64,000 nucleotides of DNA, from NCBI RefSeq assembly GCF_007997215.1, contig NZ_VORW01000020.1:1-64000 (forward strand), given 5' to 3'. Both the position numbers and the translations under genes were made by a program. The stretch is from Algoriphagus aquimarinus (lineage in GTDB: Bacteria > Bacteroidota > Bacteroidia > Cytophagales > Cyclobacteriaceae). Numbering within the stretch: position 1 is the stretch's first letter; each line of letters begins with the position of its first letter. This document shows positions 1-64,000 of this stretch, piece after piece. The notes below the pieces were generated by a model, which had not been told where the DNA came from, searched no databases, and saw nothing but the letters and a program-made list of their open reading frames with translations.

Positions 1-171
1 TGAAAGCCAACCAAACGGCCCTATTTCCAACCTAGTGGGCTTACATTCCAATTTCACCCAAAAATCTCCTCTGATTAAGTTCTTTTCAACCTCTCTGAGA
101 AATTCTTACTTTAGTCGGACACTAGTGATTTTTTATCTAAATTTAAAGTGTATTAGTACATTTAGAATTTT

Positions 172-1395
172 ATGAAAGACGATTTTAACGCTGAAGATAT
201 ATTGAATAAGCTGTTTCAACCTGTACCAATCAAGGTTGAGGAAAGTTTAGAGGAGATATTCATGGAGAGGATTGATAGTCTAAAAGTAAAAAAGACTACT
301 GCTTTGAAAATGATGGGAATGACTGTTAGGACGCTGGATGGTATATTGTCAGGTGAGCAGAAAAAGCTTGATTACATCCAGTTAATTAGGCTTTCTAATT
401 TTTTAGGTATTCCTGTGGAGAGAGTCGCTAAGCTCTACATAGATAAATTAAGGCAGGTTCATGAAAATGAAATTAATGAAGAAAAGACTGGTGACCTCAT
501 AAGTTTCATAAATGAGAATTTCAATTTAGCTGAATTACGAAAAGTAGGGTTAATAGATTCTTTGACAGACTATTCCCAAATTGTCAAATCAATATGTAAG
601 TATTTTGGACTAAAAAAAATTGAGGATTACAAAGAGCCTGAGATGAATATTGCTTTTAGCGCTGGAAAGCAAGCTAAGTCAACTTATGGTTTAAAAAATT
701 GGGTTTTTCTTTGTGAACAAATTTGCATTGAACTGAGGAATCCATATGAATACAATAGAGATAAACTTGTAGAATATTTTCCTAATATAAGATGGTACAG
801 CACTGATGTATCGAATGGATTGGTGACGGTAATTAGTCAATTATTTCAATTAGGAATTACGGTAGTATTTACTCCATCATTTCCTTCAATGCATATAAGG
901 GGGGCGACATTTCAAGTGAACAATAAGCCATGTATTGCGATTACAGATTATAAAGGGTTCTACCCAACACTTTGGTTTGCACTTATCCATGAACTCTACC
1001 ATGTATTATTTGATTGGGATGAGATTCTCTTATCAGACTACCATTTGTCTCTGGAGAGGGATGAGAAAATCCCAACAATCTCAAAAAATGAAATTGATGC
1101 TGATGATTTTGCAAGAGAATATCTATTCTCTAAATCTAAGACTAGGTATATAAGTACTTTTATAGATAACGACAATGCTGTAAAATCATTTTCACTTGAG
1201 AATCATATTGACCCTAGTTTCGCATATGTTTTCTCTGCATTTGACAATGGTAAAACTAATAAATATTCATGGGGAAGAGCTCGAAATAAAAACCCAAACA
1301 TAAATCCAATATTGCATAAATTACAAAACAAGTTTGATACTGGTTGCTCATTTGACAGCCATATTAAGGGGCTTCGAACTAAAATTTATAACTAA
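172..1395 (+). CDS. HTH-domain protein with ImmA/IrrE-type zinc metallopeptidase domain
   Basis: A 407-residue protein. Residues about 30-95 look like an XRE-type helix-turn-helix. The middle and C-terminal part carries HELYH at 273-277, the HExxH zinc motif in the hydrophobic context (WFALIHELYHVLFDW) typical of ImmA/IrrE peptidases. In that family such proteins cleave a partner repressor or act as antitoxin-like regulators in phages, ICEs and toxin-antitoxin loci. The ATG is preceded by an AT-rich leader without a clear Shine-Dalgarno, as is usual in Bacteroidetes. Its stop overlaps the ATG of the next gene (TAATG), so the two are probably translationally coupled. It is more AT-rich than the genes after 6 kb, suggesting acquired DNA. 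The peptidase fold call is firm; the target is unknown. Confidence 0.8.
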   Translation: MKDDFNAEDILNKLFQPVPIKVEESLEEIFMERIDSLKVKKTTALKMMGMTVRTLDGILSGEQKKLDYIQLIRLSNFLGIPVERVAKLYIDKLRQVHENEINEEKTGDLISFINENFNLAELRKVGLIDSLTDYSQIVKSICKYFGLKKIEDYKEPEMNIAFSAGKQAKSTYGLKNWVFLCEQICIELRNPYEYNRDKLVEYFPNIRWYSTDVSNGLVTVISQLFQLGITVVFTPSFPSMHIRGATFQVNNKPCIAITDYKGFYPTLWFALIHELYHVLFDWDEILLSDYHLSLERDEKIPTISKNEIDADDFAREYLFSKSKTRYISTFIDNDNAVKSFSLENHIDPSFAYVFSAFDNGKTNKYSWGRARNKNPNINPILHKLQNKFDTGCSFDSHIKGLRTKIYN

Positions 1396-1988
1396 TGAAA
1401 ACTAAATACACAGAAGAGGAGCTAAGACAATTGAAAGTCTTACAAGATGAGAAGAATAAGAAATTCTTAAAAGATTTCATCTTACAGAAAACTGATGCTA
1501 AAATTGAAGTAAAAGGTTCAGACACAAATCTTGATAAGGAGCTTGAGAAACAGCAACTTCTTGAAATTGTATCACATTATTGGCAAATTGAGAGTATTGG
1601 AGAAAGTATTCTTGCTTGGCCCTCAGATTATTTTAAGATCTTCCCACAGGATTATTATAGGGAGATTTATAGATTGCATAAGTGGGAGATTCCTGATGTT
1701 ATTTCTGATAAACCATGGATCGTAGGAAAGTACACTAATGAAATTATTTACTACCGTTTTTCACATGAAGTGCTACCATTTCTTAGGATAATAAATCCTT
1801 ATAAGATACCTGGAAAAAGGGAGTATAAACATCATCAGTATTTGACTGACGGTGCTAGGATTAAACTATCACAATTCATTAATGATGCAATTGAGGAAAT
1901 GAAAAATCATGAGGATTGGAATAGTTTTAGAATTGATTACTGTAAAAAGTATAAAGTCCCATACCAACTAAGGTTGATCTTCGCATAA
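1395..1988 (+). CDS. P63C-domain protein
   Basis: A 197-residue protein starting on the last base of the preceding stop codon. Residues about 60-190 match what I recall of the P63C domain: a segment ending in YREIYRLHKWEIP, then VGKYTNEIIYYRF, EVLPFLRIINP, a basic KREYKHHQYLT block, and a helix ending near NHEDWNSF. P63C proteins are found in phages and mobile islands and have no established biochemical role. Usual family members are longer at the N-terminus (about 250-300 residues), so this is a short version. Tight coupling to an ImmA-like peptidase suggests a joint function. No signal peptide or membrane segment is seen. Confidence 0.65.
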   Translation: MKTKYTEEELRQLKVLQDEKNKKFLKDFILQKTDAKIEVKGSDTNLDKELEKQQLLEIVSHYWQIESIGESILAWPSDYFKIFPQDYYREIYRLHKWEIPDVISDKPWIVGKYTNEIIYYRFSHEVLPFLRIINPYKIPGKREYKHHQYLTDGARIKLSQFINDAIEEMKNHEDWNSFRIDYCKKYKVPYQLRLIFA

Positions 1989-2053
1989 ATTTGTAATTTA
2001 ATAACCTCTTTTTCTTACTTCTCACTTCTATGTACTTCAGTAAAAACATCTAC

Positions 2054-2263
2054 CTAACTCACGTTCGTTAGACAGGTTTGCATCCTGGCCAAACCCATTT
2101 CCAGTAGATGAGAATTCAAGAAGGTACTGTATTCCAGATATTCGTATGCTAAAGTCCTGCCGTATCGATCATATTTCTATACATCTTATTTCAAGATTAC
2201 CTTCTTTCCCTTAAGGAGATCCTTCACATATTCTGAAGCTGCTTTCCCACCTTGTTGTTCTTC
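2054..2263 (-). pseudogene. Remnant of a staphylococcal-nuclease (thermonuclease) gene
   Basis: Read on the minus strand, this stretch translates to ASEYVKDLLKGKKVILK, stop, DV, stop, KYDRYGRTLAYEYLE, then a LLEMGLARMQT segment. This is the core of the SNase fold (the K-x-D-R-Y-G-R-x-L-A-Y motif with the catalytic Arg). Two in-frame stops and the missing N-terminal third show the gene is dead. It lies between the P63C gene and the SecB-like gene. The rest of 1989-2462 holds only a short open stretch on the minus strand (about 2280-2390, starting MNSLTQAITLKNELDQ) that I cannot assign. Confidence 0.7.
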
Positions 2264-2462
2264 AGTCAATCTTCATAGTTTTTAAATCTGTGCATATAAA
2301 AAAACCCTTCCCCAATTCTTGGAGAAAATCACGATAATTACCAAAAACTGATCAAGTTCATTTTTTAAAGTGATGGCTTGGGTAAGGGAATTCATTTCTA
2401 TCTTTCCTTGATTATTATTGGCTTAAATAGGGTTTGTCTCCTTTAAATCAAATTTTAAAGTT

Positions 2463-2915
2463 CTATTCCTGTTTCTCGGATTCAGGCATTGGTTGGATTA
2501 CATCCCCATCTATTAGCTTATTCAAGTTAACAGTAGGGAGGATGAGCCGGTTAAATTCAGTGTTTTTAGTTTCTGAATGAAGAATGCCTCTAGCCGATCC
2601 AATAGTCAGGGACATCATGTGGTGGGCTGTACTTTTTGGGAGCGTTATTTGATTAGTTTTCATGTCAATCAAATGATCCCAGGATTCTTCCTCTACTTCA
2701 AAATAGACAGCAACTTCAAGAATTAAGAACGGAGATGTTTTACCTTCATATTTAATTAAAGAGGAGCAGCAGATTATTCTTTTTTCTATGTCTGGAAAAG
2801 AGAAGTTGATTCCAAAAGAATATTGAAATTTTTCCGCACTTGAGTCATAGGCCTTAGGAAGGATTGCATATTGCAGTGTATCAATTTCTCGAAGACCGAA
2901 TTTTATATTTTCCAT
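2463..2915 (-). CDS. SecB-like chaperone of a toxin-antitoxin-chaperone-type module
   Basis: A 150-residue protein made of alternating beta segments with a C-terminal stretch (HHMMSLTIGSARGIL, then ILPTVNLNKLI) that mirrors the SecB C-terminal region, where a helix is followed by RGxFP, LNLxPVNFDxL. Residues about 50-75 resemble the SecB beta strands (YEGKTSPFLILEVAVYFEV). Chromosomal SecB is essentially a proteobacterial protein, whereas SecB-like chaperones elsewhere often sit in TAC modules, where they stabilize an aggregation-prone HigA-type antitoxin (as Rv1957 in Mycobacterium tuberculosis). Its position one base after a HTH antitoxin gene fits that role. The fold assignment rests on pattern recognition only. 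Confidence 0.6.
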   Translation of the reverse strand: MENIKFGLREIDTLQYAILPKAYDSSAEKFQYSFGINFSFPDIEKRIICCSSLIKYEGKTSPFLILEVAVYFEVEEESWDHLIDMKTNQITLPKSTAHHMMSLTIGSARGILHSETKNTEFNRLILPTVNLNKLIDGDVIQPMPESEKQE

Positions 2916-2916
2916 A

Positions 2917-3576
2917 TTAAATTTCTTCAGCGATAAAACTTTCAGGGTCCACCCACGCTACTTTTTTTGGACTGGATTTATGCTTTAAATCAACAATACA
3001 AACTTCACTTTCGAAATGGAATTCTTGCTTAAGCATTTCAAACCTTTCATGTGCTCGCTTAATAGCCTTTTGCTTCATTTGCTCGTAATATCCATTAGCA
3101 AAAGAAGGGAGTGGAGAATTACTTAATGTACCTCCATAAAATCCTTTTTTAGCATATGATTGATAAGAAGGTTTTTCTAATGCATACCCAATTAAGCCTG
3201 TACCTAAGTCTATAGCCATAGAGGAGCTTTTTGGTGCTTTAAAACCCTTGGAATTAAGGTTTTGTTGTGACTCTAGATTGACAGTTTTTATTAAATCAAT
3301 ATTAAGAGCAGACTCAATTTTCTCAATAGTACCTAACGTAAGATTCTCCCTTCCTTTCAGGATTTTGCTGATCTGCTGAGGACTGACACCTACCAGCTTA
3401 CCCAAATCAGTCTGTGAAACACCGTTGGTCTTCATATAAAAAGCCAATTGAGTTGCTATCATCCCTGATTTCCGTGATTCTTGGCGAGCTGATTTTCTTT
3501 CCTCCGCTTCTTTTTCCCACTCCGTATCTTTTTTTGAGTTTTTAAGGATATTTTGAATATGTGGTGTAAGTTTCAT
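2917..3576 (-). CDS. HigA-type XRE antitoxin with long C-terminal extension
   Basis: A 219-residue protein. Residues about 40-97 form a clear XRE helix-turn-helix (GVSQTDLGKLVGVSPQQISKILKG, then LTLGTIEKIESALNI). The N-terminal 35 residues are highly charged. The C-terminal 120 residues are an unusual extension, rich in Ser/Gly/Tyr near 125-165 and ending in a predicted beta region; ordinary HigA proteins stop near 100-150 residues. In TAC modules the antitoxin C-terminus carries the chaperone-addiction (ChAD) segment, and this tail is the obvious candidate. It lies 10 bp after the toxin-like gene and 1 bp before the SecB-like gene, all on the same strand. It probably autoregulates the operon (inference). 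Confidence 0.7.
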   Translation of the reverse strand: MKLTPHIQNILKNSKKDTEWEKEAEERKSARQESRKSGMIATQLAFYMKTNGVSQTDLGKLVGVSPQQISKILKGRENLTLGTIEKIESALNIDLIKTVNLESQQNLNSKGFKAPKSSSMAIDLGTGLIGYALEKPSYQSYAKKGFYGGTLSNSPLPSFANGYYEQMKQKAIKRAHERFEMLKQEFHFESEVCIVDLKHKSSPKKVAWVDPESFIAEEI

Positions 3577-3586
3577 AGCACTAGGT

Positions 3587-4177
3587 TTAACCTTCCAATT
3601 TATCTAAGAGATCAGGATCGATCTCAGGGTCGTTAAATAAATAATTGTAAACTTTTTGGAGCTTGATCAATTCAAGATCAAGGTCTTCTGACTCTTGCAT
3701 TTTCTTTGATAACTTTATTCCACCTCCGGATATGAAGTAAAGATTCTCACTATATCTTATAGCATAAAATCTAAGCCAACTGTTTTCGTAAATACCATAG
3801 GCTTTGAATTCGGCATTGTCCGATTCTTTTCGGATTTCTTTATGGAGTGGTTTAAAAATATCATCTAAGGTCTTTCCCTTTTCAGTCCCGCTTGCCAACT
3901 TCAAGATTTCCTCTTCGAATTCGCTGGCTTCTTCGATTGTCCAATTTATAGCTTTGGTAATTTCTACGTTAACGGCTGGATCTCCGTTGATTATTTCATT
4001 CCAAAAACGGCTTTGTAGCTTTTCTTGGTTTCTTATGAAGTAATCAGCCAGGTATTCTCTATCAGTCCAATGATTAATAAGTCTTCTGAATTCATTGACT
4101 CTCTCATAACTGGTCTTATCAAAGACTGCTGCATAAAGAACTCCCTCAAGAATTTCAAATGTATCTATTAACTTCAC
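3587..4177 (-). CDS. Putative HigB/RelE-superfamily toxin of a TAC-like module
   Basis: A 196-residue acidic protein and first gene of the three-gene minus-strand operon. The start codon is GTG (the complement of cac at 4175-4177). Residues about 120-185 carry WLRFYAIRYSENLYFISGGGIKLSKKM followed by a Leu-rich helix, resembling the RelE/HigB pattern in Bacteroidetes toxins: W/L-R-x-Y-A/C-I-R followed by a beta hairpin and GGGIK. The N-terminal 115 residues are helical and unlike minimal RelE toxins (about 100 residues), so this would be an extended form. Role by analogy: ribosome-dependent mRNA cleavage, blocked by the downstream antitoxin. Toxicity is inferred from position and motif. Confidence 0.5.
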   Translation of the reverse strand: MKLIDTFEILEGVLYAAVFDKTSYERVNEFRRLINHWTDREYLADYFIRNQEKLQSRFWNEIINGDPAVNVEITKAINWTIEEASEFEEEILKLASGTEKGKTLDDIFKPLHKEIRKESDNAEFKAYGIYENSWLRFYAIRYSENLYFISGGGIKLSKKMQESEDLDLELIKLQKVYNYLFNDPEIDPDLLDKLEG

Positions 4178-4536
4178 TATTACAACTTATAGGTTTAAAA
4201 AATTGTTCACAAAAGTAACTTTTTTTAAGATAATCCTCATGTTTTAAAGTATTATCGATTCGAAACAGGTAAAATTTAAAGTACCTGAAAATTTACATTT
4301 TTAAGAAATCAGAAAGTGAATTACTGAAAACTGATGATTTCTTTCCATGAGGAGTGCCTTTCACGACTTTTGCCTCCTTCGTGAGGAACAAAATTTTGCT
4401 ATCTAAGGATTTATGGATTTTGTAATAGCCAATCGATTCAAATAAAATAAGTGCGCCTTATATGGTATTTAGGAAAGTGATATTTCTATTTGAAATGAAG
4501 ATTAATACTCTCCTATAACCTTAACTCTGATTTTGA
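4178..4536. other. AT-rich intergenic region with a possible gene remnant and a minus-strand promoter
   Basis: Between the XRE pair and the TAC-like operon. On the minus strand, 4210-4217 reads TACTTTTG, an exact match to the Bacteroidetes -7 consensus TAnnTTTG, about 33 bp upstream of the GTG of the toxin-like gene; no good -33 element was found. Roughly 4293-4455 is open on the minus strand for about 45 codons without an ATG (containing ILFLTKEAKVVKGTPHGKK), which may be the tail of a lost gene. Confidence 0.3.
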
Positions 4537-4875
4537 CTATTTGAATTTTTGCAGCTCTTTTTTTAACTCATCATTTTCAATCATTAACTTCTCAACAATC
4601 TCTTTGAAGCCGTAGCTGTTATTATAAGTTGTAATAGGTCCACTGTGAGAATTTGCCCCATGATTATAGTTAGTGACAGAAAGTCCCTTCAAAAAGAATA
4701 GTGCTGGGTCAACTTTGTAAAAATCTGCCAGTCTTGCGGCTTGTTCTGTTGTTAAAATTTGATCACCAGATTCAATGCGATTATACTCTTCAACTGAAAC
4801 GTCCAATTCGGCGGCTATATGTTCTGATGCATAATTATGACTTGTTCGAAATGAACCGATTACTGTATAACTCAT
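4537..4875 (-). CDS. XRE-family regulator, second of a paralogous pair
   Basis: A 112-residue protein: an XRE helix-turn-helix at residues 5-65 (SEHIAAELDVSVEEYNRIESG), then a linker NYNHGANSHSGPITTYNNSYG (about 68-90) and a short C-terminal coiled coil (KEIVEKLMIENDELKKELQKF). The linker is shared with the upstream neighbour (NYNTGPNSHGGNFETYNN), so the two arose by duplication but differ in DNA-recognition helices. Its ATG overlaps the neighbour's stop by 4 bases. The short coiled coil suggests it dimerizes, perhaps with its partner. Target genes are unknown. Confidence 0.75.
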   Translation of the reverse strand: MSYTVIGSFRTSHNYASEHIAAELDVSVEEYNRIESGDQILTTEQAARLADFYKVDPALFFLKGLSVTNYNHGANSHSGPITTYNNSYGFKEIVEKLMIENDELKKELQKFK

Positions 4876-5270
4876 TTTTTTTGTGTTAGTTCTTGAATGA
4901 TTGAAGTTAGCCTTTCAACGTGGCTTTCTAATTTTGAAATGCTATTATTTTTATCTTCCAGCATTTTTTCGTACACAGATCTTATAAAATCTACTTCCCC
5001 AAAATTATTGTTGTAAGTTTCAAAATTCCCCCCGTGACTATTTGGCCCAGTATTGTAGTTGATCACTGGCAACTCATCAGAAAGGAAATAATCAGGCTTT
5101 ACATTATAAAGCTCTGCAAGTTTTTGAATACGCTCGACTGTTAATTTTGATTTGCCAGCCTCGAGGTTCGAATAAGTTTTTTGGTTAATGCTTAGGACAT
5201 CAGCCACATATTCTTGAGAGTAATCTTGTGATTCTCTCAATATTCTCATGATTTTGTGGGATTGTTCCAT
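4872..5270 (-). CDS. XRE-family regulator, first of a paralogous pair
   Basis: A 132-residue protein: an XRE helix-turn-helix at residues 8-65 (SQEYVADVLSINQKTYSNLEAG), then the Asn/Gly/His-rich linker described for its paralogue, then a C-terminal coiled coil of about 35 residues (NNSISKLESHVERLTSIIQELTQ). It is the promoter-proximal gene of the pair. An inverted repeat just upstream (5312-5329) is a plausible autoregulatory operator. Proteins of this architecture occur widely in Bacteroidetes; I know of no assigned function for the linker. Confidence 0.75.
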   Translation of the reverse strand: MEQSHKIMRILRESQDYSQEYVADVLSINQKTYSNLEAGKSKLTVERIQKLAELYNVKPDYFLSDELPVINYNTGPNSHGGNFETYNNNFGEVDFIRSVYEKMLEDKNNSISKLESHVERLTSIIQELTQKK

Positions 5271-5311
5271 GGGATTGAATTTACTACTGAATTAGAATCT
5301 ATACTACTAAT

Positions 5312-5329
5312 CTAGTATTTTTTTACTAG
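5312..5329. promoter_or_regulatory. Candidate operator upstream of the XRE pair
   Basis: Inverted repeat CTAGTA-N6-TACTAG located 42-59 bp upstream of the ATG at 5270. The flanks add related half-sites (TACTACTAAT just to the left on the plus strand). Position and symmetry suit an XRE dimer. Confidence 0.35.
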
Positions 5330-5632
5330 TGAAAACTGGATAATATACCAATATTTGTTTGTAAGCGAGTCTTAGTTCAAGATAGTCAAGATTTCATTTG
5401 CTTGTAGTTCAAAAAACATAATTCATATATTATAGATGTCTCAAAATCAAGAAATATTGAATAAAAAGCTTCACCTGAGTGATTTGATGTGCTTTGTCAA
5501 TATTGGTTTTCAAGATGATATATATTGTGCTCTCGCTTTTAAACTACAAAAAGAGGAACTCGGCATCGCCGCGATAGATCGCCTGTATCCTCTGAAGCCC
5601 AAGAATCCGATCTAAGGATTAACCTACTTTTT

Positions 5633-5695
5633 CTCCCTGATTGCTTCCGCAGGCATTTGTACCCGTCGAAGGAACAACCACATATAATCAGGGAG
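5633..5695. repeat. Hairpin repeat, copy 1
   Basis: Perfect 10-bp inverted arms CTCCCTGATT (5633-5642) and AATCAGGGAG (5686-5695). The left arm sits in a 30-bp segment (from about 5618) that recurs at about 5926-5957. Probably a small palindromic intergenic element. Confidence 0.5.
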
Positions 5696-5758
5696 TAGCG
5701 TTTTCTCAAATCTAACTATAGTTGCCCACAGCGGCATGGTGGAAATACACGCTATTTC

Positions 5759-5912
5759 TTATTTCGTATCGAATTCTTTATTGACTTCACTATAAACCCA
5801 AATAGTATGAATTTCATTTTCCCAGCCATGATTTACCACATGCCTTTGAAGATCGGTAGCCGTATATTTCTTACGTTAGGTTTTTCGCTCAAGCAGCTCC
5901 AGAAAAACCTGA
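5759..5912 (-). pseudogene. Short degenerate coding remnant, unassigned
   Basis: On the minus strand this reads QVFLELLERKT, stop, RKKYTATDLQRHVVNHGWE, then ENEIHTIWVYSEVNKEF and stop. The composition looks like real protein sequence, but I do not recognise a family. It lies between the two hairpin repeats in an otherwise gene-free stretch (5271-6292). Confidence 0.25.
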
Positions 5913-5939
5913 TTAAAAACCCTACCTAACCTACTTTTT

Positions 5940-5987
5940 CTCTCTGATTGCTGCCGCACGTGCGGCACTACTACACAGATCAGGGAG
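5940..5987. repeat. Hairpin repeat, copy 2, with perfect inner palindrome
   Basis: Same leading sequence as copy 1 (CCTAACCTACTTTTTCTC). Outer arms CTCTCTGAT and ATCAGGGAG pair with one G-T mismatch. Inside is a perfect 16-bp palindrome TGCCGCACGTGCGGCA (5952-5967). Just before the next gene, 6229-6250 carries CTTCGACTTCGCTCAGCATG, which I recognise as a scattered intergenic sequence in Bacteroidetes genomes. Confidence 0.5.
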
Positions 5988-6292
5988 TGATGTTACACGA
6001 TGATGGAGATCATCTGCTGCAGCAGGTCATCAGCTCCATTACTATTTATTCTTATTCATTATTTGCTGGTTCGGCAGATTCACCATCAGTGGTTGGTCAG
6101 TTTGGACAGGGTGGGAATGGTATGTCTTGTTTAGAGACAAGAATCTAGATTTCGTGATTCTACTTTCAGATTTCAGATTCAAGTTTTCAGGATGCCCCCA
6201 GATCTCTTCGAGTACAAGTGTTAATCCGCTTCGACTTCGCTCAGCATGACATGCATCGGACACCGGTCATCCAGCAACAAACATCTAAAAGC

Positions 6293-7942
6293 ATGAAAAA
6301 ACACATACTTACATGCTTCCTGGGACTGCTATGTCTCATCGGAAGCGAATTAATAGCAAAAAGTAAAGTTGTGGATTCACCCACAGAGCAGGAGGGCGCA
6401 AGCACTTCTGCTCACTCGCAGGCCTTGATCTATGGGGAGATAAGCAATCCTGATTCACTGGGGCCATTGATCCTGACTTCTTCTCCCTTCTTTGTGGATG
6501 CAAAGTCAAATTTTGGCAAGAGGATCAATGAGCTGGAGACTGAAGGGGGGAATTTCTTTGATGGGATACTAAATCCCAGGGCCCGTAAATTCAGTGCATC
6601 GGTTCCGTTGGGGGATCGTGCGGGTTATTTCAGCCTTGCTGTTGGGACGCGGATGTTGCTTGATCAGTTTTTGGTTTTACCGGGTGACAGCCTGAAGATT
6701 AACCTGGATCTGGCGGGGTTTGACATCAGTTTCGGTGGGCCGGATGCATGGTTCTATGAAGCACAATATGCGATCCGAAGAGAGCGTGAACGGGTGGTGT
6801 TTGATGCTCCCCGACAACTGGTGCTGAGTAGTAAAAGCACCATCATGACCCGTGACTCCAACCTGCAGTTGATGGCTGAGGAAGAGGGGAAGTTTGGGAG
6901 TGAACTGTTGGTTCAGACAGGCAGGACTTCCTTGGAGCGGGTGGTGGAGGAGTTGTCTTACGCAGACCGGGAGCTGGCCTCCACATTGGATTTGCTGAAT
7001 TTCTATTCTCCTTATCTCGATGTTTCGCAGGTGGACTTGCTAAAGTTGGAGCTGTATAGTCAATACTATTTCGGGAAACTGAAGACGATCAGAAACTTCC
7101 ATTATGAGAAGCTGGATTCCTATTATACTGAAGCTGAGAAAGCTGCCTTTTTGCAACGTCTGGATAGGGCATTGGTACAGATTTCTGATGCTGGGTATAC
7201 GGACAATTCAAGACTGGTTTCGGCTTTTTTTCTGGAAATGACTGTGGAAAAGATCATGCTGGAATCCCTGATCAAGAGGGTTGGGTTTAAAGCACAGGTG
7301 ATGGAAAACTATCAGGGTGAACTGGCAGACCGGGTATTGGCTGGTTTCCTGTCCAGCTACCTGGGTCAGTACCCTAACCCGGAGGCCGTGATCGATGATT
7401 ACCTGAAGTTGATGGAAGAGAATATATGGAGGTCCCGGGTGTTGAGTCTTCGGAATGCCCATGTGCCGGGAGAAGAAATCATGGATATGGAAATGATCAA
7501 TCTGGATGGGGAGCGTGTGACTTCTTCGGTCTTTGAGGGTAAACCCACGGTGCTGTATGTTTACTTTTCCAGCTGTACCCATAGTTCGGAATACTTCCAG
7601 TCCTTTCTATACCCCATGTATGACTCCCTGAAAGCCAAAGGCTACCGCCTGATGGCGCTTTCGGTGGATGAGGATGAAGCACTCTGGCGTTCGCAGATTA
7701 CCCGCTTTTCAAATCCTGAGCTGACCAACCTGAATATTTCAGGAGCAGGGCGGGAATCCTTTATTCATTACTACGAAATATTTGCCTTTCCCAAGACCAT
7801 TTTACTGGATGGGGACGGCAAGATTCGCTCGCTTCATTTGGATGGGAAAACTGCCGAAGAGCAGAAATCCATGCTGTTTAACACGCTGGATTCCATGAAA
7901 GGGGAGAGTGAAATTTTAAAACCATTAACGGAAACAAAATGA
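6293..7942 (+). CDS. TlpA-like thioredoxin-fold protein with single active-site Cys (exported)
   Basis: 549 residues from the ATG at 6293, chosen because it begins a good signal peptide (MKKHILTCFLGLLCLIG); the longer frame back to 6218 runs through a repeat sequence. Residues about 30-400 are the long N-terminal region usual in Bacteroidetes TlpA-like proteins. The C-terminal 150 residues form an AhpC/TSA/thioredoxin fold (VLYVYFSSCTHSSEYFQ, LMALSVDEDEALW, FPKTILLDGDGKI). The active site is C-T-H-S (C428), so the resolving Cys is replaced by Ser. It overlaps the next gene by ATGA and so is operonic with SusC/SusD. Expected in the periplasm. A CxxS site favours isomerase or mixed-disulfide chemistry over net reduction (inference). 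Confidence 0.75.
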   Translation: MKKHILTCFLGLLCLIGSELIAKSKVVDSPTEQEGASTSAHSQALIYGEISNPDSLGPLILTSSPFFVDAKSNFGKRINELETEGGNFFDGILNPRARKFSASVPLGDRAGYFSLAVGTRMLLDQFLVLPGDSLKINLDLAGFDISFGGPDAWFYEAQYAIRRERERVVFDAPRQLVLSSKSTIMTRDSNLQLMAEEEGKFGSELLVQTGRTSLERVVEELSYADRELASTLDLLNFYSPYLDVSQVDLLKLELYSQYYFGKLKTIRNFHYEKLDSYYTEAEKAAFLQRLDRALVQISDAGYTDNSRLVSAFFLEMTVEKIMLESLIKRVGFKAQVMENYQGELADRVLAGFLSSYLGQYPNPEAVIDDYLKLMEENIWRSRVLSLRNAHVPGEEIMDMEMINLDGERVTSSVFEGKPTVLYVYFSSCTHSSEYFQSFLYPMYDSLKAKGYRLMALSVDEDEALWRSQITRFSNPELTNLNISGAGRESFIHYYEIFAFPKTILLDGDGKIRSLHLDGKTAEEQKSMLFNTLDSMKGESEILKPLTETK

Positions 7943-10900
7943 AGAAATTTATATATCTATTGGCAGTTGCCCTGCTGGTTAGTGTAGGCTGTGTATATGC
8001 ACAGCAGGTAAAAATCATCTCCGGAAGAGTAGTCAGCACCGCTGATGGAGTTGGTATTCCCGGTGTGAACATCATGCTCAAAGGAAGCAGTTCAGGAGTG
8101 ATTTCCCTGGCGGAAGGAGCTTTTGAATTGGAGGTTACCGAAAGCCCGGTGACATTGATTGTTAGCTTTATTGGGTTTAAGACTCAGGAAATTCAGGTGG
8201 AGGCACCCAAGGAAAATATGGTTGTTTCACTGGAGGAAGATGAATTCGCACTGGAAGGGGTTACGGTTCTTTCCACCGGATTTCAGGAGTTGCCCGCGGA
8301 ACGGGCGACGGGATCTTTTGCAGGACTGGATCAGGACATGGTAGACAGGCGAGTCAGTACCAATATTGTGGACCGGCTGGAAGATGTGACACCGGGTCTG
8401 TTATTCAACAGGGATCAGAGTAATGTGGGACCCGGGGAAAGTATATCCATCAGGGGTACGGCTACTTTGCTCTCCTCCCGGGAGCCGCTGATCGTGGTGG
8501 ACAACCTGGCCTATGACGGTCCGCTTTCGGGCATCAACCCAAATGATGTGGCAAGTGTCACCGTATTGAAGGATGCCGCTGCAGCTTCCATCTGGGGAGC
8601 AAGGGCCGGCAACGGGGTGATTGTGATCACGACCAAAAAAGGAACCTATGATTCACCTCTTCGCGTGAACCTGACGGCAAATGTGACTTCATTTCAGGAA
8701 GTGGATCCTTTTTACGATCCGAAGATGAAGATCAGCAACCTGGTGGATAAGCAGATTGAGTTGTATGAGGCGGGTTACTATAAAGGGCAGTTGGGGTCAC
8801 GAAGAAACCCGCTGGTAGCACCTGTAGCAGAATCGCTTTATGCCTTTGATAAAGGGTTTATATCCGAGCAGGAGTTGGCCAGTCAGTTGGAAGCTTACCG
8901 GAATTCAGATGTCCGTCAGGACCTGCAAGACCAGGTGAACCGTAGGGCCCTGAACCAGCAATATGCGGTAAACCTAAGTGGAGGCGGACAGCGCAATAAG
9001 TATGTTTTTAGTCTGGGTTGGGATGATAACCTGAGCTCCAACGTAGCCAATGACAACTCCCGCCTGACCCTGTCCACCCAGCAAAACTGGAAGCTGGCGA
9101 AGGAAAAATTGCAGGTAGGGGTAGGCATGTATTGGGTTCAGGCTAAGTCACATAACGGGTTGCCGAATCTCTCCAATTTCTTTCCATACGACCGCCTGGT
9201 CGATGGGCAGGGAAATCACCTGGCAGTACCCAAAGGTTATAGTAACCGATTTAAGGAAAGTGTTTCGGGATTGGGGTTACTTGATTGGGATTATGTTCCC
9301 CTGGATGAAATTGGTCTGGTAGAAGTGGATACCAGAAGCAATGACATGCGCATGAATGCCAGTCTGGGTTACCGGATACTCCCCGGCCTGAATGCCTCCC
9401 TGAATTATCAGTATTGGACAAACAGCCGTAGAACAGAGGAGTTGGCGCCTGTGGAATCCTTTACTACCCGGGACCTGATAAATAATTATACAGAGATCGG
9501 CCAGGATGGGGGGATGACCTATCATGTTCCCCTGGGTGGGGTATTGGATCAGGGTTTTTCGGATTCCTACAGCCATAACCTGCGTGGACAGCTGACCTAT
9601 GAAGAGCAATGGAACGGCGGACATCAACTGAATCTCTTTGGTGGATTTGAAGTGAAAAGTCAGAAGGGTGGGAGTTACAGTACAAGGAGCTATGGCTACG
9701 ATGATGTGACAGGCACTTCCCAGCCGGTGGATTACCTGACCCGTAGGGTTCAGTTGGCCAGCGGATACAGTAGGAATATCCCTTTTTCCGAAGGGTTCTC
9801 AGGAACCATAAACCGCTTTGTTTCCGGGTTTGCCAATATGGGATATACCTATCAAAACCGATACCTGCTTAATGCCAGCGTGAGAAAGGACGCTTCCAAT
9901 CTCTTTGGTGTGAACACCAACCAAAAGGCGGTACCGCTTTGGTCTGCAGGATTGGGCTGGATTCTATCTGCGGAAGAGTTTATGAAAAGCAGTCGGGTAG
10001 AGTTTTTAAAGCTGAGAGCAAGCTATGGTTTTAACGGCAATACAAATCCTAATGCCACCGCATTGACTACTGCGTACTATTACGGGGCAGGAACAAACAC
10101 ACTTGCAGGGCTTTCTTCATTGAGGATTACCAGTCCTCCCAATCCGCACCTGCGCTGGGAGCGGATCAAGATAGTCAATGTTGGACTGGACTATGAACTG
10201 CTTTCCGGGAGATTGTCCGGATCAGTGGAGTATTATTCCAAGCAAGGACTTGATCTGTTGGGAGCCAGACCCTTATTTCCTTCATCCGGTCTGATAGAGG
10301 CAACACTGAATTATGCCAGCACCCAGACCAATGGCTGGGATATAGTTTTAAACAGTAAGAATCTGACCGGGGATTTTTCCTGGGAAACGGCCCTTTTTTA
10401 TAGCGCTGTAAATGAAAAAGTCACCGCCTTTGACAGGGAACCCACCGCCAGTCAGTTGCTGAATTATTCCCCTGATGCACCCACACCTTATCAGGGTAAT
10501 CCTTTGTTTGGGATCTACAGCTATAGTTTCGCAGGTCTGGATCCGGATACGGGAGATCCGCTGGGTTACCTGGATGGGGAACCCAGTGCAGACTATGCCC
10601 AGCTGATTAACCTGGCTACTCCTGAATCCCTCGTATTCCATGGGAGTGGAAGACCTACCGGGTTTGGGGCGATCAGGAACACCTTCCGCTATAGGGGATG
10701 GGATCTTTCAGTGAATATCTCTTACAGAATGGGCTACTACATACGAAGGGGAGGGGTGAGTTTCGATGATCTAAACCGGGGAGAACTGGTACATGAAAAC
10801 TATGAAAAGCGATGGCAGAATCCCGGGGATGAGCAGTTTACCCAGGTTCCTTCCGACTCTGGGGGAGTGAATAGCCTAAGAAGCAGATTTTATCTGCGTA

Positions 10901-11127
10901 GCTCCTCGCTGGTGATGAAAGGTGACCATGTGCGGCTTCAGGATATCCGGCTGGCCTACAGCTGGGGAAGTACGGGGACTACCGGATTGGTCAAAAATAT
11001 GGAAGCCTATCTCTATGTGAATAACCTGGGGATTCTCTGGAAGGCTGCTGATGAAGTCAGAGACCCCGATTATCCGAGCAGCCAGGCACTGGGGTCTGCT
11101 TCCCTTGGAATCAGAATGTCATTTTAA
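7939..11127 (+). CDS. SusC/RagA-family TonB-linked outer-membrane transporter
   Basis: 1062 residues. A signal peptide (residues 1-21, ending VYAQQ) is followed by a carboxypeptidase-regulatory-like beta domain (about 27-105), the plug (about 130-235) with SIRGTATL, EPLIVVDN, the SusC signature VTVLKDAAAASIWGARAGNGVI and ITTKKG, and then a long beta-barrel ending in an aromatic residue (GIRMSF). It forms the gated import pore for oligomeric nutrients or peptides, energised by TonB. Its ATG overlaps the stop of the TlpA-like gene. The SusD partner follows after 126 bp. Substrate unknown: no glycoside hydrolase is nearby, and the thioredoxin-like neighbour hints at peptide rather than glycan uptake (inference). 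Confidence 0.92.
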   Translation: MKKFIYLLAVALLVSVGCVYAQQVKIISGRVVSTADGVGIPGVNIMLKGSSSGVISLAEGAFELEVTESPVTLIVSFIGFKTQEIQVEAPKENMVVSLEEDEFALEGVTVLSTGFQELPAERATGSFAGLDQDMVDRRVSTNIVDRLEDVTPGLLFNRDQSNVGPGESISIRGTATLLSSREPLIVVDNLAYDGPLSGINPNDVASVTVLKDAAAASIWGARAGNGVIVITTKKGTYDSPLRVNLTANVTSFQEVDPFYDPKMKISNLVDKQIELYEAGYYKGQLGSRRNPLVAPVAESLYAFDKGFISEQELASQLEAYRNSDVRQDLQDQVNRRALNQQYAVNLSGGGQRNKYVFSLGWDDNLSSNVANDNSRLTLSTQQNWKLAKEKLQVGVGMYWVQAKSHNGLPNLSNFFPYDRLVDGQGNHLAVPKGYSNRFKESVSGLGLLDWDYVPLDEIGLVEVDTRSNDMRMNASLGYRILPGLNASLNYQYWTNSRRTEELAPVESFTTRDLINNYTEIGQDGGMTYHVPLGGVLDQGFSDSYSHNLRGQLTYEEQWNGGHQLNLFGGFEVKSQKGGSYSTRSYGYDDVTGTSQPVDYLTRRVQLASGYSRNIPFSEGFSGTINRFVSGFANMGYTYQNRYLLNASVRKDASNLFGVNTNQKAVPLWSAGLGWILSAEEFMKSSRVEFLKLRASYGFNGNTNPNATALTTAYYYGAGTNTLAGLSSLRITSPPNPHLRWERIKIVNVGLDYELLSGRLSGSVEYYSKQGLDLLGARPLFPSSGLIEATLNYASTQTNGWDIVLNSKNLTGDFSWETALFYSAVNEKVTAFDREPTASQLLNYSPDAPTPYQGNPLFGIYSYSFAGLDPDTGDPLGYLDGEPSADYAQLINLATPESLVFHGSGRPTGFGAIRNTFRYRGWDLSVNISYRMGYYIRRGGVSFDDLNRGELVHENYEKRWQNPGDEQFTQVPSDSGGVNSLRSRFYLRSSSLVMKGDHVRLQDIRLAYSWGSTGTTGLVKNMEAYLYVNNLGILWKAADEVRDPDYPSSQALGSASLGIRMSF

Positions 11128-11253
11128 CTATCAATCCATGGTTCATAGGGTAAAAGGATCTCCGAGAATAGACAACGCTTTCTTCATAAGGTATCGGTTT
11201 TCCCGGCAGCTGGTTACTGCCACCCTCTGGGCACTTTTAAATCAAATTTTACG

Positions 11254-12615
11254 ATGAAAAAACATATTTTAGTACTTGTAGTGATCTGTACGGCTCTGAT
11301 GCAGGGTTGTGCTGATTTTCTGGATGAAAAGCCAAGTAAAGACTTGGTTGTTCCCACTACCCTGGATGACTTTCAGGGATTGCTGGATGCAAAATTACAG
11401 GGAATGAACTGGTTTCCGCTGGCCGGAAACCTAGGTTCAGATGACCTGTTTATTGGGGATGGGCTAGCCAATTCCCTTAATTACAATCTGAATGCCACCT
11501 ATTTTTGGCAGAAGGATATGAATCTTCCCGATGTGGTGGATATTAATTGGTATTATGCTTACCTGAAAGTTTTTTATGCCAATGTGGTGCTGGAAGGGTT
11601 GAAAGCCTACGAACCGGAAAACCAGATGGAGCAAAGTAGGGTGAAAGAGCTGGAGGCAATGGCTCGGTTTTACAGGGCACAGGGACATTTTGAAGCACTG
11701 ATTCATTATTCCGAGCCCTTTGATCCATCCAGATCCGATCAGCTGGGGGTACCGATTCGCCTGATTTCCGATGTGACAGTTCCGATTGGTCGATCAAGTA
11801 TGGTCAATGGCTTTGAGCGGATTCTTGCCGATCTTGAATTTGGCTTGGAGGTATTGCCCGATAAACCGACGGTACCTACCAGACCATCTCGCTGGGCGGC
11901 AGAGGCCATGCTCAGCCGGGTGTATCTGAACATGCATGATTATGAGAAAGCCTATGTACACGCCACCGATGGCCTGGGGATTGACAACAGCCTGATGGAT
12001 TATAAATCTCTGGATTCCACCTTGCCATATTCCTTTGCTATTTTCAATGAGGAGGTTATTTTTTATCAGGAGCTCTTATTCAATGGCTACATGTTCAATG
12101 GGCAGACTTACGTCAACCCTGACTTGGTGGCACTGTATGATTCCACAGATTTAAGGCTTCACTACCTTTTTGAATCCAGTGCAGGAGAAGAAGGAAGGAT
12201 GAATTTCAAAGGAAATTATACCGGTGATTTTTACCTGTTCGGAGGGCTTGCCGTGGATGAGCTACTGCTGGATTTTGCGGAAAGTGCTTTCAGGATAGGT
12301 GAGGAGGAGCAGAGTTTGGAAGCGCTGAATTACCTGTTGGAAAACCGATATGATGAAGGATTTACACCGGTGACAGGGTTATTGGGGGAAGCGCTGCTGG
12401 AAAAGATTCTGACAGAAAGAAGAAAGGAACTGGTATTTCGGGGTAACCGCTGGATGGATCTTAAACGATTGAACAGCTATCCTGAACTGGCAGTGAATCT
12501 TTCCAGGTCAAGGAATGACAGGGAAGCCAATTTGCCTGTCAATGATCCAAGGTATGCCCTTGAGATTCCCCCCTTAGAAATCAGTCTTAATCCCATGGAG
12601 CAAAATATCAGGTAG
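11254..12615 (+). CDS. SusD/RagB-family surface lipoprotein
   Basis: 453 residues. A lipoprotein signal peptide with lipobox LMQGC (Cys19) is followed by the SusD-like opening FLDEKPSKDLVVP. The helical TPR region (VKELEAMARFYRAQGHFEALIHYSEPFD; WAAEAMLSRVYLNMHDYEKA) and the C-terminal signature (ILTERRKELVFRGNRWMDLKRLN) are intact. It caps the SusC barrel and captures substrate at the cell surface. Last gene of the three-gene operon. Confidence 0.92.
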   Translation: MKKHILVLVVICTALMQGCADFLDEKPSKDLVVPTTLDDFQGLLDAKLQGMNWFPLAGNLGSDDLFIGDGLANSLNYNLNATYFWQKDMNLPDVVDINWYYAYLKVFYANVVLEGLKAYEPENQMEQSRVKELEAMARFYRAQGHFEALIHYSEPFDPSRSDQLGVPIRLISDVTVPIGRSSMVNGFERILADLEFGLEVLPDKPTVPTRPSRWAAEAMLSRVYLNMHDYEKAYVHATDGLGIDNSLMDYKSLDSTLPYSFAIFNEEVIFYQELLFNGYMFNGQTYVNPDLVALYDSTDLRLHYLFESSAGEEGRMNFKGNYTGDFYLFGGLAVDELLLDFAESAFRIGEEEQSLEALNYLLENRYDEGFTPVTGLLGEALLEKILTERRKELVFRGNRWMDLKRLNSYPELAVNLSRSRNDREANLPVNDPRYALEIPPLEISLNPMEQNIR

Positions 12616-12642
12616 TTGATTAAGCTAAGGGCAAGTGGGGAT

Positions 12643-12678
12643 AAAAAAAAGGAATGCAAACCTTCGGGTCTGCATTCC
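12643..12678 (-). terminator. Rho-independent terminator for the DUF6520 gene
   Basis: Stem GGAATGCA (12651-12658) pairs with TGCATTCC (12671-12678) around a 12-nt loop. A run of eight A on the plus strand just left (12643-12650) becomes the U-tract for minus-strand transcription. Confidence 0.7.
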
Positions 12679-12696
12679 AACTTATAGAGCAAATGC

Positions 12697-12975
12697 TTAA
12701 GGAGCCGGAGGTAAGGATCCCTTTTTCACAAACTCACCACTCTCTACCTGATTAGCGCTTATAGAAGGCATTTCATGGGAGCAGGTAATGGAAGGGTTGA
12801 TGTCACAGTTGTAGGTGCTCGAGCCCGGAACAATATCGGTCAGGTCATACCATACTTCGGTGTCCACATCCTGAGCATAGCGCTCTGTTGGATTGTCAGT
12901 AAAGTTCATGGCCATGGCCAGTGTTGCTCCGAACACCAATCCCAGTGCAGGGAGCAGATTTTTAAATAATTTCAT
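12697..12975 (-). CDS. DUF6520-type small exported protein
   Basis: 92 residues with an N-terminal signal-like segment (MKLFKNLLPALGLVFGATLAMA) and a mature part of about 70 residues with two Cys (CDINPSITC), ending in a Pro-rich tail. This matches the small Bacteroidetes family I know as DUF6520; its function is unknown. It has its own terminator. A MauE-like thiol-linked membrane protein lies 466 bp upstream on the same strand and a TlpA-like protein is nearby, so the Cys pair may form a disulfide (inference). It could be mistaken for a bacteriocin precursor, but there is no GG leader. Confidence 0.6.
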   Translation of the reverse strand: MKLFKNLLPALGLVFGATLAMAMNFTDNPTERYAQDVDTEVWYDLTDIVPGSSTYNCDINPSITCSHEMPSISANQVESGEFVKKGSLPPAP

Positions 12976-13441
12976 AGTTGTGTTGGTTTGTGGGAGTTCC
13001 CTCCCGGTTAGACATTGAATTGAAACTGTCCCAAGTCTCTCTTATGAATATTTTTCTTCGTGAGAAAGCTATCCTATGGCTTGGTTCAGAGGTTGAACCG
13101 TCAGGGTTACCCCTTTTTGGGAGCCGGTTCTGCTCCCTGCGCCGCCGAGTGTTGACTGGCATCTCTACTCCCAGTCTTTAGAGATGGACGGTGCGTAATG
13201 ATTAATGTATATCGATTGACTAACGGTCTAGGGATATGCAGTTATAGTTATTTTTTGCAGCCCCGCTTTAGATATTTGGGCTGTGGGCGGCGAATCCACC
13301 TTCGCCGCCTATTTATTTTATTGCTAATGATCTGTGAAACTTGTTTTGACTGCTTAGTGATTTAGTTTAAATTTGTGGAGTAAAAGCCGTAGGTTTTTGC
13401 ACTAATTATAGCTTATCAACCTGTTGAAAGCCTGAGGCAAA
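12976..13441. other. Intergenic region with GC-rich hairpins
   Basis: No gene seen. A 9-bp perfect GC-rich stem, GGCGGCGAA and TTCGCCGCC, occupies 13286-13309 and is followed by a T-rich stretch, preceded by a weaker stem (CAGCCC with GGGCTG, about 13259-13283). Near 13424-13460 an imperfect hairpin with six T on the plus strand overlaps the end of the MauE-like gene. These could be terminators or a structured leader for the DUF6520 transcript. Confidence 0.35.
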
Positions 13442-13858
13442 TCATGCCTTGGGCTTTTTTAGTGGAGTTTGATGTAGACCAATGATAGCCACTACAATGA
13501 ACATCGAGTTGGTTATAAAATGCTCCGCCCAACCCATGCTGTTGATTATTCCTGCACAGTTGCAGGGGACTCTTGGGAAAGCTCCTACCCAGATCAGTCC
13601 CACGTAAGTGGTGAAGACGGTGAGTAGGAGGATACTGGAAAGATATCCCCACCATCTGCTGATTGTGAAGAGTAGGAGTCCGGCGATCAGCAACTCTATG
13701 ATCGGTACCGCATAGGTCAGAATTTCGGCCAATTCTTCCGGGAAGGTTTGGTTGTGAAAAGCCTTTCGGCTGTCCTCCCAGCGGATCAACTTGTCCATAC
13801 CTGTATAAACCCATAGCAGGATTAATAGGGCTGACGGTATTTTTGAAACTTCGTTCAT
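13442..13858 (-). CDS. MauE/DoxX-like integral membrane protein
   Basis: 138 residues with four predicted membrane helices (about 5-22, 48-70, 78-95, 112-130). Between helices 3 and 4 is the motif VPCNCAG followed by SMGWAEHFITN, characteristic of Bacteroidetes MauE-like proteins (usual form PCSCAG). MauE-type proteins are thought to pass reducing equivalents across the membrane to periplasmic thiol-oxidoreductases; the Cys pair fits. It may serve the TlpA-like protein or the Cys-containing DUF6520 peptide in this cluster. Confidence 0.7.
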   Translation of the reverse strand: MNEVSKIPSALLILLWVYTGMDKLIRWEDSRKAFHNQTFPEELAEILTYAVPIIELLIAGLLLFTISRWWGYLSSILLLTVFTTYVGLIWVGAFPRVPCNCAGIINSMGWAEHFITNSMFIVVAIIGLHQTPLKKPKA

Positions 13859-14472
13859 TATCGTTGTGGTAATTCATGGTAACTGTGATGGGATCTCTGT
13901 ACCTATTGACTTCTCAAATTAGTTTGGAGTAAACTGTCTGATTATTAAGTCGGTAGAAAATAGTCTGCTGTGCTTGAATAAATGTCAGGAGAAATGGAAT
14001 TCAAAAACAAGGAAAGGGTGAACACAACGGGATATTGGTGAAATCCGCAGTCAGATGGGTGATATTTGTGAGTTATGATCTCAGATCACTTGGTTTTTCA
14101 TATAGTTATACATCATCTCAATCAGCTTTTTTGGGTAATTAGGGTGTTTGTAATACGTTGGGGATATGGGGCTTATAAGAAATTGGGATTAATTACTCCA
14201 GTATTGCTAAATCAGTTTGAATGATTATCTTAGTTTATTCTAAAGTATTAGTACTTTTTTTTGGCGGGTCATGAAATAGTAAGGTGGACTTCTATGTCGT
14301 GATCAGATGGTTCTATTTGAAGTGTTTGGTGTTGTCTGCTGGAATCAACTGTATAGGCAGATAAAGGCTCAAAAATGAAAATCTTTGATAAAGTAATTTT
14401 TAGATTTTCCCATGAGGTTCATTAAAAGTGGTGGGCGATTTTAGGCCGAGACTTGAAGGGTTTAAAATCGAG
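13859..14472. other. Gene-free intergenic stretch
   Basis: About 610 bp of AT-rich DNA with many stops in all frames and no recognisable domain fragment. It separates the MauE-like gene from the lantibiotic dehydratase/two-component locus and may include the promoter for the MauE-like gene. Nothing further seen. Confidence 0.4.
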
Positions 14473-14505
14473 TAAAAAAAAGAACCTGCACACAGGCAGG
14501 TTCTT
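14473..14505 (-). terminator. Rho-independent terminator, minus strand
   Basis: Perfect 10-bp stem AAGAACCTGC (14480-14489) with GCAGGTTCTT (14496-14505), 6-nt loop, and an A-run on the plus strand (14473-14481) giving a U-tract on the minus strand. The only gene it can serve is the small minus-strand ORF at 14607-14753, since everything from 14774 to 16580 is on the plus strand. Confidence 0.65.
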
Positions 14506-14606
14506 CGCAACCGGAAAATTAGTAGTAATAACGTTTAAAATATCCGGTACAGTTTCCAGACTTCAGCAGAAGTCTTACTAAAATCAGATCAATTGGACCT
14601 TACCGA

Positions 14607-14753
14607 TTAAATACGTGTAATGGTAGTTAGGCACTCCCTAAAAAAGCTACCGGTAACCTGGCTTTCCTTGGTGTTGCTCTTTTCTTGATAACTGATTTTT
14701 TTGATGGATTGCAGTGCCCGTTGGCATTCCTCCAAAGCTTGCTTATTTATCAT
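14607..14753 (-). CDS. 48-residue small ORF; candidate modified-peptide precursor
   Basis: Starts MINKQALEECQRALQSIKK and ends GSFFRECLTTITRI. The N-terminal half is helical and charged, like a leader peptide; the C-terminal 17 residues contain one Ser, three Thr and one Cys, the composition a dehydratase/cyclization pathway would need. It diverges from the histidine kinase gene (20 bp between start codons) and is followed by a strong same-strand terminator, which supports transcription. A lantibiotic dehydratase gene lies 2 kb away on the same strand. Against it: no double-Gly site, no clear ribosome binding site and little room for a promoter. The precursor role is inference. Confidence 0.35.
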   Translation of the reverse strand: MINKQALEECQRALQSIKKISYQEKSNTKESQVTGSFFRECLTTITRI

Positions 14754-14773
14754 ATTGTTTAAGTTTTTGTACC

Positions 14774-15883
14774 ATGGAAACTAGTAATTCTTGGAAGGGA
14801 TTTGACCGTTTTGGTGAAAACCGCAGGGGTTCAGGTGTAATTCACACGCTTGTGAACCCTGCTGAAAAACCTCTTTACCTTCTCTTCCTTATTTTTTTAT
14901 TGTATGCTTTGGTTGACTTGGTTTCTACCTTTATACAATTCGGTAAAATCGACGGTTGGGAAATGGCACTTTTCCATTTTATAGCTGGGTATCTTATGAT
15001 TTCGCTCTATTTCACACTGGTTTTACCCGAATATTTTCGCAATAAAAGAAGGTTTCGAGCCGTTTTTTATTTTCTGGTTTTACTATCTGTACTAGTACTT
15101 GTGAAGCTGCTGGTCTATAATCTGTTTGTAGGCGAACTTTCCCTTTCCAAGAATTTCCTTGTAAATGAATTTAACAGGGTATTCCACTTTCTGATCATTA
15201 CCTCTGTGGTATGGACCTACTATAACAACCTTAAATTGGGTCAACGGAAGTATGAAGTAGAAATGGATCATGAGCAGCTAAAGGTGATGCACCGCTCCAT
15301 GCAACTGAGTTCCCATTTTGTGTTGAATTCATTAAGTGTATATATGGCCAGGATTATCAAATTATCACCGGATTTGGCAACAGAGTTCTCTTACCTGACC
15401 TCCCTTCTTAGGTATAGTTTCAAAGAATTTGGGGAGCCTAATTTCCTGAAGGAGGAAGTGAAAGCGGTGGGAAATTACCTTCAAATTCAGGAAATGAGGT
15501 TTTCACGCCTTTCCCTAATAGCAGAAATAGAAGTGCCTTTTATAGCAGAAAAACTACCGATGCCCAAGTTATGCCTATTGACCTTAGTTGAAAATGTGTT
15601 TTTCCACGGCGCTTACACCGATGCAGACCATCCCTGTATGATTAAGTTCCTGCTTAATCCGGAAGAATCAACAGGAGATTGGGTATTTACGGTTAACATA
15701 GCCAATAAAATACAGGGGCTGGGTGTAAAGCCACGTTCAGGATTTGGTGCCTCTTCCGTTTTCCGAGTGCTTAGTAATGAATTCGGTGATGGTTTTCAAT
15801 ATAAGGTTGAATCAGATGAATCTACTTATTCTTTACTAATAATCATACATTATGGAAAAGCGGTACAAAATAGGCCTGATTGA
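14774..15883 (+). CDS. LytS/YpdA-type membrane sensor histidine kinase
   Basis: 369 residues from the ATG at 14774 (an upstream in-frame ATG at 14714 would add 20 residues that do not resemble the family). Four predicted membrane helices (about 34-56, 64-84, 97-118, 135-150), then a short linker and a His_kinase (PF06580-type) domain with SSHFVLNSLS (His181) in place of the usual PHFLFN, and an ATPase N-box LVENVFFHGA (Asn274). Its 3' end overlaps the LytTR regulator by 32 bp, so they are co-translated. Signal unknown. Confidence 0.85.
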   Translation: METSNSWKGFDRFGENRRGSGVIHTLVNPAEKPLYLLFLIFLLYALVDLVSTFIQFGKIDGWEMALFHFIAGYLMISLYFTLVLPEYFRNKRRFRAVFYFLVLLSVLVLVKLLVYNLFVGELSLSKNFLVNEFNRVFHFLIITSVVWTYYNNLKLGQRKYEVEMDHEQLKVMHRSMQLSSHFVLNSLSVYMARIIKLSPDLATEFSYLTSLLRYSFKEFGEPNFLKEEVKAVGNYLQIQEMRFSRLSLIAEIEVPFIAEKLPMPKLCLLTLVENVFFHGAYTDADHPCMIKFLLNPEESTGDWVFTVNIANKIQGLGVKPRSGFGASSVFRVLSNEFGDGFQYKVESDESTYSLLIIIHYGKAVQNRPD

Positions 15884-16580
15884 CGATGAGGAAAATACCC
15901 TGGAATTACTGGCTAGGGAAATTTCCATGCTCCCGGGGTTTGAGGTGGGATTTTCAACTGTCAATCCGGTCATGGGTTTGGAGTACGCCCGGAGCGGTAA
16001 GGTGGATATCCTGATTACAGATATTCTGATGCCTGAACTGGGTGGACTTGAATTATCCCGAAAACTGATAGATTCCGGTATTCCGGTGATAATCTGTTCG
16101 GGGCATTCCAAATATGCTGTGCAGGGGTATAAGGTGGAGGCCCTTGGCTTTTTGCAAAAGCCAGCTGATCCGATTGAGCTGGCAGAGGCGCTGGAAAAGG
16201 CTAGAAAGAAAATGGATTCTCTATACTGGGTCAAAAAAGAGGTAGATGAGGATTATGTGGTGGTGGGGGATAAGTTGGGACATGTGCATCAGGTAGTGAA
16301 GCCATCTGAAATCTTATATATGGAACAGCAAAACAAAAAATCCATAGTCAAAATAGATGATGGGAGTGAATTTATTCTGGTGTCCCCTTTTATGGAGAGT
16401 TTGAAGAAACTCAAGTCCAGGTATATGGTGAGAGTGCATCAGTCTTTTGCGGTTAACATCCTAAAGGTGAGAAAACTACATTCGGAGGAATGCGAGCTTG
16501 TATCCGGGGATAGGATATCCACGAGCAGAACCTATAGAGAAGAATTGAGACGGATTTTTGAAAATAAAAGGATCAATTGA
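15852..16580 (+). CDS. LytR/AgrA-type response regulator (receiver + LytTR)
   Basis: 242 residues. Receiver domain 1-125 with acidic pocket D11/D12, phospho-acceptor Asp57 (ILITDILMP) and conserved Lys in LQKPADP. LytTR DNA-binding domain about 138-240 (EILYMEQQNKKSIV, RVHQSFAVNILKV). The cognate kinase overlaps upstream. It is convergent with the dehydratase gene (10 bp apart). Likely targets are the local small-ORF or dehydratase promoters or the MauE/SusCD region, but no paired LytTR sites were identified. Confidence 0.88.
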   Translation: MEKRYKIGLIDDEENTLELLAREISMLPGFEVGFSTVNPVMGLEYARSGKVDILITDILMPELGGLELSRKLIDSGIPVIICSGHSKYAVQGYKVEALGFLQKPADPIELAEALEKARKKMDSLYWVKKEVDEDYVVVGDKLGHVHQVVKPSEILYMEQQNKKSIVKIDDGSEFILVSPFMESLKKLKSRYMVRVHQSFAVNILKVRKLHSEECELVSGDRISTSRTYREELRRIFENKRIN

Positions 16581-16590
16581 TTGACTTAAA

Positions 16591-19218
16591 TTAGTTGCTG
16601 GAAATGAATTCGGCTTTTGGCCGGGATGCTGTAGTTGCTCTGGGGATACTATAAATCTGTTTTCCCAGTTCCCTATAGAGCCTGTATCTGATCCTTCGCT
16701 CATGATGTTGGGTTTGTAAAGGAAAGAAACGGTTGATCATCATGTGCAAATGGTTTAGTAGGAAATGGATACCTGATTTTCCCAGGGCATTAAAATACTC
16801 ATGGGAGTGAAAGTTGTTGAGGTATAATGTTATAGGGAAGGATTCTTTGTCAACTTTTGATACATAGTCAAAAACTGCTTTGTAAGTACATACTTTGTTT
16901 GAGGGCATACTTTTGACATCATTTTTGAGTTCATCAAAGAGCTGCCTGTAGTTAAGGGACTGGGTTAATAGGGTTGTCCACAGTCTGATAATGAGGTTTT
17001 CTTTTTCACTTGGAGAATAATTCATGTGAAGATTACCACGGGTTTTAGACGCCAGGAATTTTGATTCCAGATGGAACAGCCGATGAGAAATTTTCAAGTA
17101 TTTAACTCCATATTTGGAGTTCTCAGGGAAATAGGAAACTGCTTTCCAATCCAATGCCTCTTGACAAAATAGATTAGAAAATGAGGCCAACAATACATTC
17201 TTTTCCGCAGCTGCTATATCCAACAGTCGTAGGCGGATTTCAGAAGCTCCGTTTTTACTATAGTTGAGAAAAAACCAACAGGGAGCGTGTCTGCGAACTT
17301 CCGGTTTTTCAAGGTGACTAAACAGATATTCCAAAACTTCCGGGACGTCTGAATCGCACAACGTAAGGGTGAAGCAGAGGCAGTTGTCTTGGGCTTCAGC
17401 TATCGGGTTGAACTCTCCTGCTGATTTGGCTACATGCTTGGACCTTGAATATTGGAAAACCAGCTGGGGATAGGCTGCCGTACCATCCGCTGAGCGGAAA
17501 ATACCGGAAGGGTACCAGGATGGATCACAGAGTGTAAGGGTTTGGGAGCGTTGAAGTTCCTGCCAGAGTATCTGCAGATCTTCCTTGTTAAACCGGTTAA
17601 GTAATAGCTCCCTGTCTGCATGTCCAGCAAGAATGTGCTGGGGGATGTCCGTTTTATCCAGTATTTTTTGGAGCTCATGTATATCAGGAAAATTTTCCCT
17701 GGCCAATCTCCATCTTCGACTCTGAAGACAGATTTTTCCCCAGTTTAGTTGGGGACAGAAAGGAGCGTTGGAGAGGGTTTCGCTTTGGTAGGGCATGAAC
17801 CTAAACCTTTCCTGATGTGCAATTTCCCACAACAATCGCAGGATGGGATGGGTGATCTGTTCTCCGTTTAGGGGATGCATGACCACGGGTATCACCCTTT
17901 TTCCACTGGCTTTATGGAAGAGATGGATTTGGTTATTGCTGATTCCTATGTACAGTTCATCAAATCCTAGTTGTTTTTTTGTCTTTGGTATGAAGGGTGT
18001 TATTTCATATTCAAAGATGTTGCGGACATTGAAAATGTGCTGTTTGGAATCGGATTCCTTTAGCGCTATATGTGCATAGATCACATCCTTATCGGTATAG
18101 ATTTGGTTTTTGATGGTTTGGCTGTGGGCTTCTATTGCTGGATCTCTGTTGAATCTTCCCGTATATACAAAGGGTCGGTTGCACACGATGTTTTCTAAGA
18201 CCGGGTTTCCTAAAGAGTCAAGCCGGAAAAGAAGCTGGATATCGTGAATTCTTTTATCCAGTTCTTTTTTAGGGAAAAACCCCTGAAGGTCTAAAGAGTG
18301 TTCGGTTTGATTCCCCAGAAGTATCGGAGCAATATCGTTTTTCGTGAAATTGTTAGGCTGCAGGAATTGTCCGGATAGAAAGTCGCTCTGGGATAAGAGG
18401 GTCTGTAGCTTAAGGTAGCGGTCATCAACCTGGTTGGTAAACCAGATTTTAAAGTCTCTGATGTAAGTGCTTTCTTCCTTGGTAAACAGAGCTCCTGCTG
18501 AATCAATACACTGCTGGAGTTGCAGTCTGGTAGTTTCCGGGATTTCGAGGTGATTATTCACCACCATGTCCTTACCTGAGTTTTGGGATTTTATACCATA
18601 ATCAGGGGTCAGGAATCCTGTTTCCAGAATCTGTTGCCAAAGGATTATTGCATGCTCCGAATCACTTGTTGATCCCTCTGGATTAAGCAGCTGTTGGAAT
18701 GCATTGAAGTCAATTGGTTGCTTTGATGCATATTGGATCAGGGTATTAAAGACGCTGTTTACAGGGAGCTTGCATCCTTTCCAGTGTTTGTTTTTAAAAT
18801 CAAAGATCAACGCATGGTAATACCCTAGTTTTTTATGGATTCCTGGAATCAGCCGGTAGTTGCCGTCCAACGGGTTTTTAGCTGATTCAGTGAGCGTTGA
18901 AGAATTAATTCTACTATTAGGGTCAATTTCTTCTGCCTGAAGTGGAAAGCTGAGATCCAATTCAGTTCCCCATTTTCCCAATCCTACTCCGGCAAACTTT
19001 CCAAATGGGGTAGGGCGGAAACGGCCGCGAAGCAGGTACTTCCTGAGCTTAATCCTGAGTTTGGAATCCAGTTCCGCAAAAGGTTTTCCTTCCAGTTCCC
19101 TGTAGAAAGCTGTGGAAGATAGTTTTATAGCTTCCAAGATGACTTCCCTGTGCTGTTCTAACGTTGCAGGGTCTTCATGATCAAAATGGAATAGGGGGAG
19201 TCGGTATAGCAAACACAT
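16591..19218 (-). CDS. Full-length class I lantibiotic dehydratase (LanB)
   Basis: About 875 residues from the ATG at 19218 (a TTG start at 19239 is also possible). Near residue 65 is RFRPTPFGKFAGV, the R-x-T-P-F-G-x-F-A-G hallmark of the LanB glutamylation domain. The C-terminal third carries the elimination (SpaB_C/thiopeptide-type) domain, seen as CLCFTLTL, HAPCWFFLNYS and EIRLRLL, ending in a basic helix. LanB proteins use glutamyl-tRNA to dehydrate Ser/Thr in a precursor peptide. Both domains are fused, whereas pinensin-type Bacteroidetes systems are split. No LanC cyclase, transporter or protease is next to it. Upstream the frame stays open to 19474 without an ATG. It might instead act as a peptide aminoacyl-tRNA ligase. 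Confidence 0.8.
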   Translation of the reverse strand: MCLLYRLPLFHFDHEDPATLEQHREVILEAIKLSSTAFYRELEGKPFAELDSKLRIKLRKYLLRGRFRPTPFGKFAGVGLGKWGTELDLSFPLQAEEIDPNSRINSSTLTESAKNPLDGNYRLIPGIHKKLGYYHALIFDFKNKHWKGCKLPVNSVFNTLIQYASKQPIDFNAFQQLLNPEGSTSDSEHAIILWQQILETGFLTPDYGIKSQNSGKDMVVNNHLEIPETTRLQLQQCIDSAGALFTKEESTYIRDFKIWFTNQVDDRYLKLQTLLSQSDFLSGQFLQPNNFTKNDIAPILLGNQTEHSLDLQGFFPKKELDKRIHDIQLLFRLDSLGNPVLENIVCNRPFVYTGRFNRDPAIEAHSQTIKNQIYTDKDVIYAHIALKESDSKQHIFNVRNIFEYEITPFIPKTKKQLGFDELYIGISNNQIHLFHKASGKRVIPVVMHPLNGEQITHPILRLLWEIAHQERFRFMPYQSETLSNAPFCPQLNWGKICLQSRRWRLARENFPDIHELQKILDKTDIPQHILAGHADRELLLNRFNKEDLQILWQELQRSQTLTLCDPSWYPSGIFRSADGTAAYPQLVFQYSRSKHVAKSAGEFNPIAEAQDNCLCFTLTLCDSDVPEVLEYLFSHLEKPEVRRHAPCWFFLNYSKNGASEIRLRLLDIAAAEKNVLLASFSNLFCQEALDWKAVSYFPENSKYGVKYLKISHRLFHLESKFLASKTRGNLHMNYSPSEKENLIIRLWTTLLTQSLNYRQLFDELKNDVKSMPSNKVCTYKAVFDYVSKVDKESFPITLYLNNFHSHEYFNALGKSGIHFLLNHLHMMINRFFPLQTQHHERRIRYRLYRELGKQIYSIPRATTASRPKAEFISSN

Positions 19219-19664
19219 AGGGATTGTTTTTTCCTTCAATCCTAGCGGTATTTGTGATTGAGATGATGATTCGGGTGTAGCTATGGGGGATTCCGGTGAA
19301 ATTGACGTCTGGAATTGGATAGCTGGTAGAATTTTCGTTCTAGTTATTCTTTTTGGCTTGGAAATAGGGTGTTTGTAGGAAGATTCAATTGAATTACTGG
19401 AAGTTTGACAACTTTTGGCTGTGATTATAGTGGTCTCATTTATTGTTGTCCTAAAAAAAAATAAGGATGAAATTCAGTGATGAGGAACTGTTGGTAACGG
19501 GACCAGTTTAGCCACTATTCTATCCTTACGGGCTGAAAAAAGGAAGGAGTTGGCGAAGTCAAAAAAGAGCGACTATTGTTTTTAATAATGTTAACCTGAT
19601 GAATTAAAGTATACTTATTAAATAAGTTTTTATGGGGTTCACATGCTTGCCATTCTTTGATTTA
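19219..19664. other. Intergenic region upstream of the dehydratase and downstream of hipA
   Basis: No gene supported. The minus strand stays open in the dehydratase frame to about 19474 (Ser/Thr/Ile/Pro-rich) but has no in-frame ATG, GTG or early start, so translation there is doubtful. On the plus strand a 14-codon ORF starts at 19473 (MKFSDEELLVTGPV) after an AAGGA-like site; too short to call. Confidence 0.3.
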
Positions 19665-20951
19665 TCATTTATCTGGGATCAAAAGTGAAAAATCATTTTT
19701 AATTCTATTTGTTATGAATTCCGGAATTCCCAGTTCGTCTGCTTTATCAATCCAGAACGGTATAGTGGATTGTATTTCAAGAATTATCTGTTTATAGTTT
19801 TTAATGGTGAATTCCTCTGCAACTGCCTTTACATCTTCAAAGGTGATTTCATTTTTTTTGCTATTGACCGAAAGGACTCGAAAGGTCTTTGTAAAGTTTA
19901 TGAGTGGGTTAAGGGAGTATGTAATGTCATAAGCCGGAGCGAGACCCCAGCTATCTTGCAGTTCATCATAAATAAGGCTTTGATTTTTAAAATGGTCGTC
20001 TTTGTTGCAGAATATGATGTTAAATACCATCCTTTTAAATAGTTGTACCGAATCTGCATGTGGCACATTAAGGAAAGGTAGTAGTTGAAAAAGATGCTCA
20101 TAGGAGGACTGTTCGGATGTGGTTTCAGTGTAATCCCAGCCAGTAAGACCTGTAATGGTGAGTACATGTTTCTTTTGGCCATTTACCCTGTCGAATCGTT
20201 TGGTTGCGAAATGCTTTCCATCAATCATTTTGGAATCCATCATTACAATTCCGGCTTCTTTTGCGGTTAGGAAATAACAGTATTCAATCAGTTCCCTGTT
20301 GTAGGGGACTTCATCTAAGTTGAGTTTAACTAGGTAATGATTGTAGTTGTCAGAATAATTAAGATCACCTGGTGTTATTGTTCGGTCGCCCTTATGTTCG
20401 GAAACAAGAATTTTTGGTCTTGCACCTCCGGCTGAGGATCCGATTTTAAATAGGGTTAAGAGGGATTCATGGTTCAGGTTTATGGCTGCTGTTCTTTCTT
20501 TGGTGTCCATTACTTTTTTCAGTACCTGGACAATGTCTTCAATTACGATGGTAGCATTTTTCGGGATTTGTTTTTCGGGTCTGAATTCCAAGGCACCCAT
20601 GCCTCGATTGGATACATAAGCCAGTTGTTCCAACACAGTGATTTTGGAAAAATCGTTATGAGTGCTTTCCAGCCATTCTTTAAAAATGATGTTACCGAAC
20701 ATATCAGGTAGGGAATCTGCTATCATCGGTGGTAAGCTCCTGAAGGTGTTGCCAGAATAGGTCTTAAATACCTGCTTTTGAGGGATTCTTTGGATAATCC
20801 TTGTCTGAGGAGGGAAAAGGTTTTTCATCATTCCTGATTCCAGGAAGGACTTGCTGTATTGAAAATAGGAGATACCTCGGTTTTCGTCAAAGCCCAGCCT
20901 ACCAATTTCCTGCCCAAAGCAGTAAATAGTTATAAGTTCATTTTTAGCCAT
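19665..20951 (-). CDS. hipA: HipA-family serine/threonine kinase toxin
   Basis: 428 residues with the HipA layout: an N-terminal couple-hipA-like domain (1-105), then the kinase with a P-loop-like GSSAGGARPK (171-180), KRFDR (251-255), the catalytic loop CNKDDHFKN (315-323) and the metal-binding APAYDITY (338-345). All key residues are present. HipA phosphorylates aminoacyl-tRNA synthetases and halts translation, producing persistence; HipB neutralises it. Its ATG overlaps the last base of the hipB stop, and order is antitoxin first. It is a single fused protein, not the split HipS/HipT form. Confidence 0.9.
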   Translation of the reverse strand: MAKNELITIYCFGQEIGRLGFDENRGISYFQYSKSFLESGMMKNLFPPQTRIIQRIPQKQVFKTYSGNTFRSLPPMIADSLPDMFGNIIFKEWLESTHNDFSKITVLEQLAYVSNRGMGALEFRPEKQIPKNATIVIEDIVQVLKKVMDTKERTAAINLNHESLLTLFKIGSSAGGARPKILVSEHKGDRTITPGDLNYSDNYNHYLVKLNLDEVPYNRELIEYCYFLTAKEAGIVMMDSKMIDGKHFATKRFDRVNGQKKHVLTITGLTGWDYTETTSEQSSYEHLFQLLPFLNVPHADSVQLFKRMVFNIIFCNKDDHFKNQSLIYDELQDSWGLAPAYDITYSLNPLINFTKTFRVLSVNSKKNEITFEDVKAVAEEFTIKNYKQIILEIQSTIPFWIDKADELGIPEFITNRIKNDFSLLIPDK

Positions 20952-21223
20952 TAGTATAAGGAATCCAGGTTATCATATTCCTCCGATTTTACTTTAATGT
21001 ATGTATTGAAACTGTCCAGTTCATTAAAGTGCTGGAGTATTAGCAATAAGACATCAATAGTAAAGTTCTTACCTGACTCCACGTTTTGGATCGTAATTCT
21101 GGAGAGGTTTAACAGGTCAGCAAGTTGTTGCTGTGAAAGGCTATTTGTCTTGCGCATTTTACGTAATAATGTGCCTATCTCGTTTTTTATACCGCTGACA
21201 TTATTTGAAGAGAATGTGAACAT
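20951..21223 (-). CDS. hipB: HipB-type XRE antitoxin
   Basis: 90 residues with an XRE helix-turn-helix at about 15-70 (LSQQQLADLLNLSRITIQNVESG). The 20-residue C-terminal tail (KVKSEEYDNLDSLY) may be the degron or HipA-contacting part. It precedes and overlaps hipA, the usual order. A 19-bp palindrome 43-61 bp upstream is a likely autoregulatory operator. Confidence 0.88.
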   Translation of the reverse strand: MFTFSSNNVSGIKNEIGTLLRKMRKTNSLSQQQLADLLNLSRITIQNVESGKNFTIDVLLLILQHFNELDSFNTYIKVKSEEYDNLDSLY

Positions 21224-21242
21224 GATTTTGTAATTTAGCCTA

Positions 21243-21377
21243 ATAATATATGCAAATATGTCTAATTATTCATTAAATGAATAATATAATATGCTTTTTT
21301 ATTAATGATCATAGAAAATGTTTTTTTGCAAAGTATAATATTCATTTTTATACTTAATAACGTATTTGCATATTATT
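21243..21377. promoter_or_regulatory. Candidate HipB operator region
   Basis: The AT-rich hipBA leader has a perfect odd-centred palindrome TTATTCATT-A-AATGAATAA at 21266-21284. It is flanked by a dispersed inverted pair, AATAATATATGCAAATA (21243-21259) and TATTTGCATATTATT (21363-21377). Multiple operators with DNA bending are known for HipAB; the spacing here is compatible. Confidence 0.4.
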
Positions 21378-21410
21378 TTGTTCAAAAATACGATGATTTA
21401 TATTCTTAAT

Positions 21411-22220
21411 TCAACGTTTGATCCATTCTTTGAATTTTGCCGCCTTACTCTGGCTGACCGCTATTTCTTCAGGATAGGTGGGGGAAAGTTTCAGCAGGAG
21501 TTTGCCATGTCCGTTTGATCGGAAATGCTGGCAGGCCTGGTAATGAATGATCATTTTTCTATTTACTCGGAAAAAGTCGTGTGTGGGCAGTTTTTGCTCC
21601 AGTTCATCGAGTGTTTCATTGAGAAAGTAGCTGGTTTGGTTAGCTGTGATCAGGTAGTTGATTCTGTCCTGATGGAATATATAGCGGATATCCTGAAGTT
21701 GGAGTGGGATGGTTTTGGTTCCCTGCTGTACCAGTAGGATTTCCCGGTTGGTTAGGTTGGATGTTTTGGCTTCCTGATTTCTTAGAATATGGTAATAGAA
21801 AAGGTAGTAGATGTTGAATAGGAATACCGGTAATGCCATTATGGGGAAGGAGCTGTGGGCGCTTGGATTTTCATGGGCTGTATTGATCCCAAAATACCAT
21901 TGATAGATCGAAAGAAAGAATAAATCGATGATTCCGGGCAATAGTACTCCTAGCGTAAACTGTAAGGCGAGCCGGGCCAGGGGTTTTTCTTTCCAGTCAT
22001 AGGTCTTGTCCAGTTGGACAGTTACCCTGTGTACAAACTCTATGAAAAAACATGCGATTAAAAAAGCAGCCAGAAGCTTGATGAAAAATGAGCTCTGGGA
22101 AAGTGAATCCAGGTAGCGGGCACCTGTGCCATACATAGCCACGAGAATAGCGGCGATGATACATAGCAGTATCCGCAGAACTTGGTCATTGTATCGTACC
22201 GGTAACTTCTTTTTAACCAA
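21411..22220 (-). CDS. Membrane-anchored LytTR-domain transcriptional regulator
   Basis: 269 residues. Four predicted membrane helices in the first 150 residues (LRILLCIIAAILVAMYG, FFIKLLAAFLIACFFIEFV, the LGVLLPGIIDLFF region, FPIMALPVFLFNIYYLFYY). Residues about 160-269 form a LytTR DNA-binding domain (ILLVQQGTKTIPL, DIRYIFHQDRINYLI, FFRVNRKMIIHY). There is no receiver domain, so it is a one-component membrane regulator. It is divergent from rteC (317 bp apart) and may control either side; the element's own regulation is one possibility. Confidence 0.8.
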   Translation of the reverse strand: MVKKKLPVRYNDQVLRILLCIIAAILVAMYGTGARYLDSLSQSSFFIKLLAAFLIACFFIEFVHRVTVQLDKTYDWKEKPLARLALQFTLGVLLPGIIDLFFLSIYQWYFGINTAHENPSAHSSFPIMALPVFLFNIYYLFYYHILRNQEAKTSNLTNREILLVQQGTKTIPLQLQDIRYIFHQDRINYLITANQTSYFLNETLDELEQKLPTHDFFRVNRKMIIHYQACQHFRSNGHGKLLLKLSPTYPEEIAVSQSKAAKFKEWIKR

Positions 22221-22487
22221 AACTCAATCATTTACTGCCTGCCACCCGGATTTATTTTGGGATTGAATGGTTTTTGATGGCCTCTGAAAACGGATAATAT
22301 AGGTAGTTAAGTTAATAAACTCTTCCTAAATTCTAGGATACTGCGGTTTTTCATCGTTTTTTCCTGCCGTTTCATCCCGAAATTCACCTGATTCAAGATT
22401 TACAGACCTGTGTTTTTCCACTTTCCATTTTTCAAAATTTATGTTTGTGATGTGCCCTTTCGGGTGCTTAGTCTTATTTTATATTCA

Positions 22488-22519
22488 GCCCGCGGGCAGT
22501 TTTAACCGGGGATATCCCC
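22488..22519. promoter_or_regulatory. Paired palindromes upstream of rteC
   Basis: Two perfect palindromes, GCCCGCGGGC (22488-22497) and GGGGATATCCCC (22508-22519), end 18 bp before the rteC ATG in an otherwise AT-rich leader. They could be operators, or small hairpins that mask the ribosome-binding region. Confidence 0.4.
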
Positions 22520-22537
22520 ATTTAAAATTGTCAGATT

Positions 22538-23374
22538 ATGAATTACAATGAACAGTTTAAGGAGCTATTCCTTCAGATGAAAGGAGAGGTGGCAGCTATT
22601 GCTTCAGCTTCTTCCAACCGTCTGCGTACCGTGCAGGAATCTTACCTTCTGGTAAGTAACTATTGTGAGCAGGTAAAGGCAGCATCCAAATTTGAATCAC
22701 CCGAGCAGGAGGTGGAATTCTTTAAAAAGATCAGACCGGGGTTTGAAGCCGAACTGATTTATTTTGGGGAGCTCTATTATATCCTCTCCAGTCTTCCTGA
22801 AAGAAGAAGGGATGCCATTCGTTTTTTGTTAAAACAGTATGTGCCGGTACGGATTTACTCCAGGAGGTATCAGTTGCTCTATGAGTATTGGTGTCTGGGT
22901 AGGTCTGAATTTGACGGAGACCTGTTTATCCGTTCTGATAAGAATAGGACGTTAATGCTGACTTGCCCATTACCCATAGGAGATCGTCATGCCACTCCTG
23001 CGGGAAAGGTATTTGCAAAGTTTCGTGCCTATGATGAGCTGCATGGTTTTCTGGAAAAGGAGATTTCCCGTCTTAAAAACAAGGAGGATAAAGGGAGTTC
23101 TGCCATCCAATGGACCGCGACAAAAGCAGCTTTGGTAGAACTCGCTTATGCCCTGAAAGCATCTGGAGCTATTAATAACGGCAATGCAACCATTCGGGAT
23201 ATTGCCACACATCTGGAGCGGGCTTTCCAGCAGGATCTTTCCCAGTTTTACAGAACATTTCAGGAAATCCGAATTCGCAAAAATAGCCGTACCACATTCC
23301 TGGACCGATTGAAGGAGAAATTGGAACGTTGGATGGATAATACGGACTTGAACAGCAAAGGGGAGGGAGAATAG
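22538..23374 (+). CDS. rteC: RteC-family conjugative-transposon regulator
   Basis: 278 residues, the usual RteC length. Recognisable family features are the N-terminal helix FKELFLQMKGEV, the central FFKKIRPGFEAELIYFGELYYILSSLP, and a C-terminal winged-helix-like part (WTATKAALVELAYALKASGAINNGNATIRDIATHLERAF, then QDLSQFYRTFQEIRIRK). In CTnDOT, RteC activates excision genes in response to RteAB. No RteA/RteB pair is adjacent. It marks the regulatory start of the transfer region. Confidence 0.85.
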   Translation: MNYNEQFKELFLQMKGEVAAIASASSNRLRTVQESYLLVSNYCEQVKAASKFESPEQEVEFFKKIRPGFEAELIYFGELYYILSSLPERRRDAIRFLLKQYVPVRIYSRRYQLLYEYWCLGRSEFDGDLFIRSDKNRTLMLTCPLPIGDRHATPAGKVFAKFRAYDELHGFLEKEISRLKNKEDKGSSAIQWTATKAALVELAYALKASGAINNGNATIRDIATHLERAFQQDLSQFYRTFQEIRIRKNSRTTFLDRLKEKLERWMDNTDLNSKGEGE

Positions 23375-23462
23375 CTCAGGGTTTTTTAGGCCACCTTCGG
23401 TTTTCAGTGTGAATTTTTTTACGGATTCTGCCCCAGGTTTGTAGCAACAAAATCACACAAAC

Positions 23463-23873
23463 ATGCTTGATACGATCTCATGGGGAGAATTTTTGAAAGG
23501 TATTGGAACGGTTCTGATTCTCTATTATGGAGTGGTGTTTATCCGGTACTTCCGATCTGATGTTTCCAGTTTTCTAATCAAGGTAAGCAGAAGAGAACAG
23601 CCATGTAGCTTCGGCAGAAGTGAAAATGGAACTGGGGCTTCAGCAATGCAGCGGGTAGGAGACTTACTCCTGGAGATTGATCAGGAGATCATTCCCAAAG
23701 CTCAGACTAAGCAGGAACTGATCGAACATCTTCGATCCATACTGCTCCGCTCAGAATTACCCGATGATCCTCACATCCGCGGAATACTGATCAGTCATAT
23801 GCTTCTCGCATCCAAAGTTAGACACTTGGAAATTACCCAGGAGGAGCTGTTGGACTTGCTTAGCAAACCTTAA
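23463..23873 (+). CDS. Small membrane-anchored protein of the transfer region, function unknown
   Basis: 136 residues with one N-terminal membrane helix (about 12-28, IGTVLILYYGVVFIRYF) and a helical, acidic cytoplasmic part (about 65-136). It sits between rteC and traE, where Bacteroidetes conjugative transposons carry short poorly conserved genes (traA-D region). I do not recognise a domain. 34 bp separates it from traE, so it is probably in the tra operon. Confidence 0.6.
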   Translation: MLDTISWGEFLKGIGTVLILYYGVVFIRYFRSDVSSFLIKVSRREQPCSFGRSENGTGASAMQRVGDLLLEIDQEIIPKAQTKQELIEHLRSILLRSELPDDPHIRGILISHMLLASKVRHLEITQEELLDLLSKP

Positions 23874-23907
23874 AACTGATTATCCTAACCAATTTAACTA
23901 CAACACA

Positions 23908-24210
23908 ATGAACAAGACAACACAATGGATTATTGCAGCCCAACTTTTCCTTGTTGCAGGAATGGTTAATGCTCAGGACGGAAATGCAGGGATCAACGAG
24001 GCTACCCAGCAGGTACGGGGATACTTTCAGTCGGGTACTGGATTGATGTATGCAATAGGTGCCATTGTTGGACTCATTGGCGCAGTCAAGGTTTTTAACA
24101 AATGGAATAATGGAGAGCCGGATACAGGAAAAGTCGCCGCAGCCTGGTTCGGATCCTGTGTGTTTTTGGTGGTAGTGGCCACAGTCCTTCAGAGTTTCTT
24201 TGGAATCTGA
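23908..24210 (+). CDS. traE: TraE-family (DUF4134) conjugation protein, pilin-like
   Basis: 100 residues: signal peptide ending NAQDG, then a membrane helix (GLMYAIGAIVGLIGAVKVFNKW), a short polar turn with NNGEPD, and a second helix (WFGSCVFLVVVATVLQSFF). This is the DUF4134 pattern and topologically resembles VirB2 pilin. It is followed directly by other tra genes. Confidence 0.85.
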   Translation: MNKTTQWIIAAQLFLVAGMVNAQDGNAGINEATQQVRGYFQSGTGLMYAIGAIVGLIGAVKVFNKWNNGEPDTGKVAAAWFGSCVFLVVVATVLQSFFGI

Positions 24211-24223
24211 AAAGTTGGTTTAT

Positions 24224-24682
24224 ATGGACCTACTCGAACAGCGTAAAAAGGGGATACTTCCCCAGATCGACATCGCAGGTCATCGGTATACCGTGGACAT
24301 CCGACTCAATGAACTTAGAAACTCGGATTTTCCCAACAAAAGGCTCGGGCTGGATGAAATGGTGACTTCTCCGGATGGACGCCACTACCTGTTTTTCTAT
24401 AACCGGGAAAGCAAGTCCATACTCCATGCTTCTGTTGACATGGTTGAGGTGCCGCAAAAAGCTGTGCTGGTTGAAATACCTGATGAATTGGGGCTTGATC
24501 CTGTAGGTATGGCAAGAAAGTACGGGTTGAGAGATGAGTATTTTCTCAAAATGCATCCCTATAAGGAAGGGCTAATGGCCAGAATCACTTCGATTGAAAA
24601 ATCAGGACTTCCTGAGTATGTGGCTAACAATCAAAAGCTGGAGGGACAACCCCAACAGGGCATGAAATCCAGAAAACTCTGA
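24224..24682 (+). CDS. Conjugative-element protein of unknown function between traE and traF
   Basis: 152 residues from the ATG at 24224 (an in-frame TTG at 24200 would overlap traE). Soluble. Begins MDLLEQRKKGILPQIDIAGH, has a conserved-looking block TVDIRLNELRNSDFP, then SPDGRHYLFFYN, IPDELGLDPVGMARKYGL and a C-terminal KSGLPEYV. I recall similar domains in Bacteroidetes mobile elements as stand-alone proteins and near DUF3945/DUF4099 proteins, but cannot name it securely. Co-directional and closely packed with the tra operon. Confidence 0.6.
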   Translation: MDLLEQRKKGILPQIDIAGHRYTVDIRLNELRNSDFPNKRLGLDEMVTSPDGRHYLFFYNRESKSILHASVDMVEVPQKAVLVEIPDELGLDPVGMARKYGLRDEYFLKMHPYKEGLMARITSIEKSGLPEYVANNQKLEGQPQQGMKSRKL

Positions 24683-24756
24683 GAGGTTTTAAGGGATAGG
24701 TAGTGTTGATTCTCCCGAGTTCCTTTTTCCGCTTCTTCCCATTAATAAAGACTGAT

Positions 24757-25074
24757 ATGATCAAGTACACCATCAATAAAGGGATCAACAAACCCATTGA
24801 GTTCAAAGGGCTGAAGGCTCAGTATATCGGATATCTCGCGGCCGGACTGGGGTTTACCCTAATAAGTTTCGCGGTCGCTTATGTTATGGGGGTATCCATG
24901 TATTTGTGTTTGGCCATCTCGGTGGTGCTGGCGACAGCCAGTTTTATTACTGTATTCAAGTTGAGTGCTACCTATGGCGAACATGGTTTGATGAAGAAAA
25001 TAGCCCAAAATCAGGTGCCTGACTGTGTGGTAATGCGTAGCAGAAAAACCTTCTTAAAGCTCCTTAACTACTAA
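24757..25074 (+). CDS. traF: TraF-family (DUF4133) conjugation membrane protein
   Basis: 105 residues from the ATG at 24757; the upstream extension to 24703 lacks family similarity. It begins IKYTINKGINKPIEFKGLKAQYI, the DUF4133 signature, followed by two membrane helices (YLAAGLGFTLISFAVAYVMG and MYLCLAISVVLATASFITVF) and a basic C-terminus. VirB3-like by size, topology and position just before the VirB4-type ATPase. Confidence 0.88.
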   Translation: MIKYTINKGINKPIEFKGLKAQYIGYLAAGLGFTLISFAVAYVMGVSMYLCLAISVVLATASFITVFKLSATYGEHGLMKKIAQNQVPDCVVMRSRKTFLKLLNY

Positions 25075-25076
25075 TC

Positions 25077-27518
25077 ATGGAACTCGATCAACTATTTCCT
25101 ATTTACAAAGTGGAGCATCATCTGATCCTTTCCAGACAGGGTGATATGACTATGGCTTTTGAAGTTGACTTGCCTGAGCTATTCTCCCTCAATGCTTCCG
25201 GGTTCGAAGCCGTTCATGCAGCATGGAACAAAGCTGTGGGGGTACTGGCAGGAAATACAGTACTCCATAAGCAGGATTGGTTTGTGGATCGTTTGTTTCG
25301 TGGTGAATTTGCCGGGAATAGCCATTCTTTCCACTCCATGGCCAGTGAGCGTTTCTTTACCGGGCGAGCTCATCTTGACCACCACTGCCGTTTATTCATT
25401 ACCAAGCGTCCCAGGGGAAGTAAACTAGGGAGTTCTGCCTTATCTAATCTGCTAAGAAAATCCCCTGTTCCGATAGAACTGCTGGAGCGGGAAACGCTGG
25501 AAGAGTTTCAGAATGTAACCGGACAGTTTCGTCAGATTCTCCTGGATGCCAGGATTGAATTACGGCAGCTGACCGGGGATGAAATCGTGGGAACAGCAGT
25601 AAAGGCTGGGGTTTTGGAGGAGTACCTGAATCTGGGTACTGCCGGTGTGCTTCAGGATATTCAGTTTACCCCGGAATGGAAGATTGGGAGTAACTATGTT
25701 CAACTCTACACCATGGGGGATGTGGAGGATCTGCCTTCCACAGTGAGTCCTCATGCTACTTATGAGCCCTATGGAACTGACCAGACGAATTTCCCTGTCG
25801 GTTTTTCTACTCCCGTCTGTGCACTACTTCCCTGCAACCATATTTATAATCAGTTTCTTTTTATTGAGGACCATCAAAAGAAATTAAAGGACCTGGAATC
25901 CAAACGGCTCCGACTGGAATCACTTTCCAACTATTCCAGAGAGAATGCCATCGCAAGAGATGCCACGGCTGAATTTCTCAATGAGGCAATTTCAACCGGA
26001 AGAAAGGCGGTAAAGGCGCATTTCAATGTGATGACCTGGACGGATCGCAGGGAGTATGTTGGCCAGTTGCGTAATCTTACGGCTGGTGCATTGGCGAAAA
26101 TGAATGTGGTACCCAAGCAGGAAACGGTAGGGGCTCCTCAGATTTTCTGGGCTGGACTTCCCGGCAATCAGGCGGCCTTCCCCGTGAATGAAACCTTCGA
26201 TACGTTTATCGCACAGGCAACCTGTTTTTTTAACGTGGAAACTCAGTACAGAACCTCAACCAGTCCCATTGGAATCCGCTTAGGCGACAGAATTACCGGG
26301 TATCCTGTCCATGTGGATATTTCAGATGAACCGATGAAGCAGGGCCTGATCACGAACAGAAACAAGTTTGTGTTGGGACCCTCCGGCTCCGGGAAATCTT
26401 TTCTGACCAATCATCTGATGCGATCCTATTATCAGCAGGGTACACACGTGGTATTGGTAGACGTCGGGCATTCTTACCGGGGACTATGTGAGCTGGTCGG
26501 TGGCTACTATTTTACCTATGAGGAGGATAATCCTATCCGGTTCAACCCCTTTCATGTGGAAGGAAGAAAGCGGCCGGAAACCGAGAAAAAGGAAAGCCTG
26601 AAAACTTTGCTTCATGCTTTATGGAAGAAAGAGGATGAAACCTTCAAGCGCTCAGAGTACGTGGCGTTGTCCAATGCCTTGTCAGGATACTTTGACCGCT
26701 TGGAAGAGAACCCGCAAATCTTTCCCTGCTTCGATACCTTTTATGAGTATCTGAGGGATGAATTCCGAGATGTCTTAAAGCGCGATGGGGTTAGAGAGCG
26801 GGATTTTGACGTGGATAATTTAATGTATGTGCTCCGTCCTTATTACCGTGGAGGAGAATTCGATTACCTGCTGAATGCACGTGATAACCTTGATTTGCTT
26901 CACCAGCGGTTTATCGTCTTTGAACTGGATAATATCAAGGATCATCCCATACTCTTTCCGGTAGTTACCCTGATGATCATGGAGATATTCATTTCCAAAA
27001 TGCGAAAGCTTCAGGGAATCAGAAAGATCATCCTGATTGAGGAAGCCTGGAAAGCTATTGCAAAGGAAGGGATGGCCGAGTACATCAAATACCTGTTCAA
27101 AACGGTCAGGAAGTTTTTTGGTGAGGCCATTGTAGTGACCCAGGAGGTAGAGGATATCATCTCCAGCCCGGTTGTCAAAAATGCCATCATCAACAATGCG
27201 GATGTCAAGATCCTGCTGGACCAGAGTAAGTATCAAAATAAGTTCAAAGATATACAGGAACTGCTAGGGCTGACCGATCAGGAAAAAGCCATTATTCTAT
27301 CCATGAATAAGGCAAAGGAGATGGGCAGAAATTACAAGGAGGTATACATCAGCATCTACAAAAAGGTTTACCGGGTGGAGGTGAGTGCGGAAGAATACCT
27401 CACCTATACTACCGAGGAGCAGGAAAAAATGAAGGTGGAGGAATACACCAAGAAATTCGGCAACCGCAAAAAGGCCATTGAGGTACTGGCTGAAGAACTC
27501 AAAAATCAATACGCATGA
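25077..27518 (+). CDS. traG: TraG-family conjugation ATPase (VirB4-like)
   Basis: 813 residues. The N-terminal 400 residues form the VirB4 accessory region (FPIYKVEHHLILSRQGDMT at the start). Walker A is GPSGSGKS at 434-441. Walker B is IILIEE at 651-656, followed by AWKAIAKEGM and VTQEVEDI, the usual TraG context. Powers pilus assembly and substrate passage at the inner membrane. It starts 2 bp after the traF stop and overlaps traI by ATGA. Full length with intact motifs, so the transfer ATPase should work. Confidence 0.93.
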   Translation: MELDQLFPIYKVEHHLILSRQGDMTMAFEVDLPELFSLNASGFEAVHAAWNKAVGVLAGNTVLHKQDWFVDRLFRGEFAGNSHSFHSMASERFFTGRAHLDHHCRLFITKRPRGSKLGSSALSNLLRKSPVPIELLERETLEEFQNVTGQFRQILLDARIELRQLTGDEIVGTAVKAGVLEEYLNLGTAGVLQDIQFTPEWKIGSNYVQLYTMGDVEDLPSTVSPHATYEPYGTDQTNFPVGFSTPVCALLPCNHIYNQFLFIEDHQKKLKDLESKRLRLESLSNYSRENAIARDATAEFLNEAISTGRKAVKAHFNVMTWTDRREYVGQLRNLTAGALAKMNVVPKQETVGAPQIFWAGLPGNQAAFPVNETFDTFIAQATCFFNVETQYRTSTSPIGIRLGDRITGYPVHVDISDEPMKQGLITNRNKFVLGPSGSGKSFLTNHLMRSYYQQGTHVVLVDVGHSYRGLCELVGGYYFTYEEDNPIRFNPFHVEGRKRPETEKKESLKTLLHALWKKEDETFKRSEYVALSNALSGYFDRLEENPQIFPCFDTFYEYLRDEFRDVLKRDGVRERDFDVDNLMYVLRPYYRGGEFDYLLNARDNLDLLHQRFIVFELDNIKDHPILFPVVTLMIMEIFISKMRKLQGIRKIILIEEAWKAIAKEGMAEYIKYLFKTVRKFFGEAIVVTQEVEDIISSPVVKNAIINNADVKILLDQSKYQNKFKDIQELLGLTDQEKAIILSMNKAKEMGRNYKEVYISIYKKVYRVEVSAEEYLTYTTEEQEKMKVEEYTKKFGNRKKAIEVLAEELKNQYA

Positions 27519-28204
27519 AAATCAGAAGAAAAATCCTTACGCTCATTGTATCGCTGACTGTGGGACTGACTGCATTGCCGAGCCAACAGGCTTCTGCCAT
27601 ACCCATCAACGTAATTATTGAGGTCATCAAAGCAGCGGTGAAAAAAGTCATTCAGGCGATTGACTTAAAGATTCAACGCCTGCAAAACCAGACCATCTGG
27701 CTCCAGAATGCGCAGAAGGTGCTGGAAAACAAACTAAGCAAACTCAAGCTTCAGGAAATTTCAGAGTGGAGTGAAAATCAGCGGAAACAATACGATGCTC
27801 TCTTTGAAGAACTATGGGCAGTGAAAAGCATTATTTCACAGTTTCAACGGGTGCGGGATATTGCCGAACTGCAAAAACAAATAGTCCGGGAGTATCAACA
27901 AGCATGGGGCTTGGTCTCTACCTCTTCGGTACTTGGACTGGAAGAAAAGCAGCTTATCAGCGGCGTTTATCAAGGTATACTCGAAGATTCTCTGGAAAAC
28001 CTTACTCATTTAATGGGAGTGATGACTTCGTTTACCTCCCAGATGACTGATGCAGATAGATTGGCATCACTTCATTTAGCAGAGGCAAGAATCCAAAAGA
28101 ACCTGAGTGACATTCGGCAATGGAATGTCCAAAACCTTAGCCTGATCAATTCCAGGGAATTACTGCCTCTCAACAACCTAAAGCAGAATTATCATGTGGA
28201 TTAG
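27515..28204 (+). CDS. traI: TraI-type (DUF4141-like) periplasmic conjugation protein, copy 1
   Basis: 229 residues with a signal peptide (residues 1-28, ending ASAIP), then long helices with heptad pattern (IQRLQNQTIWLQNAQKVLENKLSKL). Near the C-terminus is MTDADRLASLHLAEARI. Position and coiled-coil nature fit TraI of CTnDOT, a VirB5-like periplasmic protein. Two further genes share its architecture and the x-D-x-x-RL-x-x-L/I motif, so three related genes stand in a row. Confidence 0.75.
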   Translation: MKIRRKILTLIVSLTVGLTALPSQQASAIPINVIIEVIKAAVKKVIQAIDLKIQRLQNQTIWLQNAQKVLENKLSKLKLQEISEWSENQRKQYDALFEELWAVKSIISQFQRVRDIAELQKQIVREYQQAWGLVSTSSVLGLEEKQLISGVYQGILEDSLENLTHLMGVMTSFTSQMTDADRLASLHLAEARIQKNLSDIRQWNVQNLSLINSRELLPLNNLKQNYHVD

Positions 28205-28874
28205 GCAGAACAGAGATAGGATGTGGAGCAGTGTAAAATCCCTAGCCGGTGTAGGATTGCTATGTCTGATTTCGGTTGGAGTAAAAGCCCAAACGGCGCA
28301 GGAATGGACGAACCAAAAACAACTGCAAACTGCCTATAAAATCAATCAGATTGTTGCGCTTAACGGGTACTTGGAGGTGGCCAAAAAGGGCTACCAGATA
28401 GCTCGGGTAGGATGGGGGGTAGTCGGCGGTATTCAGCAGGGAGAGCTTTCACTGCACCAGGATTACTTCGCTTCCCTGTCAGCGGTGCACCCGATTGTAT
28501 CGGAATATCCCCAAGTACCCCGCATGCTTGAAATCCTTAAGCAGATCAATAGGGAAGTAGCTTGGATGGATGCATACCTAAGGGAGGTTAATGAGTTGGA
28601 GAGCTCGGAGAAATTAACTGCTTCTAGGCTTAATCAATTTACGCTTCACTATTCAACCCGTATCGTCAGCCAACTCGAAGTGATTTTGAGCGCTCATTCC
28701 TATGAGATGAATGATGGGGAACGATTGGCTGCACTGGATGAACTCCATAGGGAAATGGTCAGCCTATACCAGTCTTTGAAGGCTCATACTAAACGTATCC
28801 GATTTTTGAAATGGAATCGGAAAAGGAATGAAATAGCTACCCGTCAATTTAATGCGCTCTATGATGTCAAATAG
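28194..28874 (+). CDS. TraI-like periplasmic conjugation protein, copy 2
   Basis: 226 residues overlapping the previous gene by 11 bp. Signal peptide about residues 10-33 (ends VKAQT); an internal ATG at 28221 would remove the odd MWIRQNRDR start. Mostly helical, with GYQIARVGWGVVGGIQQGE near residue 65 and MNDGERLAALDELHREM near 182, matching copies 1 and 3. Automated pipelines tend to label such proteins TerB/tellurite; the surroundings say conjugation. Confidence 0.7.
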   Translation: MWIRQNRDRMWSSVKSLAGVGLLCLISVGVKAQTAQEWTNQKQLQTAYKINQIVALNGYLEVAKKGYQIARVGWGVVGGIQQGELSLHQDYFASLSAVHPIVSEYPQVPRMLEILKQINREVAWMDAYLREVNELESSEKLTASRLNQFTLHYSTRIVSQLEVILSAHSYEMNDGERLAALDELHREMVSLYQSLKAHTKRIRFLKWNRKRNEIATRQFNALYDVK

Positions 28875-29511
28875 AATTAAACAAGTCATGTGGATAGGTT
28901 TGATGTTGATTGGGCTATTACGGCCAAGTACTTCAAGAGCTCAGGCTCATGAAATCACTCAACTTATTCTCAATTATGAGAAGCTCATGCAACTGGAGAA
29001 AATTCTGGAAAACATGTATGAAGGCTACACCATCCTAAATAAGGGGTATAGTTCGGTGAAAAACATAGCAGAGGGTAATTTTAAACTCCACGAGGCCTTT
29101 CTAAATGAATTGCTTCAGATAAGTCCTGAAGTCAGAAAATATTACCGGGTTGCCGAAATTATCCAATACCAGCAGCGGATTCTTGGCGAATATAAATCCA
29201 CTCACACCTGGTTGAAAAAGGAGGAGACTTTCTCCTTGGATGAACTGGCCTATTTGGGGGAAGTGTATGAAGGACTGTTTAAGGCTTCTTTACGGAATCT
29301 GAATGAACTGGCCATGATCCTAACCGCAGGAGAATTACGGATGTCGGATTTTGAAAGATTGGAAGCAATAGATCGGCTCCACACGGAAATGTCCGGACTG
29401 TTGGTGAATCTAAGGCAGCTGAATGGAAAGGTAACCACCCTGAATAATCAGCGACAGCGTACGGAAAAGGCAGGCGAATTTATCTTGAAACTTAACAGAT
29501 TAAACCCATGA
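28852..29511 (+). CDS. TraI-like periplasmic conjugation protein, copy 3
   Basis: 219 residues, overlapping copy 2 by 23 bp; ATGs at 28861 or 28864 are alternative starts. Signal peptide ends SRAQA. The body is helical, with YEGYTILNKGYSSVKNIAEGNF (equivalent to the Gly-rich region of copy 2) and MSDFERLEAIDRLHTEM near residue 168. Likely part of the periplasmic pilus-tip or channel assembly. It overlaps traJ by ATGA. Confidence 0.7.
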   Translation: MRSMMSNRIKQVMWIGLMLIGLLRPSTSRAQAHEITQLILNYEKLMQLEKILENMYEGYTILNKGYSSVKNIAEGNFKLHEAFLNELLQISPEVRKYYRVAEIIQYQQRILGEYKSTHTWLKKEETFSLDELAYLGEVYEGLFKASLRNLNELAMILTAGELRMSDFERLEAIDRLHTEMSGLLVNLRQLNGKVTTLNNQRQRTEKAGEFILKLNRLNP

Positions 29512-30488
29512 GTAAACCTACTATTATGCTGTTCACGGTATTTCTTGTGACAGGAAGTGCTCAGGCTCAAACTATCTCTGGAAGTGTGGAAGGATTGCAT
29601 GAGGTATTGAATCAACTCTATGATGAAATGATCCCATTGGCCAATGAGCTGATCACAGTTGCACGAGCGTTGGCAGGATTTGCAGCCATCTGGTATATCA
29701 GCATGCGGGTATGGGGTCATATCGCACGCTCGGAACCGATTGATATGTACCCATTGCTACGCCCTTTTGCAATAGGTTTAGCAATTATGCTTTTCCCGCA
29801 GGTATTGGCGGTGATCAACGGAACCATGAACCCAATCATTAGGGCTACCTCTGAAATGGTGGAAGGAACCAATGCAGCTATTGCCAAGCACATCTATGAA
29901 ATGGAAGCGGAGCAACTCGAACCCTATATCAACCATGTCCTTGAAAGCGGAGAGCAGAAATATCCTGAAAACCTGAAAGATATGGGTGTGTTTGAGCGGA
30001 TCGCAAACGAAGTTTTCGTCTTTAACCTGAAAGCTATTGTCAGCAAGCTGATTTCGGAATTCTTGCAGATGCTGTTTTTTGCAGCGGCCCTATGCATCAA
30101 TACCATCCGCACCTTTCAGCTGATAGTGCTATCCATCTTAGGTCCGATAGTGTTTGGTCTGTCTGTCTTTGACGGGTTTCAGCATACTATGGCGGCTTGG
30201 TTTGCCCGCTATATCAATATTTCTATGTGGCTTCCTGTTGCCAATATCTTCGGGGCGATCATCGCAAAAATCCAACTCAACATGATGGTACTGGATGGTG
30301 ATTTTACCTCATCGATTGGTTATTTGGTTTTCATGGTCATTGCCATTATCGGTTATATGACGGTGCCCAATGTAGCGGGATTTATTGTACAGCCCGGAGG
30401 TCGGGATGGTCTGCTCAACAACGCCACCAATGCTGCCAAGGCAAGTGCTTCTGGCGGGACCCAGGTTATTCAACAAGTCATTAAATAA
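29508..30488 (+). CDS. traJ: TraJ-family conjugation membrane protein (VirB6-like)
   Basis: 326 residues: a signal-like N-terminus (ends AQAQT), then at least five hydrophobic helices (LAGFAAIWYISMRVW, FAIGLAIMLFPQVLAVI, LQMLFFAAALCINTI, LIVLSILGPIVFGLSVF, SIGYLVFMVIAIIGYMTV). The loop IARSEPIDMYPLLRP is typical of TraJ of Bacteroidetes elements. Forms the inner-membrane channel of the mating-pair complex. Confidence 0.88.
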   Translation: MSKPTIMLFTVFLVTGSAQAQTISGSVEGLHEVLNQLYDEMIPLANELITVARALAGFAAIWYISMRVWGHIARSEPIDMYPLLRPFAIGLAIMLFPQVLAVINGTMNPIIRATSEMVEGTNAAIAKHIYEMEAEQLEPYINHVLESGEQKYPENLKDMGVFERIANEVFVFNLKAIVSKLISEFLQMLFFAAALCINTIRTFQLIVLSILGPIVFGLSVFDGFQHTMAAWFARYINISMWLPVANIFGAIIAKIQLNMMVLDGDFTSSIGYLVFMVIAIIGYMTVPNVAGFIVQPGGRDGLLNNATNAAKASASGGTQVIQQVIK

Positions 30489-30494
30489 GCTCCT

Positions 30495-31112
30495 ATGTTT
30501 CAAAACTTAAAGAATTTGGATACGGCTTTTCGCCATGTGAAATACCTCTCTTTTACTGTTGTCTTGGGTTCATTATGCTTTGCTGGATACCTGGGAGTGA
30601 AGGCAATTCAGGCAACTCAGGCAGCACAGGAACGCGTCTATATATTGGCTGAGGGCAAAGCATTGGAAGCCTTTTCGGCTACCAAAAAAGATAACATTCC
30701 CGTAGAGGCAAGGGATCATGTGAAAATGTTTCATCACTACTTCTTCACGCTAAGTCCGGATGAGAAATTTATCAATGAGCAATTGGTGAAAAGTCTCTAC
30801 CTCTCTGATGGTTCTGCCAAGAAAGTCTATGATAATCTAAAGGAGAGGGGCTATTTCACGGAAATTGTATCGGCTAATATAAACCAGACCATAGCAATGG
30901 ACAGTGTGAGCATTTCCATTGATTCCTACCCCTATGAATTCCTTTATTATGGCAAACAGCAAATCATTCGCCCAACATCGGTGGTAACCCGAGGGCTTAT
31001 TACAAAAGGAAGATTACGCCACATTGATCGCACAGACCAAAACCCACACGGCTTCCTGATTGAACATTGGGAGACGCTTTCCAATGAAAACCTAAACGTG
31101 GAGAGCCGATGA
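30495..31112 (+). CDS. traK: TraK-family conjugation protein (VirB8-like)
   Basis: 205 residues. A short cytoplasmic N-terminus (FQNLKNLDTAFRHVKYL), a single membrane helix (about 18-36) and a periplasmic domain with ARDHVKMFHHYFFTLSPDE, the hallmark of TraK. Serves as the nucleation scaffold between channel and core. It starts 6 bp after traJ and overlaps traL by 4 bp. Confidence 0.9.
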   Translation: MFQNLKNLDTAFRHVKYLSFTVVLGSLCFAGYLGVKAIQATQAAQERVYILAEGKALEAFSATKKDNIPVEARDHVKMFHHYFFTLSPDEKFINEQLVKSLYLSDGSAKKVYDNLKERGYFTEIVSANINQTIAMDSVSISIDSYPYEFLYYGKQQIIRPTSVVTRGLITKGRLRHIDRTDQNPHGFLIEHWETLSNENLNVESR

Positions 31113-31402
31113 GAATACTTGGGATTCCTGTCTATATCCAAATCCGGAAAAGTGCATTAATTGAAAAACATGTAAAGCAGCTTTCCTACCTATTCAACAA
31201 AGGCTCCGATCATACCAAAAAGCAAGTGGTGTTTGTATATATCCTGCTTTCTGTCGGGATGTGCAGCGCATTGTTGATTAAGGGGCTCTCAAAAGAACCT
31301 ATGTCGGTGCTGCAGATTCCTGAATGGGAATCTCCTCTCATCCTTCACGACTCACTATACAATAACTCACAAACTAAACGAGCATATGAAACAGACAACT
31401 GA
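31109..31402 (+). CDS. traL: TraL-family small conjugation membrane protein
   Basis: 97 residues with one membrane helix (about 46-62, FVYILLSVGMCSALLIKG) and a basic N-terminal tail. Assigned mainly by its place between traK and traM and by size, as TraL proteins diverge quickly. Overlaps traM by 17 bp. Confidence 0.7.
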   Translation: MRILGIPVYIQIRKSALIEKHVKQLSYLFNKGSDHTKKQVVFVYILLSVGMCSALLIKGLSKEPMSVLQIPEWESPLILHDSLYNNSQTKRAYETDN

Positions 31403-32618
31403 AAAACAGAAGAGGGAACGAAAGTTCCTGATTGCACTACCTCTTTTAACCCTGCCATTCCTGTGCCTGACTTTCTGGGTCTTGGGAGGAGGAAAGGGAG
31501 TGCAACAAAGTGAACAGCAAATCGGATTAAATATGATGCTGCCTGAAGCTAGGATTGAAGCTACTTCTCCGGATAAAATGGAATCCTATAAGCAGGCAGA
31601 GCGTAAGGCCTCGCAGGTAAGGGAGCAGATTCGCATGGATCCTTTTGCGAATGATCTACCCGTAAAGGTGGATACTTTGTTGAATTTCCCCTTGGGTTCT
31701 GAACAAAAGAATACCCTGCTGGAAACAGAAAATGCAGTACAGGAGAAATTGGCTGACCTGCAAAAATTGATTGATCAGCCTGAATTAAATGAAGTGACTG
31801 CTGGAAAGGAAAACCAGCCAATACAAAGGGGAATCAGTCGGGAAGCGATTTTGGATGATCCTGATCTTAACAGATTGGAATCCATGATGTCAGCTGTTAT
31901 GGAACCTGAAATGAAAGATCCTGAAATGGAGCGGATTGATTCCATGCTCGATAAACTGCTGGATGTGCAACATCCCCAACGGGTACAGGAACGGTTGTCC
32001 GAAACAAAAGCATTGAAGCGGGAAGCTGTGTTTGCTGTTAGTTTAGATCAGGATGTGCCTCAAGCTGAAGATTTATATGAATCGGACAATCTTCTTGGCG
32101 AGCAAAATGGCTTTTATGGTCTTGACAGTGAAAGGAAAACGCCTTTCTCCACTATCCTGCCAGCCATCACTGCACAGGTAACCACCGATCAGGAAGTGGT
32201 AAGCGGAGCCTCTATTGAACTGGAACTTACCCAGTCGGTCTTTATCCAAGGGGTCGAGTTCCCAAAAGGCACCAGAGTAACCGGGATTTGTTCCCTGAAC
32301 GGTGAACGGCTGAATATAGAAGTAGCAAGCATTCGCTTGGATAATTTGATTATTCCAGTAAGTCTACAGGCAGTAGATCTGGATGCACTTGCTGGTATTA
32401 AAATTCCCAACGCCATTACCCGGGATGCAGTCAAGCAGGGAGCAGGAGATGGCATCCAGTCTTTAAATACGATGGGCATGTCATCTTCCTGGGAGGCACA
32501 GGCTTCCATGGCGGGAATGGAGACTATCAAAGGTATACTTTCAAAAAAAGCGAAGCTGGTCAAAGTAACCGTCAAGGCCGGGCATCCACTGCTCTTGGCA
32601 AATCTGTCCGGTAACTAA
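31386..32618 (+). CDS. traM: TraM-family conjugation protein (VirB10-like)
   Basis: 410 residues. A basic N-terminus (TEKQKRERKFLIALPLL) leads into one membrane helix (about 13-33), then a long charged and flexible periplasmic stretch (50-245) and a C-terminal beta-rich domain: ITAQVTTDQEVVSGASIELEL, FPKGTRVTGICSLNGERL, DLDALAGIKIPNAI. That C-terminal pattern defines TraM and resembles VirB10. It spans the periplasm to link inner and outer membrane complexes. Confidence 0.9.
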   Translation: MKQTTEKQKRERKFLIALPLLTLPFLCLTFWVLGGGKGVQQSEQQIGLNMMLPEARIEATSPDKMESYKQAERKASQVREQIRMDPFANDLPVKVDTLLNFPLGSEQKNTLLETENAVQEKLADLQKLIDQPELNEVTAGKENQPIQRGISREAILDDPDLNRLESMMSAVMEPEMKDPEMERIDSMLDKLLDVQHPQRVQERLSETKALKREAVFAVSLDQDVPQAEDLYESDNLLGEQNGFYGLDSERKTPFSTILPAITAQVTTDQEVVSGASIELELTQSVFIQGVEFPKGTRVTGICSLNGERLNIEVASIRLDNLIIPVSLQAVDLDALAGIKIPNAITRDAVKQGAGDGIQSLNTMGMSSSWEAQASMAGMETIKGILSKKAKLVKVTVKAGHPLLLANLSGN

Positions 32619-32643
32619 CTATTCACTTTCTAAATCATTCTTT

Positions 32644-33495
32644 ATGAAAATTTCAATGTTGCTGATAGCGCTTGCGCTATCCCGAATTTGCTGTGCCCAA
32701 TTTGTAGAGGAGGCACAGGTAGAAATCTATCCCATCCAGATTGGTTGGGACAAAACTACGGTCCTTGTCTTTCCTTTTGAAGTGGTCAGCGCGGATTTTG
32801 GTAGTCCTGCTGTGTTGTCTCAAAAAGACAAAGCTGCTCCCAACGTGCTGAAGCTAAAAGCCGGACAAAGACACTTTGCGTCAACCAGCATGTACGTCAT
32901 CACAACTGAGGGTAAGCTGTATCCTTTTTCGGTGGGTTACACCGAATACCCGGATGCCAGACCAATCGACATGGGAAGACAAAAGGAGGTAGAGCATGCC
33001 AAAGTAATGCTGAAAGAATCCTCCATGAATCCCGCTTACCTGGCTGCTGTACTGGATGAAATGTCGCAGAGAATTCCTAAAGAACTTTCCTGGGGGAAAA
33101 AGAGCGGATTGGTCCGTTTGGGGTTGGGAAAACTGGTTGAAAAAGACGGAGTACTGTTTTTTCAACTGGCAGTTGAAAACAAAAGCTGGGTAGATTACCT
33201 ACCTGAAAAATGGGTATTCACCATTCAGGACAAGCGACAGGCGAAACGCACGGCGATCAGACAGTTGGCCATGGAGCCGGTTTCCTTTACAACTTTTAAA
33301 GGAGTAGGCGGTAGGTCGTCTGCCTTGGGGGTATTTGCATTTCCCAAGTTTACCATCTCCGATGCCAAGGAACTGACCATTCAGGTGTTTGAAAAGAACG
33401 GGGATCGAAACCCGGTGCTATTGATCTCCGGAAAGGAATTACTTCAGTCCGATCCAATACTTATTTCTAACCATAATTTGAACAACCATGACTAA
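32644..33495 (+). CDS. traN: TraN-family conjugation protein (DUF4138, VirB9-like)
   Basis: 283 residues: signal peptide (ends CCAQF), then VEIYPIQIGWDKTTVLVFPFEVVSADFGS, the usual TraN opening that pairs with IQVGYNKTTHLIFP in other elements, and a beta-rich C-terminal domain. Outer-membrane core component. It overlaps the next gene by 8 bp. TraO, TraP and TraQ, which follow TraN in CTnDOT, are absent. Confidence 0.88.
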   Translation: MKISMLLIALALSRICCAQFVEEAQVEIYPIQIGWDKTTVLVFPFEVVSADFGSPAVLSQKDKAAPNVLKLKAGQRHFASTSMYVITTEGKLYPFSVGYTEYPDARPIDMGRQKEVEHAKVMLKESSMNPAYLAAVLDEMSQRIPKELSWGKKSGLVRLGLGKLVEKDGVLFFQLAVENKSWVDYLPEKWVFTIQDKRQAKRTAIRQLAMEPVSFTTFKGVGGRSSALGVFAFPKFTISDAKELTIQVFEKNGDRNPVLLISGKELLQSDPILISNHNLNNHD

Positions 33496-34216
33496 AAAGC
33501 AAAACATAGAGGAACTGCAAGACCGGATGAAATATTCAGGCTTTGGCGAGACACTCAACCAGGAATTGGAGAAGAAGATTAAAGCAGGAATAAGCGATTT
33601 TGAATTGGCAGTAACCAAGGAGGTCGGGGAGAAAAAGCTTGACTATGGACTTCATTTTCGAAAATCAGATGAAGGGAAGTATTATTACAATGGCTTTGAT
33701 GCCAAGCTGACTAACCCGGACGGAAAGGAGCAGTCTCAACGATTTTACCAAAATCAGGGAATCTCAGCCAAAGAGGCTTTCAATCTATTGGAGGGAAGAG
33801 CTGTATTCAAAAGTCTGTTTAACAAGGAAGGGGAAAGATACAATGCTTGGCTACAACTGGATTTGGGGGCGAAGGATGAAAAAGGACAGCATCCGGTAAC
33901 TCAGTACCACCAGAATTATGGATTTAAACTTGAGGATGCAGTAAAGGAGCTTCCTTTAAGAAACATGAATTCACCGGAACAGCTTGATCTTTTACTTTAC
34001 AGCTTGAAGAAAGGAAACCGCCACGAGGTTGACATTGAAGGGAATGAGTCGAGAGTTCTGCTGGAGGCCAATCCCAAATATAAAACAATGAATGTATATG
34101 ATGGAGAGGGGAAGCGCATGAAATCTAGTGTCATGAAAACAGCCCAAGAACAAGTAAAAGCTGAAGCCAAAAAGAATCATCAGGCAAAGAACAGGTCAAA
34201 AGGAGTGAAGGTGTAA
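33488..34216 (+). CDS. DUF3945-like conjugative-element protein
   Basis: 242 residues, soluble and Lys/Glu-rich. It contains IEELQDRMKYSGFGETLNQELEKKI near the N-terminus, then a beta-rich central region (LDYGLHFRKSDEGKYYYNGFDAKL) with FYQNQGISAKEAFNLLEGRAVFK, and ends in a basic tail (QAKNRSKGVKV). This resembles the DUF3945/DUF4099 group found beside topoisomerases and tra genes in Bacteroidetes elements. Last gene of the tra operon; a terminator follows 38 bp later. The basic tail suggests nucleic-acid contact (inference). Confidence 0.6.
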   Translation: MTKKQNIEELQDRMKYSGFGETLNQELEKKIKAGISDFELAVTKEVGEKKLDYGLHFRKSDEGKYYYNGFDAKLTNPDGKEQSQRFYQNQGISAKEAFNLLEGRAVFKSLFNKEGERYNAWLQLDLGAKDEKGQHPVTQYHQNYGFKLEDAVKELPLRNMNSPEQLDLLLYSLKKGNRHEVDIEGNESRVLLEANPKYKTMNVYDGEGKRMKSSVMKTAQEQVKAEAKKNHQAKNRSKGVKV

Positions 34217-34254
34217 GCATATGAATAGTGTGTTGGTGAATTTTTTTAATTCTT

Positions 34255-34283
34255 AACCCGGTGTAAAAGCCGGGTTTTGTTTT
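34255..34283 (+). terminator. Terminator of the tra operon
   Basis: Stem AACCCGG (34255-34261) with CCGGGTT (34270-34276), 8-nt loop, followed by TTGTTTTG. Also preceded by a T-run (TTTTTTTAATTC), so it may work in both directions. Confidence 0.7.
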
Positions 34284-34492
34284 GGCAAATGTTTAGAAAA
34301 CCCAATCAACTTCTTTGCCCCTTTACAAGGATTGAAATCTTTGACTAAGACCGTTTTCGCTCCTGAAACTGATGGTGAGCAGTGTGAAATGGGAAGGATT
34401 ATTCCACTGTTATTTTTTAAAATCAACGGCAGAAAAGCGCAGCGAATATAGGGCCGGTATAGTTTCGCTTTTACAAAAGGGGGACAAAAGGG

Positions 34493-34533
34493 ACGGCATA
34501 AAGCCGCTTGCTTCGCTTTTTATTCCGTTTCCT
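34493..34533 (+). repeat. Conserved 40-nt leader element, copy 1 (upstream of DUF932 gene)
   Basis: Sequence begins ACGGCATAAAGCCGCTTG and ends TTATTCCGTTTCCT. It recurs with a few changes at 35934-35970 ahead of the RadC-like gene. CGGCATAAAGCCG can form a short hairpin. The rest of the 455-bp gap 34217-34671 has no gene; the A/T-rich stretch at about 34575-34600 may be promoter DNA. Confidence 0.55.
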
Positions 34534-34671
34534 TTATGTCCCATGTACCGCCCCTGTCTTTCGTGCTTTCTTTTTTGCCGTTTTTTCTTTTAAAAAAATG
34601 TTTTGCAGCATCTCGCAGATTTAAGGGCAAATCAGAATTGAATCAAAGTTCAATCCTTAAACACTAACATC

Positions 34672-35742
34672 ATGGGACACAACATTCATTTCAACGAACG
34701 AACAGGAAAGCATGCATTCTTTTCTGTTAAACAAGCAGCTTGGCACAAGCTGGGACAGGTAATCGAAAACTATCCATCCAGTGCCGAAGCGCTCAAATTT
34801 GCAGGGCTGGATTATCAGGTAATCAAATCCCCGATTTTCACCAAACCGGAGGGTTTGCAGGTATCGGAAAGCGGAGACTTGGATCGGATGGATGAAATCC
34901 AAGTCAGTTCTCATTTTGTGACGCTCCGAACTGATCTCAATATCCCCTTGGGCGTAGTGGGGAAGGACTATAAAATTATCCAGAACACGGATGCATTTGC
35001 TTTTTTTGACGCAATTGTGGCAGAGGGAAAAGGGATAAACTATGAAACCGCAGGAGCGCTTGGCCACGGTGAGCGGATTTTCATCACAGCGAAGCTTCCC
35101 CAAGGAATTACCGTCGGTAAGGAGGATTTGATAGATCAGTATATTTTTCTAACCACCTCCCACGACGGTACAGGAAGTATACTAGCAGCTTTTACGCCAG
35201 TTCGTGTGGTCTGTCAGAATACCCTTAATGCTGCCATGGGCAAACTTTCCAATGTGGTGAGAATAAGACATACCTCTGGAGCTGAAGAGCGTCTGAAGCA
35301 GGCACACCAACTCATGGGCATGGTTTCCAAATCTACCGAACTGACTTCAGAGATATTCAACCGCTGGGCTAACATCAGGATTTCTGATAAGGAAGTGAAA
35401 AAGCTGATTGAAATGGCACTGGCTCCCACTAAGCAAATACTTGAAAAAGTGCAACTGGGTGAATACGAGGAATTGAGTAGCAATTTCAAAAATCAGACGG
35501 AACAGGCCTTTGCCTATGCCATGATGAGTGAGACTCAACTGCTCCCGACCACAGAAGGAACATTATTCGGAGCCTATAATGCAGTAACAGGATACTTTCA
35601 GAATGTACGAAACTATAGAACAGATGAGGAAAAAATGAAGTCGATTCTGTTTGGCGGCACCGCCCAAACTAAAGGGCAGAATGCATTTGATCTGTGTCAA
35701 ACTATTGCAGCTGATGGTATGGGCTTATTAAGATGTAACTGA
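34672..35742 (+). CDS. DUF932 (plasmid/phage-like) protein
   Basis: 356 residues beginning MGHNIHFNERTGKHAFFSVK and AAWHKLGQVI, followed by GVVGKDYKIIQNTDAFAFFDAI and TSHDGTGSILAAFTPVRVVCQNTL, which are defining DUF932 motifs. These proteins are common on plasmids, phages and ICEs; the role is not established, though links to recombination have been proposed. It has its own leader element and terminator, so it is a separate transcription unit. Confidence 0.88.
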   Translation: MGHNIHFNERTGKHAFFSVKQAAWHKLGQVIENYPSSAEALKFAGLDYQVIKSPIFTKPEGLQVSESGDLDRMDEIQVSSHFVTLRTDLNIPLGVVGKDYKIIQNTDAFAFFDAIVAEGKGINYETAGALGHGERIFITAKLPQGITVGKEDLIDQYIFLTTSHDGTGSILAAFTPVRVVCQNTLNAAMGKLSNVVRIRHTSGAEERLKQAHQLMGMVSKSTELTSEIFNRWANIRISDKEVKKLIEMALAPTKQILEKVQLGEYEELSSNFKNQTEQAFAYAMMSETQLLPTTEGTLFGAYNAVTGYFQNVRNYRTDEEKMKSILFGGTAQTKGQNAFDLCQTIAADGMGLLRCN

Positions 35743-35750
35743 TCCATCAT

Positions 35751-35775
35751 AGGCGGGCGTTCTAGTCCGCCTTTT
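35751..35775 (+). terminator. Terminator of the DUF932 gene
   Basis: Stem AGGCGG (35751-35756) with CCGCCT (35767-35772), 10-nt loop, ending in TTTT. Begins 9 bp after the stop codon. Confidence 0.7.
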
Positions 35776-35933
35776 GGTATTTCGCTGAAATCATTTCTCC
35801 CTTGCAAACTCGAAGTTGGATTTAAGTGACTGACCTCAAAAATGGATAGTCATCTACTTTTAGGAATAATTTTTTTTAGTTTTTATTATTTCGGTACAAA
35901 GCTAGGCGTTCCGGTCGGGGCGATCAGCAGACT

Positions 35934-35970
35934 ACGGCATAAAGCCGCTGCGCTATTTATTCCGTTTCCT
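35934..35970 (+). repeat. Conserved leader element, copy 2 (upstream of RadC-like gene)
   Basis: ACGGCATAAAGCCGCTGCG followed by TATTTATTCCGTTTCCT; same as the element at 34493-34533 apart from a short indel. Ends 66 bp before the RadC-like ATG. Likely a shared regulatory or structured leader. Confidence 0.55.
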
Positions 35971-36036
35971 GCTTCCTTGCTCCCGAAACACCTGGATTCA
36001 GCATCCTAAATAATTTCTAACTTAAATGTATTTATC

Positions 36037-36507
36037 ATGGAAGCTGTAAATCAAGTAATCAACCTTCATCAGGTAGCGGAAATCACGCTGGGTTATCATC
36101 CAAAAGTAAAATCAAGCCAACGTCCAAAGGTGGGTTGCTCCAGACAGGTATATGAAGTCCTGTATAATTTTTGGGATAAAGACACGCTGGAACTGGCTGA
36201 ACATTTTCAGGTGATGCTACTTAACAGAGCCAATAGGGTGCTTGGGATTTGTACGATTTCAAAAGGTGGAACTGCCGGAACAGTGGTAGATGCCAAACTG
36301 GTTTTTGCTACAGCACTAAAGGGATGTGCGCAGTCAATAATTGTGAGTCATAACCATCCTTCTGGAAACCTGATGCCGTCTGAACAGGATAAAAGAATGA
36401 CCAGAAGATTGGTTGAAATAGGTAAGGCTTTGGATCTACCTGTTTTAGATCATGTCATTGTCACTGCAGATGGGTATTATTCTTTTGCTGATGAAGGGGA
36501 GCTTTAG
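36037..36507 (+). CDS. RadC-like JAB/MPN-domain protein
   Basis: 156 residues. The JAMM motif is complete: HNHPSG at 105-110 (His105, His107) and Asp118 (SEQDKRM). The N-terminal helix-hairpin-helix of chromosomal RadC is missing, as usual for the short RadC paralogues in Bacteroidetes mobile elements. Described as a DNA-repair family, but the true activity of the short forms is unknown. It is the last backbone gene before the Rhs cargo. Confidence 0.88.
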   Translation: MEAVNQVINLHQVAEITLGYHPKVKSSQRPKVGCSRQVYEVLYNFWDKDTLELAEHFQVMLLNRANRVLGICTISKGGTAGTVVDAKLVFATALKGCAQSIIVSHNHPSGNLMPSEQDKRMTRRLVEIGKALDLPVLDHVIVTADGYYSFADEGEL

Positions 36508-36603
36508 GGCTCTCTTTTTTGATGATTATTGTTTAAAAAAGAGTGTTGAAGTGTTCCATTTATTCTCTTAAAACCTGGCGATTATAGTTTTTTTTAAGTC
36601 AAT

Positions 36604-36654
36604 AGTTCAAAAGTTTATTTTTAGTATTTTTTACTAAAAACAAACTTTTGAACT
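36604..36654. repeat. Long inverted repeat between RadC-like gene and Rhs locus
   Basis: Left arm 36604-36626 begins AGTTCAAAAGTTT; right arm 36632-36654 ends AAACTTTTGAACT. The 23-bp arms match with one G-T change around a five-T loop. It would form a strong hairpin in RNA or DNA. It could be a bidirectional terminator, or a recombination or insertion scar. The surrounding 438-bp gap (36508-36945) is AT-rich with no gene; it must hold the promoter for the Rhs operon. Confidence 0.6.
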
Positions 36655-36945
36655 AAACTAACTTGAGTTAAGACTTTACTAAGATTTTGGAATTAACATT
36701 TGTATAAATTAAAGAAATAGTATTAAGGATGAATTTACTTAAAAAAGTAAATTTTTCTTAATTTTTGGAGCGCCGTTTTACTTAAAATATACAGAATATT
36801 GGATTTTGATACTTTGTATTTTTATTACATAACAAAATTATATTTTTCATAACAGTATTTTATAAATATAAAATACCATGTATAGGGTATTTTTTAAAAT
36901 AAATATTTTTTAGTCATTTAGGGTTATTAATTTTATCTATCAGTT

Positions 36946-39900
36946 ATGGCGCTAAAAATTTTACTCAGAGGACCCCTTCTTTATCTTCTCTTTTTTATTG
37001 GGTTTGTTACAAATGCTTTTGGCCAGTTGCCTGGGGATGTTTCTTCTCAGGTTCAAAAATTAATACCTAATCCATCTCAGCAGTCCCCAAATGCTGCCGC
37101 AATTCAAAAGTATGGGGATTATAATGTAAACCTTTACACTGGCACGCCAGACATAAGTATTCCCCTTTTTGAAATTCAGTCCGGAGCAATTAGTGTCCCG
37201 ATCGTACTGTCCTATCATTCCAGTGGAACCCACTACACTGATAGAGCTTCCTGGGCAGGATTAGGCTGGTCAGTGCAAGTAGGAGGACAGGTTTCCAGAA
37301 CTATTGTCGGGAAGCCGGATGAAAGCAGTTTTTTGACTGGCACTAATGATTATACAGTGGGCACGTATGATTTTTGTACTAATTTTTATTACAAAGAACA
37401 GACGGCTTCTGGTTCTAATGACCGTGAGCCTGATTTGTTTTCCTATTCCTTTCCTGGAGGATCCGGTCGGTTTGTACTTCAGCAGGGTGGATTACCCCCG
37501 CTACTTTTTCCTGAAAGTGCTATAAAAATCACACGAAATCCCAACTATTACGACATCACAGATACTAAAGGCACAATGTACCGCTTCGGGTCTAACTGGG
37601 CTGGGAACGTTAATGCAAAAGAATCAATGAGTTCATATGGGGCAGCTGTTACTTCAGGTGTGGTGAATTGGTACTTACAGGAAATTAAATCACCTAATAC
37701 GGATGATTATGTGACCTTTAAATATCAGGATGTAGGTTCTTACATAGTTTCAGAAATTGAAAGCAATATTACGCTCATGGACAATTGGAATACTGCAAGT
37801 GCTGAATTTTTACCATGCAACTCCTATAATCCAGTTGAAACTCTTATTTCTACTACCAATACATCAACCCAAATGGGTATCGATGAAATATTCTTTAATA
37901 CAGGAAAGGTGAAATTCATTATGGGTACGAGTAGAACGGATGTCCCGGGAGGAAGTAGCTTAAAGAAACTCGATAAAATCGAGGTTTACTCCAAAGTGAA
38001 TAGTAGTTACATTCTCATCAAATCTTATAAACTGCTTAACAGTGGATACTTTAAACTTGCTGTAAATAATACAGACGCTAGATTGAAATTGGACGGAATA
38101 GAAGTTAGAGATGGCGCAAATACACTGATTAATAAGTACGGCTTTAGCTACAATACCACTACTTTTTCCTGGGACAAATCAGAAGGATCATACAGAAGGG
38201 ATTTATTTGGTTTTTACAACGGAAAAACTGCCAATACCAATTTGATCCCACAGGAAACAGTACAATATCGCGCACAAAGTTACCACTCACCGACTAACCT
38301 AACCATTGGAGGTGCCGATAGAAGTACTGATACCACCATTTATAAAGAGGGAGTCTTAAAAAGAATCACTTTCCCGACAGGAGGATATACTGAGTTTCAA
38401 TTTGAACCCCATAAATATTCAGATGCTGGAGTAACTAAATATGGTGCTGGTCTTCGAATCAAAAAAATAGTCAAGAATGATGGTCTGAATACCTACTCCA
38501 CACTGTACAAATATGGGAGCAATGATGATGGTATAGGACACAAGAACTTTGATGTCAGGAATTTTCATTTTATGAATACCATATATAAGCGTGATATTTC
38601 TTATATGACGGGCTTTCCGCAACGACAATATACAGTCCGTACTTGGGTGTCCAATTCTGTCGTCGGACCGGGATTTGATGATGCTCCAGTAGTTTATACC
38701 AATGTATCTGAATATGCAAACAGTACCAGCGGCAACGGTAAGACTGCTTATGAGTTTGATAATAATCTGCTTATCTCAGACGGTGTTTTTGCAGTGCCTT
38801 ATTCCAATAAAATCTGGCGAAACAAAAAAAGTTGGCAGCGGGGAAAATTGACTAAAGTCACTAAATATGATAATCTGAATAATATTAAGGAAGTCACTAC
38901 TAAGAGTTATACTAAGTACAAAGGTCAGACATTAAAAGTAGGCCAGGCAGCAATACAGACAATTGTCGGGGAGGAATCTGGTAATTATTTCAACTACTGC
39001 GCAGGCACTGGAGGTGGGCAGGCATATGACGGACATCGTTACATGATTTCAACTATTGAGCAGGATGTGGGAGTGTTCTTGGAAACTTCTAGTATAGTTG
39101 AATCGCAATATGCTACAGGCTCTATTCAGACAGTAACCAACAAGGCATACCATGCTAACTACCTTCAGCCTACATATGAAGAAGTTATATCCTCCGGTAA
39201 TCCAGGGACAGTAAGGACAAACTTCAGATATAATTACGATGTAGTAGGTACAGGAACTACCTATACGGGCTTGCCGGATGCTCTTAAACAAATGCTGTTA
39301 AAGAATATGATTTCCAGTCCTGTAGAGCAATACACTTGGGTAAAGGAAGGTGCAGGTGCAAGCGAAGTGATTTCCGGGCAGGTTACTGAATATGCACTCG
39401 TTGCTGGCACTTCGCTTTATGTACCCGCTTCTGTATATTTTTTAGAGACAACATCCCCGGTCACTACCTATACACCACTAGCAGTATCGGGTACAAATGC
39501 TTTGACTAAGGATAGTAGGTACAAATTGAGGATGAGTATGCAAGGATTTGATACCCGAGGAAATCTATTACAGTATGAGATGACCAATGGTCCAGTCACT
39601 TCATTCGTCTATGGGTACGATGGCAAATATCTTATTGCAGAAGCTACAAATTCGATTGTAGGAAATATAGCCTACACTTCTTTTGAGACGAATGAAAAAG
39701 GAGGTTGGACATATACTGGAGCCGAATCTCCAGTATTGTCGGGCCAGGCAAAAACTGGAAGCAATGTGTATCTCCTTAATAATGGTCAGGTTACAAAATC
39801 AGTTACAGGTGCTTATAAGCTCAGTTTCTGGGTAAGAAAAAATGATGCCACTGCCGCCTCACTTACTATCAATGGAACAGCTTACGCAGGTACCATAGAT

Positions 39901-40167
39901 GATACCTGGAGGCTAGTGGAAGTATCAGGCTCAAGCTCCATTACAATCAGCGGATCAGGTACAATCATCGATGAGTTAAGGGTACATCCGCCAACTAGCC
40001 AAATGACAACTTATACTATAAAGCCGCAGATCGGTATGTGGAGCCAAATGGATGCTAAGAATCACGGCAGCTATTACCAATATGATCCTTTTGGCAGGTT
40101 AGAAACTGTCAAAAATGAGGACGGGCATATCCTTAAGCATTTTGAATATACCTATATCAAACCCTAA
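36946..40167 (+). CDS. Secreted YD/RHS-repeat protein (first Rhs-locus gene)
   Basis: 1073 residues. Signal peptide (ends AFGQL), then the opening typical of Bacteroidetes Rhs-like secreted proteins: NVNLYTGTPDISIPLFEIQSG and GLGWSVQVGGQVSRTIVG. Tyr-rich YD-like repeats run through the middle, and the C-terminus ends PQIGMWSQMDAKNHGSYYQYDPFGRLETVKNEDGHILKHFEYTY. It lacks a core/toxin tip, so it is probably the shell part (SpvB/TcB-like) to which the downstream toxin-bearing half belongs. Export is by signal peptide; there is no VgrG, PAAR or T6SS gene nearby. Confidence 0.8.
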   Translation: MALKILLRGPLLYLLFFIGFVTNAFGQLPGDVSSQVQKLIPNPSQQSPNAAAIQKYGDYNVNLYTGTPDISIPLFEIQSGAISVPIVLSYHSSGTHYTDRASWAGLGWSVQVGGQVSRTIVGKPDESSFLTGTNDYTVGTYDFCTNFYYKEQTASGSNDREPDLFSYSFPGGSGRFVLQQGGLPPLLFPESAIKITRNPNYYDITDTKGTMYRFGSNWAGNVNAKESMSSYGAAVTSGVVNWYLQEIKSPNTDDYVTFKYQDVGSYIVSEIESNITLMDNWNTASAEFLPCNSYNPVETLISTTNTSTQMGIDEIFFNTGKVKFIMGTSRTDVPGGSSLKKLDKIEVYSKVNSSYILIKSYKLLNSGYFKLAVNNTDARLKLDGIEVRDGANTLINKYGFSYNTTTFSWDKSEGSYRRDLFGFYNGKTANTNLIPQETVQYRAQSYHSPTNLTIGGADRSTDTTIYKEGVLKRITFPTGGYTEFQFEPHKYSDAGVTKYGAGLRIKKIVKNDGLNTYSTLYKYGSNDDGIGHKNFDVRNFHFMNTIYKRDISYMTGFPQRQYTVRTWVSNSVVGPGFDDAPVVYTNVSEYANSTSGNGKTAYEFDNNLLISDGVFAVPYSNKIWRNKKSWQRGKLTKVTKYDNLNNIKEVTTKSYTKYKGQTLKVGQAAIQTIVGEESGNYFNYCAGTGGGQAYDGHRYMISTIEQDVGVFLETSSIVESQYATGSIQTVTNKAYHANYLQPTYEEVISSGNPGTVRTNFRYNYDVVGTGTTYTGLPDALKQMLLKNMISSPVEQYTWVKEGAGASEVISGQVTEYALVAGTSLYVPASVYFLETTSPVTTYTPLAVSGTNALTKDSRYKLRMSMQGFDTRGNLLQYEMTNGPVTSFVYGYDGKYLIAEATNSIVGNIAYTSFETNEKGGWTYTGAESPVLSGQAKTGSNVYLLNNGQVTKSVTGAYKLSFWVRKNDATAASLTINGTAYAGTIDDTWRLVEVSGSSSITISGSGTIIDELRVHPPTSQMTTYTIKPQIGMWSQMDAKNHGSYYQYDPFGRLETVKNEDGHILKHFEYTYIKP

Positions 40168-40278
40168 TCCATCTAATTTTTAACGATATGAAATCGAACA
40201 CGACTATTAATTTACGCAGATGGATGATAATAATCCATGTGAGATTCCATGTGGCCAATAAAATTAAATTATAAACAC

Positions 40279-40746
40279 ATGAAAACATTGACTAGCCTGC
40301 TGATTCTTATGGTGATAGGACTCAGCAATCTTTCAGCTCAGGACTTGATTTTGTCAGATTCCTTGTCAGCAGAAGAAATCAAATTGGTAGGGGTGTGGAA
40401 AGTAAATCTGCCAGAGCAGAAAAGTAAACTGGATGCTGAATCCAAGACTAAGGTGAACCAATTGGACAGCAAGGGGCAGGAGGGATTTTGGAACGCAACG
40501 GAATCCAGAGTGTATGCTCTGGATGGGGAAAGAAACTTTGTAATGACCTGGGTTTCTGAAGGATCACACAATGAAGTGATTGGGAAATGGAAGTTGGAGG
40601 CTAAGACAGGTATTCTTAAGTTATTTGGAGAGCATGAGCTGTTTGAATATCAAGTGGAATTTAAAGAGAAATCACAGATTTGGATTCCAATTACCAAGTC
40701 TAAGGAAGGCCTGAATGTTCTTTATATTAAAGGGTTGGGATTATGA
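40279..40746 (+). CDS. Small exported lipocalin-like protein between the two Rhs genes
   Basis: 155 residues from the ATG at 40279, chosen because it begins a signal peptide (MKTLTSLLILMVIGLSNLSAQ). The mature part (VGVWKVNLPEQ, FVMTWVSEGSHNEVIGKWKLEA, ELFEYQVEF) has alternating beta strands like lipocalin-type domains in Bacteroidetes. It overlaps the toxin Rhs gene by 4 bp (ATGA), so the three genes form one operon. Possible chaperone or surface partner of the Rhs protein (inference). The 111-bp gap before it holds only a 28-codon ORF of doubtful reality. Confidence 0.6.
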   Translation: MKTLTSLLILMVIGLSNLSAQDLILSDSLSAEEIKLVGVWKVNLPEQKSKLDAESKTKVNQLDSKGQEGFWNATESRVYALDGERNFVMTWVSEGSHNEVIGKWKLEAKTGILKLFGEHELFEYQVEFKEKSQIWIPITKSKEGLNVLYIKGLGL

Positions 40747-43700
40747 GAAAAATTGTAATACTCCTAATCCTTTGGATTGTGGTACGTCCTGTTTCCGCTC
40801 AGATTGTTTCCACCTCTGCCTGTGTCTCGGTAATTCCTTCTGCACCTTCAATTGTTATCACCACTAGTCAAGCAGTTACACTCACAGCAAATGCAGCCCC
40901 GTCAGGTTTTAGCTATCAGTGGTATGACGGGGATCAGACACCCATTCTACCCAGTAATCAAAGCCTACCTACAGGGACATTAACTGGGAGCAAGACTTTT
41001 TATATTGCTTACCGTCATACTTCTTCAGGTTGTATGACCTCAATGGTTCCTGTAAGAGTTAATTTTTATGCCGAGGATCGTAACTGGACTAGGGAGTATA
41101 CTTCTAGGGATACACTTACTGCGGATTTTGCGTTGAGGAATTCTTCACAACAGGCATCCTATAAACAGACGAGTTATCATGACGGGTTAGGAAGAGTAAA
41201 CCAACAAGTTGCAATTCAGGCTTCGGTAAATGGTTCTGATATCATTACCCCGGTAGTTTATGATACCTACGGTAGACCTTATCGTGATTATTTGCCTTTT
41301 CCAAACAATACCACCAGCCAGAGACTCTATCGTTCTACAGCAACAGATCTTCATAGCAGTTACTATACGGCAGAATATGCAGATAGTAGAGGATATGCAG
41401 ATAAGAGCTATGAAGCCTCACCACTCAATAGAGTATTGCAACAGGCTGTGCCTGGGACTGCCTGGGTAGGTCACGAATTGGAGTATTTAGAGGATATCAA
41501 TTTAGCCCAGGATCAGGTGAAGATATGGACTGTAAATTCTTCGGGTCTTCCTGTAGATGCGGGATTTTTTGCTGCCGGAGCTTTATCAAAAGCTGAGATG
41601 TATAATGAACAAGACCAACGGACGATAGAATATAAGGATAAGTTAGGGAGGTTGATTTTGAAAAAAGTGCAAATCGATGCTGTTCCTACTGCACATCATG
41701 TTGGATGGATGTGCACCTATTATATTTATGATAAATTGGGCAAACTTAGGGTAGTCATGACCCCAAAAGCTGTTGAAGCAGTGGTGACAGGTGGGCAAAG
41801 CTCAACCTTGACCACTATCAGTGATGGACTCTACTACCTCTACTCCTATGATGAGCGAGGAAGGATGATTACTAAGAAAATTCCGGATAAAGGAACCGAA
41901 GAAATGGTGTATGACCTTCAGGATAGATTGGTAGCATCACGCGATGCCCTCTTGATGGCCCAAGTTAAATGGTCATTTGCCAAATACGATGCTTTAGGCA
42001 GGGAGGTAATGACCGGACTAGTGGCTTATTCAGGAGCCAGAACAACTTTACAAACACTTGTAAATGGATTGGGATCCAATAATGCGGTAATCAATTTCAC
42101 ATCTGGAAAAACAGGGGCTACCAATGCAGGTGGTTTTCCTAGAGTTGCCGATGGAGGGGAGGCAGATGTACTAACTGTGAATTACTACGACAATTACGCA
42201 TTTCGAAAATCCACGCTCACCTATGTAAAGCCCACAGGCTATCATGACAGCAGTACCAAAACCACTGGTTTATTGACGGGTACTCTGGTAAAAAACCTGG
42301 GCAATAACACCCGGTATGAAACTGCCGTTTATTACGACTCGCAGGGAAGATTAATCCAGACCATTTCTGACCATCATTTGGCAGGGACAGTCAGGATTTC
42401 CAGTAGGTACGATTTTGAAAATAAACCAGTTGAAACGATTACCCAGCATACTACACCAAGTAGCTATACCATTACCAAAGGGTATGTCTATAACGCCGCA
42501 GGAGCCTTAAGCCACATTACTCATAAGATCAATTCAGGTGGAGTAGTCACATTGGCAACTCATACCTATAATCAATTAGGAGAACTTACATCAAAAGCTT
42601 ATCCTGTAGCGGGGGATGCGGTGACCAGTTTTACTTATAATATCAGGGGCTGGCTGAAGAAAATCAATGATCCGCAGGTTAGCAATTCAGCATCCAAAGT
42701 TTTTGCCCAGGAATTGTTTTATGAGACGGGTGGTACTGGATTATATTGGAATGGCAATATCGCAAAGGCAGAATGGAGAGGACAGGATGATATTAAGAAA
42801 ATCTATAATTTCACTTATGATGCAGCGAATAGAATAAAAACTGCCCAATACACAGTACCAACCAATTCGGTTCATAACGGAAGATATAACTTGGGCTATA
42901 TCAATTACGACGCAAATGGTAATATTACCACCTTGCAGCGGGTGAACCAGCAAAATTCAAACATTTGGGCATTAGTGGATAATCTAGCTTATACCTATCA
43001 AAACAACAGCAACAAGCTAATAGGGGTGGAAGACTACCAGGGTGTTACCACTTATCTATCTAAAGATTTTAAAGATAATAATACTGCATACTATTCTTAT
43101 GATGCAAATGGCAATCTAACTGTGAATGGGGATAAAGAAATCACCTCTATTACCTATAACCATCTAAATCTTCCCCTCACCATTACTTTTTCTGGAACAA
43201 ATAAGAAAATCGATTATTGGTATGATGCGCAGGGAGTGAAACTCCGTCAGGTCAATACGGATGGAGCCACAGTTAAGACCTTAGATTATCTGGGAGAACT
43301 CGTATTTGAAAATAATGCGATATCCTATGTCCTGCATGAGGAAGGAAGAGCTGCGTATGAGAATTCTGCCTTCCAGTATGAATTCTTTGTAAAAGATCAT
43401 CTGGGAAATGTAAGGCAGGTGATTCGTGCTCCGATATCCGGAGCCAGAATAGCCACTATGGAACCTGAGAATGCAGAAGAGGAGGAGAAAGAATTTAAAG
43501 GAATCAGAGAATCCCGTCAGGGAGCCGGAGAGCACAACAAAACTCCGGGAGGATATGCCACGGCTTGGCTGAATGCTGGTAGAAACCGTATTCTTGGCCC
43601 TTCCCGTTCTCAGGAAGTTCAGCAGGGTGACAGTGTGGAACTAGGGGTATTTGGTAAGTACGTAGATCCAAAGAAAATCAGACTTTCTCCGGCCAGCTTT

Positions 43701-44861
43701 GTACGCACGGGTATGGATAAGAAGCTAATCCAGCAACTCACCGAATATGGTCAGAACCTCAGTGCAGGGGGAGTGAATGAAATCGCTATTGCCAATGTGA
43801 TCGCATTGGTGATCACCGAACTACAACAGAAGCCTGTCCCGGAAGCCTACATGGGCTATGCTTTATACGATAGTGATAGTACGCTATATGAGCAGGGAAA
43901 AGTAATCCTATCTAAAAAAGCGAGAAATAAACATGAGGAGCTTATTGAGAAAATAGCAATAAAAAAGGATGGCTATATTGAGACTTATTTGGTCAATGAA
44001 ACTTCTGATGATGTGTGGTTTGATCAATTTAGGATTCTGAGTACAGGGCCGCTCATCGTCCAAGAGACGCACTATGATCCCTGGGGAGTGGAGCTTTCTG
44101 GTTTGGGGTATCAATATGGAGGAATCAAAATAAATCCGTATTTATACAACGGCAAGGAGGCAAACGGCCACATCGGAGTGAATCTGTATGATTATGGAGC
44201 TAGGTTATATGATCCGGCAATAGGTAGATGGTTTGTATCGGATCCTATGGCGGAGAAGATGCGGAGACATTCTCCTTACAATTATGCCTTTAATAATCCG
44301 CTGAGGTATATAGATCCAGATGGTATGGAACCATACGAGGTGATGGGTGCGGTAACTCAAGGACCACCTGATGCTGAGGATCCAACGCAGAAGAGTGTGT
44401 TGAATGGGGAGGAGAGTGCTCCTGGAAATAACTGTGAAGGATGTATGATGTTACCAGAGGTAGTTGTGGAAGCACCTAAAGTAGATAAAGCTCTGGCCAT
44501 ACCATTCCCTTTGTCACCAAGTCTAGGTATAAATCCTGTTACTGCTTGGGCTGGAATATCATTAGGTGCAGCTTATGTTGCATACGATGCAGGGATAAAT
44601 ATAGAAGCAACTACTATTTCAATAGCTAATCTATTGCATAGATTAGGGGTTCCTGAACATGTGTTACATTCAAAGGGAGGAAGAAGAAATATTTGGCCTG
44701 ATCAATACGGTACTCCACCAAAAGTTGGAGATATTGATTGGAATAAGTCAGATTCGCAATTAGCAGATAAAATATCTAACGGAGCTGGAGATAGCAAGCG
44801 TGGGCCAACTTCCCCAAATAATCAATTAAAAAAATGGTTTAGAGATAAACGTCCTAAATAA
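40743..44861 (+). CDS. Full-length Rhs polymorphic toxin (DUF6443, YD repeats, RHS core, C-terminal toxin)
   Basis: 1372 residues. Signal peptide (ends VSAQI); a PKD/Ig-like beta region (20-105); DUF6443-like region (about 115-260: NWTREYTSRDTL, YHDGLGRVNQQVAI, PVVYDTYGRPYRDYLPF); many YD repeats (300-900); and the RHS-associated core about 1085-1196 (DPWGVELSGLGYQYGG, GARLYDPAIGRWFVSDP, NNPLRYIDPDGME). After PDGM the C-terminal 175 residues are the variable toxin: a hydrophobic segment (NPVTAWAGISLGAAYVAYDAG) then a basic Gly/Asp/Lys end (RRNIWPDQYGTPPKVGDIDW). I do not recognise that toxin fold. It is the only toxin-bearing member of the array with its own N-terminus. Confidence 0.85.
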   Translation: MRKIVILLILWIVVRPVSAQIVSTSACVSVIPSAPSIVITTSQAVTLTANAAPSGFSYQWYDGDQTPILPSNQSLPTGTLTGSKTFYIAYRHTSSGCMTSMVPVRVNFYAEDRNWTREYTSRDTLTADFALRNSSQQASYKQTSYHDGLGRVNQQVAIQASVNGSDIITPVVYDTYGRPYRDYLPFPNNTTSQRLYRSTATDLHSSYYTAEYADSRGYADKSYEASPLNRVLQQAVPGTAWVGHELEYLEDINLAQDQVKIWTVNSSGLPVDAGFFAAGALSKAEMYNEQDQRTIEYKDKLGRLILKKVQIDAVPTAHHVGWMCTYYIYDKLGKLRVVMTPKAVEAVVTGGQSSTLTTISDGLYYLYSYDERGRMITKKIPDKGTEEMVYDLQDRLVASRDALLMAQVKWSFAKYDALGREVMTGLVAYSGARTTLQTLVNGLGSNNAVINFTSGKTGATNAGGFPRVADGGEADVLTVNYYDNYAFRKSTLTYVKPTGYHDSSTKTTGLLTGTLVKNLGNNTRYETAVYYDSQGRLIQTISDHHLAGTVRISSRYDFENKPVETITQHTTPSSYTITKGYVYNAAGALSHITHKINSGGVVTLATHTYNQLGELTSKAYPVAGDAVTSFTYNIRGWLKKINDPQVSNSASKVFAQELFYETGGTGLYWNGNIAKAEWRGQDDIKKIYNFTYDAANRIKTAQYTVPTNSVHNGRYNLGYINYDANGNITTLQRVNQQNSNIWALVDNLAYTYQNNSNKLIGVEDYQGVTTYLSKDFKDNNTAYYSYDANGNLTVNGDKEITSITYNHLNLPLTITFSGTNKKIDYWYDAQGVKLRQVNTDGATVKTLDYLGELVFENNAISYVLHEEGRAAYENSAFQYEFFVKDHLGNVRQVIRAPISGARIATMEPENAEEEEKEFKGIRESRQGAGEHNKTPGGYATAWLNAGRNRILGPSRSQEVQQGDSVELGVFGKYVDPKKIRLSPASFVRTGMDKKLIQQLTEYGQNLSAGGVNEIAIANVIALVITELQQKPVPEAYMGYALYDSDSTLYEQGKVILSKKARNKHEELIEKIAIKKDGYIETYLVNETSDDVWFDQFRILSTGPLIVQETHYDPWGVELSGLGYQYGGIKINPYLYNGKEANGHIGVNLYDYGARLYDPAIGRWFVSDPMAEKMRRHSPYNYAFNNPLRYIDPDGMEPYEVMGAVTQGPPDAEDPTQKSVLNGEESAPGNNCEGCMMLPEVVVEAPKVDKALAIPFPLSPSLGINPVTAWAGISLGAAYVAYDAGINIEATTISIANLLHRLGVPEHVLHSKGGRRNIWPDQYGTPPKVGDIDWNKSDSQLADKISNGAGDSKRGPTSPNNQLKKWFRDKRPK

Positions 44862-44869
44862 TTATAAAT

Positions 44870-45448
44870 ATGAATGCGTCAGATAAATACAGGAAATACT
44901 TAATTAGTATCCAATTAACTGATAAAAGGTTGTTTGCAGTTTGGGGTACTGATTTGTCGGACGATGAAAGAGATAAGTTGATAATTTCCAATGCTGGAAT
45001 GATTATTTGCTCGGTAGATTTTAGAGCTTTTAAAGACTATTTATTGAAAAATGTAACTTCTTTTTTTGATGTAGATAATTTGAGTAAATGGCTATTGGAG
45101 GTGGGTTCGGCTGATCTAAGTGTTTCATATGATTTTAATAATATTCGACGTTTTATAAAAAATAAGAATAAAATTAGTGATGTTGAGAAGGGTGAGTTAA
45201 TTGAAATTGTTGATTTTTTAAATATTGCGTTAGATTATTCAACTCAGATAGATAGTATGTATTTGAATTCTAGGTTAAATGAGAGAAATGTATTAATGTT
45301 TAAAGATTATGTCTATAATAATTTTATGTGGAATTCGGATTCAAATCAAATAGATTCTCGGATGGATAATGAATTTGATTTGAAAAAATTCCACATTCAT
45401 TTACTGGAAATATTGGATTCAATTAAAGTGAGTTTACTAGAAGTATGA
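44870..45448 (+). CDS. Candidate immunity protein for the full-length Rhs toxin
   Basis: 192 residues starting 8 bp after the toxin stop. Soluble and acidic, with an N-terminal beta-like part (YLISIQLTDKRLFAVWGTDLSDDE) and helical remainder. No recognised family. Immunity is inferred from position only: each Rhs tip in this locus is followed by a different small ORF in the same way. It is markedly more AT-rich than the Rhs core, as is common for immunity genes. Confidence 0.55.
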   Translation: MNASDKYRKYLISIQLTDKRLFAVWGTDLSDDERDKLIISNAGMIICSVDFRAFKDYLLKNVTSFFDVDNLSKWLLEVGSADLSVSYDFNNIRRFIKNKNKISDVEKGELIEIVDFLNIALDYSTQIDSMYLNSRLNERNVLMFKDYVYNNFMWNSDSNQIDSRMDNEFDLKKFHIHLLEILDSIKVSLLEV

Positions 45449-45491
45449 ATTTATTGAGATCTCAGTAAAGATGTTAAATCATAATAAATCT

Positions 45492-45738
45492 GGTTTCTAT
45501 GCAGAGGTAAGAGGTAGGAGGTAGAGTTTCTGAATTTGGGTTCTCAAGAAATAATTTGATTGAATCTAATTTTCCACATAACAGTCCACTAAACAATAAG
45601 AAGTTGTCTAGCCTCTATGGCTTGCGATTAAAAGGCTTTTTTGATAAAAGGAGTAGTAACATTGGAACCTTACGGTTTAGTGATTCAAGTGTGTTCGAAA
45701 ACTTTTATAACACAGTATTAAAAGGAAAGGGGTTTTGA
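45492..45738 (+). pseudogene. Truncated C-terminal toxin tip (duplicate of the tip ending at 49937)
   Basis: Encodes only the final portion of the toxin domain found intact at 48591-49937, including the last 60 codons (ESNFPHNSPLNNKKLSSLYG to GKGF), identical there. Upstream the copy has a small insertion and a frame shift (GAGGTAAGAGGTAGGAGG versus GAGGGAAGAGGTAGAGG) and no Rhs core, so it cannot be made as a toxin. It begins the long direct repeat 45540-46680. Confidence 0.75.
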
Positions 45739-46142
45739 AAATTAAATTATGTTCAGTTTTAATTATCCTAATTATATCAGGCTGTTCAAAGAGAATAACT
45801 TCAAATGAAGTTATTGGAAATTGGTGGTCTATTAAGGTTGATTCAAGCTACTCTGAAACTTATGTTAATGAAGTTGAATGGGTGTATAATCATGAGGATT
45901 TTGGGCCATTTTCATATAAATATACTTTCTATTCAGATTCAATTTGCATTGGGGTTAAAAAGTGGGCTCTAAATGTATCTGATACTAGTTTGGTGTTAAG
46001 TGACCATCAGGAAAAATTTATTTTATATAAATTACCTCTTAAGGAATCAATTTTTGAATCAAGGAAGGATAGTTTAGCCTATGAGAATTTTCAAGAAGAA
46101 TTTAGGAAAAGGTATTTGAGTAAGCTAAAAATAGAAAAATAG
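45735..46142 (+). CDS. Duplicate immunity-candidate lipoprotein (copy 1)
   Basis: 135 residues, same protein as 49934-50341. TTG start overlapping the preceding stop (TTGA). Lipoprotein signal with lipobox LIISGC (Cys17), then a beta-rich domain (EVIGNWWSIKVDSSYSETY). Outer- or inner-membrane lipoprotein expected. Its cognate toxin here is truncated, so this copy may be an orphan immunity gene protecting against relatives carrying the intact toxin. Confidence 0.6.
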   Translation: MKIKLCSVLIILIISGCSKRITSNEVIGNWWSIKVDSSYSETYVNEVEWVYNHEDFGPFSYKYTFYSDSICIGVKKWALNVSDTSLVLSDHQEKFILYKLPLKESIFESRKDSLAYENFQEEFRKRYLSKLKIEK

Positions 46143-46196
46143 ATTAGTTATACTAGTAATTTATAATCATTAAATTTCTGTTGGACTAGCCTCCTA

Positions 46197-46389
46197 TTGG
46201 ATACCCCCCATAATTTCGACTTTCTCAGGACAGGCACGGATAAAAAACTAATCCAGCAACTTACTGAATACGGTCAGAACCTAAGCACAGTTGGGGTCAA
46301 TGAAATCGCCATTGCCAATGTGATCACATTGGTGATCACCGAACTACAACAGAAACCAGTACCGGGACTATATGGGTTACGCATTGTAT
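46197..46389 (+). pseudogene. Rhs-core fragment interrupted by palindromic repeats
   Basis: Encodes FDFLRTGTDKKLIQQLTEYG onward to ELQQKPVPGLYGLRIV, a piece of the Rhs tip region matching residues about 985-1040 of the full-length protein. It ends where a REP-like element (46392) has replaced the continuing sequence. No start signal and no toxin. Confidence 0.7.
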
Positions 46390-46391
46390 AG

Positions 46392-46598
46392 CCTGTCCCA
46401 ATGAGCGCAGCGATATCGGGAATGAAGATTCTACTTTATAGAGGAATAGGGCTGAGCGTAAAGAAACAGCCCAGTGGACTGTTTTAGCTAAGAGCCAGGC
46501 TGTGGGTAGGAAATCCCCACTGAGTGAAGTATAACGGTGGTAGTACCTAGGTGTAATTTGTAATTACACCTTCATATCCTTTAGAATTTGTAATTCTA
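46392..46598 (+). repeat. Cluster of small palindromic (REP-like) elements, copy 1
   Basis: Element A, CCTGTCCCAATGAGCGCAGC ending ATATCGGGA (46392-46421). Element B, GGGCTGAGCGTAAAG to GGGTAGGA (46449-46511), with an inner AACAGCCC/GGACTGTT stem. Element C, perfect 10-bp stem AGGTGTAATT-TGT-AATTACACCT (46549-46571). Element D, TAGAATT-TGT-AATTCTA (46582-46598). The same cluster is at 50592-50798. Confidence 0.75.
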
Positions 46599-46723
46599 GT
46601 CCTTTATAAGGATCAGACTAAAGCACGAAGACACCAGGCGGCTATGCCTCGGCTTGGCTGAACGCTGGAAGAAACCGTATTCTCGGCCCTTCCAGATCTC
46701 AGGAAGTACAGCAAGGAGACAGC

Positions 46724-48109
46724 GTGGAGCTTGGAGTCTTTGGCAAGTATGTCGATCCCAAAAAACTCAGACTTTCTCCTGCCAGCTTTGTACGCTCAGG
46801 AATGGATAAGAAGCTTATCCAGCAGCTCACCGAATACGGTCAGAACCTAAGCACAGTTGGGGTCAATGAAATTGCTATTGCCAATGTGATCGCATTGGTG
46901 ATCACTGAACTGCAACAGAAGCCTGTCCCGGAAGCCTACATGGGCTACGCGCTGTATGATTCAGATTCTACGCTCTACGAACAGGGAAAAGTCATCCTAT
47001 CCAAAAAAGCGAGAAACAAACATGAAGAACTGATCAAAAAGATCGCTGTACCAAAGGACGGATACATAGAAACCTACTTGGTCAATGAGACTTCAGATGA
47101 TGTGTGGTTTGATCAGTTTAGGATTCTCAGCACCGGACCACTTATCGTACAGGAAACCCATTACGATCCTTGGGGAGTGGAGCTTTCAGGTTTGGGTTAC
47201 CAGTATGGAGGAATTAAAGTGAATCCATATCTTTATAACGGAAAAGAGGCAAACGGCCACTTGGGAGTGAATCTATATGACTTCGGAGCCCGACTATATG
47301 ACCCTGCTATCGGTAGATGGTTTGTGTCGGATCCGATGGCGGAGAAGATGCGGAGACATTCTCCTTATAATTATGCTTTCAATAATCCGCTGAGATATAT
47401 TGATCCAGATGGGATGGAGCCGTATGAGGTGATGGGAGCTGTTACTACTTCAGGTGAGAGTATGAGTCAGGAGGATGAGACTCAGAAGAGCGTAGTGAAT
47501 GAGGAGGAGGTGATGATAGATACTGGGTATGGTCAAATGGTCAGCTCAAGAGATCTTCTTGGAGGAGTTGACTATGCTGGGAACTTCGAGACTGCTAAAA
47601 ATAACAAAGCAGAATCTCCCTTTACTTTACATAGTAATAGCGTCTCATCTAAACCATTCACTGGATCAATGCGTGATAGATCAACTTATTTCGAGGGGGT
47701 CAGAGTTTATACTACGGAGGTAGGAGATATTGGACGGGGTGCTGCAGGAACTTTACCAGGAGTAGGTATTTTTGTTAATCCTAATGATAAATTTAATAAA
47801 GACCTTTTAAGACATGAATTTGGTCATATTTTACAAGCTAGGAAATGGGGAATGGATTTTTTTTACGGAACTATTGTTTCAGAAAGTATTAAGAGTGCAA
47901 ATAGAGCTAATGAAATTAACGACCCTTCAAAATATAATCATCATGACTCTTGGACAGAATGGACTGCTAATTTTCTTTCTTGGCATTATTTTGGAAAACC
48001 ATCTAATTGGAATCCTTCTTATCAACTTTATCCAAGTAACATAAGATCTGGTTCGCTACAACCTATGCTTCCATCCAAACTTTTTATTGATCTAGAAAAA
48101 AAGAAATGA
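46724..48109 (+). CDS. Orphan Rhs tip with metallopeptidase-like (HEFGH) toxin domain
   Basis: 461 residues from an internal GTG; Rhs homology and the open frame start at 46622 just after a stop, and no ribosome site or signal peptide is present, so this looks like a silent tip rather than an expressed gene. It holds the conserved pre-core and core (through DPDGMEPYEVMGAVTTSG) and a new C-terminal domain from about residue 240. That domain carries HEFGH at 364-368 followed by a helix and HHDSWTEWTANFLSWHYFG, an HExxH zinc site with a downstream Glu, pointing to a peptidase effector. A candidate immunity gene follows. Confidence 0.75.
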   Translation: MELGVFGKYVDPKKLRLSPASFVRSGMDKKLIQQLTEYGQNLSTVGVNEIAIANVIALVITELQQKPVPEAYMGYALYDSDSTLYEQGKVILSKKARNKHEELIKKIAVPKDGYIETYLVNETSDDVWFDQFRILSTGPLIVQETHYDPWGVELSGLGYQYGGIKVNPYLYNGKEANGHLGVNLYDFGARLYDPAIGRWFVSDPMAEKMRRHSPYNYAFNNPLRYIDPDGMEPYEVMGAVTTSGESMSQEDETQKSVVNEEEVMIDTGYGQMVSSRDLLGGVDYAGNFETAKNNKAESPFTLHSNSVSSKPFTGSMRDRSTYFEGVRVYTTEVGDIGRGAAGTLPGVGIFVNPNDKFNKDLLRHEFGHILQARKWGMDFFYGTIVSESIKSANRANEINDPSKYNHHDSWTEWTANFLSWHYFGKPSNWNPSYQLYPSNIRSGSLQPMLPSKLFIDLEKKK

Positions 48110-48137
48110 TGTTAAATACCTTAAATCGAAAAAACAA

Positions 48138-48560
48138 ATGACAATTCAACTAAAAATCGCTTTAAAATTTCATTGTATGTTTTTTTTAGCTTTCTTTTTA
48201 CTTTCCTGTGACTATTATGATGGGAGGCTGGAGGTAATAAATAATAGAAATTATACTATAGCAGTTGAAACATTTTTGGATAGTATTCCTATTCACTCTG
48301 AAATAAAGCCAGAACCTTACTATATTAGTAATCAAATTTTGCCAAACGAATCGATACGATTGATTGAACTGGGTAGTACAAGAGGTTGGTCTTCTCGAAT
48401 TAACAGAAGTTATAATCATAAGTTAAATCTATTTGTTTTTAAAATAGATTCCTTGAGAATCTATGGAATAGATTCTTTACTCACTATGGGTCTTTATGAT
48501 AAATACATTTTATCAGAAATAGAATTGGACAAAAGAAACTGGAAAGTAGTTGTTAATTGA
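48138..48560 (+). CDS. Candidate immunity lipoprotein for the HEFGH tip
   Basis: 140 residues. Signal with lipobox FLLSC (Cys25; ATG at 48177 is an alternative start), then about 115 residues of beta-rich AT-rich sequence (RLEVINNRNYTIAVETF, IRLIELGSTRGWSS). No family recognised. Lipidation suits protection against a toxin acting in the periplasm or at the envelope, and fits a secreted peptidase. Confidence 0.6.
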   Translation: MTIQLKIALKFHCMFFLAFFLLSCDYYDGRLEVINNRNYTIAVETFLDSIPIHSEIKPEPYYISNQILPNESIRLIELGSTRGWSSRINRSYNHKLNLFVFKIDSLRIYGIDSLLTMGLYDKYILSEIELDKRNWKVVVN

Positions 48561-48590
48561 ATAAGACAATATTGAATTTCCTAGGATCGA

Positions 48591-49937
48591 TTGTCTCCTG
48601 TCAGCTTCATTCGGACAAGAATGTACAAGGAACTGATCCAGCAACTCACCGAATATGGCCAGAACCTCAGTGCCGGAGGAATCAACGAGATAGCCATTGC
48701 CAATGTGATCGTACTGGTGATCACCGAACTGCAACAGAAACCTGTTCCTGAGGCCTATATGGGCTATGCTTTATACGACAGCGATAGCACACTTTATGAG
48801 CAGGGAAAAGTTGTCCTTTCCAAGAAGGCAAGAAACAGGCACGAGGAACTGATCAAAAAGATCGCTGTTCCAAAAGATGGTTATATAGAAACCTATCTTG
48901 TCAACGAGACCTCTGACGATGTATGGTTCGATCAGTTTAGTATACTGAGCACCGGTCCACTAATAGTTCAAGAAACCCATTATGACCCGTGGGGTGTGGA
49001 GCTTTCAGGTTTAGGGTATCAGTATGGTGGAATCAAAATAAATCCGTATTTATACTACGGCAAGGAGGCAAACGGCCACTTGGGTGTGAATCTATATGAC
49101 TTCGGAGCCCGACTATATGACCCTGCTATCGGTAGATGGTTTGTGTCGGATCCTATGGCGGAGAAGATGCGGAGACATTCACCTTATAATTATGCTTTCA
49201 ATAATCCGCTGAGGTATATTGATCCAGATGGGATGGAACCATACGAGGTGATGGGAACCGTCACTACTTCTGGAGAAAGTGAGAGCCAGGAGGACGAAAT
49301 ACAAACTGATGCTTCAAATGGCATGTTTGAGTTTGTTAAAGGAGGATATGGAGAGTTAATCGAGAGAGGTAGTGTAATTACCACAGGAGGCACTTATGAT
49401 AAGGATGGTAGAGCGATTAATCCATCACAGACAGTTTCAGTAGATTTTGAAGGTGGTAGCAATATTTCAGTTACGACTAAAAGAGGACCTAGAAATGATC
49501 AGGATGGACTACAAGCTTTAGCAAATATGTTTGCAAATGCCAAAGCAGGAGATAATTTGAGTGATTTCTTAGATTTTGATTTTTTCAATGATTTTAAAAA
49601 AGTTAGTGATCTAGGTGGAGGATTCAGGAATGAGGGAAAAATAAACAATACAACTATAAATATTTTTACAGGCACAAATATTATTTTTAATAGATTTGTT
49701 TTCTATGCAGAGGGAAGAGGTAGAGGTTCTGAATTTGGGTTTTCAAGAAATAATTTGATTGAATCTAATTTTCCACATAACAGTCCACTAAACAATAAGA
49801 AGTTGTCTAGCCTCTATGGCTTGCGATTAAAAGGCTTTTTTGATAAAAGGAGTAGTAACATTGGAACCTTACGGTTTAGTGATTCAAGTGTGTTCGAAAA
49901 CTTTTATAACACAGTATTAAAAGGAAAGGGGTTTTGA
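48591..49937 (+). CDS. Orphan Rhs tip with unidentified toxin domain
   Basis: 448 residues from a TTG; the match to the Rhs tip starts at SPVSFIRTRMYKELIQQL with no usable start context, so silent as it stands. Core intact through DPDGMEPYEVMGTVTTSG. The toxin domain (about 220-448) contains GGYGELIERGSVITTGGTYDKDGR, KAGDNLSDFLDFDFFNDF and INNTTINIFTG, and ends IGTLRFSDSSVFENFYNTVLKGKGF. I recognise no catalytic motif. Its stop overlaps the TTG of a lipoprotein gene. The end of this toxin is duplicated at 45492-45738. Confidence 0.75.
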   Translation: MSPVSFIRTRMYKELIQQLTEYGQNLSAGGINEIAIANVIVLVITELQQKPVPEAYMGYALYDSDSTLYEQGKVVLSKKARNRHEELIKKIAVPKDGYIETYLVNETSDDVWFDQFSILSTGPLIVQETHYDPWGVELSGLGYQYGGIKINPYLYYGKEANGHLGVNLYDFGARLYDPAIGRWFVSDPMAEKMRRHSPYNYAFNNPLRYIDPDGMEPYEVMGTVTTSGESESQEDEIQTDASNGMFEFVKGGYGELIERGSVITTGGTYDKDGRAINPSQTVSVDFEGGSNISVTTKRGPRNDQDGLQALANMFANAKAGDNLSDFLDFDFFNDFKKVSDLGGGFRNEGKINNTTINIFTGTNIIFNRFVFYAEGRGRGSEFGFSRNNLIESNFPHNSPLNNKKLSSLYGLRLKGFFDKRSSNIGTLRFSDSSVFENFYNTVLKGKGF

Positions 49938-50341
49938 AAATTAAATTATGTTCAGTTTTAATTATCCTAATTATATCAGGCTGTTCAAAGAGAATAACTT
50001 CAAATGAAGTTATTGGAAATTGGTGGTCTATTAAGGTTGATTCAAGCTACTCTGAAACTTATGTTAATGAAGTTGAATGGGTGTATAATCATGAGGATTT
50101 TGGGCCATTTTCATATAAATATACTTTCTATTCAGATTCAATTTGCATTGGGGTTAAAAAGTGGGCTCTAAATGTATCTGATACTAGTTTGGTGTTAAGT
50201 GACCATCAGGAAAAATTTATTTTATATAAATTACCTCTTAAGGAATCAATTTTTGAATCAAGGAAGGATAGTTTAGCCTATGAGAATTTTCAAGAAGAAT
50301 TTAGGAAAAGGTATTTGAGTAAGCTAAAAATAGAAAAATAG
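49934..50341 (+). CDS. Candidate immunity lipoprotein (copy 2, with intact toxin tip)
   Basis: 135 residues, TTG start overlapping the toxin stop. Lipobox LIISGC at Cys17; mature domain beta-rich with WSIKVDSSYSETYVNEVEW and a charged C-terminal helix (FQEEFRKRYLSKLKIEK). The 4-bp overlap shows it moves as one unit with the toxin tip. The TTG start is supported because it gives a complete signal peptide and no in-frame ATG is near. Confidence 0.65.
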   Translation: MKIKLCSVLIILIISGCSKRITSNEVIGNWWSIKVDSSYSETYVNEVEWVYNHEDFGPFSYKYTFYSDSICIGVKKWALNVSDTSLVLSDHQEKFILYKLPLKESIFESRKDSLAYENFQEEFRKRYLSKLKIEK

Positions 50342-50395
50342 ATTAGTTATACTAGTAATTTATAATCATTAAATTTCTGTTGGACTAGCCTCCTA

Positions 50396-50590
50396 TTGGA
50401 TACCCCCCATAATTTCGACTTTCTCAGGACAGGCACGGATAAAAAACTAATCCAGCAACTTACTGAATACGGTCAGAACCTAAGCACAGTTGGGGTCAAT
50501 GAAATCGCCATTGCCAATGTGATCACATTGGTGATCACCGAACTACAACAGAAACCAGTACCGGGACTATATGGGTTACGCATTGTTATA
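50396..50590 (+). pseudogene. Rhs-core fragment, second copy
   Basis: Same scrap as 46197-46389 within the long repeat, differing by a one-base insertion near 50586 (CATTGTTATAG versus CATTGTATAG). Followed by the palindrome cluster. Non-functional. Confidence 0.7.
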
Positions 50591-50591
50591 G

Positions 50592-50798
50592 CCTGTCCCA
50601 ATGAGCGCAGCGATATCGGGAATGAAGATTCTACTTTATAGAGGAATAGGGCTGAGCGTAAAGAAACAGCCCAGTGGACTGTTTTAGCTAAGAGCCAGGC
50701 TGTGGGTAGGAAATCCCCACTGAGTGAAGTATAACGGTGGTAGTACCTAGGTGTAATTTGTAATTACACCTTCATATCCTTTAGAATTTGTAATTCTA
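50592..50798 (+). repeat. Cluster of small palindromic (REP-like) elements, copy 2
   Basis: Element A 50592-50621, element B 50649-50711, element C 50749-50771, element D 50782-50798. Same order and sequence as the cluster at 46392-46598. Confidence 0.75.
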
Positions 50799-50821
50799 GT
50801 CCTTTATAAGGATCAGACTAA

Positions 50822-51193
50822 AGCACGAAGACACCAGGCGGCTATGCCTCGGCTTGGCTGAACGCTGGAAGAAACCGTATTTTTGGTCCTTCCAGGTCTC
50901 AGGAAGTACAGCAAGGTGACAGCGTGGAGCTTGGGGTATTTGGTAAGTACGTAGATCCAAAGAAATTCAGGTTGTCTCCAGCCAGCTTTGTACGATCAGG
51001 AATGGATAAGAAGCTAATCCAGCAACTCACCGAATATGGTCAGAACCTCAGTGCGGGAGGAGTGAATGAAATCGCTATTGCTAATGTGATCGCGCTGGTG
51101 ATCACTGAACTACAACAGAAACCTGTACCGGAAGCCTACATGGGCTATGCATTGTATGATTCAGATTCCACCTTATATGAACAAGAGGGCTGA
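50822..51193 (+). pseudogene. 5' half of an Rhs tip split by a REP-like insertion
   Basis: Encodes the tip from PGGYASAWLNAGRN through FVRSGMDKKLIQQL to DSDSTLYEQ, then runs into element B at 51187 and stops. The rest of the same tip resumes at about 51258 (LSKKARNKHEELIKK). Homologues read straight across this point, so one event replaced about 17 bp with a 63-bp palindromic element. Confidence 0.75.
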
Positions 51194-51249
51194 GCGTAAA
51201 GAAACAGTCCAGTGGACTGTTTTAGCGAAGAGCCAGGCTGTGGGTAGGA
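51187..51249 (+). repeat. REP-like element B inside an Rhs tip
   Basis: GGGCTGAGCGTAAAGAAACA to GTGGGTAGGA, with perfect stem AAACAGTCC-AGT-GGACTGTTT. Matches 46449-46511 with two base changes. It interrupts coding sequence, showing that this family moves or is templated into new sites. Confidence 0.75.
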
Positions 51250-51334
51250 AATCCTCTCCAAAAAAGCAAGAAACAAACACGAGGAGCTGATCAAGAAGAT
51301 TGCTGTACCTAAGGATGGGTATATAGAAACGTAC

Positions 51335-52321
51335 TTGGTCAATGAGACTTCTGATGATGTGTGGTTTGATCAGTTTAGAATTCTGAGTACAGGGCCGCTC
51401 ATCGTCCAAGAGACGCACTATGATCCCTGGGGAGTAGAGCTTTCTGGTTTGGGGTATCAATATGGAGGAATCAAAATAAATCCGTATTTATACAACGGCA
51501 AGGAGGCAAACGGCCACTTGGGAGTAAACATCTACGACTTCGGAGCTCGACTGTATGACCCTGCTATCGGAAGGTGGTTTGTGTCCGATCCGATGGCTGA
51601 GAAGATGCGTAGGCACTCACCTTACAATTTTGCGTTTAATAACCCACTGAGATATATTGATCCAGATGGGATGGAGCCCTATGAGGTGATGGGAAGCGTC
51701 ACTACTTCTGGAGAAAGTGAGAGCCAGGAAGATGAGACAGAGAAGAGCGTGGTGAATGAGGAGGAGACAGCGCCGGACAATGATTTTCTTTGGTCAGATG
51801 GATATAGTTATCAAAGTGCTAGGAATTCAATAATAGGTAGGGATTCTTTCAATGGTAGTTATCAGAAATATGTTGTTGGCGCTGACCTGAAAGATAATTC
51901 TGATAATTTATTTGAAAATCTTTTAGCCATTTATGATTATTTAATGTTAAACAATGGATTAACTAGAACAAAGGGAATTAAAAACGATCGAAATATTTAT
52001 TTTCATATAACAGATTTTATTAAAAACATACCAATTCATCAAAAAGGAGATAGTTATACGCAAACGATCACTAGCGAATCAAAATTTACAAGTCAAGGCA
52101 TCAAATACAGATATTCTATAAGTCCTGCTCAAGTTGCTAATCCCGGACAATATTATAATATGGGATATATATCTAAAATATTATCTAATAGTAATGGGAG
52201 TTTAGGTCAAATTTCTTTAATGAACGGAAATAATACACTATTTACATTATCAATTTATGGAAGACAGAACTTTGTTGAAAGATTTAATAAAATATATAAA
52301 GGAAATAAGATTATTCAATAA
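51335..52321 (+). CDS. Orphan Rhs tip, 3' part with a third toxin domain
   Basis: 328 residues from a TTG inside the core (the frame is open from about 51260 after the element B insertion). Contains the RHS core (DPWGVELSGLGYQYGG to DPDGMEPYEVMGSVTTSG) and a toxin domain of about 180 residues (NDFLWSDGYSYQSARNSIIG, GYISKILSNSNGSLGQISLM, FTLSIYGRQNFVERF). No catalytic motif recognised. Separated from its 5' half by a stop, so it cannot be expressed in place, but the toxin end is intact and could be moved by recombination. Confidence 0.7.
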   Translation: MVNETSDDVWFDQFRILSTGPLIVQETHYDPWGVELSGLGYQYGGIKINPYLYNGKEANGHLGVNIYDFGARLYDPAIGRWFVSDPMAEKMRRHSPYNFAFNNPLRYIDPDGMEPYEVMGSVTTSGESESQEDETEKSVVNEEETAPDNDFLWSDGYSYQSARNSIIGRDSFNGSYQKYVVGADLKDNSDNLFENLLAIYDYLMLNNGLTRTKGIKNDRNIYFHITDFIKNIPIHQKGDSYTQTITSESKFTSQGIKYRYSISPAQVANPGQYYNMGYISKILSNSNGSLGQISLMNGNNTLFTLSIYGRQNFVERFNKIYKGNKIIQ

Positions 52322-52880
52322 TTTGTTTTTGCTGTTTCTTATTATTAATTCATGCATTACTCCTAAGGATGAAGTTTTTGAAGGGCAGGAAGTCTTAAAA
52401 GAGTTTCAGGTGATTTTCCCTTATTTAAGTATAATTGATTCAACTTGGGATATAGTTTATCTTTTTAATGATGAAGATTTAGTTCAGTTTGAAGCATCGA
52501 AAAATGACAGTACTTTGAAATTTAACTATGTTAAGTTGACAAAAATACCAGAAGAAAATTGGGGTTTCCCTTCATCTAGTTTTTCTTATTGTTATGATAT
52601 TAGTAATATTACTTATTCTTGGGAGGATAAGGAAAAGGATACTTATATTCATTACACCGCAAAGCTAGATACTATATATCATTTTTATTGGAATACTGGA
52701 TATAGTTGGACGGGTGATCCATTTTTTATTAAAGGGAAATATACCTATTTGTATGAATACAACAGACTTACTCCTGATCAAATGAGGTATTATGAACAAA
52801 ATAAGGATTCTTTAACGAGAGTTTTAGGGGATGATTTACCCGATTTACCTTCCATCGAAGCAGTGAAAAGTTCATTGTGA
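52257..52880 (+). CDS. Candidate immunity lipoprotein for the third toxin
   Basis: 207 residues as the longest frame, overlapping the toxin end by 65 bp. The true start is probably the TTG at 52323 or a nearby non-ATG codon, since FLLFLIINSC at about residues 24-33 is a lipoprotein signal. The mature domain is AT-rich and beta-rich (DSTWDIVYLFNDEDLVQF, YDISNITYSWEDKEKDT) with a charged C-terminus. No family recognised. Confidence 0.6.
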   Translation: MEDRTLLKDLIKYIKEIRLFNNLFLLFLIINSCITPKDEVFEGQEVLKEFQVIFPYLSIIDSTWDIVYLFNDEDLVQFEASKNDSTLKFNYVKLTKIPEENWGFPSSSFSYCYDISNITYSWEDKEKDTYIHYTAKLDTIYHFYWNTGYSWTGDPFFIKGKYTYLYEYNRLTPDQMRYYEQNKDSLTRVLGDDLPDLPSIEAVKSSL

Positions 52881-52981
52881 ATAGGTGAAATGTTCCTATG
52901 GCGGATATCATGACTAGGTACTGACCCTCTACTTGCGCTCCTCTTGAAGGGATGGGGTATGCTATGATGTTATAAATGACC

Positions 52982-53705
52982 TGATCTAAGGAAATACAGC
53001 ATGGAGACGATGTGGAACTGGCGATTCCCGTACATCAGTCGGGAGGAAAATACGTAGATCCTAAGAAAATCAGACTTTCTCCAGCCAGCTTTGTACGCAC
53101 AGGTATGGATAAGAAGCTAATCCAGCAACTCACCGAATATGGTCAGAATCTCAGTGCAGGGGGAGTGAATGAAATCGCCATTGCCAATGTGATCGCGCTG
53201 GTGATTAACGAACTACAACAGAAACCGGTGCCTGAGGCTTATATGGGCTACGCACTCTACGATGCCGATTCAAACCTTTACGATCAAGGAAAAGTCATCC
53301 TATCCAAAAAAGCAAGAAACAAACACGAGGAGCTGATTAAAAAGATTGCTGTACCTAAGGATGGTTACATAGAAACGTATTTGGTCAATGAGACTTCTGA
53401 TGATGTGTGGTTTGACCAATTTAGGATTCTCAGCACTGGACCACTGATCGTGCAGTAAACTCATGGAGCCTGTCCCGATGAATGAAGCGAAGCGATATCG
53501 GGAAGCCTTGGGGAGTGGAGCTTTCAGGGCTTGGTTACCAGTATGGAGAGGGCGGAGCGTTAAGAAAATGTCCTGTGGACATTTTTAGTGAGGAGCCAGC
53601 TTGCAGGGCGGGAGGCAAACGGCCATCTTGGAGTGAATCTGTATGACTTCGGAGCCAGAATGTACGATCCAGCTATCGGGAGATGGTTTGTGCTGGATCC
53701 GATGG
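52982..53705 (+). pseudogene. Decayed Rhs tip without toxin, right end of the array
   Basis: Rhs tip sequence from GKYVDPKKIRLSPASFVRTG to RILSTGPLIVQ (open 53012-53458), a stop, then element A (53469-53503), the GVELSGLG core region, element B (53550-53613), and finally AND-GHLGVNLYDFGARMYDPAIGRWFVLDPM before homology ends at about 53705. No toxin or immunity gene remains. This is the most degraded cassette and lies nearest the integrase. Confidence 0.75.
53469..53613 (+). repeat. REP-like elements A and B in the decayed Rhs tip
   Basis: Element A CCTGTCCCGATGAATGAAGC ending ATATCGGGA (53469-53503; arms TCCCGAT/ATCGGGA). Element B GGGCGGAGCGTTAAG with ATGTCC-TGT-GGACAT stem (53550-53613). 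Both replace core sequence that is continuous in the other tips. Confidence 0.7.
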
Positions 53706-54036
53706 TACGTGAGTTTCCTTAGAACAGTACTTATGGACAACTGAAATAAAAACATCAGAAGGTTAATGTTTTATTACTTTTTCCTTAGTGTTAGCCACAA
53801 TTGCACCACTAGTTTTCTAATTCCCCTTCCTTAAAAACATTTCCGATATGTTCGGAGATAGCACTTCTTCCTTTTCAAAAAAGTGCCGCAATTTGTTCTT
53901 GGGAAAGCTAAACTATTTCTTGATCAGACATCACTTCAATTTGAGTTTAGCCATCATCGCCTTTAAATATTTCGAATTGATTACTATGTAAGGTTATGAT
54001 TATAAAACCTCTTTGTCTTTCATGGGGTATTTTTTA
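53706..54036. other. Gene-free spacer between Rhs array and integration module
   Basis: AT-rich, stops in all frames, no recognised fragment. Nothing else seen. Confidence 0.4.
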
Positions 54037-54294
54037 CTAGAACTTTTTCCATTTTCGACGATCTTTCTTTAAATCCCATATCCATTGGTCAAGGATATAC
54101 TTCCAGTTTTTGATTGGAACACCGGTTTTGGTTTGCCAGCCATTTTTTTGGAAGTGAGTAAAAAACAGGAATGCCTCTTTTTCCTCCAGCTCCTGTTGAT
54201 CAAAGATGATTTTTACATGAGCTAATAGTGGAGGAACTTCATTACTGAATCCCAAATTTGATTTATGATTTAACTCTGATTTCTTATATTCCAT
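54037..54294 (-). CDS. Small protein downstream of the excisionase-like gene
   Basis: 85 residues from the ATG at 54294, which overlaps the excisionase-like stop by 11 bp and removes an unlikely 12-residue extension. Contains FLFFTHFQKNGWQTKTGVPIKNWKYILDQWIWDLKKD, a Trp-rich basic segment found in small proteins of Bacteroidetes integration modules. It may bind DNA or the integrase; function unknown. Confidence 0.55.
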   Translation of the reverse strand: MEYKKSELNHKSNLGFSNEVPPLLAHVKIIFDQQELEEKEAFLFFTHFQKNGWQTKTGVPIKNWKYILDQWIWDLKKDRRKWKKF

Positions 54295-54577
54295 TTTCAG
54301 GAAACTTATTTGACTTCTTATTCTCTTCAAACACTCTGGTTATATCGGCATGATCGTAGTAGATGATTCCTCCGATCTTTGTGTATGGTATGGTTCCGCT
54401 GACGCGCATGTGTTGCAGCGTGCCGGGAGAAATGGCCAATAACTTTCTAACCTCATGGGATTTCAACCATTTCTTGGCCGGCTGCCCATTGAGGCTAGAA
54501 AGCATCTTTTTTATCTCTGATTTCAGTTCAGTTCCAAATTTCTCCAAGTCATTTAATGTGATGATTTCTGTTGGCAT
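54284..54577 (-). CDS. Excisionase-like helix-turn-helix protein
   Basis: 97 residues. Residues about 37-85 form a MerR/Xis-like winged helix (WLKSHEVRKLLAISPGTLQHMRVSGTIPYTKIGGIIYY), the pattern of DNA-binding excisionase-family proteins. It lies 85 bp downstream of the integrase on the same strand. Probably directs the recombinase toward excision, possibly under RteC control. Confidence 0.82.
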   Translation of the reverse strand: MPTEIITLNDLEKFGTELKSEIKKMLSSLNGQPAKKWLKSHEVRKLLAISPGTLQHMRVSGTIPYTKIGGIIYYDHADITRVFEENKKSNKFPENGI

Positions 54578-54662
54578 TTGAATTTGATTTTGGTTTACAT
54601 TTCCAAAAGTCAGTCTAATGTTAGAAAGAAATTCACATCACAATCAGAAGTTGGTACTAAGG

Positions 54663-55892
54663 TTATTTTGCTTTACTAAGCTTCCTTCGAAGCTTTTTCA
54701 TGTCATCACTTACTTTTTTCTCTACCACCTTAGCATATATCTGCGTGGTTTTAATGCTTGCATGTCCGAGCATTTTACTCACTGTTTCAATTGGGACACC
54801 ATTTAAAAGCGTAACGGTGGTGGCAAAGGTGTGCCTAGCCAAATGGAAAGTCAGGTTTTTGTCAACATTACAAATGATTGCAATTTCCTTCAAATAGGCG
54901 TTTAGCTTTTGATTGGAAATCAATGGAAAAATTTTCCCTTTGGAGTAAGGCCTGTCTTTGTCCTGATAGAATCTGATGATATCCAGAGCCTCAGGCAAAA
55001 GTGGAACTTTTGACTTTTGTTGCGTTTTTTGTCTGCTTATCGTGATCCAATACTCTCCATCCAACCCCACTACAATATCATGGAGCATTAGGTTCATGGT
55101 GTCAATGTAACTAATACCGGTGTAGCAGCTGAAAATAAATAGATCCCTGATGTACTGTAATCGCTGGATATCGATTTGCTTTTCTTCTATTCTCTTCAAC
55201 TCAGCCGGAGTCAGACAGGTTCTTTCAACTTTTTGGTAACGAAAACTGAACTTGGCAAATGGATCCTTGACCATCCATTCCATCCTTAGGGCTAAATTGA
55301 TCACTTTCCTAAACCTTTCCAGATGCTTCATGATGCCATTATTTGCCAAGGGCTTGTGATGATCCTGAGGCTCATAGTTCACAAGGTATAATTCAAACTC
55401 ATTTAAAAAACGGTAATTGATGTCCTGTAGGAAATAATCTTCTATGCCATACTGCGACTTGGCAAAGGCCATTACATATTTTTGGGTAGTGAAGTAATTT
55501 TTGAGAGTGCCCCAAGCCAGCACATTTCTGTACTTCTCATTGTGATATTCAAAGAGCATAGAAACGGTATGTTCTTTTGTATTGGTGCCTAAAAGCTCGT
55601 GTTTGATTGAATCAGCAGTAATAGTGGTTTTTTGAAGCTGAAACTCCTGATAAATCTGGATAATCCTAGCTTCTAATTCTTTCAAATAGTGATTTAAGGA
55701 TTTGGAAGATTCTTTGGATCCTTTAGCCGATCCTAGCACATGATTCCAATCGTTGACATTTATTTTTCTCTTTAAAGAGATGTCTACTCGGGTTCCATCA
55801 ACAGTGATCCTCACGTAAAGAGGGATTTCTAAATCGTCTGTGGAGTTGTTTTTGAGGAAAAACCTGATTCCAAATGTGTTAGTTGTTTTCAT
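54663..55892 (-). CDS. IntDOT-type tyrosine recombinase (integrase)
   Basis: 409 residues: N-terminal arm-binding domain (1-105), a SAM-like core-binding domain (110-215) and a catalytic domain (225-400). Catalytic residues seen: HLAR (His350, Arg353), His377 in LGHASIKTTQIYAKV and nucleophile Tyr386. The position of the first catalytic Arg is Ser261 in TGISYIDTMNL; loss of ArgI is a known feature of IntDOT, which tolerates mismatched crossover regions. It sits 291 bp from a tRNA-Pro 3' end. Confidence 0.92.
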   Translation of the reverse strand: MKTTNTFGIRFFLKNNSTDDLEIPLYVRITVDGTRVDISLKRKINVNDWNHVLGSAKGSKESSKSLNHYLKELEARIIQIYQEFQLQKTTITADSIKHELLGTNTKEHTVSMLFEYHNEKYRNVLAWGTLKNYFTTQKYVMAFAKSQYGIEDYFLQDINYRFLNEFELYLVNYEPQDHHKPLANNGIMKHLERFRKVINLALRMEWMVKDPFAKFSFRYQKVERTCLTPAELKRIEEKQIDIQRLQYIRDLFIFSCYTGISYIDTMNLMLHDIVVGLDGEYWITISRQKTQQKSKVPLLPEALDIIRFYQDKDRPYSKGKIFPLISNQKLNAYLKEIAIICNVDKNLTFHLARHTFATTVTLLNGVPIETVSKMLGHASIKTTQIYAKVVEKKVSDDMKKLRRKLSKAK

Positions 55893-55927
55893 GATAAATG
55901 AACTGTTTTAAAGGTTTTTACATCACT

Positions 55928-55954
55928 TTAAAAAAGGTCACCGAATAAGACACA
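55928..55954 (-). repeat. Direct repeat, candidate arm-type integrase site 1
   Basis: 27-bp sequence starting TTAAAAAAGGTCACCG. Recurs at 56056-56082 with four differences. Between the integrase gene and the tRNA, where arm-type sites are expected. Confidence 0.55.
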
Positions 55955-56055
55955 GCAAAATCGCGTCAAAATGCATCAAATAAGGTTTAATTACTTTAAT
56001 ACAAAAATTTGATTGACAGAGAGATAAGTCACTTTCTGTGCGTGAAATTTAAGCA

Positions 56056-56082
56056 TTAAAATAGGTCACCGAATAACGCACA
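56056..56082 (-). repeat. Direct repeat, candidate arm-type integrase site 2
   Basis: TTAAAATAGGTCACCG followed by AATAACGCACA. Same orientation as site 1, 128 bp apart. Confidence 0.55.
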
Positions 56083-56126
56083 TTTTCTTTGCTATTTGTT
56101 GATATGAACTAAAGGCTAAAAAACAG

Positions 56127-56160
56127 AAAAGCCTGTAAATCAGTAGATTTACAGGCTTTT
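56127..56160 (-). terminator. Strong hairpin just 3' of the tRNA-Pro gene
   Basis: Perfect 14-bp stem AAAAGCCTGTAAAT (56127-56140) with ATTTACAGGCTTTT (56147-56160), 6-nt loop. Likely terminates the tRNA transcript (minus strand); works in both directions by symmetry. Confidence 0.7.
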
Positions 56161-56183
56161 GGTTTCCCTTGGAAAGGGTTCTG

Positions 56184-56257
56184 TCGGGGTGGCAGGATTC
56201 GAACCTACGACCTCCTCGTCCCAAACGAGGCGCGATACCGGGCTACGCTACACCCCG
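56184..56257 (-). tRNA. tRNA-Pro (anticodon TGG)
   Basis: Minus strand reads CGGGGTGTAGCGTAGCCCGG and so on, with anticodon stem-loop CTCGTTTGGGACGAG (anticodon TGG), T-arm GGTTCGAATCC and acceptor 3' strand CACCCCGA. All four stems pair. CCA is not encoded. Its 3' end faces the integrase, making it the probable attachment target of the element. Confidence 0.93.
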
Positions 56258-56506
56258 AGGTGTAACTGGTTTTTTCAATTTTTGATCCCTGACTTGCTCA
56301 TGAATCGGTTGCAAATGTAACAAAATTTATTTCCGACAAACACTTTTTTTGAAATGATATTGAAAAAAATATCGGATTAAATTGATGGTATTTGAAGTGT
56401 AAGTGAAAGTGTATTGATTATGAGAGGGATATATTTTTTTTGATGTAAATAAAATCTTTCAGGAATTTCAGCTTATCCTTTTTTACCTGCCTGAAAGAAT
56501 CTTTCC

Positions 56507-58969
56507 TTAAAACTCCTTCTCACCGAATTCACTCTTGATAAACTTGGAGTTGTTTTTCAATTTATTGAAGGTGTAGCTGATATTGAACTGGATTATATCT
56601 ACCTCATATACATAGTTTGTGGTAGTATAGAACACTCCGTCTCTCCAGGTGGTGATTCGTTGCTCATTCGTAGGAAGTAGTCCCATATCGATATTTAACC
56701 ACTGAAGTGTGGTGCTCAATCTTCCCTCAAGGAAGGTCTTTTTGATGTTGAGATTGGGTGAAAGAAAGCTTGAATCTTCGCCCTGTGCGGTGTTGGTAGG
56801 AGAAATATAGTTCACTGCCAGCTGAGCTTCCCAGTTTTTACCAAAGCTAAAGCTGGTGTTTGCATTGATGGAGTATATCCAGCTTTCGGTATTGATAGGT
56901 TTGTTGTCAAACTCACCTGCAATGGAATAATTATACACATTTGCGCCAGCGAAAACTTGCCACCAATCGGTTGGGTTTAGCTCCAATCCTGTTTCCAAAC
57001 CTATAGACTTTCCTGTGCCTACATTGGAATAAATTCGGTTTAAAATGGTGTCGTTAAAGACTGTGTTCACACGATTGACTAAGTTCTGTACATTTCTAAA
57101 GTAGGTAGTGGCGGTGAACGAATTGTTGTTGAAATTTTTCACCAAACCTACTTCCACCAGGTCTACAAATTCTGGTAGCAGGGTAGGATCACCTTGTTCC
57201 AGTGTTTCGGAGTGCTCTCTTTCTGGGAAGGGATTCATCTTAAAAGTAGTCGTTCTTTCTACTCTTTTGGAGTAAGATGTTTTGATTTGAAGGTCATCGT
57301 TTACCGAATAGTGTAAACTTGCCGAAGGGTACCACTTCACAAAATCATATAGGTAAGTAGTATCAACTGTCCCGGCTTTGTCGGTAAGATAGAGCGTTCT
57401 ATCCATGATCTCCACCCTTGCGCCAGCCGAATAGCTCCATTGTCCCTTCTTACCGCTTAATTGTCCATATCCTGAGTGCAGTGATCTACTTAAGTCCACG
57501 GCACTTGAAAACTCTGGAATCAGCTCAAATTCTCCTGTTTCATTGTTTTTTCGCTCATAGACAAAATCTCCGGTATGGTTGAGATACCTGTACTGATAGC
57601 CAAATTCCAAGATGCCAAATGGTTTTGGAGCAGCCTTGTAGTCCACTTGTGCTCTAGTGCCATGAAGCGGATTGTCGTTGGTGTTATACTCGTCCTGGTA
57701 GATGAGACTTGTGTTTGGGTAGCCCAAGTTCCGGTTGGTTGTAGGCCCTCCAAGCATGGTGTATTCATAAAGAAACGAGCCTGAGAGTTGGGATTTATTT
57801 TGGAAAATATGCTTGTAATCCAAGCTTCCCAACACGAAGTCACCACGTCTAATTCTAAGGTTCTCGTTGTAATACTGCATGGTATAAAGACGCTCTCCAT
57901 TGACCTCTGCATGGTTGTCATTATAAAGGATGTCAGCAGTTCTGTCGGCAGTCTTTTTGCCAGCATAGAATCCCAAACTGAAGTCATTGGACTCATTTGG
58001 CGCAAAACCAACCGTAACTCTACCAGAGTAGGTTTTAGCATCTGTACTTCTTTCTCCGTCTGAAGGGAAATAGGTGGCGGTATCTCCGCGTGTGATATAG
58101 ACATTTCCTTCTCTTCTACCGTTGATATCACTTCTTTGGAAGCTTCCGCCTAGGGAAAGATCCCATTTATCCTTTTTGTGATTTATAGTGAAGTCAGCTC
58201 CATAGCGCTGAGGGTTGTCCTTATTGTCATAAGGCTCTATACTCGGCATGCCGATCTTGGTATTCACTTGCACAAATGTGCCATCAGTCACCCCTTTCTT
58301 CATGATGATATTGATGATTCCAGCCTTTCCTTCTGGGTCGTATTTAGCAGATGGAGATGTGACCAACTCTATTTTTTCTACTGCATTTGCTGGAAGTTGT
58401 GAAAGCAAAGCCTCAGGGCTGGATTGGGTTGGTTTGCCATTTACCATCACCACAAAACCTGTCGTTCCCCTAACTGATATTTCACCTTGAGCATTGATGC
58501 TGACAGAAGGTAGGTTTCTCAACACATCGGTTGCTGTACCGCCTTGGCTTGTCAGGAAATTCTCAGAATTGTAAACCTGTCGATCTACTTGATTCATGGT
58601 GGTAAATTTCCTTCCGGATACTTCTACCTCAGCTAGTAATTGCTGATCTGGACTTAGAAAAATAGTACCTAGATCCTGTACTTGATTCTTCGATACCGTG
58701 ATGTCTGAAATGACTTTGTTGTCATATCCTAAAAATTGTGCTAGTAGATAATATTCTCCTGATTTTAAGTCATCTAAAACAAATGCACCATCTTGATCGG
58801 TCACTACCCCAGCTACTAGTGAACTGTCTTTGACTTGGTAAATGGCCACACTGGCATATTCCAAAGGATTGTTTTCGGATTGGTCAATTAATTTACCCTT
58901 TACACCAGTTTGAGAAAAAGCTGTTCCAGCTAAAAAAGCAAGAAAAAGCAGAGAAAATAATCGATTCAT
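56507..58969 (-). CDS. TonB-dependent outer-membrane receptor (outer membrane beta-barrel family)
   Basis: 820 residues. Signal peptide (ends AFSQT), a carboxypeptidase-regulatory-like domain (22-110: GKLIDQSENNPLEYASVAIYQ), a plug (120-228: VLRNLPSVSINAQGEISVRGTTGFVVMVNGKP, ELVTSPSAKYDPEGKAGIINIIMKKG), then a beta-barrel. The plug pattern belongs to the group that lacks the SusC signature. Substrate unknown. It follows the AraC regulator by 78 bp on the same strand, suggesting control by it. Confidence 0.88.
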   Translation of the reverse strand: MNRLFSLLFLAFLAGTAFSQTGVKGKLIDQSENNPLEYASVAIYQVKDSSLVAGVVTDQDGAFVLDDLKSGEYYLLAQFLGYDNKVISDITVSKNQVQDLGTIFLSPDQQLLAEVEVSGRKFTTMNQVDRQVYNSENFLTSQGGTATDVLRNLPSVSINAQGEISVRGTTGFVVMVNGKPTQSSPEALLSQLPANAVEKIELVTSPSAKYDPEGKAGIINIIMKKGVTDGTFVQVNTKIGMPSIEPYDNKDNPQRYGADFTINHKKDKWDLSLGGSFQRSDINGRREGNVYITRGDTATYFPSDGERSTDAKTYSGRVTVGFAPNESNDFSLGFYAGKKTADRTADILYNDNHAEVNGERLYTMQYYNENLRIRRGDFVLGSLDYKHIFQNKSQLSGSFLYEYTMLGGPTTNRNLGYPNTSLIYQDEYNTNDNPLHGTRAQVDYKAAPKPFGILEFGYQYRYLNHTGDFVYERKNNETGEFELIPEFSSAVDLSRSLHSGYGQLSGKKGQWSYSAGARVEIMDRTLYLTDKAGTVDTTYLYDFVKWYPSASLHYSVNDDLQIKTSYSKRVERTTTFKMNPFPEREHSETLEQGDPTLLPEFVDLVEVGLVKNFNNNSFTATTYFRNVQNLVNRVNTVFNDTILNRIYSNVGTGKSIGLETGLELNPTDWWQVFAGANVYNYSIAGEFDNKPINTESWIYSINANTSFSFGKNWEAQLAVNYISPTNTAQGEDSSFLSPNLNIKKTFLEGRLSTTLQWLNIDMGLLPTNEQRITTWRDGVFYTTTNYVYEVDIIQFNISYTFNKLKNNSKFIKSEFGEKEF

Positions 58970-59019
58970 TTGAGGTTTGTTAATTCCTCACAAAGAACTA
59001 GTGCTTTTGTACTATTTTA

Positions 59020-59035
59020 CGGTATAAAAATACCG
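59020..59035. promoter_or_regulatory. Inverted repeat between AraC gene and receptor gene
   Basis: CGGTAT-AAAA-ATACCG, with a further GGTATA half-site at 59041. It sits in the 78-bp gap and could be an operator for receptor expression. Too weak and lacking a U-tract for a terminator. Confidence 0.35.
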
Positions 59036-59047
59036 ATAATGGTATAA

Positions 59048-59854
59048 TCAGACTTTTATTTTGGATCTATACTCTAGAGGAGTCAGGTTAGTCTGTTGCT
59101 TGAAGAACTTGACGAAATTTGATGAGTCTGAAAAATTCAACGAATAAGCAATTTCTGTTACCTGATTACTGGTGTGTGTAAGTGAGTTTTTAGCCTCTAT
59201 TAAAATTCGTTCTTTGATGACTTCCCGTGCATTAGTATGAAGGGTAGTTTTGCAAATGGTGTTGAGCTTTCTCACTGAGATTTTCATCCTATCTGCATAT
59301 TCTTGAACATTCTTCAAATGCGCATAATGCTCGTTTATTAGTCGTTTGAAAAGTGCCAGTTGGTCAATGACTGTAGAATCTAATTTTGGGGCGGAAAAGG
59401 GGAGGTTTAGAGTGCTGAGGATAAGTAGATTGAGATGAGCTGCAAGCACATCTAGAGAACTTCCTCTTTTATATTCTCTTTGAAAAGCCTCTAAAAGTGT
59501 AAATATCTGCTCTTCTGAGTCGACTATTTCAAAAGTCTTAGTCAATTGAAAGAGGCTATTGATAGCATTGGGGTATTGGGCCAGGACTTCTTCTTTGAAA
59601 AGAATAACATATCCATCAGGGATCTTACTGAAATCCCAGCAATGCACCTCGCTAAGTCCGAGGTAATAGCCCGTATTAGGGGTCACATCAAATTTTTCAT
59701 CACCTATTGTATGAAATCCAGCTCCTTTTGAAAGAAAAATCAATTCATGATAGCCCGCGTGTCTATGAGGAACGGTTGGTTTGATGACTGGTTTCATCCG
59801 AGAGACTTTTAAAAGAATCTCACTTTCAAGCTTTGACTTTACTCCAATTGACAT
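59048..59854 (-). CDS. AraC-family transcriptional regulator
   Basis: 268 residues. N-terminal cupin-like sensing domain (about 20-110: HRHAGYHELIFLSKGAGFHTIGDEKFDV). C-terminal double helix-turn-helix (about 170-268): VQEYADRMKISVRKLNTICKTTLHTNAREVI and VTEIAYSLNFSDSSNFVKFFKQQTNLTPLEYR. Probably responds to a small effector and activates the receptor gene next to it. Confidence 0.9.
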   Translation of the reverse strand: MSIGVKSKLESEILLKVSRMKPVIKPTVPHRHAGYHELIFLSKGAGFHTIGDEKFDVTPNTGYYLGLSEVHCWDFSKIPDGYVILFKEEVLAQYPNAINSLFQLTKTFEIVDSEEQIFTLLEAFQREYKRGSSLDVLAAHLNLLILSTLNLPFSAPKLDSTVIDQLALFKRLINEHYAHLKNVQEYADRMKISVRKLNTICKTTLHTNAREVIKERILIEAKNSLTHTSNQVTEIAYSLNFSDSSNFVKFFKQQTNLTPLEYRSKIKV

Positions 59855-60276
59855 GTCGATTTGGTAAACAGGGGTTGTTTGTGTGCAAAAATTGTAAAAA
59901 AGCCATAGATATAGATTGCCTTTTATTTAAAAGGCAGTGGAAAAGCGAGTATGGAAGAAAATAAATATTTTTTATAAGGTTTAAAGTCCATTTATAAAAA
60001 AATAGAAGAAGCTGATCTTCGTGTTTTCAAATGGCTATTAGATAGTTGTAAGGTGTTATATGCCTCAATTTATGCTGAAAATGGCGTTTATTAGGAAATA
60101 AGCTTGGTTAAAAATAGTTTTCATCTCTTTTTGGATTGAGTCTGAATAGGGAAATTAGAAGGTTTGGAAAGAAATAATTTTGTTATTTTATGGGTAGAGG
60201 GATTGAGTTGTGTGAATACTACAAATCGATCTTTCTTTTTGAAATTGAATCAGATCAATAAAGTAAATTCTATCTC
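59855..60276. other. Intergenic region before the sugar-oxidation operon
   Basis: 422 bp, AT-rich, no gene. Divergent genes on both sides, so it must contain two promoters; no convincing -33/-7 pair found. Confidence 0.4.
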
Positions 60277-61830
60277 ATGAGTTTTCAAATCAAAAATTCC
60301 GGTGAAGCCTACGATGGTATAATTGTTGGTTCTGGGGCTGGGGGAGGTATGGCCTCCAAAATTCTATCCGAGGCAGGTCTTTCCGTAGCTGTTTTAGAAG
60401 CAGGAGACGATGTTGATAAGGCTATTGGAGGCGGGGATATTGATGGTGAACCTTATACCCGAAAGAAGGATACAGAGTTCGATTGGTTCTTTTCAAGAAG
60501 AAAGTTTCTAGCGACTACTGCAGCATTAATTGCTTCTCCCTTATTGTTGAATATTCCTGCCTTCGCAGGTAATTCAGATAAAAAGCTCAGACATGTTTGT
60601 GTCGGCGTGGGAGGAATGGGCGGACATGATCTGCAGCGTTTTATTGCTCATCCAGATGTCGAAATTATTGCTATTTGCGATGTGGATGAAGAAAGGTTGC
60701 AAAAAGCAGCCGAATTGGTTCCTAATGCCCGCAAATACAGTGATTGGAGGATTTTGCTAAAAGAAGAATCCGATAATTTTGACTCGATAAATGTCAGTAT
60801 TCCTGATCACAACCATTTCGCTGTGTCTATCAGTGCAATCAAAATGGGAAAGCATGTCTATTGCCAAAAGCCCATGTGCCATGACGTGTCCGAAATTAGG
60901 AAATTGACCAATGCAGCAATAAAAGCTGGAATCGTAAGCCAATTGGGAACTCAACATGCTTCTGGAAAAGGTGATCGTACAGCTGTCCAATGGATAAAAG
61001 AAGGTCATATCGGAAAAATTAAAAGAGTTTACCTCTGTTCAAACAGACCTGGTGCAACGGAAGCCTATAGGTTTCCAGGACCTCGTCCAGTAGACGGGCA
61101 AGATCCGCCTTCAGAATTAAATTGGGATCTTTGGACAGGCACAGCACCACTTCGGCCTTATAATCCGGCTATTTATCATCCTACGAAATGGAGAGCTTGG
61201 CAAGACTTTGGTACAGGATGGTCTGGAGATATCGGGTGCCATATTTTTGATGCAGTCTGGAAAGGGTTAGGGCTCCAATCACCGATTTCTGTTCAAGCCA
61301 GAGTTCAAGAATCTTGGGAAAATTCTCCCGAAAGAAGAGCCGATACCTGGCCACAGAGTAATCATTTGACCTGGGTATTTCCTGGAAATGAAATGACCGA
61401 GTCGGAACAACTAACTGTTGAATGGTTTGATGGAGAATTCTACCCTCCTGAGGAAGTCAGGGCTTTATTTTCAGTGGAAAATTACCCTGCTGAATCGGCT
61501 ATGCTGGTCGGGACCGAAGGAGCTTTATTGATTCCACATACAAAATTGCCTGTCCTCTTGCCAGAAAGTAAATTCCAGCAAGTGCAATATCCGGAATTGG
61601 AGGAACGAGATCATTACCATCACTTTGTGGATGCATGTCTAGGCAAAACAAAAACCGAAAGTCACTTTGCACAATCTGGACCCATGACGGAGGCTATTAT
61701 TCTGGGTACTGTTGCCATCAGAGAGCCTCAAAAAGTCCTTAACTGGGACGCAAAAAAGATGAAAATTTCGAATCACCCAGAAGCAGAGAAATACTTGAGC
61801 CGCAAATACAGAAAAGAATGGGAAGTTTAA
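60277..61830 (+). CDS. Chimeric Gfo/Idh/MocA oxidoreductase carrying the N-terminus of a GMC oxidoreductase
   Basis: 517 residues. Residues 1-69 match the start of the GMC protein encoded next (MSFQIK, VGSGAGGGMASKILSEAGLS, DIDGEPYTRK, EFDWF) with an internal loss of about 36 residues. From residue 70 it becomes a secreted Gfo/Idh/MocA protein: twin-arginine motif SRRKFLATTAALIASPLLL, Rossmann HVCVGVGGMGG, ICDVDEERL, HVYCQKPMCHD, and the usual C-terminal region. The Tat signal is now internal and no start codon precedes it. The native start appears to have been replaced by recombination. NAD(P)-dependent sugar oxidoreductase by family, but export and activity of the chimera are doubtful. Confidence 0.85.
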   Translation: MSFQIKNSGEAYDGIIVGSGAGGGMASKILSEAGLSVAVLEAGDDVDKAIGGGDIDGEPYTRKKDTEFDWFFSRRKFLATTAALIASPLLLNIPAFAGNSDKKLRHVCVGVGGMGGHDLQRFIAHPDVEIIAICDVDEERLQKAAELVPNARKYSDWRILLKEESDNFDSINVSIPDHNHFAVSISAIKMGKHVYCQKPMCHDVSEIRKLTNAAIKAGIVSQLGTQHASGKGDRTAVQWIKEGHIGKIKRVYLCSNRPGATEAYRFPGPRPVDGQDPPSELNWDLWTGTAPLRPYNPAIYHPTKWRAWQDFGTGWSGDIGCHIFDAVWKGLGLQSPISVQARVQESWENSPERRADTWPQSNHLTWVFPGNEMTESEQLTVEWFDGEFYPPEEVRALFSVENYPAESAMLVGTEGALLIPHTKLPVLLPESKFQQVQYPELEERDHYHHFVDACLGKTKTESHFAQSGPMTEAIILGTVAIREPQKVLNWDAKKMKISNHPEAEKYLSRKYRKEWEV

Positions 61831-61923
61831 GGAATATAAAAACAGTAAGCTTTTGATAGTAATTAGTATTCCGTTAGGATATTTCTCTGAGGAATTATTA
61901 AAATCATATAAAATTATTAAAAC

Positions 61924-63666
61924 ATGAGTTTTCAAATAAAACCAAGTGGGGACTCTTACGATGTCATTATCGTGGGTTCTGGAGCTGGGGGAGGTATGGC
62001 CTCCAAAATTCTATCCGAGGCAGGTCTTTCCGTAGCTGTTGTAGAAGCAGGTGGTGATTTTGACCCCGCCAAGGAGGAAGATCGCACACAACTTAGACCA
62101 CCATGGGAATCTCCAAGAAGAGGCGCAGGCACACAAATCCGTCCATTTGGAGATTTTGATGCTGCTATTGGTGGCTGGGATATCGATGGAGAACCCTATA
62201 CCCGAAAGAATGGAACTGAGTTCGATTGGTTTCGATCTAGAATGGTCGGTGGAAGAACAAATCACTGGGGAAGAATCTCGCTAAGATTTGGGCCTAATGA
62301 TTTCAAACGTGCCAGCATTGATGGACTAGGGCATAACTGGCCTATCGGGTATGATGATTTGAAACCATACTATGATAAGGTTGATAAGTTGATTGGTGTT
62401 TTTGGCACTAAAGAAGGTATATATAATGAGCCTGATGGATTTTTCCTTCCTCCTCCAAAGCCTCGACTGCATGAGCTTTACATGAAAAAAGGCGCGGATA
62501 AAATGGGTATTCCTATGATTCCTTCGCGTCTATCTATGCTCACCCGTCCTATCAGCAAAGAAAGAGGCGTTTGCTTCTTTTGTAGTCAGTGTAATAGGGC
62601 TTGTCAGGTTTATGCGGATTTCTCTGCTGGTACTTGCCTGGTTCATCCAGCTATGAAAAAAGGTAAAGTAGATCTTTACACGCATTCCATGGTAAGAAAA
62701 GTAACTACTGACGAAAGCGGTAAAGCCACAGGTGTTTCTTTTGTGAGCAAAGTGGATATGAAAGAATACAAACTCAAATCCAGAGTGGTTGTCCTAGGTG
62801 CATCAGCTTGTGAGTCTGCTAGAATCATGATGAACTCTAAGTCAAAATCTCATCCAGATGGTATCGGAAATAGCTCAGGCATGGTAGGTAGATACCTACA
62901 TGATTCCACGGGAACGGATCGCATGGCGATTATGCCAAGTATGATGGATCGTGAGCGCTACAATGAAGATGGTGTAGGTGGTTTGCACATGTACACACCA
63001 TGGTGGGGTGATAATAAGAAATTGAATTTCGCCAGAGGATACCATATCGAATACTGGGGAGGAATGGGCCAGCCAGCCTACGGAACCGGTGGAAGTATGG
63101 ATTCGATGAGAAAATATATCACAGATGAATTTGGTGCGCCAAGTCCAAATGGTGGCTACGGAACTGGTCTGAAAAAAGACATCAGAAAAATCTACGGTTC
63201 TACTATGGGTATGTCGGGCAGAGGTGAAAGTGTACCTATGTATGACAACTACTGTGAAATCGATCCAAATACAGTAGATAAATTCGGTATTCCGGTACTT
63301 AGATTTAATTACAACTGGACTGATCAGGAAGTAAATCAGGCGAAACACATGCATGATACTTTTGAAGAAATCTTGACTGAATCAGGCGGAATTTTGCTTG
63401 GGTCAAAGCCAGGACCTGAGACCAAATATGGTCTTTTGGCACCAGGAAGAATCATACACGAAGTAGGAACTACCCGAATGGGAGACAATCCTGCTACTTC
63501 AGTATTGAATTCAAATTGCCAAGCGCATGATTGCGATAACCTATTCGTAGTAGATGCTGGGCCTTTTGTGTCTCAAGCTGATAAAAATCCAACTTGGACC
63601 ATTTTGGCCTTGGCTTGGAGAACTTCCGATTACATTGTTTCTGAATTGAATAAGAAAAATATCTAA
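61924..63666 (+). CDS. GMC-family FAD-dependent oxidoreductase (large subunit)
   Basis: 580 residues. FAD-binding VGSGAGGGMASKIL at 16-29, VVEAG (40-44), the RMVGGRTNHWGRISLRFGP block, a Cys-rich insert CFFCSQCNRACQVYADFSAGTC (about 219-240), and the GMC C-terminus with HEVGTTRMG and a final SQADKNPTWTILALAWR. This type oxidises sugars or glycosides in the periplasm together with a gluconate-2-dehydrogenase subunit 3-like partner; the next gene encodes exactly that. No signal peptide, so it is probably exported with the Tat-bearing partner. Confidence 0.9.
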   Translation: MSFQIKPSGDSYDVIIVGSGAGGGMASKILSEAGLSVAVVEAGGDFDPAKEEDRTQLRPPWESPRRGAGTQIRPFGDFDAAIGGWDIDGEPYTRKNGTEFDWFRSRMVGGRTNHWGRISLRFGPNDFKRASIDGLGHNWPIGYDDLKPYYDKVDKLIGVFGTKEGIYNEPDGFFLPPPKPRLHELYMKKGADKMGIPMIPSRLSMLTRPISKERGVCFFCSQCNRACQVYADFSAGTCLVHPAMKKGKVDLYTHSMVRKVTTDESGKATGVSFVSKVDMKEYKLKSRVVVLGASACESARIMMNSKSKSHPDGIGNSSGMVGRYLHDSTGTDRMAIMPSMMDRERYNEDGVGGLHMYTPWWGDNKKLNFARGYHIEYWGGMGQPAYGTGGSMDSMRKYITDEFGAPSPNGGYGTGLKKDIRKIYGSTMGMSGRGESVPMYDNYCEIDPNTVDKFGIPVLRFNYNWTDQEVNQAKHMHDTFEEILTESGGILLGSKPGPETKYGLLAPGRIIHEVGTTRMGDNPATSVLNSNCQAHDCDNLFVVDAGPFVSQADKNPTWTILALAWRTSDYIVSELNKKNI

Positions 63667-63669
63667 ACC

Positions 63670-64000
63670 ATGAACAGAAGAGAAAATCTTAAATTACTCT
63701 TTACCGGCTCAGTCGGTACAGGTTTATTATTGACAGGCTGTTCACCAGAGCAGAAAGCTTTACCTGCCAAGGATGTACTATCTGGCGGTACCATCGGTGG
63801 AAGAACTGTAGAAGAAAAGCAACGCGATCAAGCCTTGCTTTCAGACACATTCTTCACAGATGACGAACGCAAGAAGCTAAGTACTTTGGTAGATATCATT
63901 ATGCCAAAAGATGATGAGTCACCTGCAGCTACTGAACTAGGTGTAGTCGATTTCATGGAGTTTATGATGAAAGATCAGCCAAGTAACCAGACACGCATGC
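63670..64000 (+). CDS. Gluconate 2-dehydrogenase subunit 3-like protein (partial, runs off the window)
   Basis: First 110 codons only; the gene continues past base 64000. MNRRENLKLL is a twin-arginine start, followed by GTGLLLTGC, a lipobox, so a Tat-exported lipoprotein. FTDDERKKLSTLVDIIMPKDDESPAATELGVVDF is the opening of the subunit 3 family. It starts 3 bp after the GMC gene. Likely carries the GMC subunit through the Tat pore and anchors it. Confidence 0.88.
   Translation, partial: MNRRENLKLLFTGSVGTGLLLTGCSPEQKALPAKDVLSGGTIGGRTVEEKQRDQALLSDTFFTDDERKKLSTLVDIIMPKDDESPAATELGVVDFMEFMMKDQPSNQTRM

Follow-up and report, generated by a model that had tools for sequence, protein, structure and literature searches.

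The window analysed here is a stretch of 64,000 nucleotides of Algoriphagus aquimarinus DNA (positions 1 to 64,000 of contig NZ_VORW01000020.1). It carries an array made up of one complete Rhs gene, then orphan tips 2, 3 and 4, each of which consists of a core, a toxin-like end and an immunity-like gene, and then a toxinless core remnant 5. The genes and core copies, with the two reading frames that precede them, are as follows:

36946..40167, plus strand: 1073-aa ORF with a signal-like start, candidate Rhs partner
40249..40746, plus strand: 165-aa ORF between the candidate partner and the Rhs gene
40743..44861, plus strand: complete Rhs gene, 1372 aa (signal-like start, Ig_7, DUF6443, RHS repeats, RHS-associated core, toxin end 1; Pfam and NCBIfam)
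43539..44345, plus strand: core of the complete gene, ending at DPDGMEPYEVM (reference core nt 1-807)
44361..44861, plus strand: linker and toxin end 1, without a Pfam match
44870..45448, plus strand: immunity candidate 1, 192 aa, no signal peptide seen, 9 nt past the toxin stop
45520..45738, plus strand: beheaded C-terminal tail of toxin 3, 72 residues, probable displacement remnant
45735..46142, plus strand: second, identical copy of immunity gene 3, lipoprotein-like
46230..46390, plus strand: core shard
46628..47446, plus strand: core of orphan tip 2, uninterrupted
47447..48109, plus strand: toxin end 2, with an HEFGH motif
48138..48560, plus strand: immunity candidate 2, lipoprotein-like
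48594..49255, plus strand: core of orphan tip 3, 5' part missing, otherwise uninterrupted
49256..49937, plus strand: toxin end 3, complete
49934..50341, plus strand: immunity candidate 3, lipoprotein-like
50429..50584, plus strand: copy of the core shard
50828..51183, plus strand: core of orphan tip 4, part 1
51250..51693, plus strand: core of orphan tip 4, part 2
51694..52321, plus strand: toxin end 4
52257..52880, plus strand: immunity candidate 4, lipoprotein-like by eye, start uncertain (the mechanical ORF overlaps toxin end 4)
53045..53454, plus strand: core remnant 5, first piece, toxin end absent
53611..53705, plus strand: core remnant 5, last piece

By its repeats and by a core that precedes a variable C-terminus, the locus can be assigned to the Rhs polymorphic toxins: RHS_repeat matches the complete gene at 6e-9, and Rhs_assc_core matches the complete gene and tips 2-4 at 2e-16, 3e-17, 2e-15 and 5e-16. 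The N-terminal PAAR-type domain that marks T6SS-type Rhs effectors is absent from the Pfam matches at E <= 0.05 (only DUF6443, RHS_repeat, Ig_7 and a weak Ig_2 were found), and by that mark the gene would not belong to them. Searched across the 5.16-Mb genome, the core has nine matches at E <= 0.001, and every one falls inside the array; the orphan core copies are 80-89% identical in DNA to the core of the complete gene. The first-pass annotation had seen a complete gene followed by at least four partial tips; tips 2-4 do run through DPDGMEPYEVMG and then diverge, each with a small ORF of its own, but what it took for the last tip (53.0-53.7 kb) stops short of DPDGMEPYEVMG, has no toxin end and is cut by two hairpins, the tip 4 core is split by a 66-nt hairpin, and a toxin 3 tail and second immunity gene 3 behind immunity gene 1 had been overlooked. 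Its statement that the extra tips lack starts holds insofar as nothing resembling a signal-peptide start, and no match to DUF6443 or the YD repeat, is seen in the orphan frames, but in-frame GTG and TTG codons occur within the cores. The orphan frames may be startless, and the orphan tips are probably silent.

The same layout is present in other genomes, including the single-contig G357 and G114, so the array is not a chance arrangement. Many relative contigs end in or near such arrays, which might point to an assembly error that collapsed or chained repeats, but a full gene with orphans lies within single-contig G357 and G114 and orphan arrays are found in G085, and we regard such an error as hardly credible.

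The tips are presumably toxic and the adjoining small ORFs their immunity genes, although no Pfam toxin domain was found in toxin ends 1-4. When toxin ends and immunity ORFs were searched against Pfam at E <= 10, eCIS_core on toxin end 2 (0.12) and P53_tetramer on toxin end 4 (0.15) came up sub-threshold and were set aside as chance-like, and a sub-threshold NCBIfam match of immunity candidate 1 to Spt5 is not believed either. Toxin end 2, without a Pfam match above cut-off, carries an HEFGH motif that we take to be metalloprotease-like and has orphan relatives in G357 and A. aestuarii; the last 109 aa of toxin end 3 are 75% identical to a G357 orphan. Among 93 tips compared, tips 2 and 3 have only orphan relatives, tip 1 has an orphan relative at only 33%, and toxin end 4 has no relative. 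The last 110 aa of toxin end 1 share 85% identity with a G293 tip lying at a contig edge, and behind that related tip lies an ORF 46% identical to immunity candidate 1. Several immunity candidates had been called lipoproteins on first pass; in the window this fits two of the four kinds (2 and 3, by a crude pattern) and immunity 4 by eye, but over all loci lipoprotein-like genes adjoin a minority, 19 of 83 closed tips of at least 60 aa, so lipoprotein immunity is common, yet not the rule.

The stretch behind toxin 1 records an earlier state of the gene. Positions 45520-46670 duplicate 49719-50870 with 3 differences in 1152 columns, and this 1.15-kb repeat contains the toxin 3 tail (98.6% identical in amino acids to toxin 3 residues 144-215), the immunity gene 3 copy, a core shard and two hairpins. 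Its remnant at 45520-46142 sits directly behind immunity gene 1, and we read the repeat as the footprint of a recent C-terminal displacement. Because the tail of toxin 3 and its immunity gene remain behind toxin 1 and immunity 1, the working gene, as judged from this arrangement, recently carried toxin 3. Toxin 1 probably arrived from outside, since orphans in another species have a similar linker (over the region at core nt 781-900, 90/88% and 93/78% identity to two L072 orphans). A by-eye check for older tips lying farther from the gene gave no clear trend.

The core copies of the window also look mosaic. Fourteen comparisons of core pieces (pairs with at least 40 shared variable sites) were each set against 2000 shuffles, which ignore rate variation along the core. 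Runs of shared variants of 17 sites between the working gene and the second part of tip 4, of 24 sites between tips 2 and 3, and of 16 sites between tip 3 and the second part of tip 4 were each reached by 0 of 2000 shuffles; the other 11 comparisons were matched by 21 to 1988 of 2000.

Do relatives carry the same toxins in different states? We compared 93 tips falling into 66 toxin clusters (8 of the 93 lie at contig edges, and L063, scored as an orphan, also starts at one); the loci were picked for strong or multiple matches, so the frequencies are not representative of the family. Nine of the 66 clusters are mixed, their toxin being mounted on a full gene in one genome but orphaned in another (8 of the nine at >= 50% identity), and in 45 of 48 pairs of bodies with at least 70% identity the tips are unrelated (E <= 1e-4); the bodies of G227 and G325, for example, are 95% identical over 1203 aa and bear unrelated tips. 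One tip and immunity cassette is borne by a full gene in G267 and is an orphan in G293, which are two species: the cassettes are 98% identical over 1630 bp and the toxins at 230 of 230 aa, whereas the two genomes' front cores are 87% identical, and the same toxin is again an orphan in A. pacificus (90%). The proposal that similar bodies should be found with different tips is thus borne out, and a reservoir of toxin and immunity genes with tip exchange, as the first-pass annotation had envisaged, is supported by comparison between species. This evidence consists of differences between species, and switching within one strain was not seen.

Since relatives show mixed clusters, swapped tips and a cassette in two states, the known process of Rhs C-terminal displacement appears to be at work, and we consider it very probable that this is an Rhs polymorphic-toxin locus evolving in that way, with one delivery body and displaced or stored cassettes behind it. 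The array, the remnant, the patchy cores and the exchange of tips between species are apparent from the sequences themselves. Only the complete gene would bear the export and delivery body, and the cassettes behind it should not be exported alone. Homologous recombination between cores would mount a cassette on the body or push the resident one downstream, the far side joining in the next core copy or through an illegitimate junction; such crossovers could place tips 2-4 on the body. The footprint is only 3 differences old, and one cassette is caught in both states in two species.

Orphan cores, relieved of coding duty, would also have been open to invasion by REP-like hairpins, of which the array contains two families:

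46391..46421, plus strand: family B hairpin, one mismatch to the pattern
46447..46512, plus strand: family A hairpin
50591..50621, plus strand: family B hairpin, copy
50647..50712, plus strand: family A hairpin, copy
51185..51250, plus strand: family A hairpin splitting the tip 4 core, 66 nt, site near core nt 357
53468..53503, plus strand: family B hairpin in remnant 5
53548..53613, plus strand: family A hairpin in remnant 5, site near core nt 582

In the alignment of the hairpins 96.8% of the cells are paired and 9 of 16 pairs are changed on both sides; such both-side changes fill 64 cells, where shuffles average 15.8 and none of 500 attains this value, and for two of the five measures 8 and 20 of 500 shuffles did as well. 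The host genome has 16 matches at E <= 0.01, 12 of them outside the array, and matches occur in 38 of 59 genomes of the genus. Of these 12, 11 were inspected by eye and 8 have a GTAG foot, which is absent at the feet of the array copies; those in Rhs cores mostly begin GAGG. By their pairing and dispersal, the hairpins in orphan cores appear to be a REP-like, dispersed and conserved element. A Y1_Tnp gene carrying a stop lies 1.3 kb away from one copy. RAYT transposition as a sure source is weakened by G283, in which 59 copies occur without any Y1_Tnp at E <= 0.001. Rfam gave no match at E <= 1 over 40-56 kb. The word TAYGATCC, the family B target, occurs 11 times in the window where 3.9 would be expected; as repeated cores account for 5 of these occurrences, the excess is no independent evidence.

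REP-like hairpins have entered 26 of 62 orphan units and 0 of 19 full genes, at a few recurrent core sites such as those near core nt 357, 535, 582 and 672, and none was found in the toxin reading frames. Site-specific entry at a few fixed positions in one orientation might even serve as punctuation, silencing stored tips and confining crossovers to the stretch before the toxin: the hairpins would cut the frame and leave only the last ~130-450 nt of the core as clean homology. We think this very unlikely; if true, a mobile hairpin would be part of the storage of a bacterial weapon. What is new here is REP-like hairpins in orphan cores at recurrent sites, displacement itself being a known process, and titles in the open-access literature revealed no prior report of hairpins or REPs in orphan Rhs cores or of Algoriphagus Rhs arrays. 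As natural markers, the hairpins point to copies that no longer face coding constraint, and because they recur at certain sites, the choice of targets by REP-like elements becomes testable.

The stops and hairpins in core copies, together with the missing toxin end of remnant 5 and of the L043 orphan (a 75-aa frame), could also mean that the tips are dead debris of past displacement, useless now, and that the apparent swaps are past exchange. Against this, of the 64 orphan or contig-edge tips whose frame is closed and reaches 60 aa, 58 extend >= 150 aa past the core (from an initial 88 tips, 4 shorter than 60 aa and one with an open frame had been dropped before this count), the hairpins spare the toxin frames, a near-identical cassette is found in two states, and pN/pS is below 1 (0.12-0.55) in 15 of 15 related tip pairs, a ratio that is blind to selection on orphan versus body-mounted tips and has synonymous sites near saturation in many pairs. 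We judge debris alone unlikely. Alternatively, orphan cassettes may persist by virtue of their immunity genes, as a defence store against the toxins of neighbours, the toxin ends riding along; an ORF of at least 70 aa follows near the stop behind 63 of 64 orphan or contig-edge tips (a permissive search with no chance control) and immunity gene 3 is present twice, identical, in the window, but the toxin frames stay open too, and such a role, while possible, seems to us somewhat doubtful.

Displacement with storage behind one body has close counterparts. In Salmonella and other enterobacteria (PMC3967940), a full rhs gene has behind it an orphan tip that carries a core piece and an immunity gene but neither a start nor an export signal; 522 bp at 95% identity in the core were proposed as the route to fusion, the orphan toxins are found on full genes in other strains, and switching was selected and measured in one strain. 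In contrast, the evidence here is comparative, the cores are 80-89% identical, there is no PAAR match and the setting is a Bacteroidota mobile element. The part of PMC3482391 drawn on, a general survey of polymorphic toxins with the toxin-immunity cassette order, likewise describes standalone cassettes that replace a tip with its immunity gene, and leftover strings of immunity genes that mark former replacements; neither the present type of array nor its hairpins appear in that part. For bee-gut symbionts, the excerpts of PMC8125069 report 103 of 208 toxin clusters as orphan-only and arrays formed by paired homologous and illegitimate recombination; those arrays differ in being mainly from Proteobacteria with T6SS-type Rhs, and the Rhs of Apibacter (Bacteroidetes) has SpvB/TcdB domains and a presumed T9SS link. 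The reference list there credits C-terminal displacement to BMC Genomics 10:584. The same evolutionary engine as in Proteobacteria would be documented here in one Bacteroidota genus and its kin, for Rhs without a PAAR match. REPs inside genes, and a Bacteroidetes TnpA subclass flanked by atypical hairpins, are known from the passages used of PMC6006769 and PMC3733652; the present hairpins resemble the REP and TnpA-REP/RAYT elements described there in size, and 8 of 11 dispersed copies show, by eye, a GTAG foot, but the core copies mostly begin with GAGG, occupy recurrent positions in a single gene family and have only a putative transposase link. Extragenic palindromes are mentioned once in PMC10210955.

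The first-pass annotation also placed the array on an integrative conjugative element. That reading has its basis in CtnDOT-type conjugation matches (P-loop_TraG, CtnDOT_TraJ, Transposon_TraM and DUF4138, the last of which we take to be TraN) and in a tyrosine recombinase at a tRNA-Pro:

54663..55892, minus strand: tyrosine recombinase (Phage_integrase, Phage_int_SAM_5, Arm-DNA-bind_5)
56183..56257, minus strand: tRNA-Pro adjoining the recombinase, probable integration site

The second att site was not found: the tRNA-Pro region has no repeat of >= 17 bases in the window, which starts at a contig end, and none of >= 15 bases in the next 12 kb, and a 15-base inverted match, the only one found, was rejected. 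From its conjugation genes and recombinase, the array appears to sit on a CtnDOT-like conjugative element. Of 40 relative loci, only 6 contain a homologue of this integrase (in 2 of these, at 41-43% identity over nearly the whole length), and the arrays are therefore not bound to this element. A strict Bacteroidetes promoter pattern has 0 matches inside the array and 4 in the whole window (3.3 in shuffles), and a terminator scan gave no excess over shuffles.

Upstream of the Rhs gene, the 165-aa ORF is without a Pfam match and has a homologue in the same position in 11 of 40 relative loci; the 1073-aa ORF, with only a sub-threshold RHS_repeat match in Pfam, at its end, has one upstream of the Rhs body in 18 of the 40.

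The window takes up the first 64 kb of an 81.8 kb contig in a 5.16 Mb genome, and Algoriphagus species are the nearest named relatives at its locus. The complete Rhs gene and the two ORFs upstream of it are as follows:

40743-44861: complete Rhs gene (tip 1), with a signal-like start, Ig_7, DUF6443, RHS repeats and RHS-associated core
36946-40167: 1073-aa ORF, with a homologue in the equivalent position at 18 of 40 relative loci
40249-40746: 165-aa ORF, with a homologue in the equivalent position at 11 of the 40

The two ORFs (36946-40746), conserved before the Rhs body, are possible partners of it. Core copies 2 to 5 lie 3' of the complete gene at 80-89% identity, and all 9 core matches in this genome (E ≤ 0.001) are inside the array. 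The first-pass annotation described the copies behind the Rhs gene as tips with different C-terminal ends and, for all but the last, small ORFs; this holds for tips 2, 3 and 4, each of which has a toxin-like end with an ORF behind it, but copy 5 has neither.

A 269-aa core query, searched at E ≤ 1e-30 against 390 genomes drawn from the family, matched in 133 of them and in 43 of 84 genera. Among the matches listed, 40 relative loci were fetched, picked for strong or multiple hits, and 11 of 39 further loci were examined later. Clustering took in 93 tips whose closed frame spans 130 aa or more, leaving out near-duplicate loci L114 and L127 and shorter tips; full genes bear 23 of the 93, 62 are orphans lacking a body and 8 lie at contig edges. 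On their last 110 aa these tips form 66 clusters, 17 of them multi-member. Full-gene and orphan tips are mixed in 9 of the 66, eight at 50% identity or more (one of which depends on L063, a locus that starts at a contig edge) and the ninth, window tip 1 with L046, at 33%. The 25 bodies compared, 23 of them full and 2 truncated by a contig edge, yield 48 pairs with 70% identity or more across the aligned part, and 45 of these are without a related tip (E ≤ 1e-4). Related genomes thus do bear different tips on similar Rhs bodies, as the annotation had proposed to check. The reverse case is given by the window and relative genome G293, where tip 1 is shared at 85% identity and the bodies are 76% identical over 461 aa. 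The clearest case is a cassette (tip plus immunity ORF) of G267 and G293 that is 98% identical over 1630 bp, with 230 of 230 toxin residues identical; of the differences in the displayed alignment, which stops just short of completion, nearly all fall in core sequence at either end. The cassette is on a full gene in G267 and is an orphan in G293, where it follows another tip and has a core shard of 48 codons.

The window carries a footprint of displacement: after immunity gene 1 come the beheaded tail of toxin 3, then immunity gene 3 again in an identical copy, and after it a shard of core and two hairpins. Positions 45520-46670 differ from the equivalent stretch behind tip 3 at 3 of 1152 alignment columns, and identity falls to 70-94% in the flanking 50-column windows. 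The simplest history would be a recent replacement of toxin 3 by toxin 1 on the working gene, which would have borne toxin 3 until recently, toxin 1 and its immunity gene then being placed in front. The toxin 1 linker has no match among the linkers of tips 2-4 in this comparison, and around it (two windows of 60 nt, core nt 781-900) two orphans of locus L072 are 90/88% and 93/78% identical, which argues that the toxin 1 cassette is probably of outside origin. The array cores also look mosaic: in 14 comparisons of core pieces that share 40 or more variable sites, each set against 2000 shuffles, the runs were reached by no shuffle in three (working gene and tip 4, second part; tips 2 and 3; tips 3 and 4, second part), by 21 and 25 shuffles in two, by 73 in one and by at least 268 in eight.

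Survival was counted on 88 tips, less 4 that are shorter than 60 aa and one whose frame is open. Of the closed tips off full genes (contig-edge units included), 58/64 keep at least 150 aa past the core, and a permissive search, run with no chance control, places the start of an ORF of 70 aa or more close to the stop in 63/64. Values of pN/pS are 0.12-0.55 across 15 related tip pairs, five of which join two orphans (0.14-0.55), with others involving a full gene or contig-edge unit. That several immunity candidates are lipoproteins is borne out in part: with start codons set mechanically, the next ORF conforms to a crude lipobox pattern in 14/64 units off full genes and 5/19 full ones, and 37/80 next ORFs have a hydrophobic N-terminus.

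Carriage by an ICE had also been proposed; the array is indeed framed by CtnDOT-kind conjugation genes (TraG, TraJ, TraM, DUF4138) and, next to tRNA-Pro, a tyrosine recombinase, but a search for the element's far end did not find it. Integrase homologues are in only 6 of the 40 relative loci, so the arrays are not bound to this conjugative element. Judged from these comparisons, the system works as Rhs C-terminal displacement, in which a new cassette is inserted before the resident one, and shows its tested defining features; that the tips are delivered and toxic, the ORFs protective and the orphans silent is inferred. It differs from known cases in its host group, in having no PAAR match, in its carriage here by a conjugative element and in the hairpins that invade its presumably silent cores, an invasion of which we found no prior report in searches of an open-access library.

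These palindromes are present in the shards, in tip 4 and in remnant 5. The 66-nt hairpin of family A covaries: 9/16 pairs have changes on both sides, in 64 cells where shuffles average 15.8. Members of families B and C are shorter. Searching the window array and 40 loci by pattern gave 60 hairpins, 59 on the coding strand (the lone opposite-strand match, in L047, is doubtful) and 58 within a core match or at most 131 nt from one; of the other two, L045 8211 stands next to body sequence, 459 nt ahead of a core, and L043 12288, a doubtful match, is 4.6 kb from one. None of the 60 was found inside a tip frame, nor in any toxin or immunity stretch, and this answers the objection that a toxin frame would be closed by the insertion. 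The 900 nt before the core end hold at least one hairpin in 26/62 orphan units, 0/19 full genes and 0/7 contig-edge units (one-sided Fisher 2e-4 for the first two, too small a probability because the units are related by descent). At 12 loci with both kinds of unit, again related by descent, the orphan unit has a hairpin in 8 and the full unit in none. A gene of G278 (L062, 1141-aa open frame) that reaches a family A copy at the contig end is a possible exception.

Left break points, mapped on core nt with near-duplicates L043 and L114 both counted, cluster: for family A near 352-357 (11 copies), 580-582 (13), 608-611 (7) and 617-620 (3), with 12 unplaced; for B near 326-329 (2), 533-537 (10) and 671-672 (6), with 3 unplaced; and for C at 464-479 (4), with 1 unplaced. 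The B sites coincide with TATGATCC-like words. Different A subfamilies occupy the first A site in different species (by eye), which suggests repeated entry there and not inheritance alone.

Outside arrays, all 10 dispersed A copies inspected in this genome lie between mechanical ORFs, as do 17/19 in two relatives, the other 2 overlapping ORF ends. This genome has 16 family A matches at E ≤ 0.01, 4 of them within the 13-kb array (2 being one duplicated copy), and 38/59 genus genomes have matches, with a maximum of 58 in one; 34 of the 35 copies used to build the model are array copies, and its scores therefore favour arrays. We read the hairpins as REP-like elements, apparently tolerated where no translation occurs. 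The genomes G283, G357 and G395 each have 47 to 59 hairpins of family A, frequently clustered, and a Y1_Tnp search of G283 gave no match. In this genome a gene that resembles a Y1 transposase and has an in-frame stop (C22:571717-572076, L099) is 1.3 kb from a dispersed A hairpin (C22:570378). Three dispersed A copies in L101 (9161, 11350, 13372), ~2 kb apart between unrelated genes, have by eye similar flanks past the 66 nt that are absent from the Rhs-core copies.

Elsewhere in the window, the ORF at 60277-61830 has a start much like that of the next gene (61924-63666, presumably a GMC-type oxidoreductase) by eye and looks as if a gene start had been duplicated and fused; we take its remainder to be a Tat-signal Gfo/Idh-like protein. 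The 882-aa ORF at 16591-19239 presumably resembles lantibiotic dehydratase.
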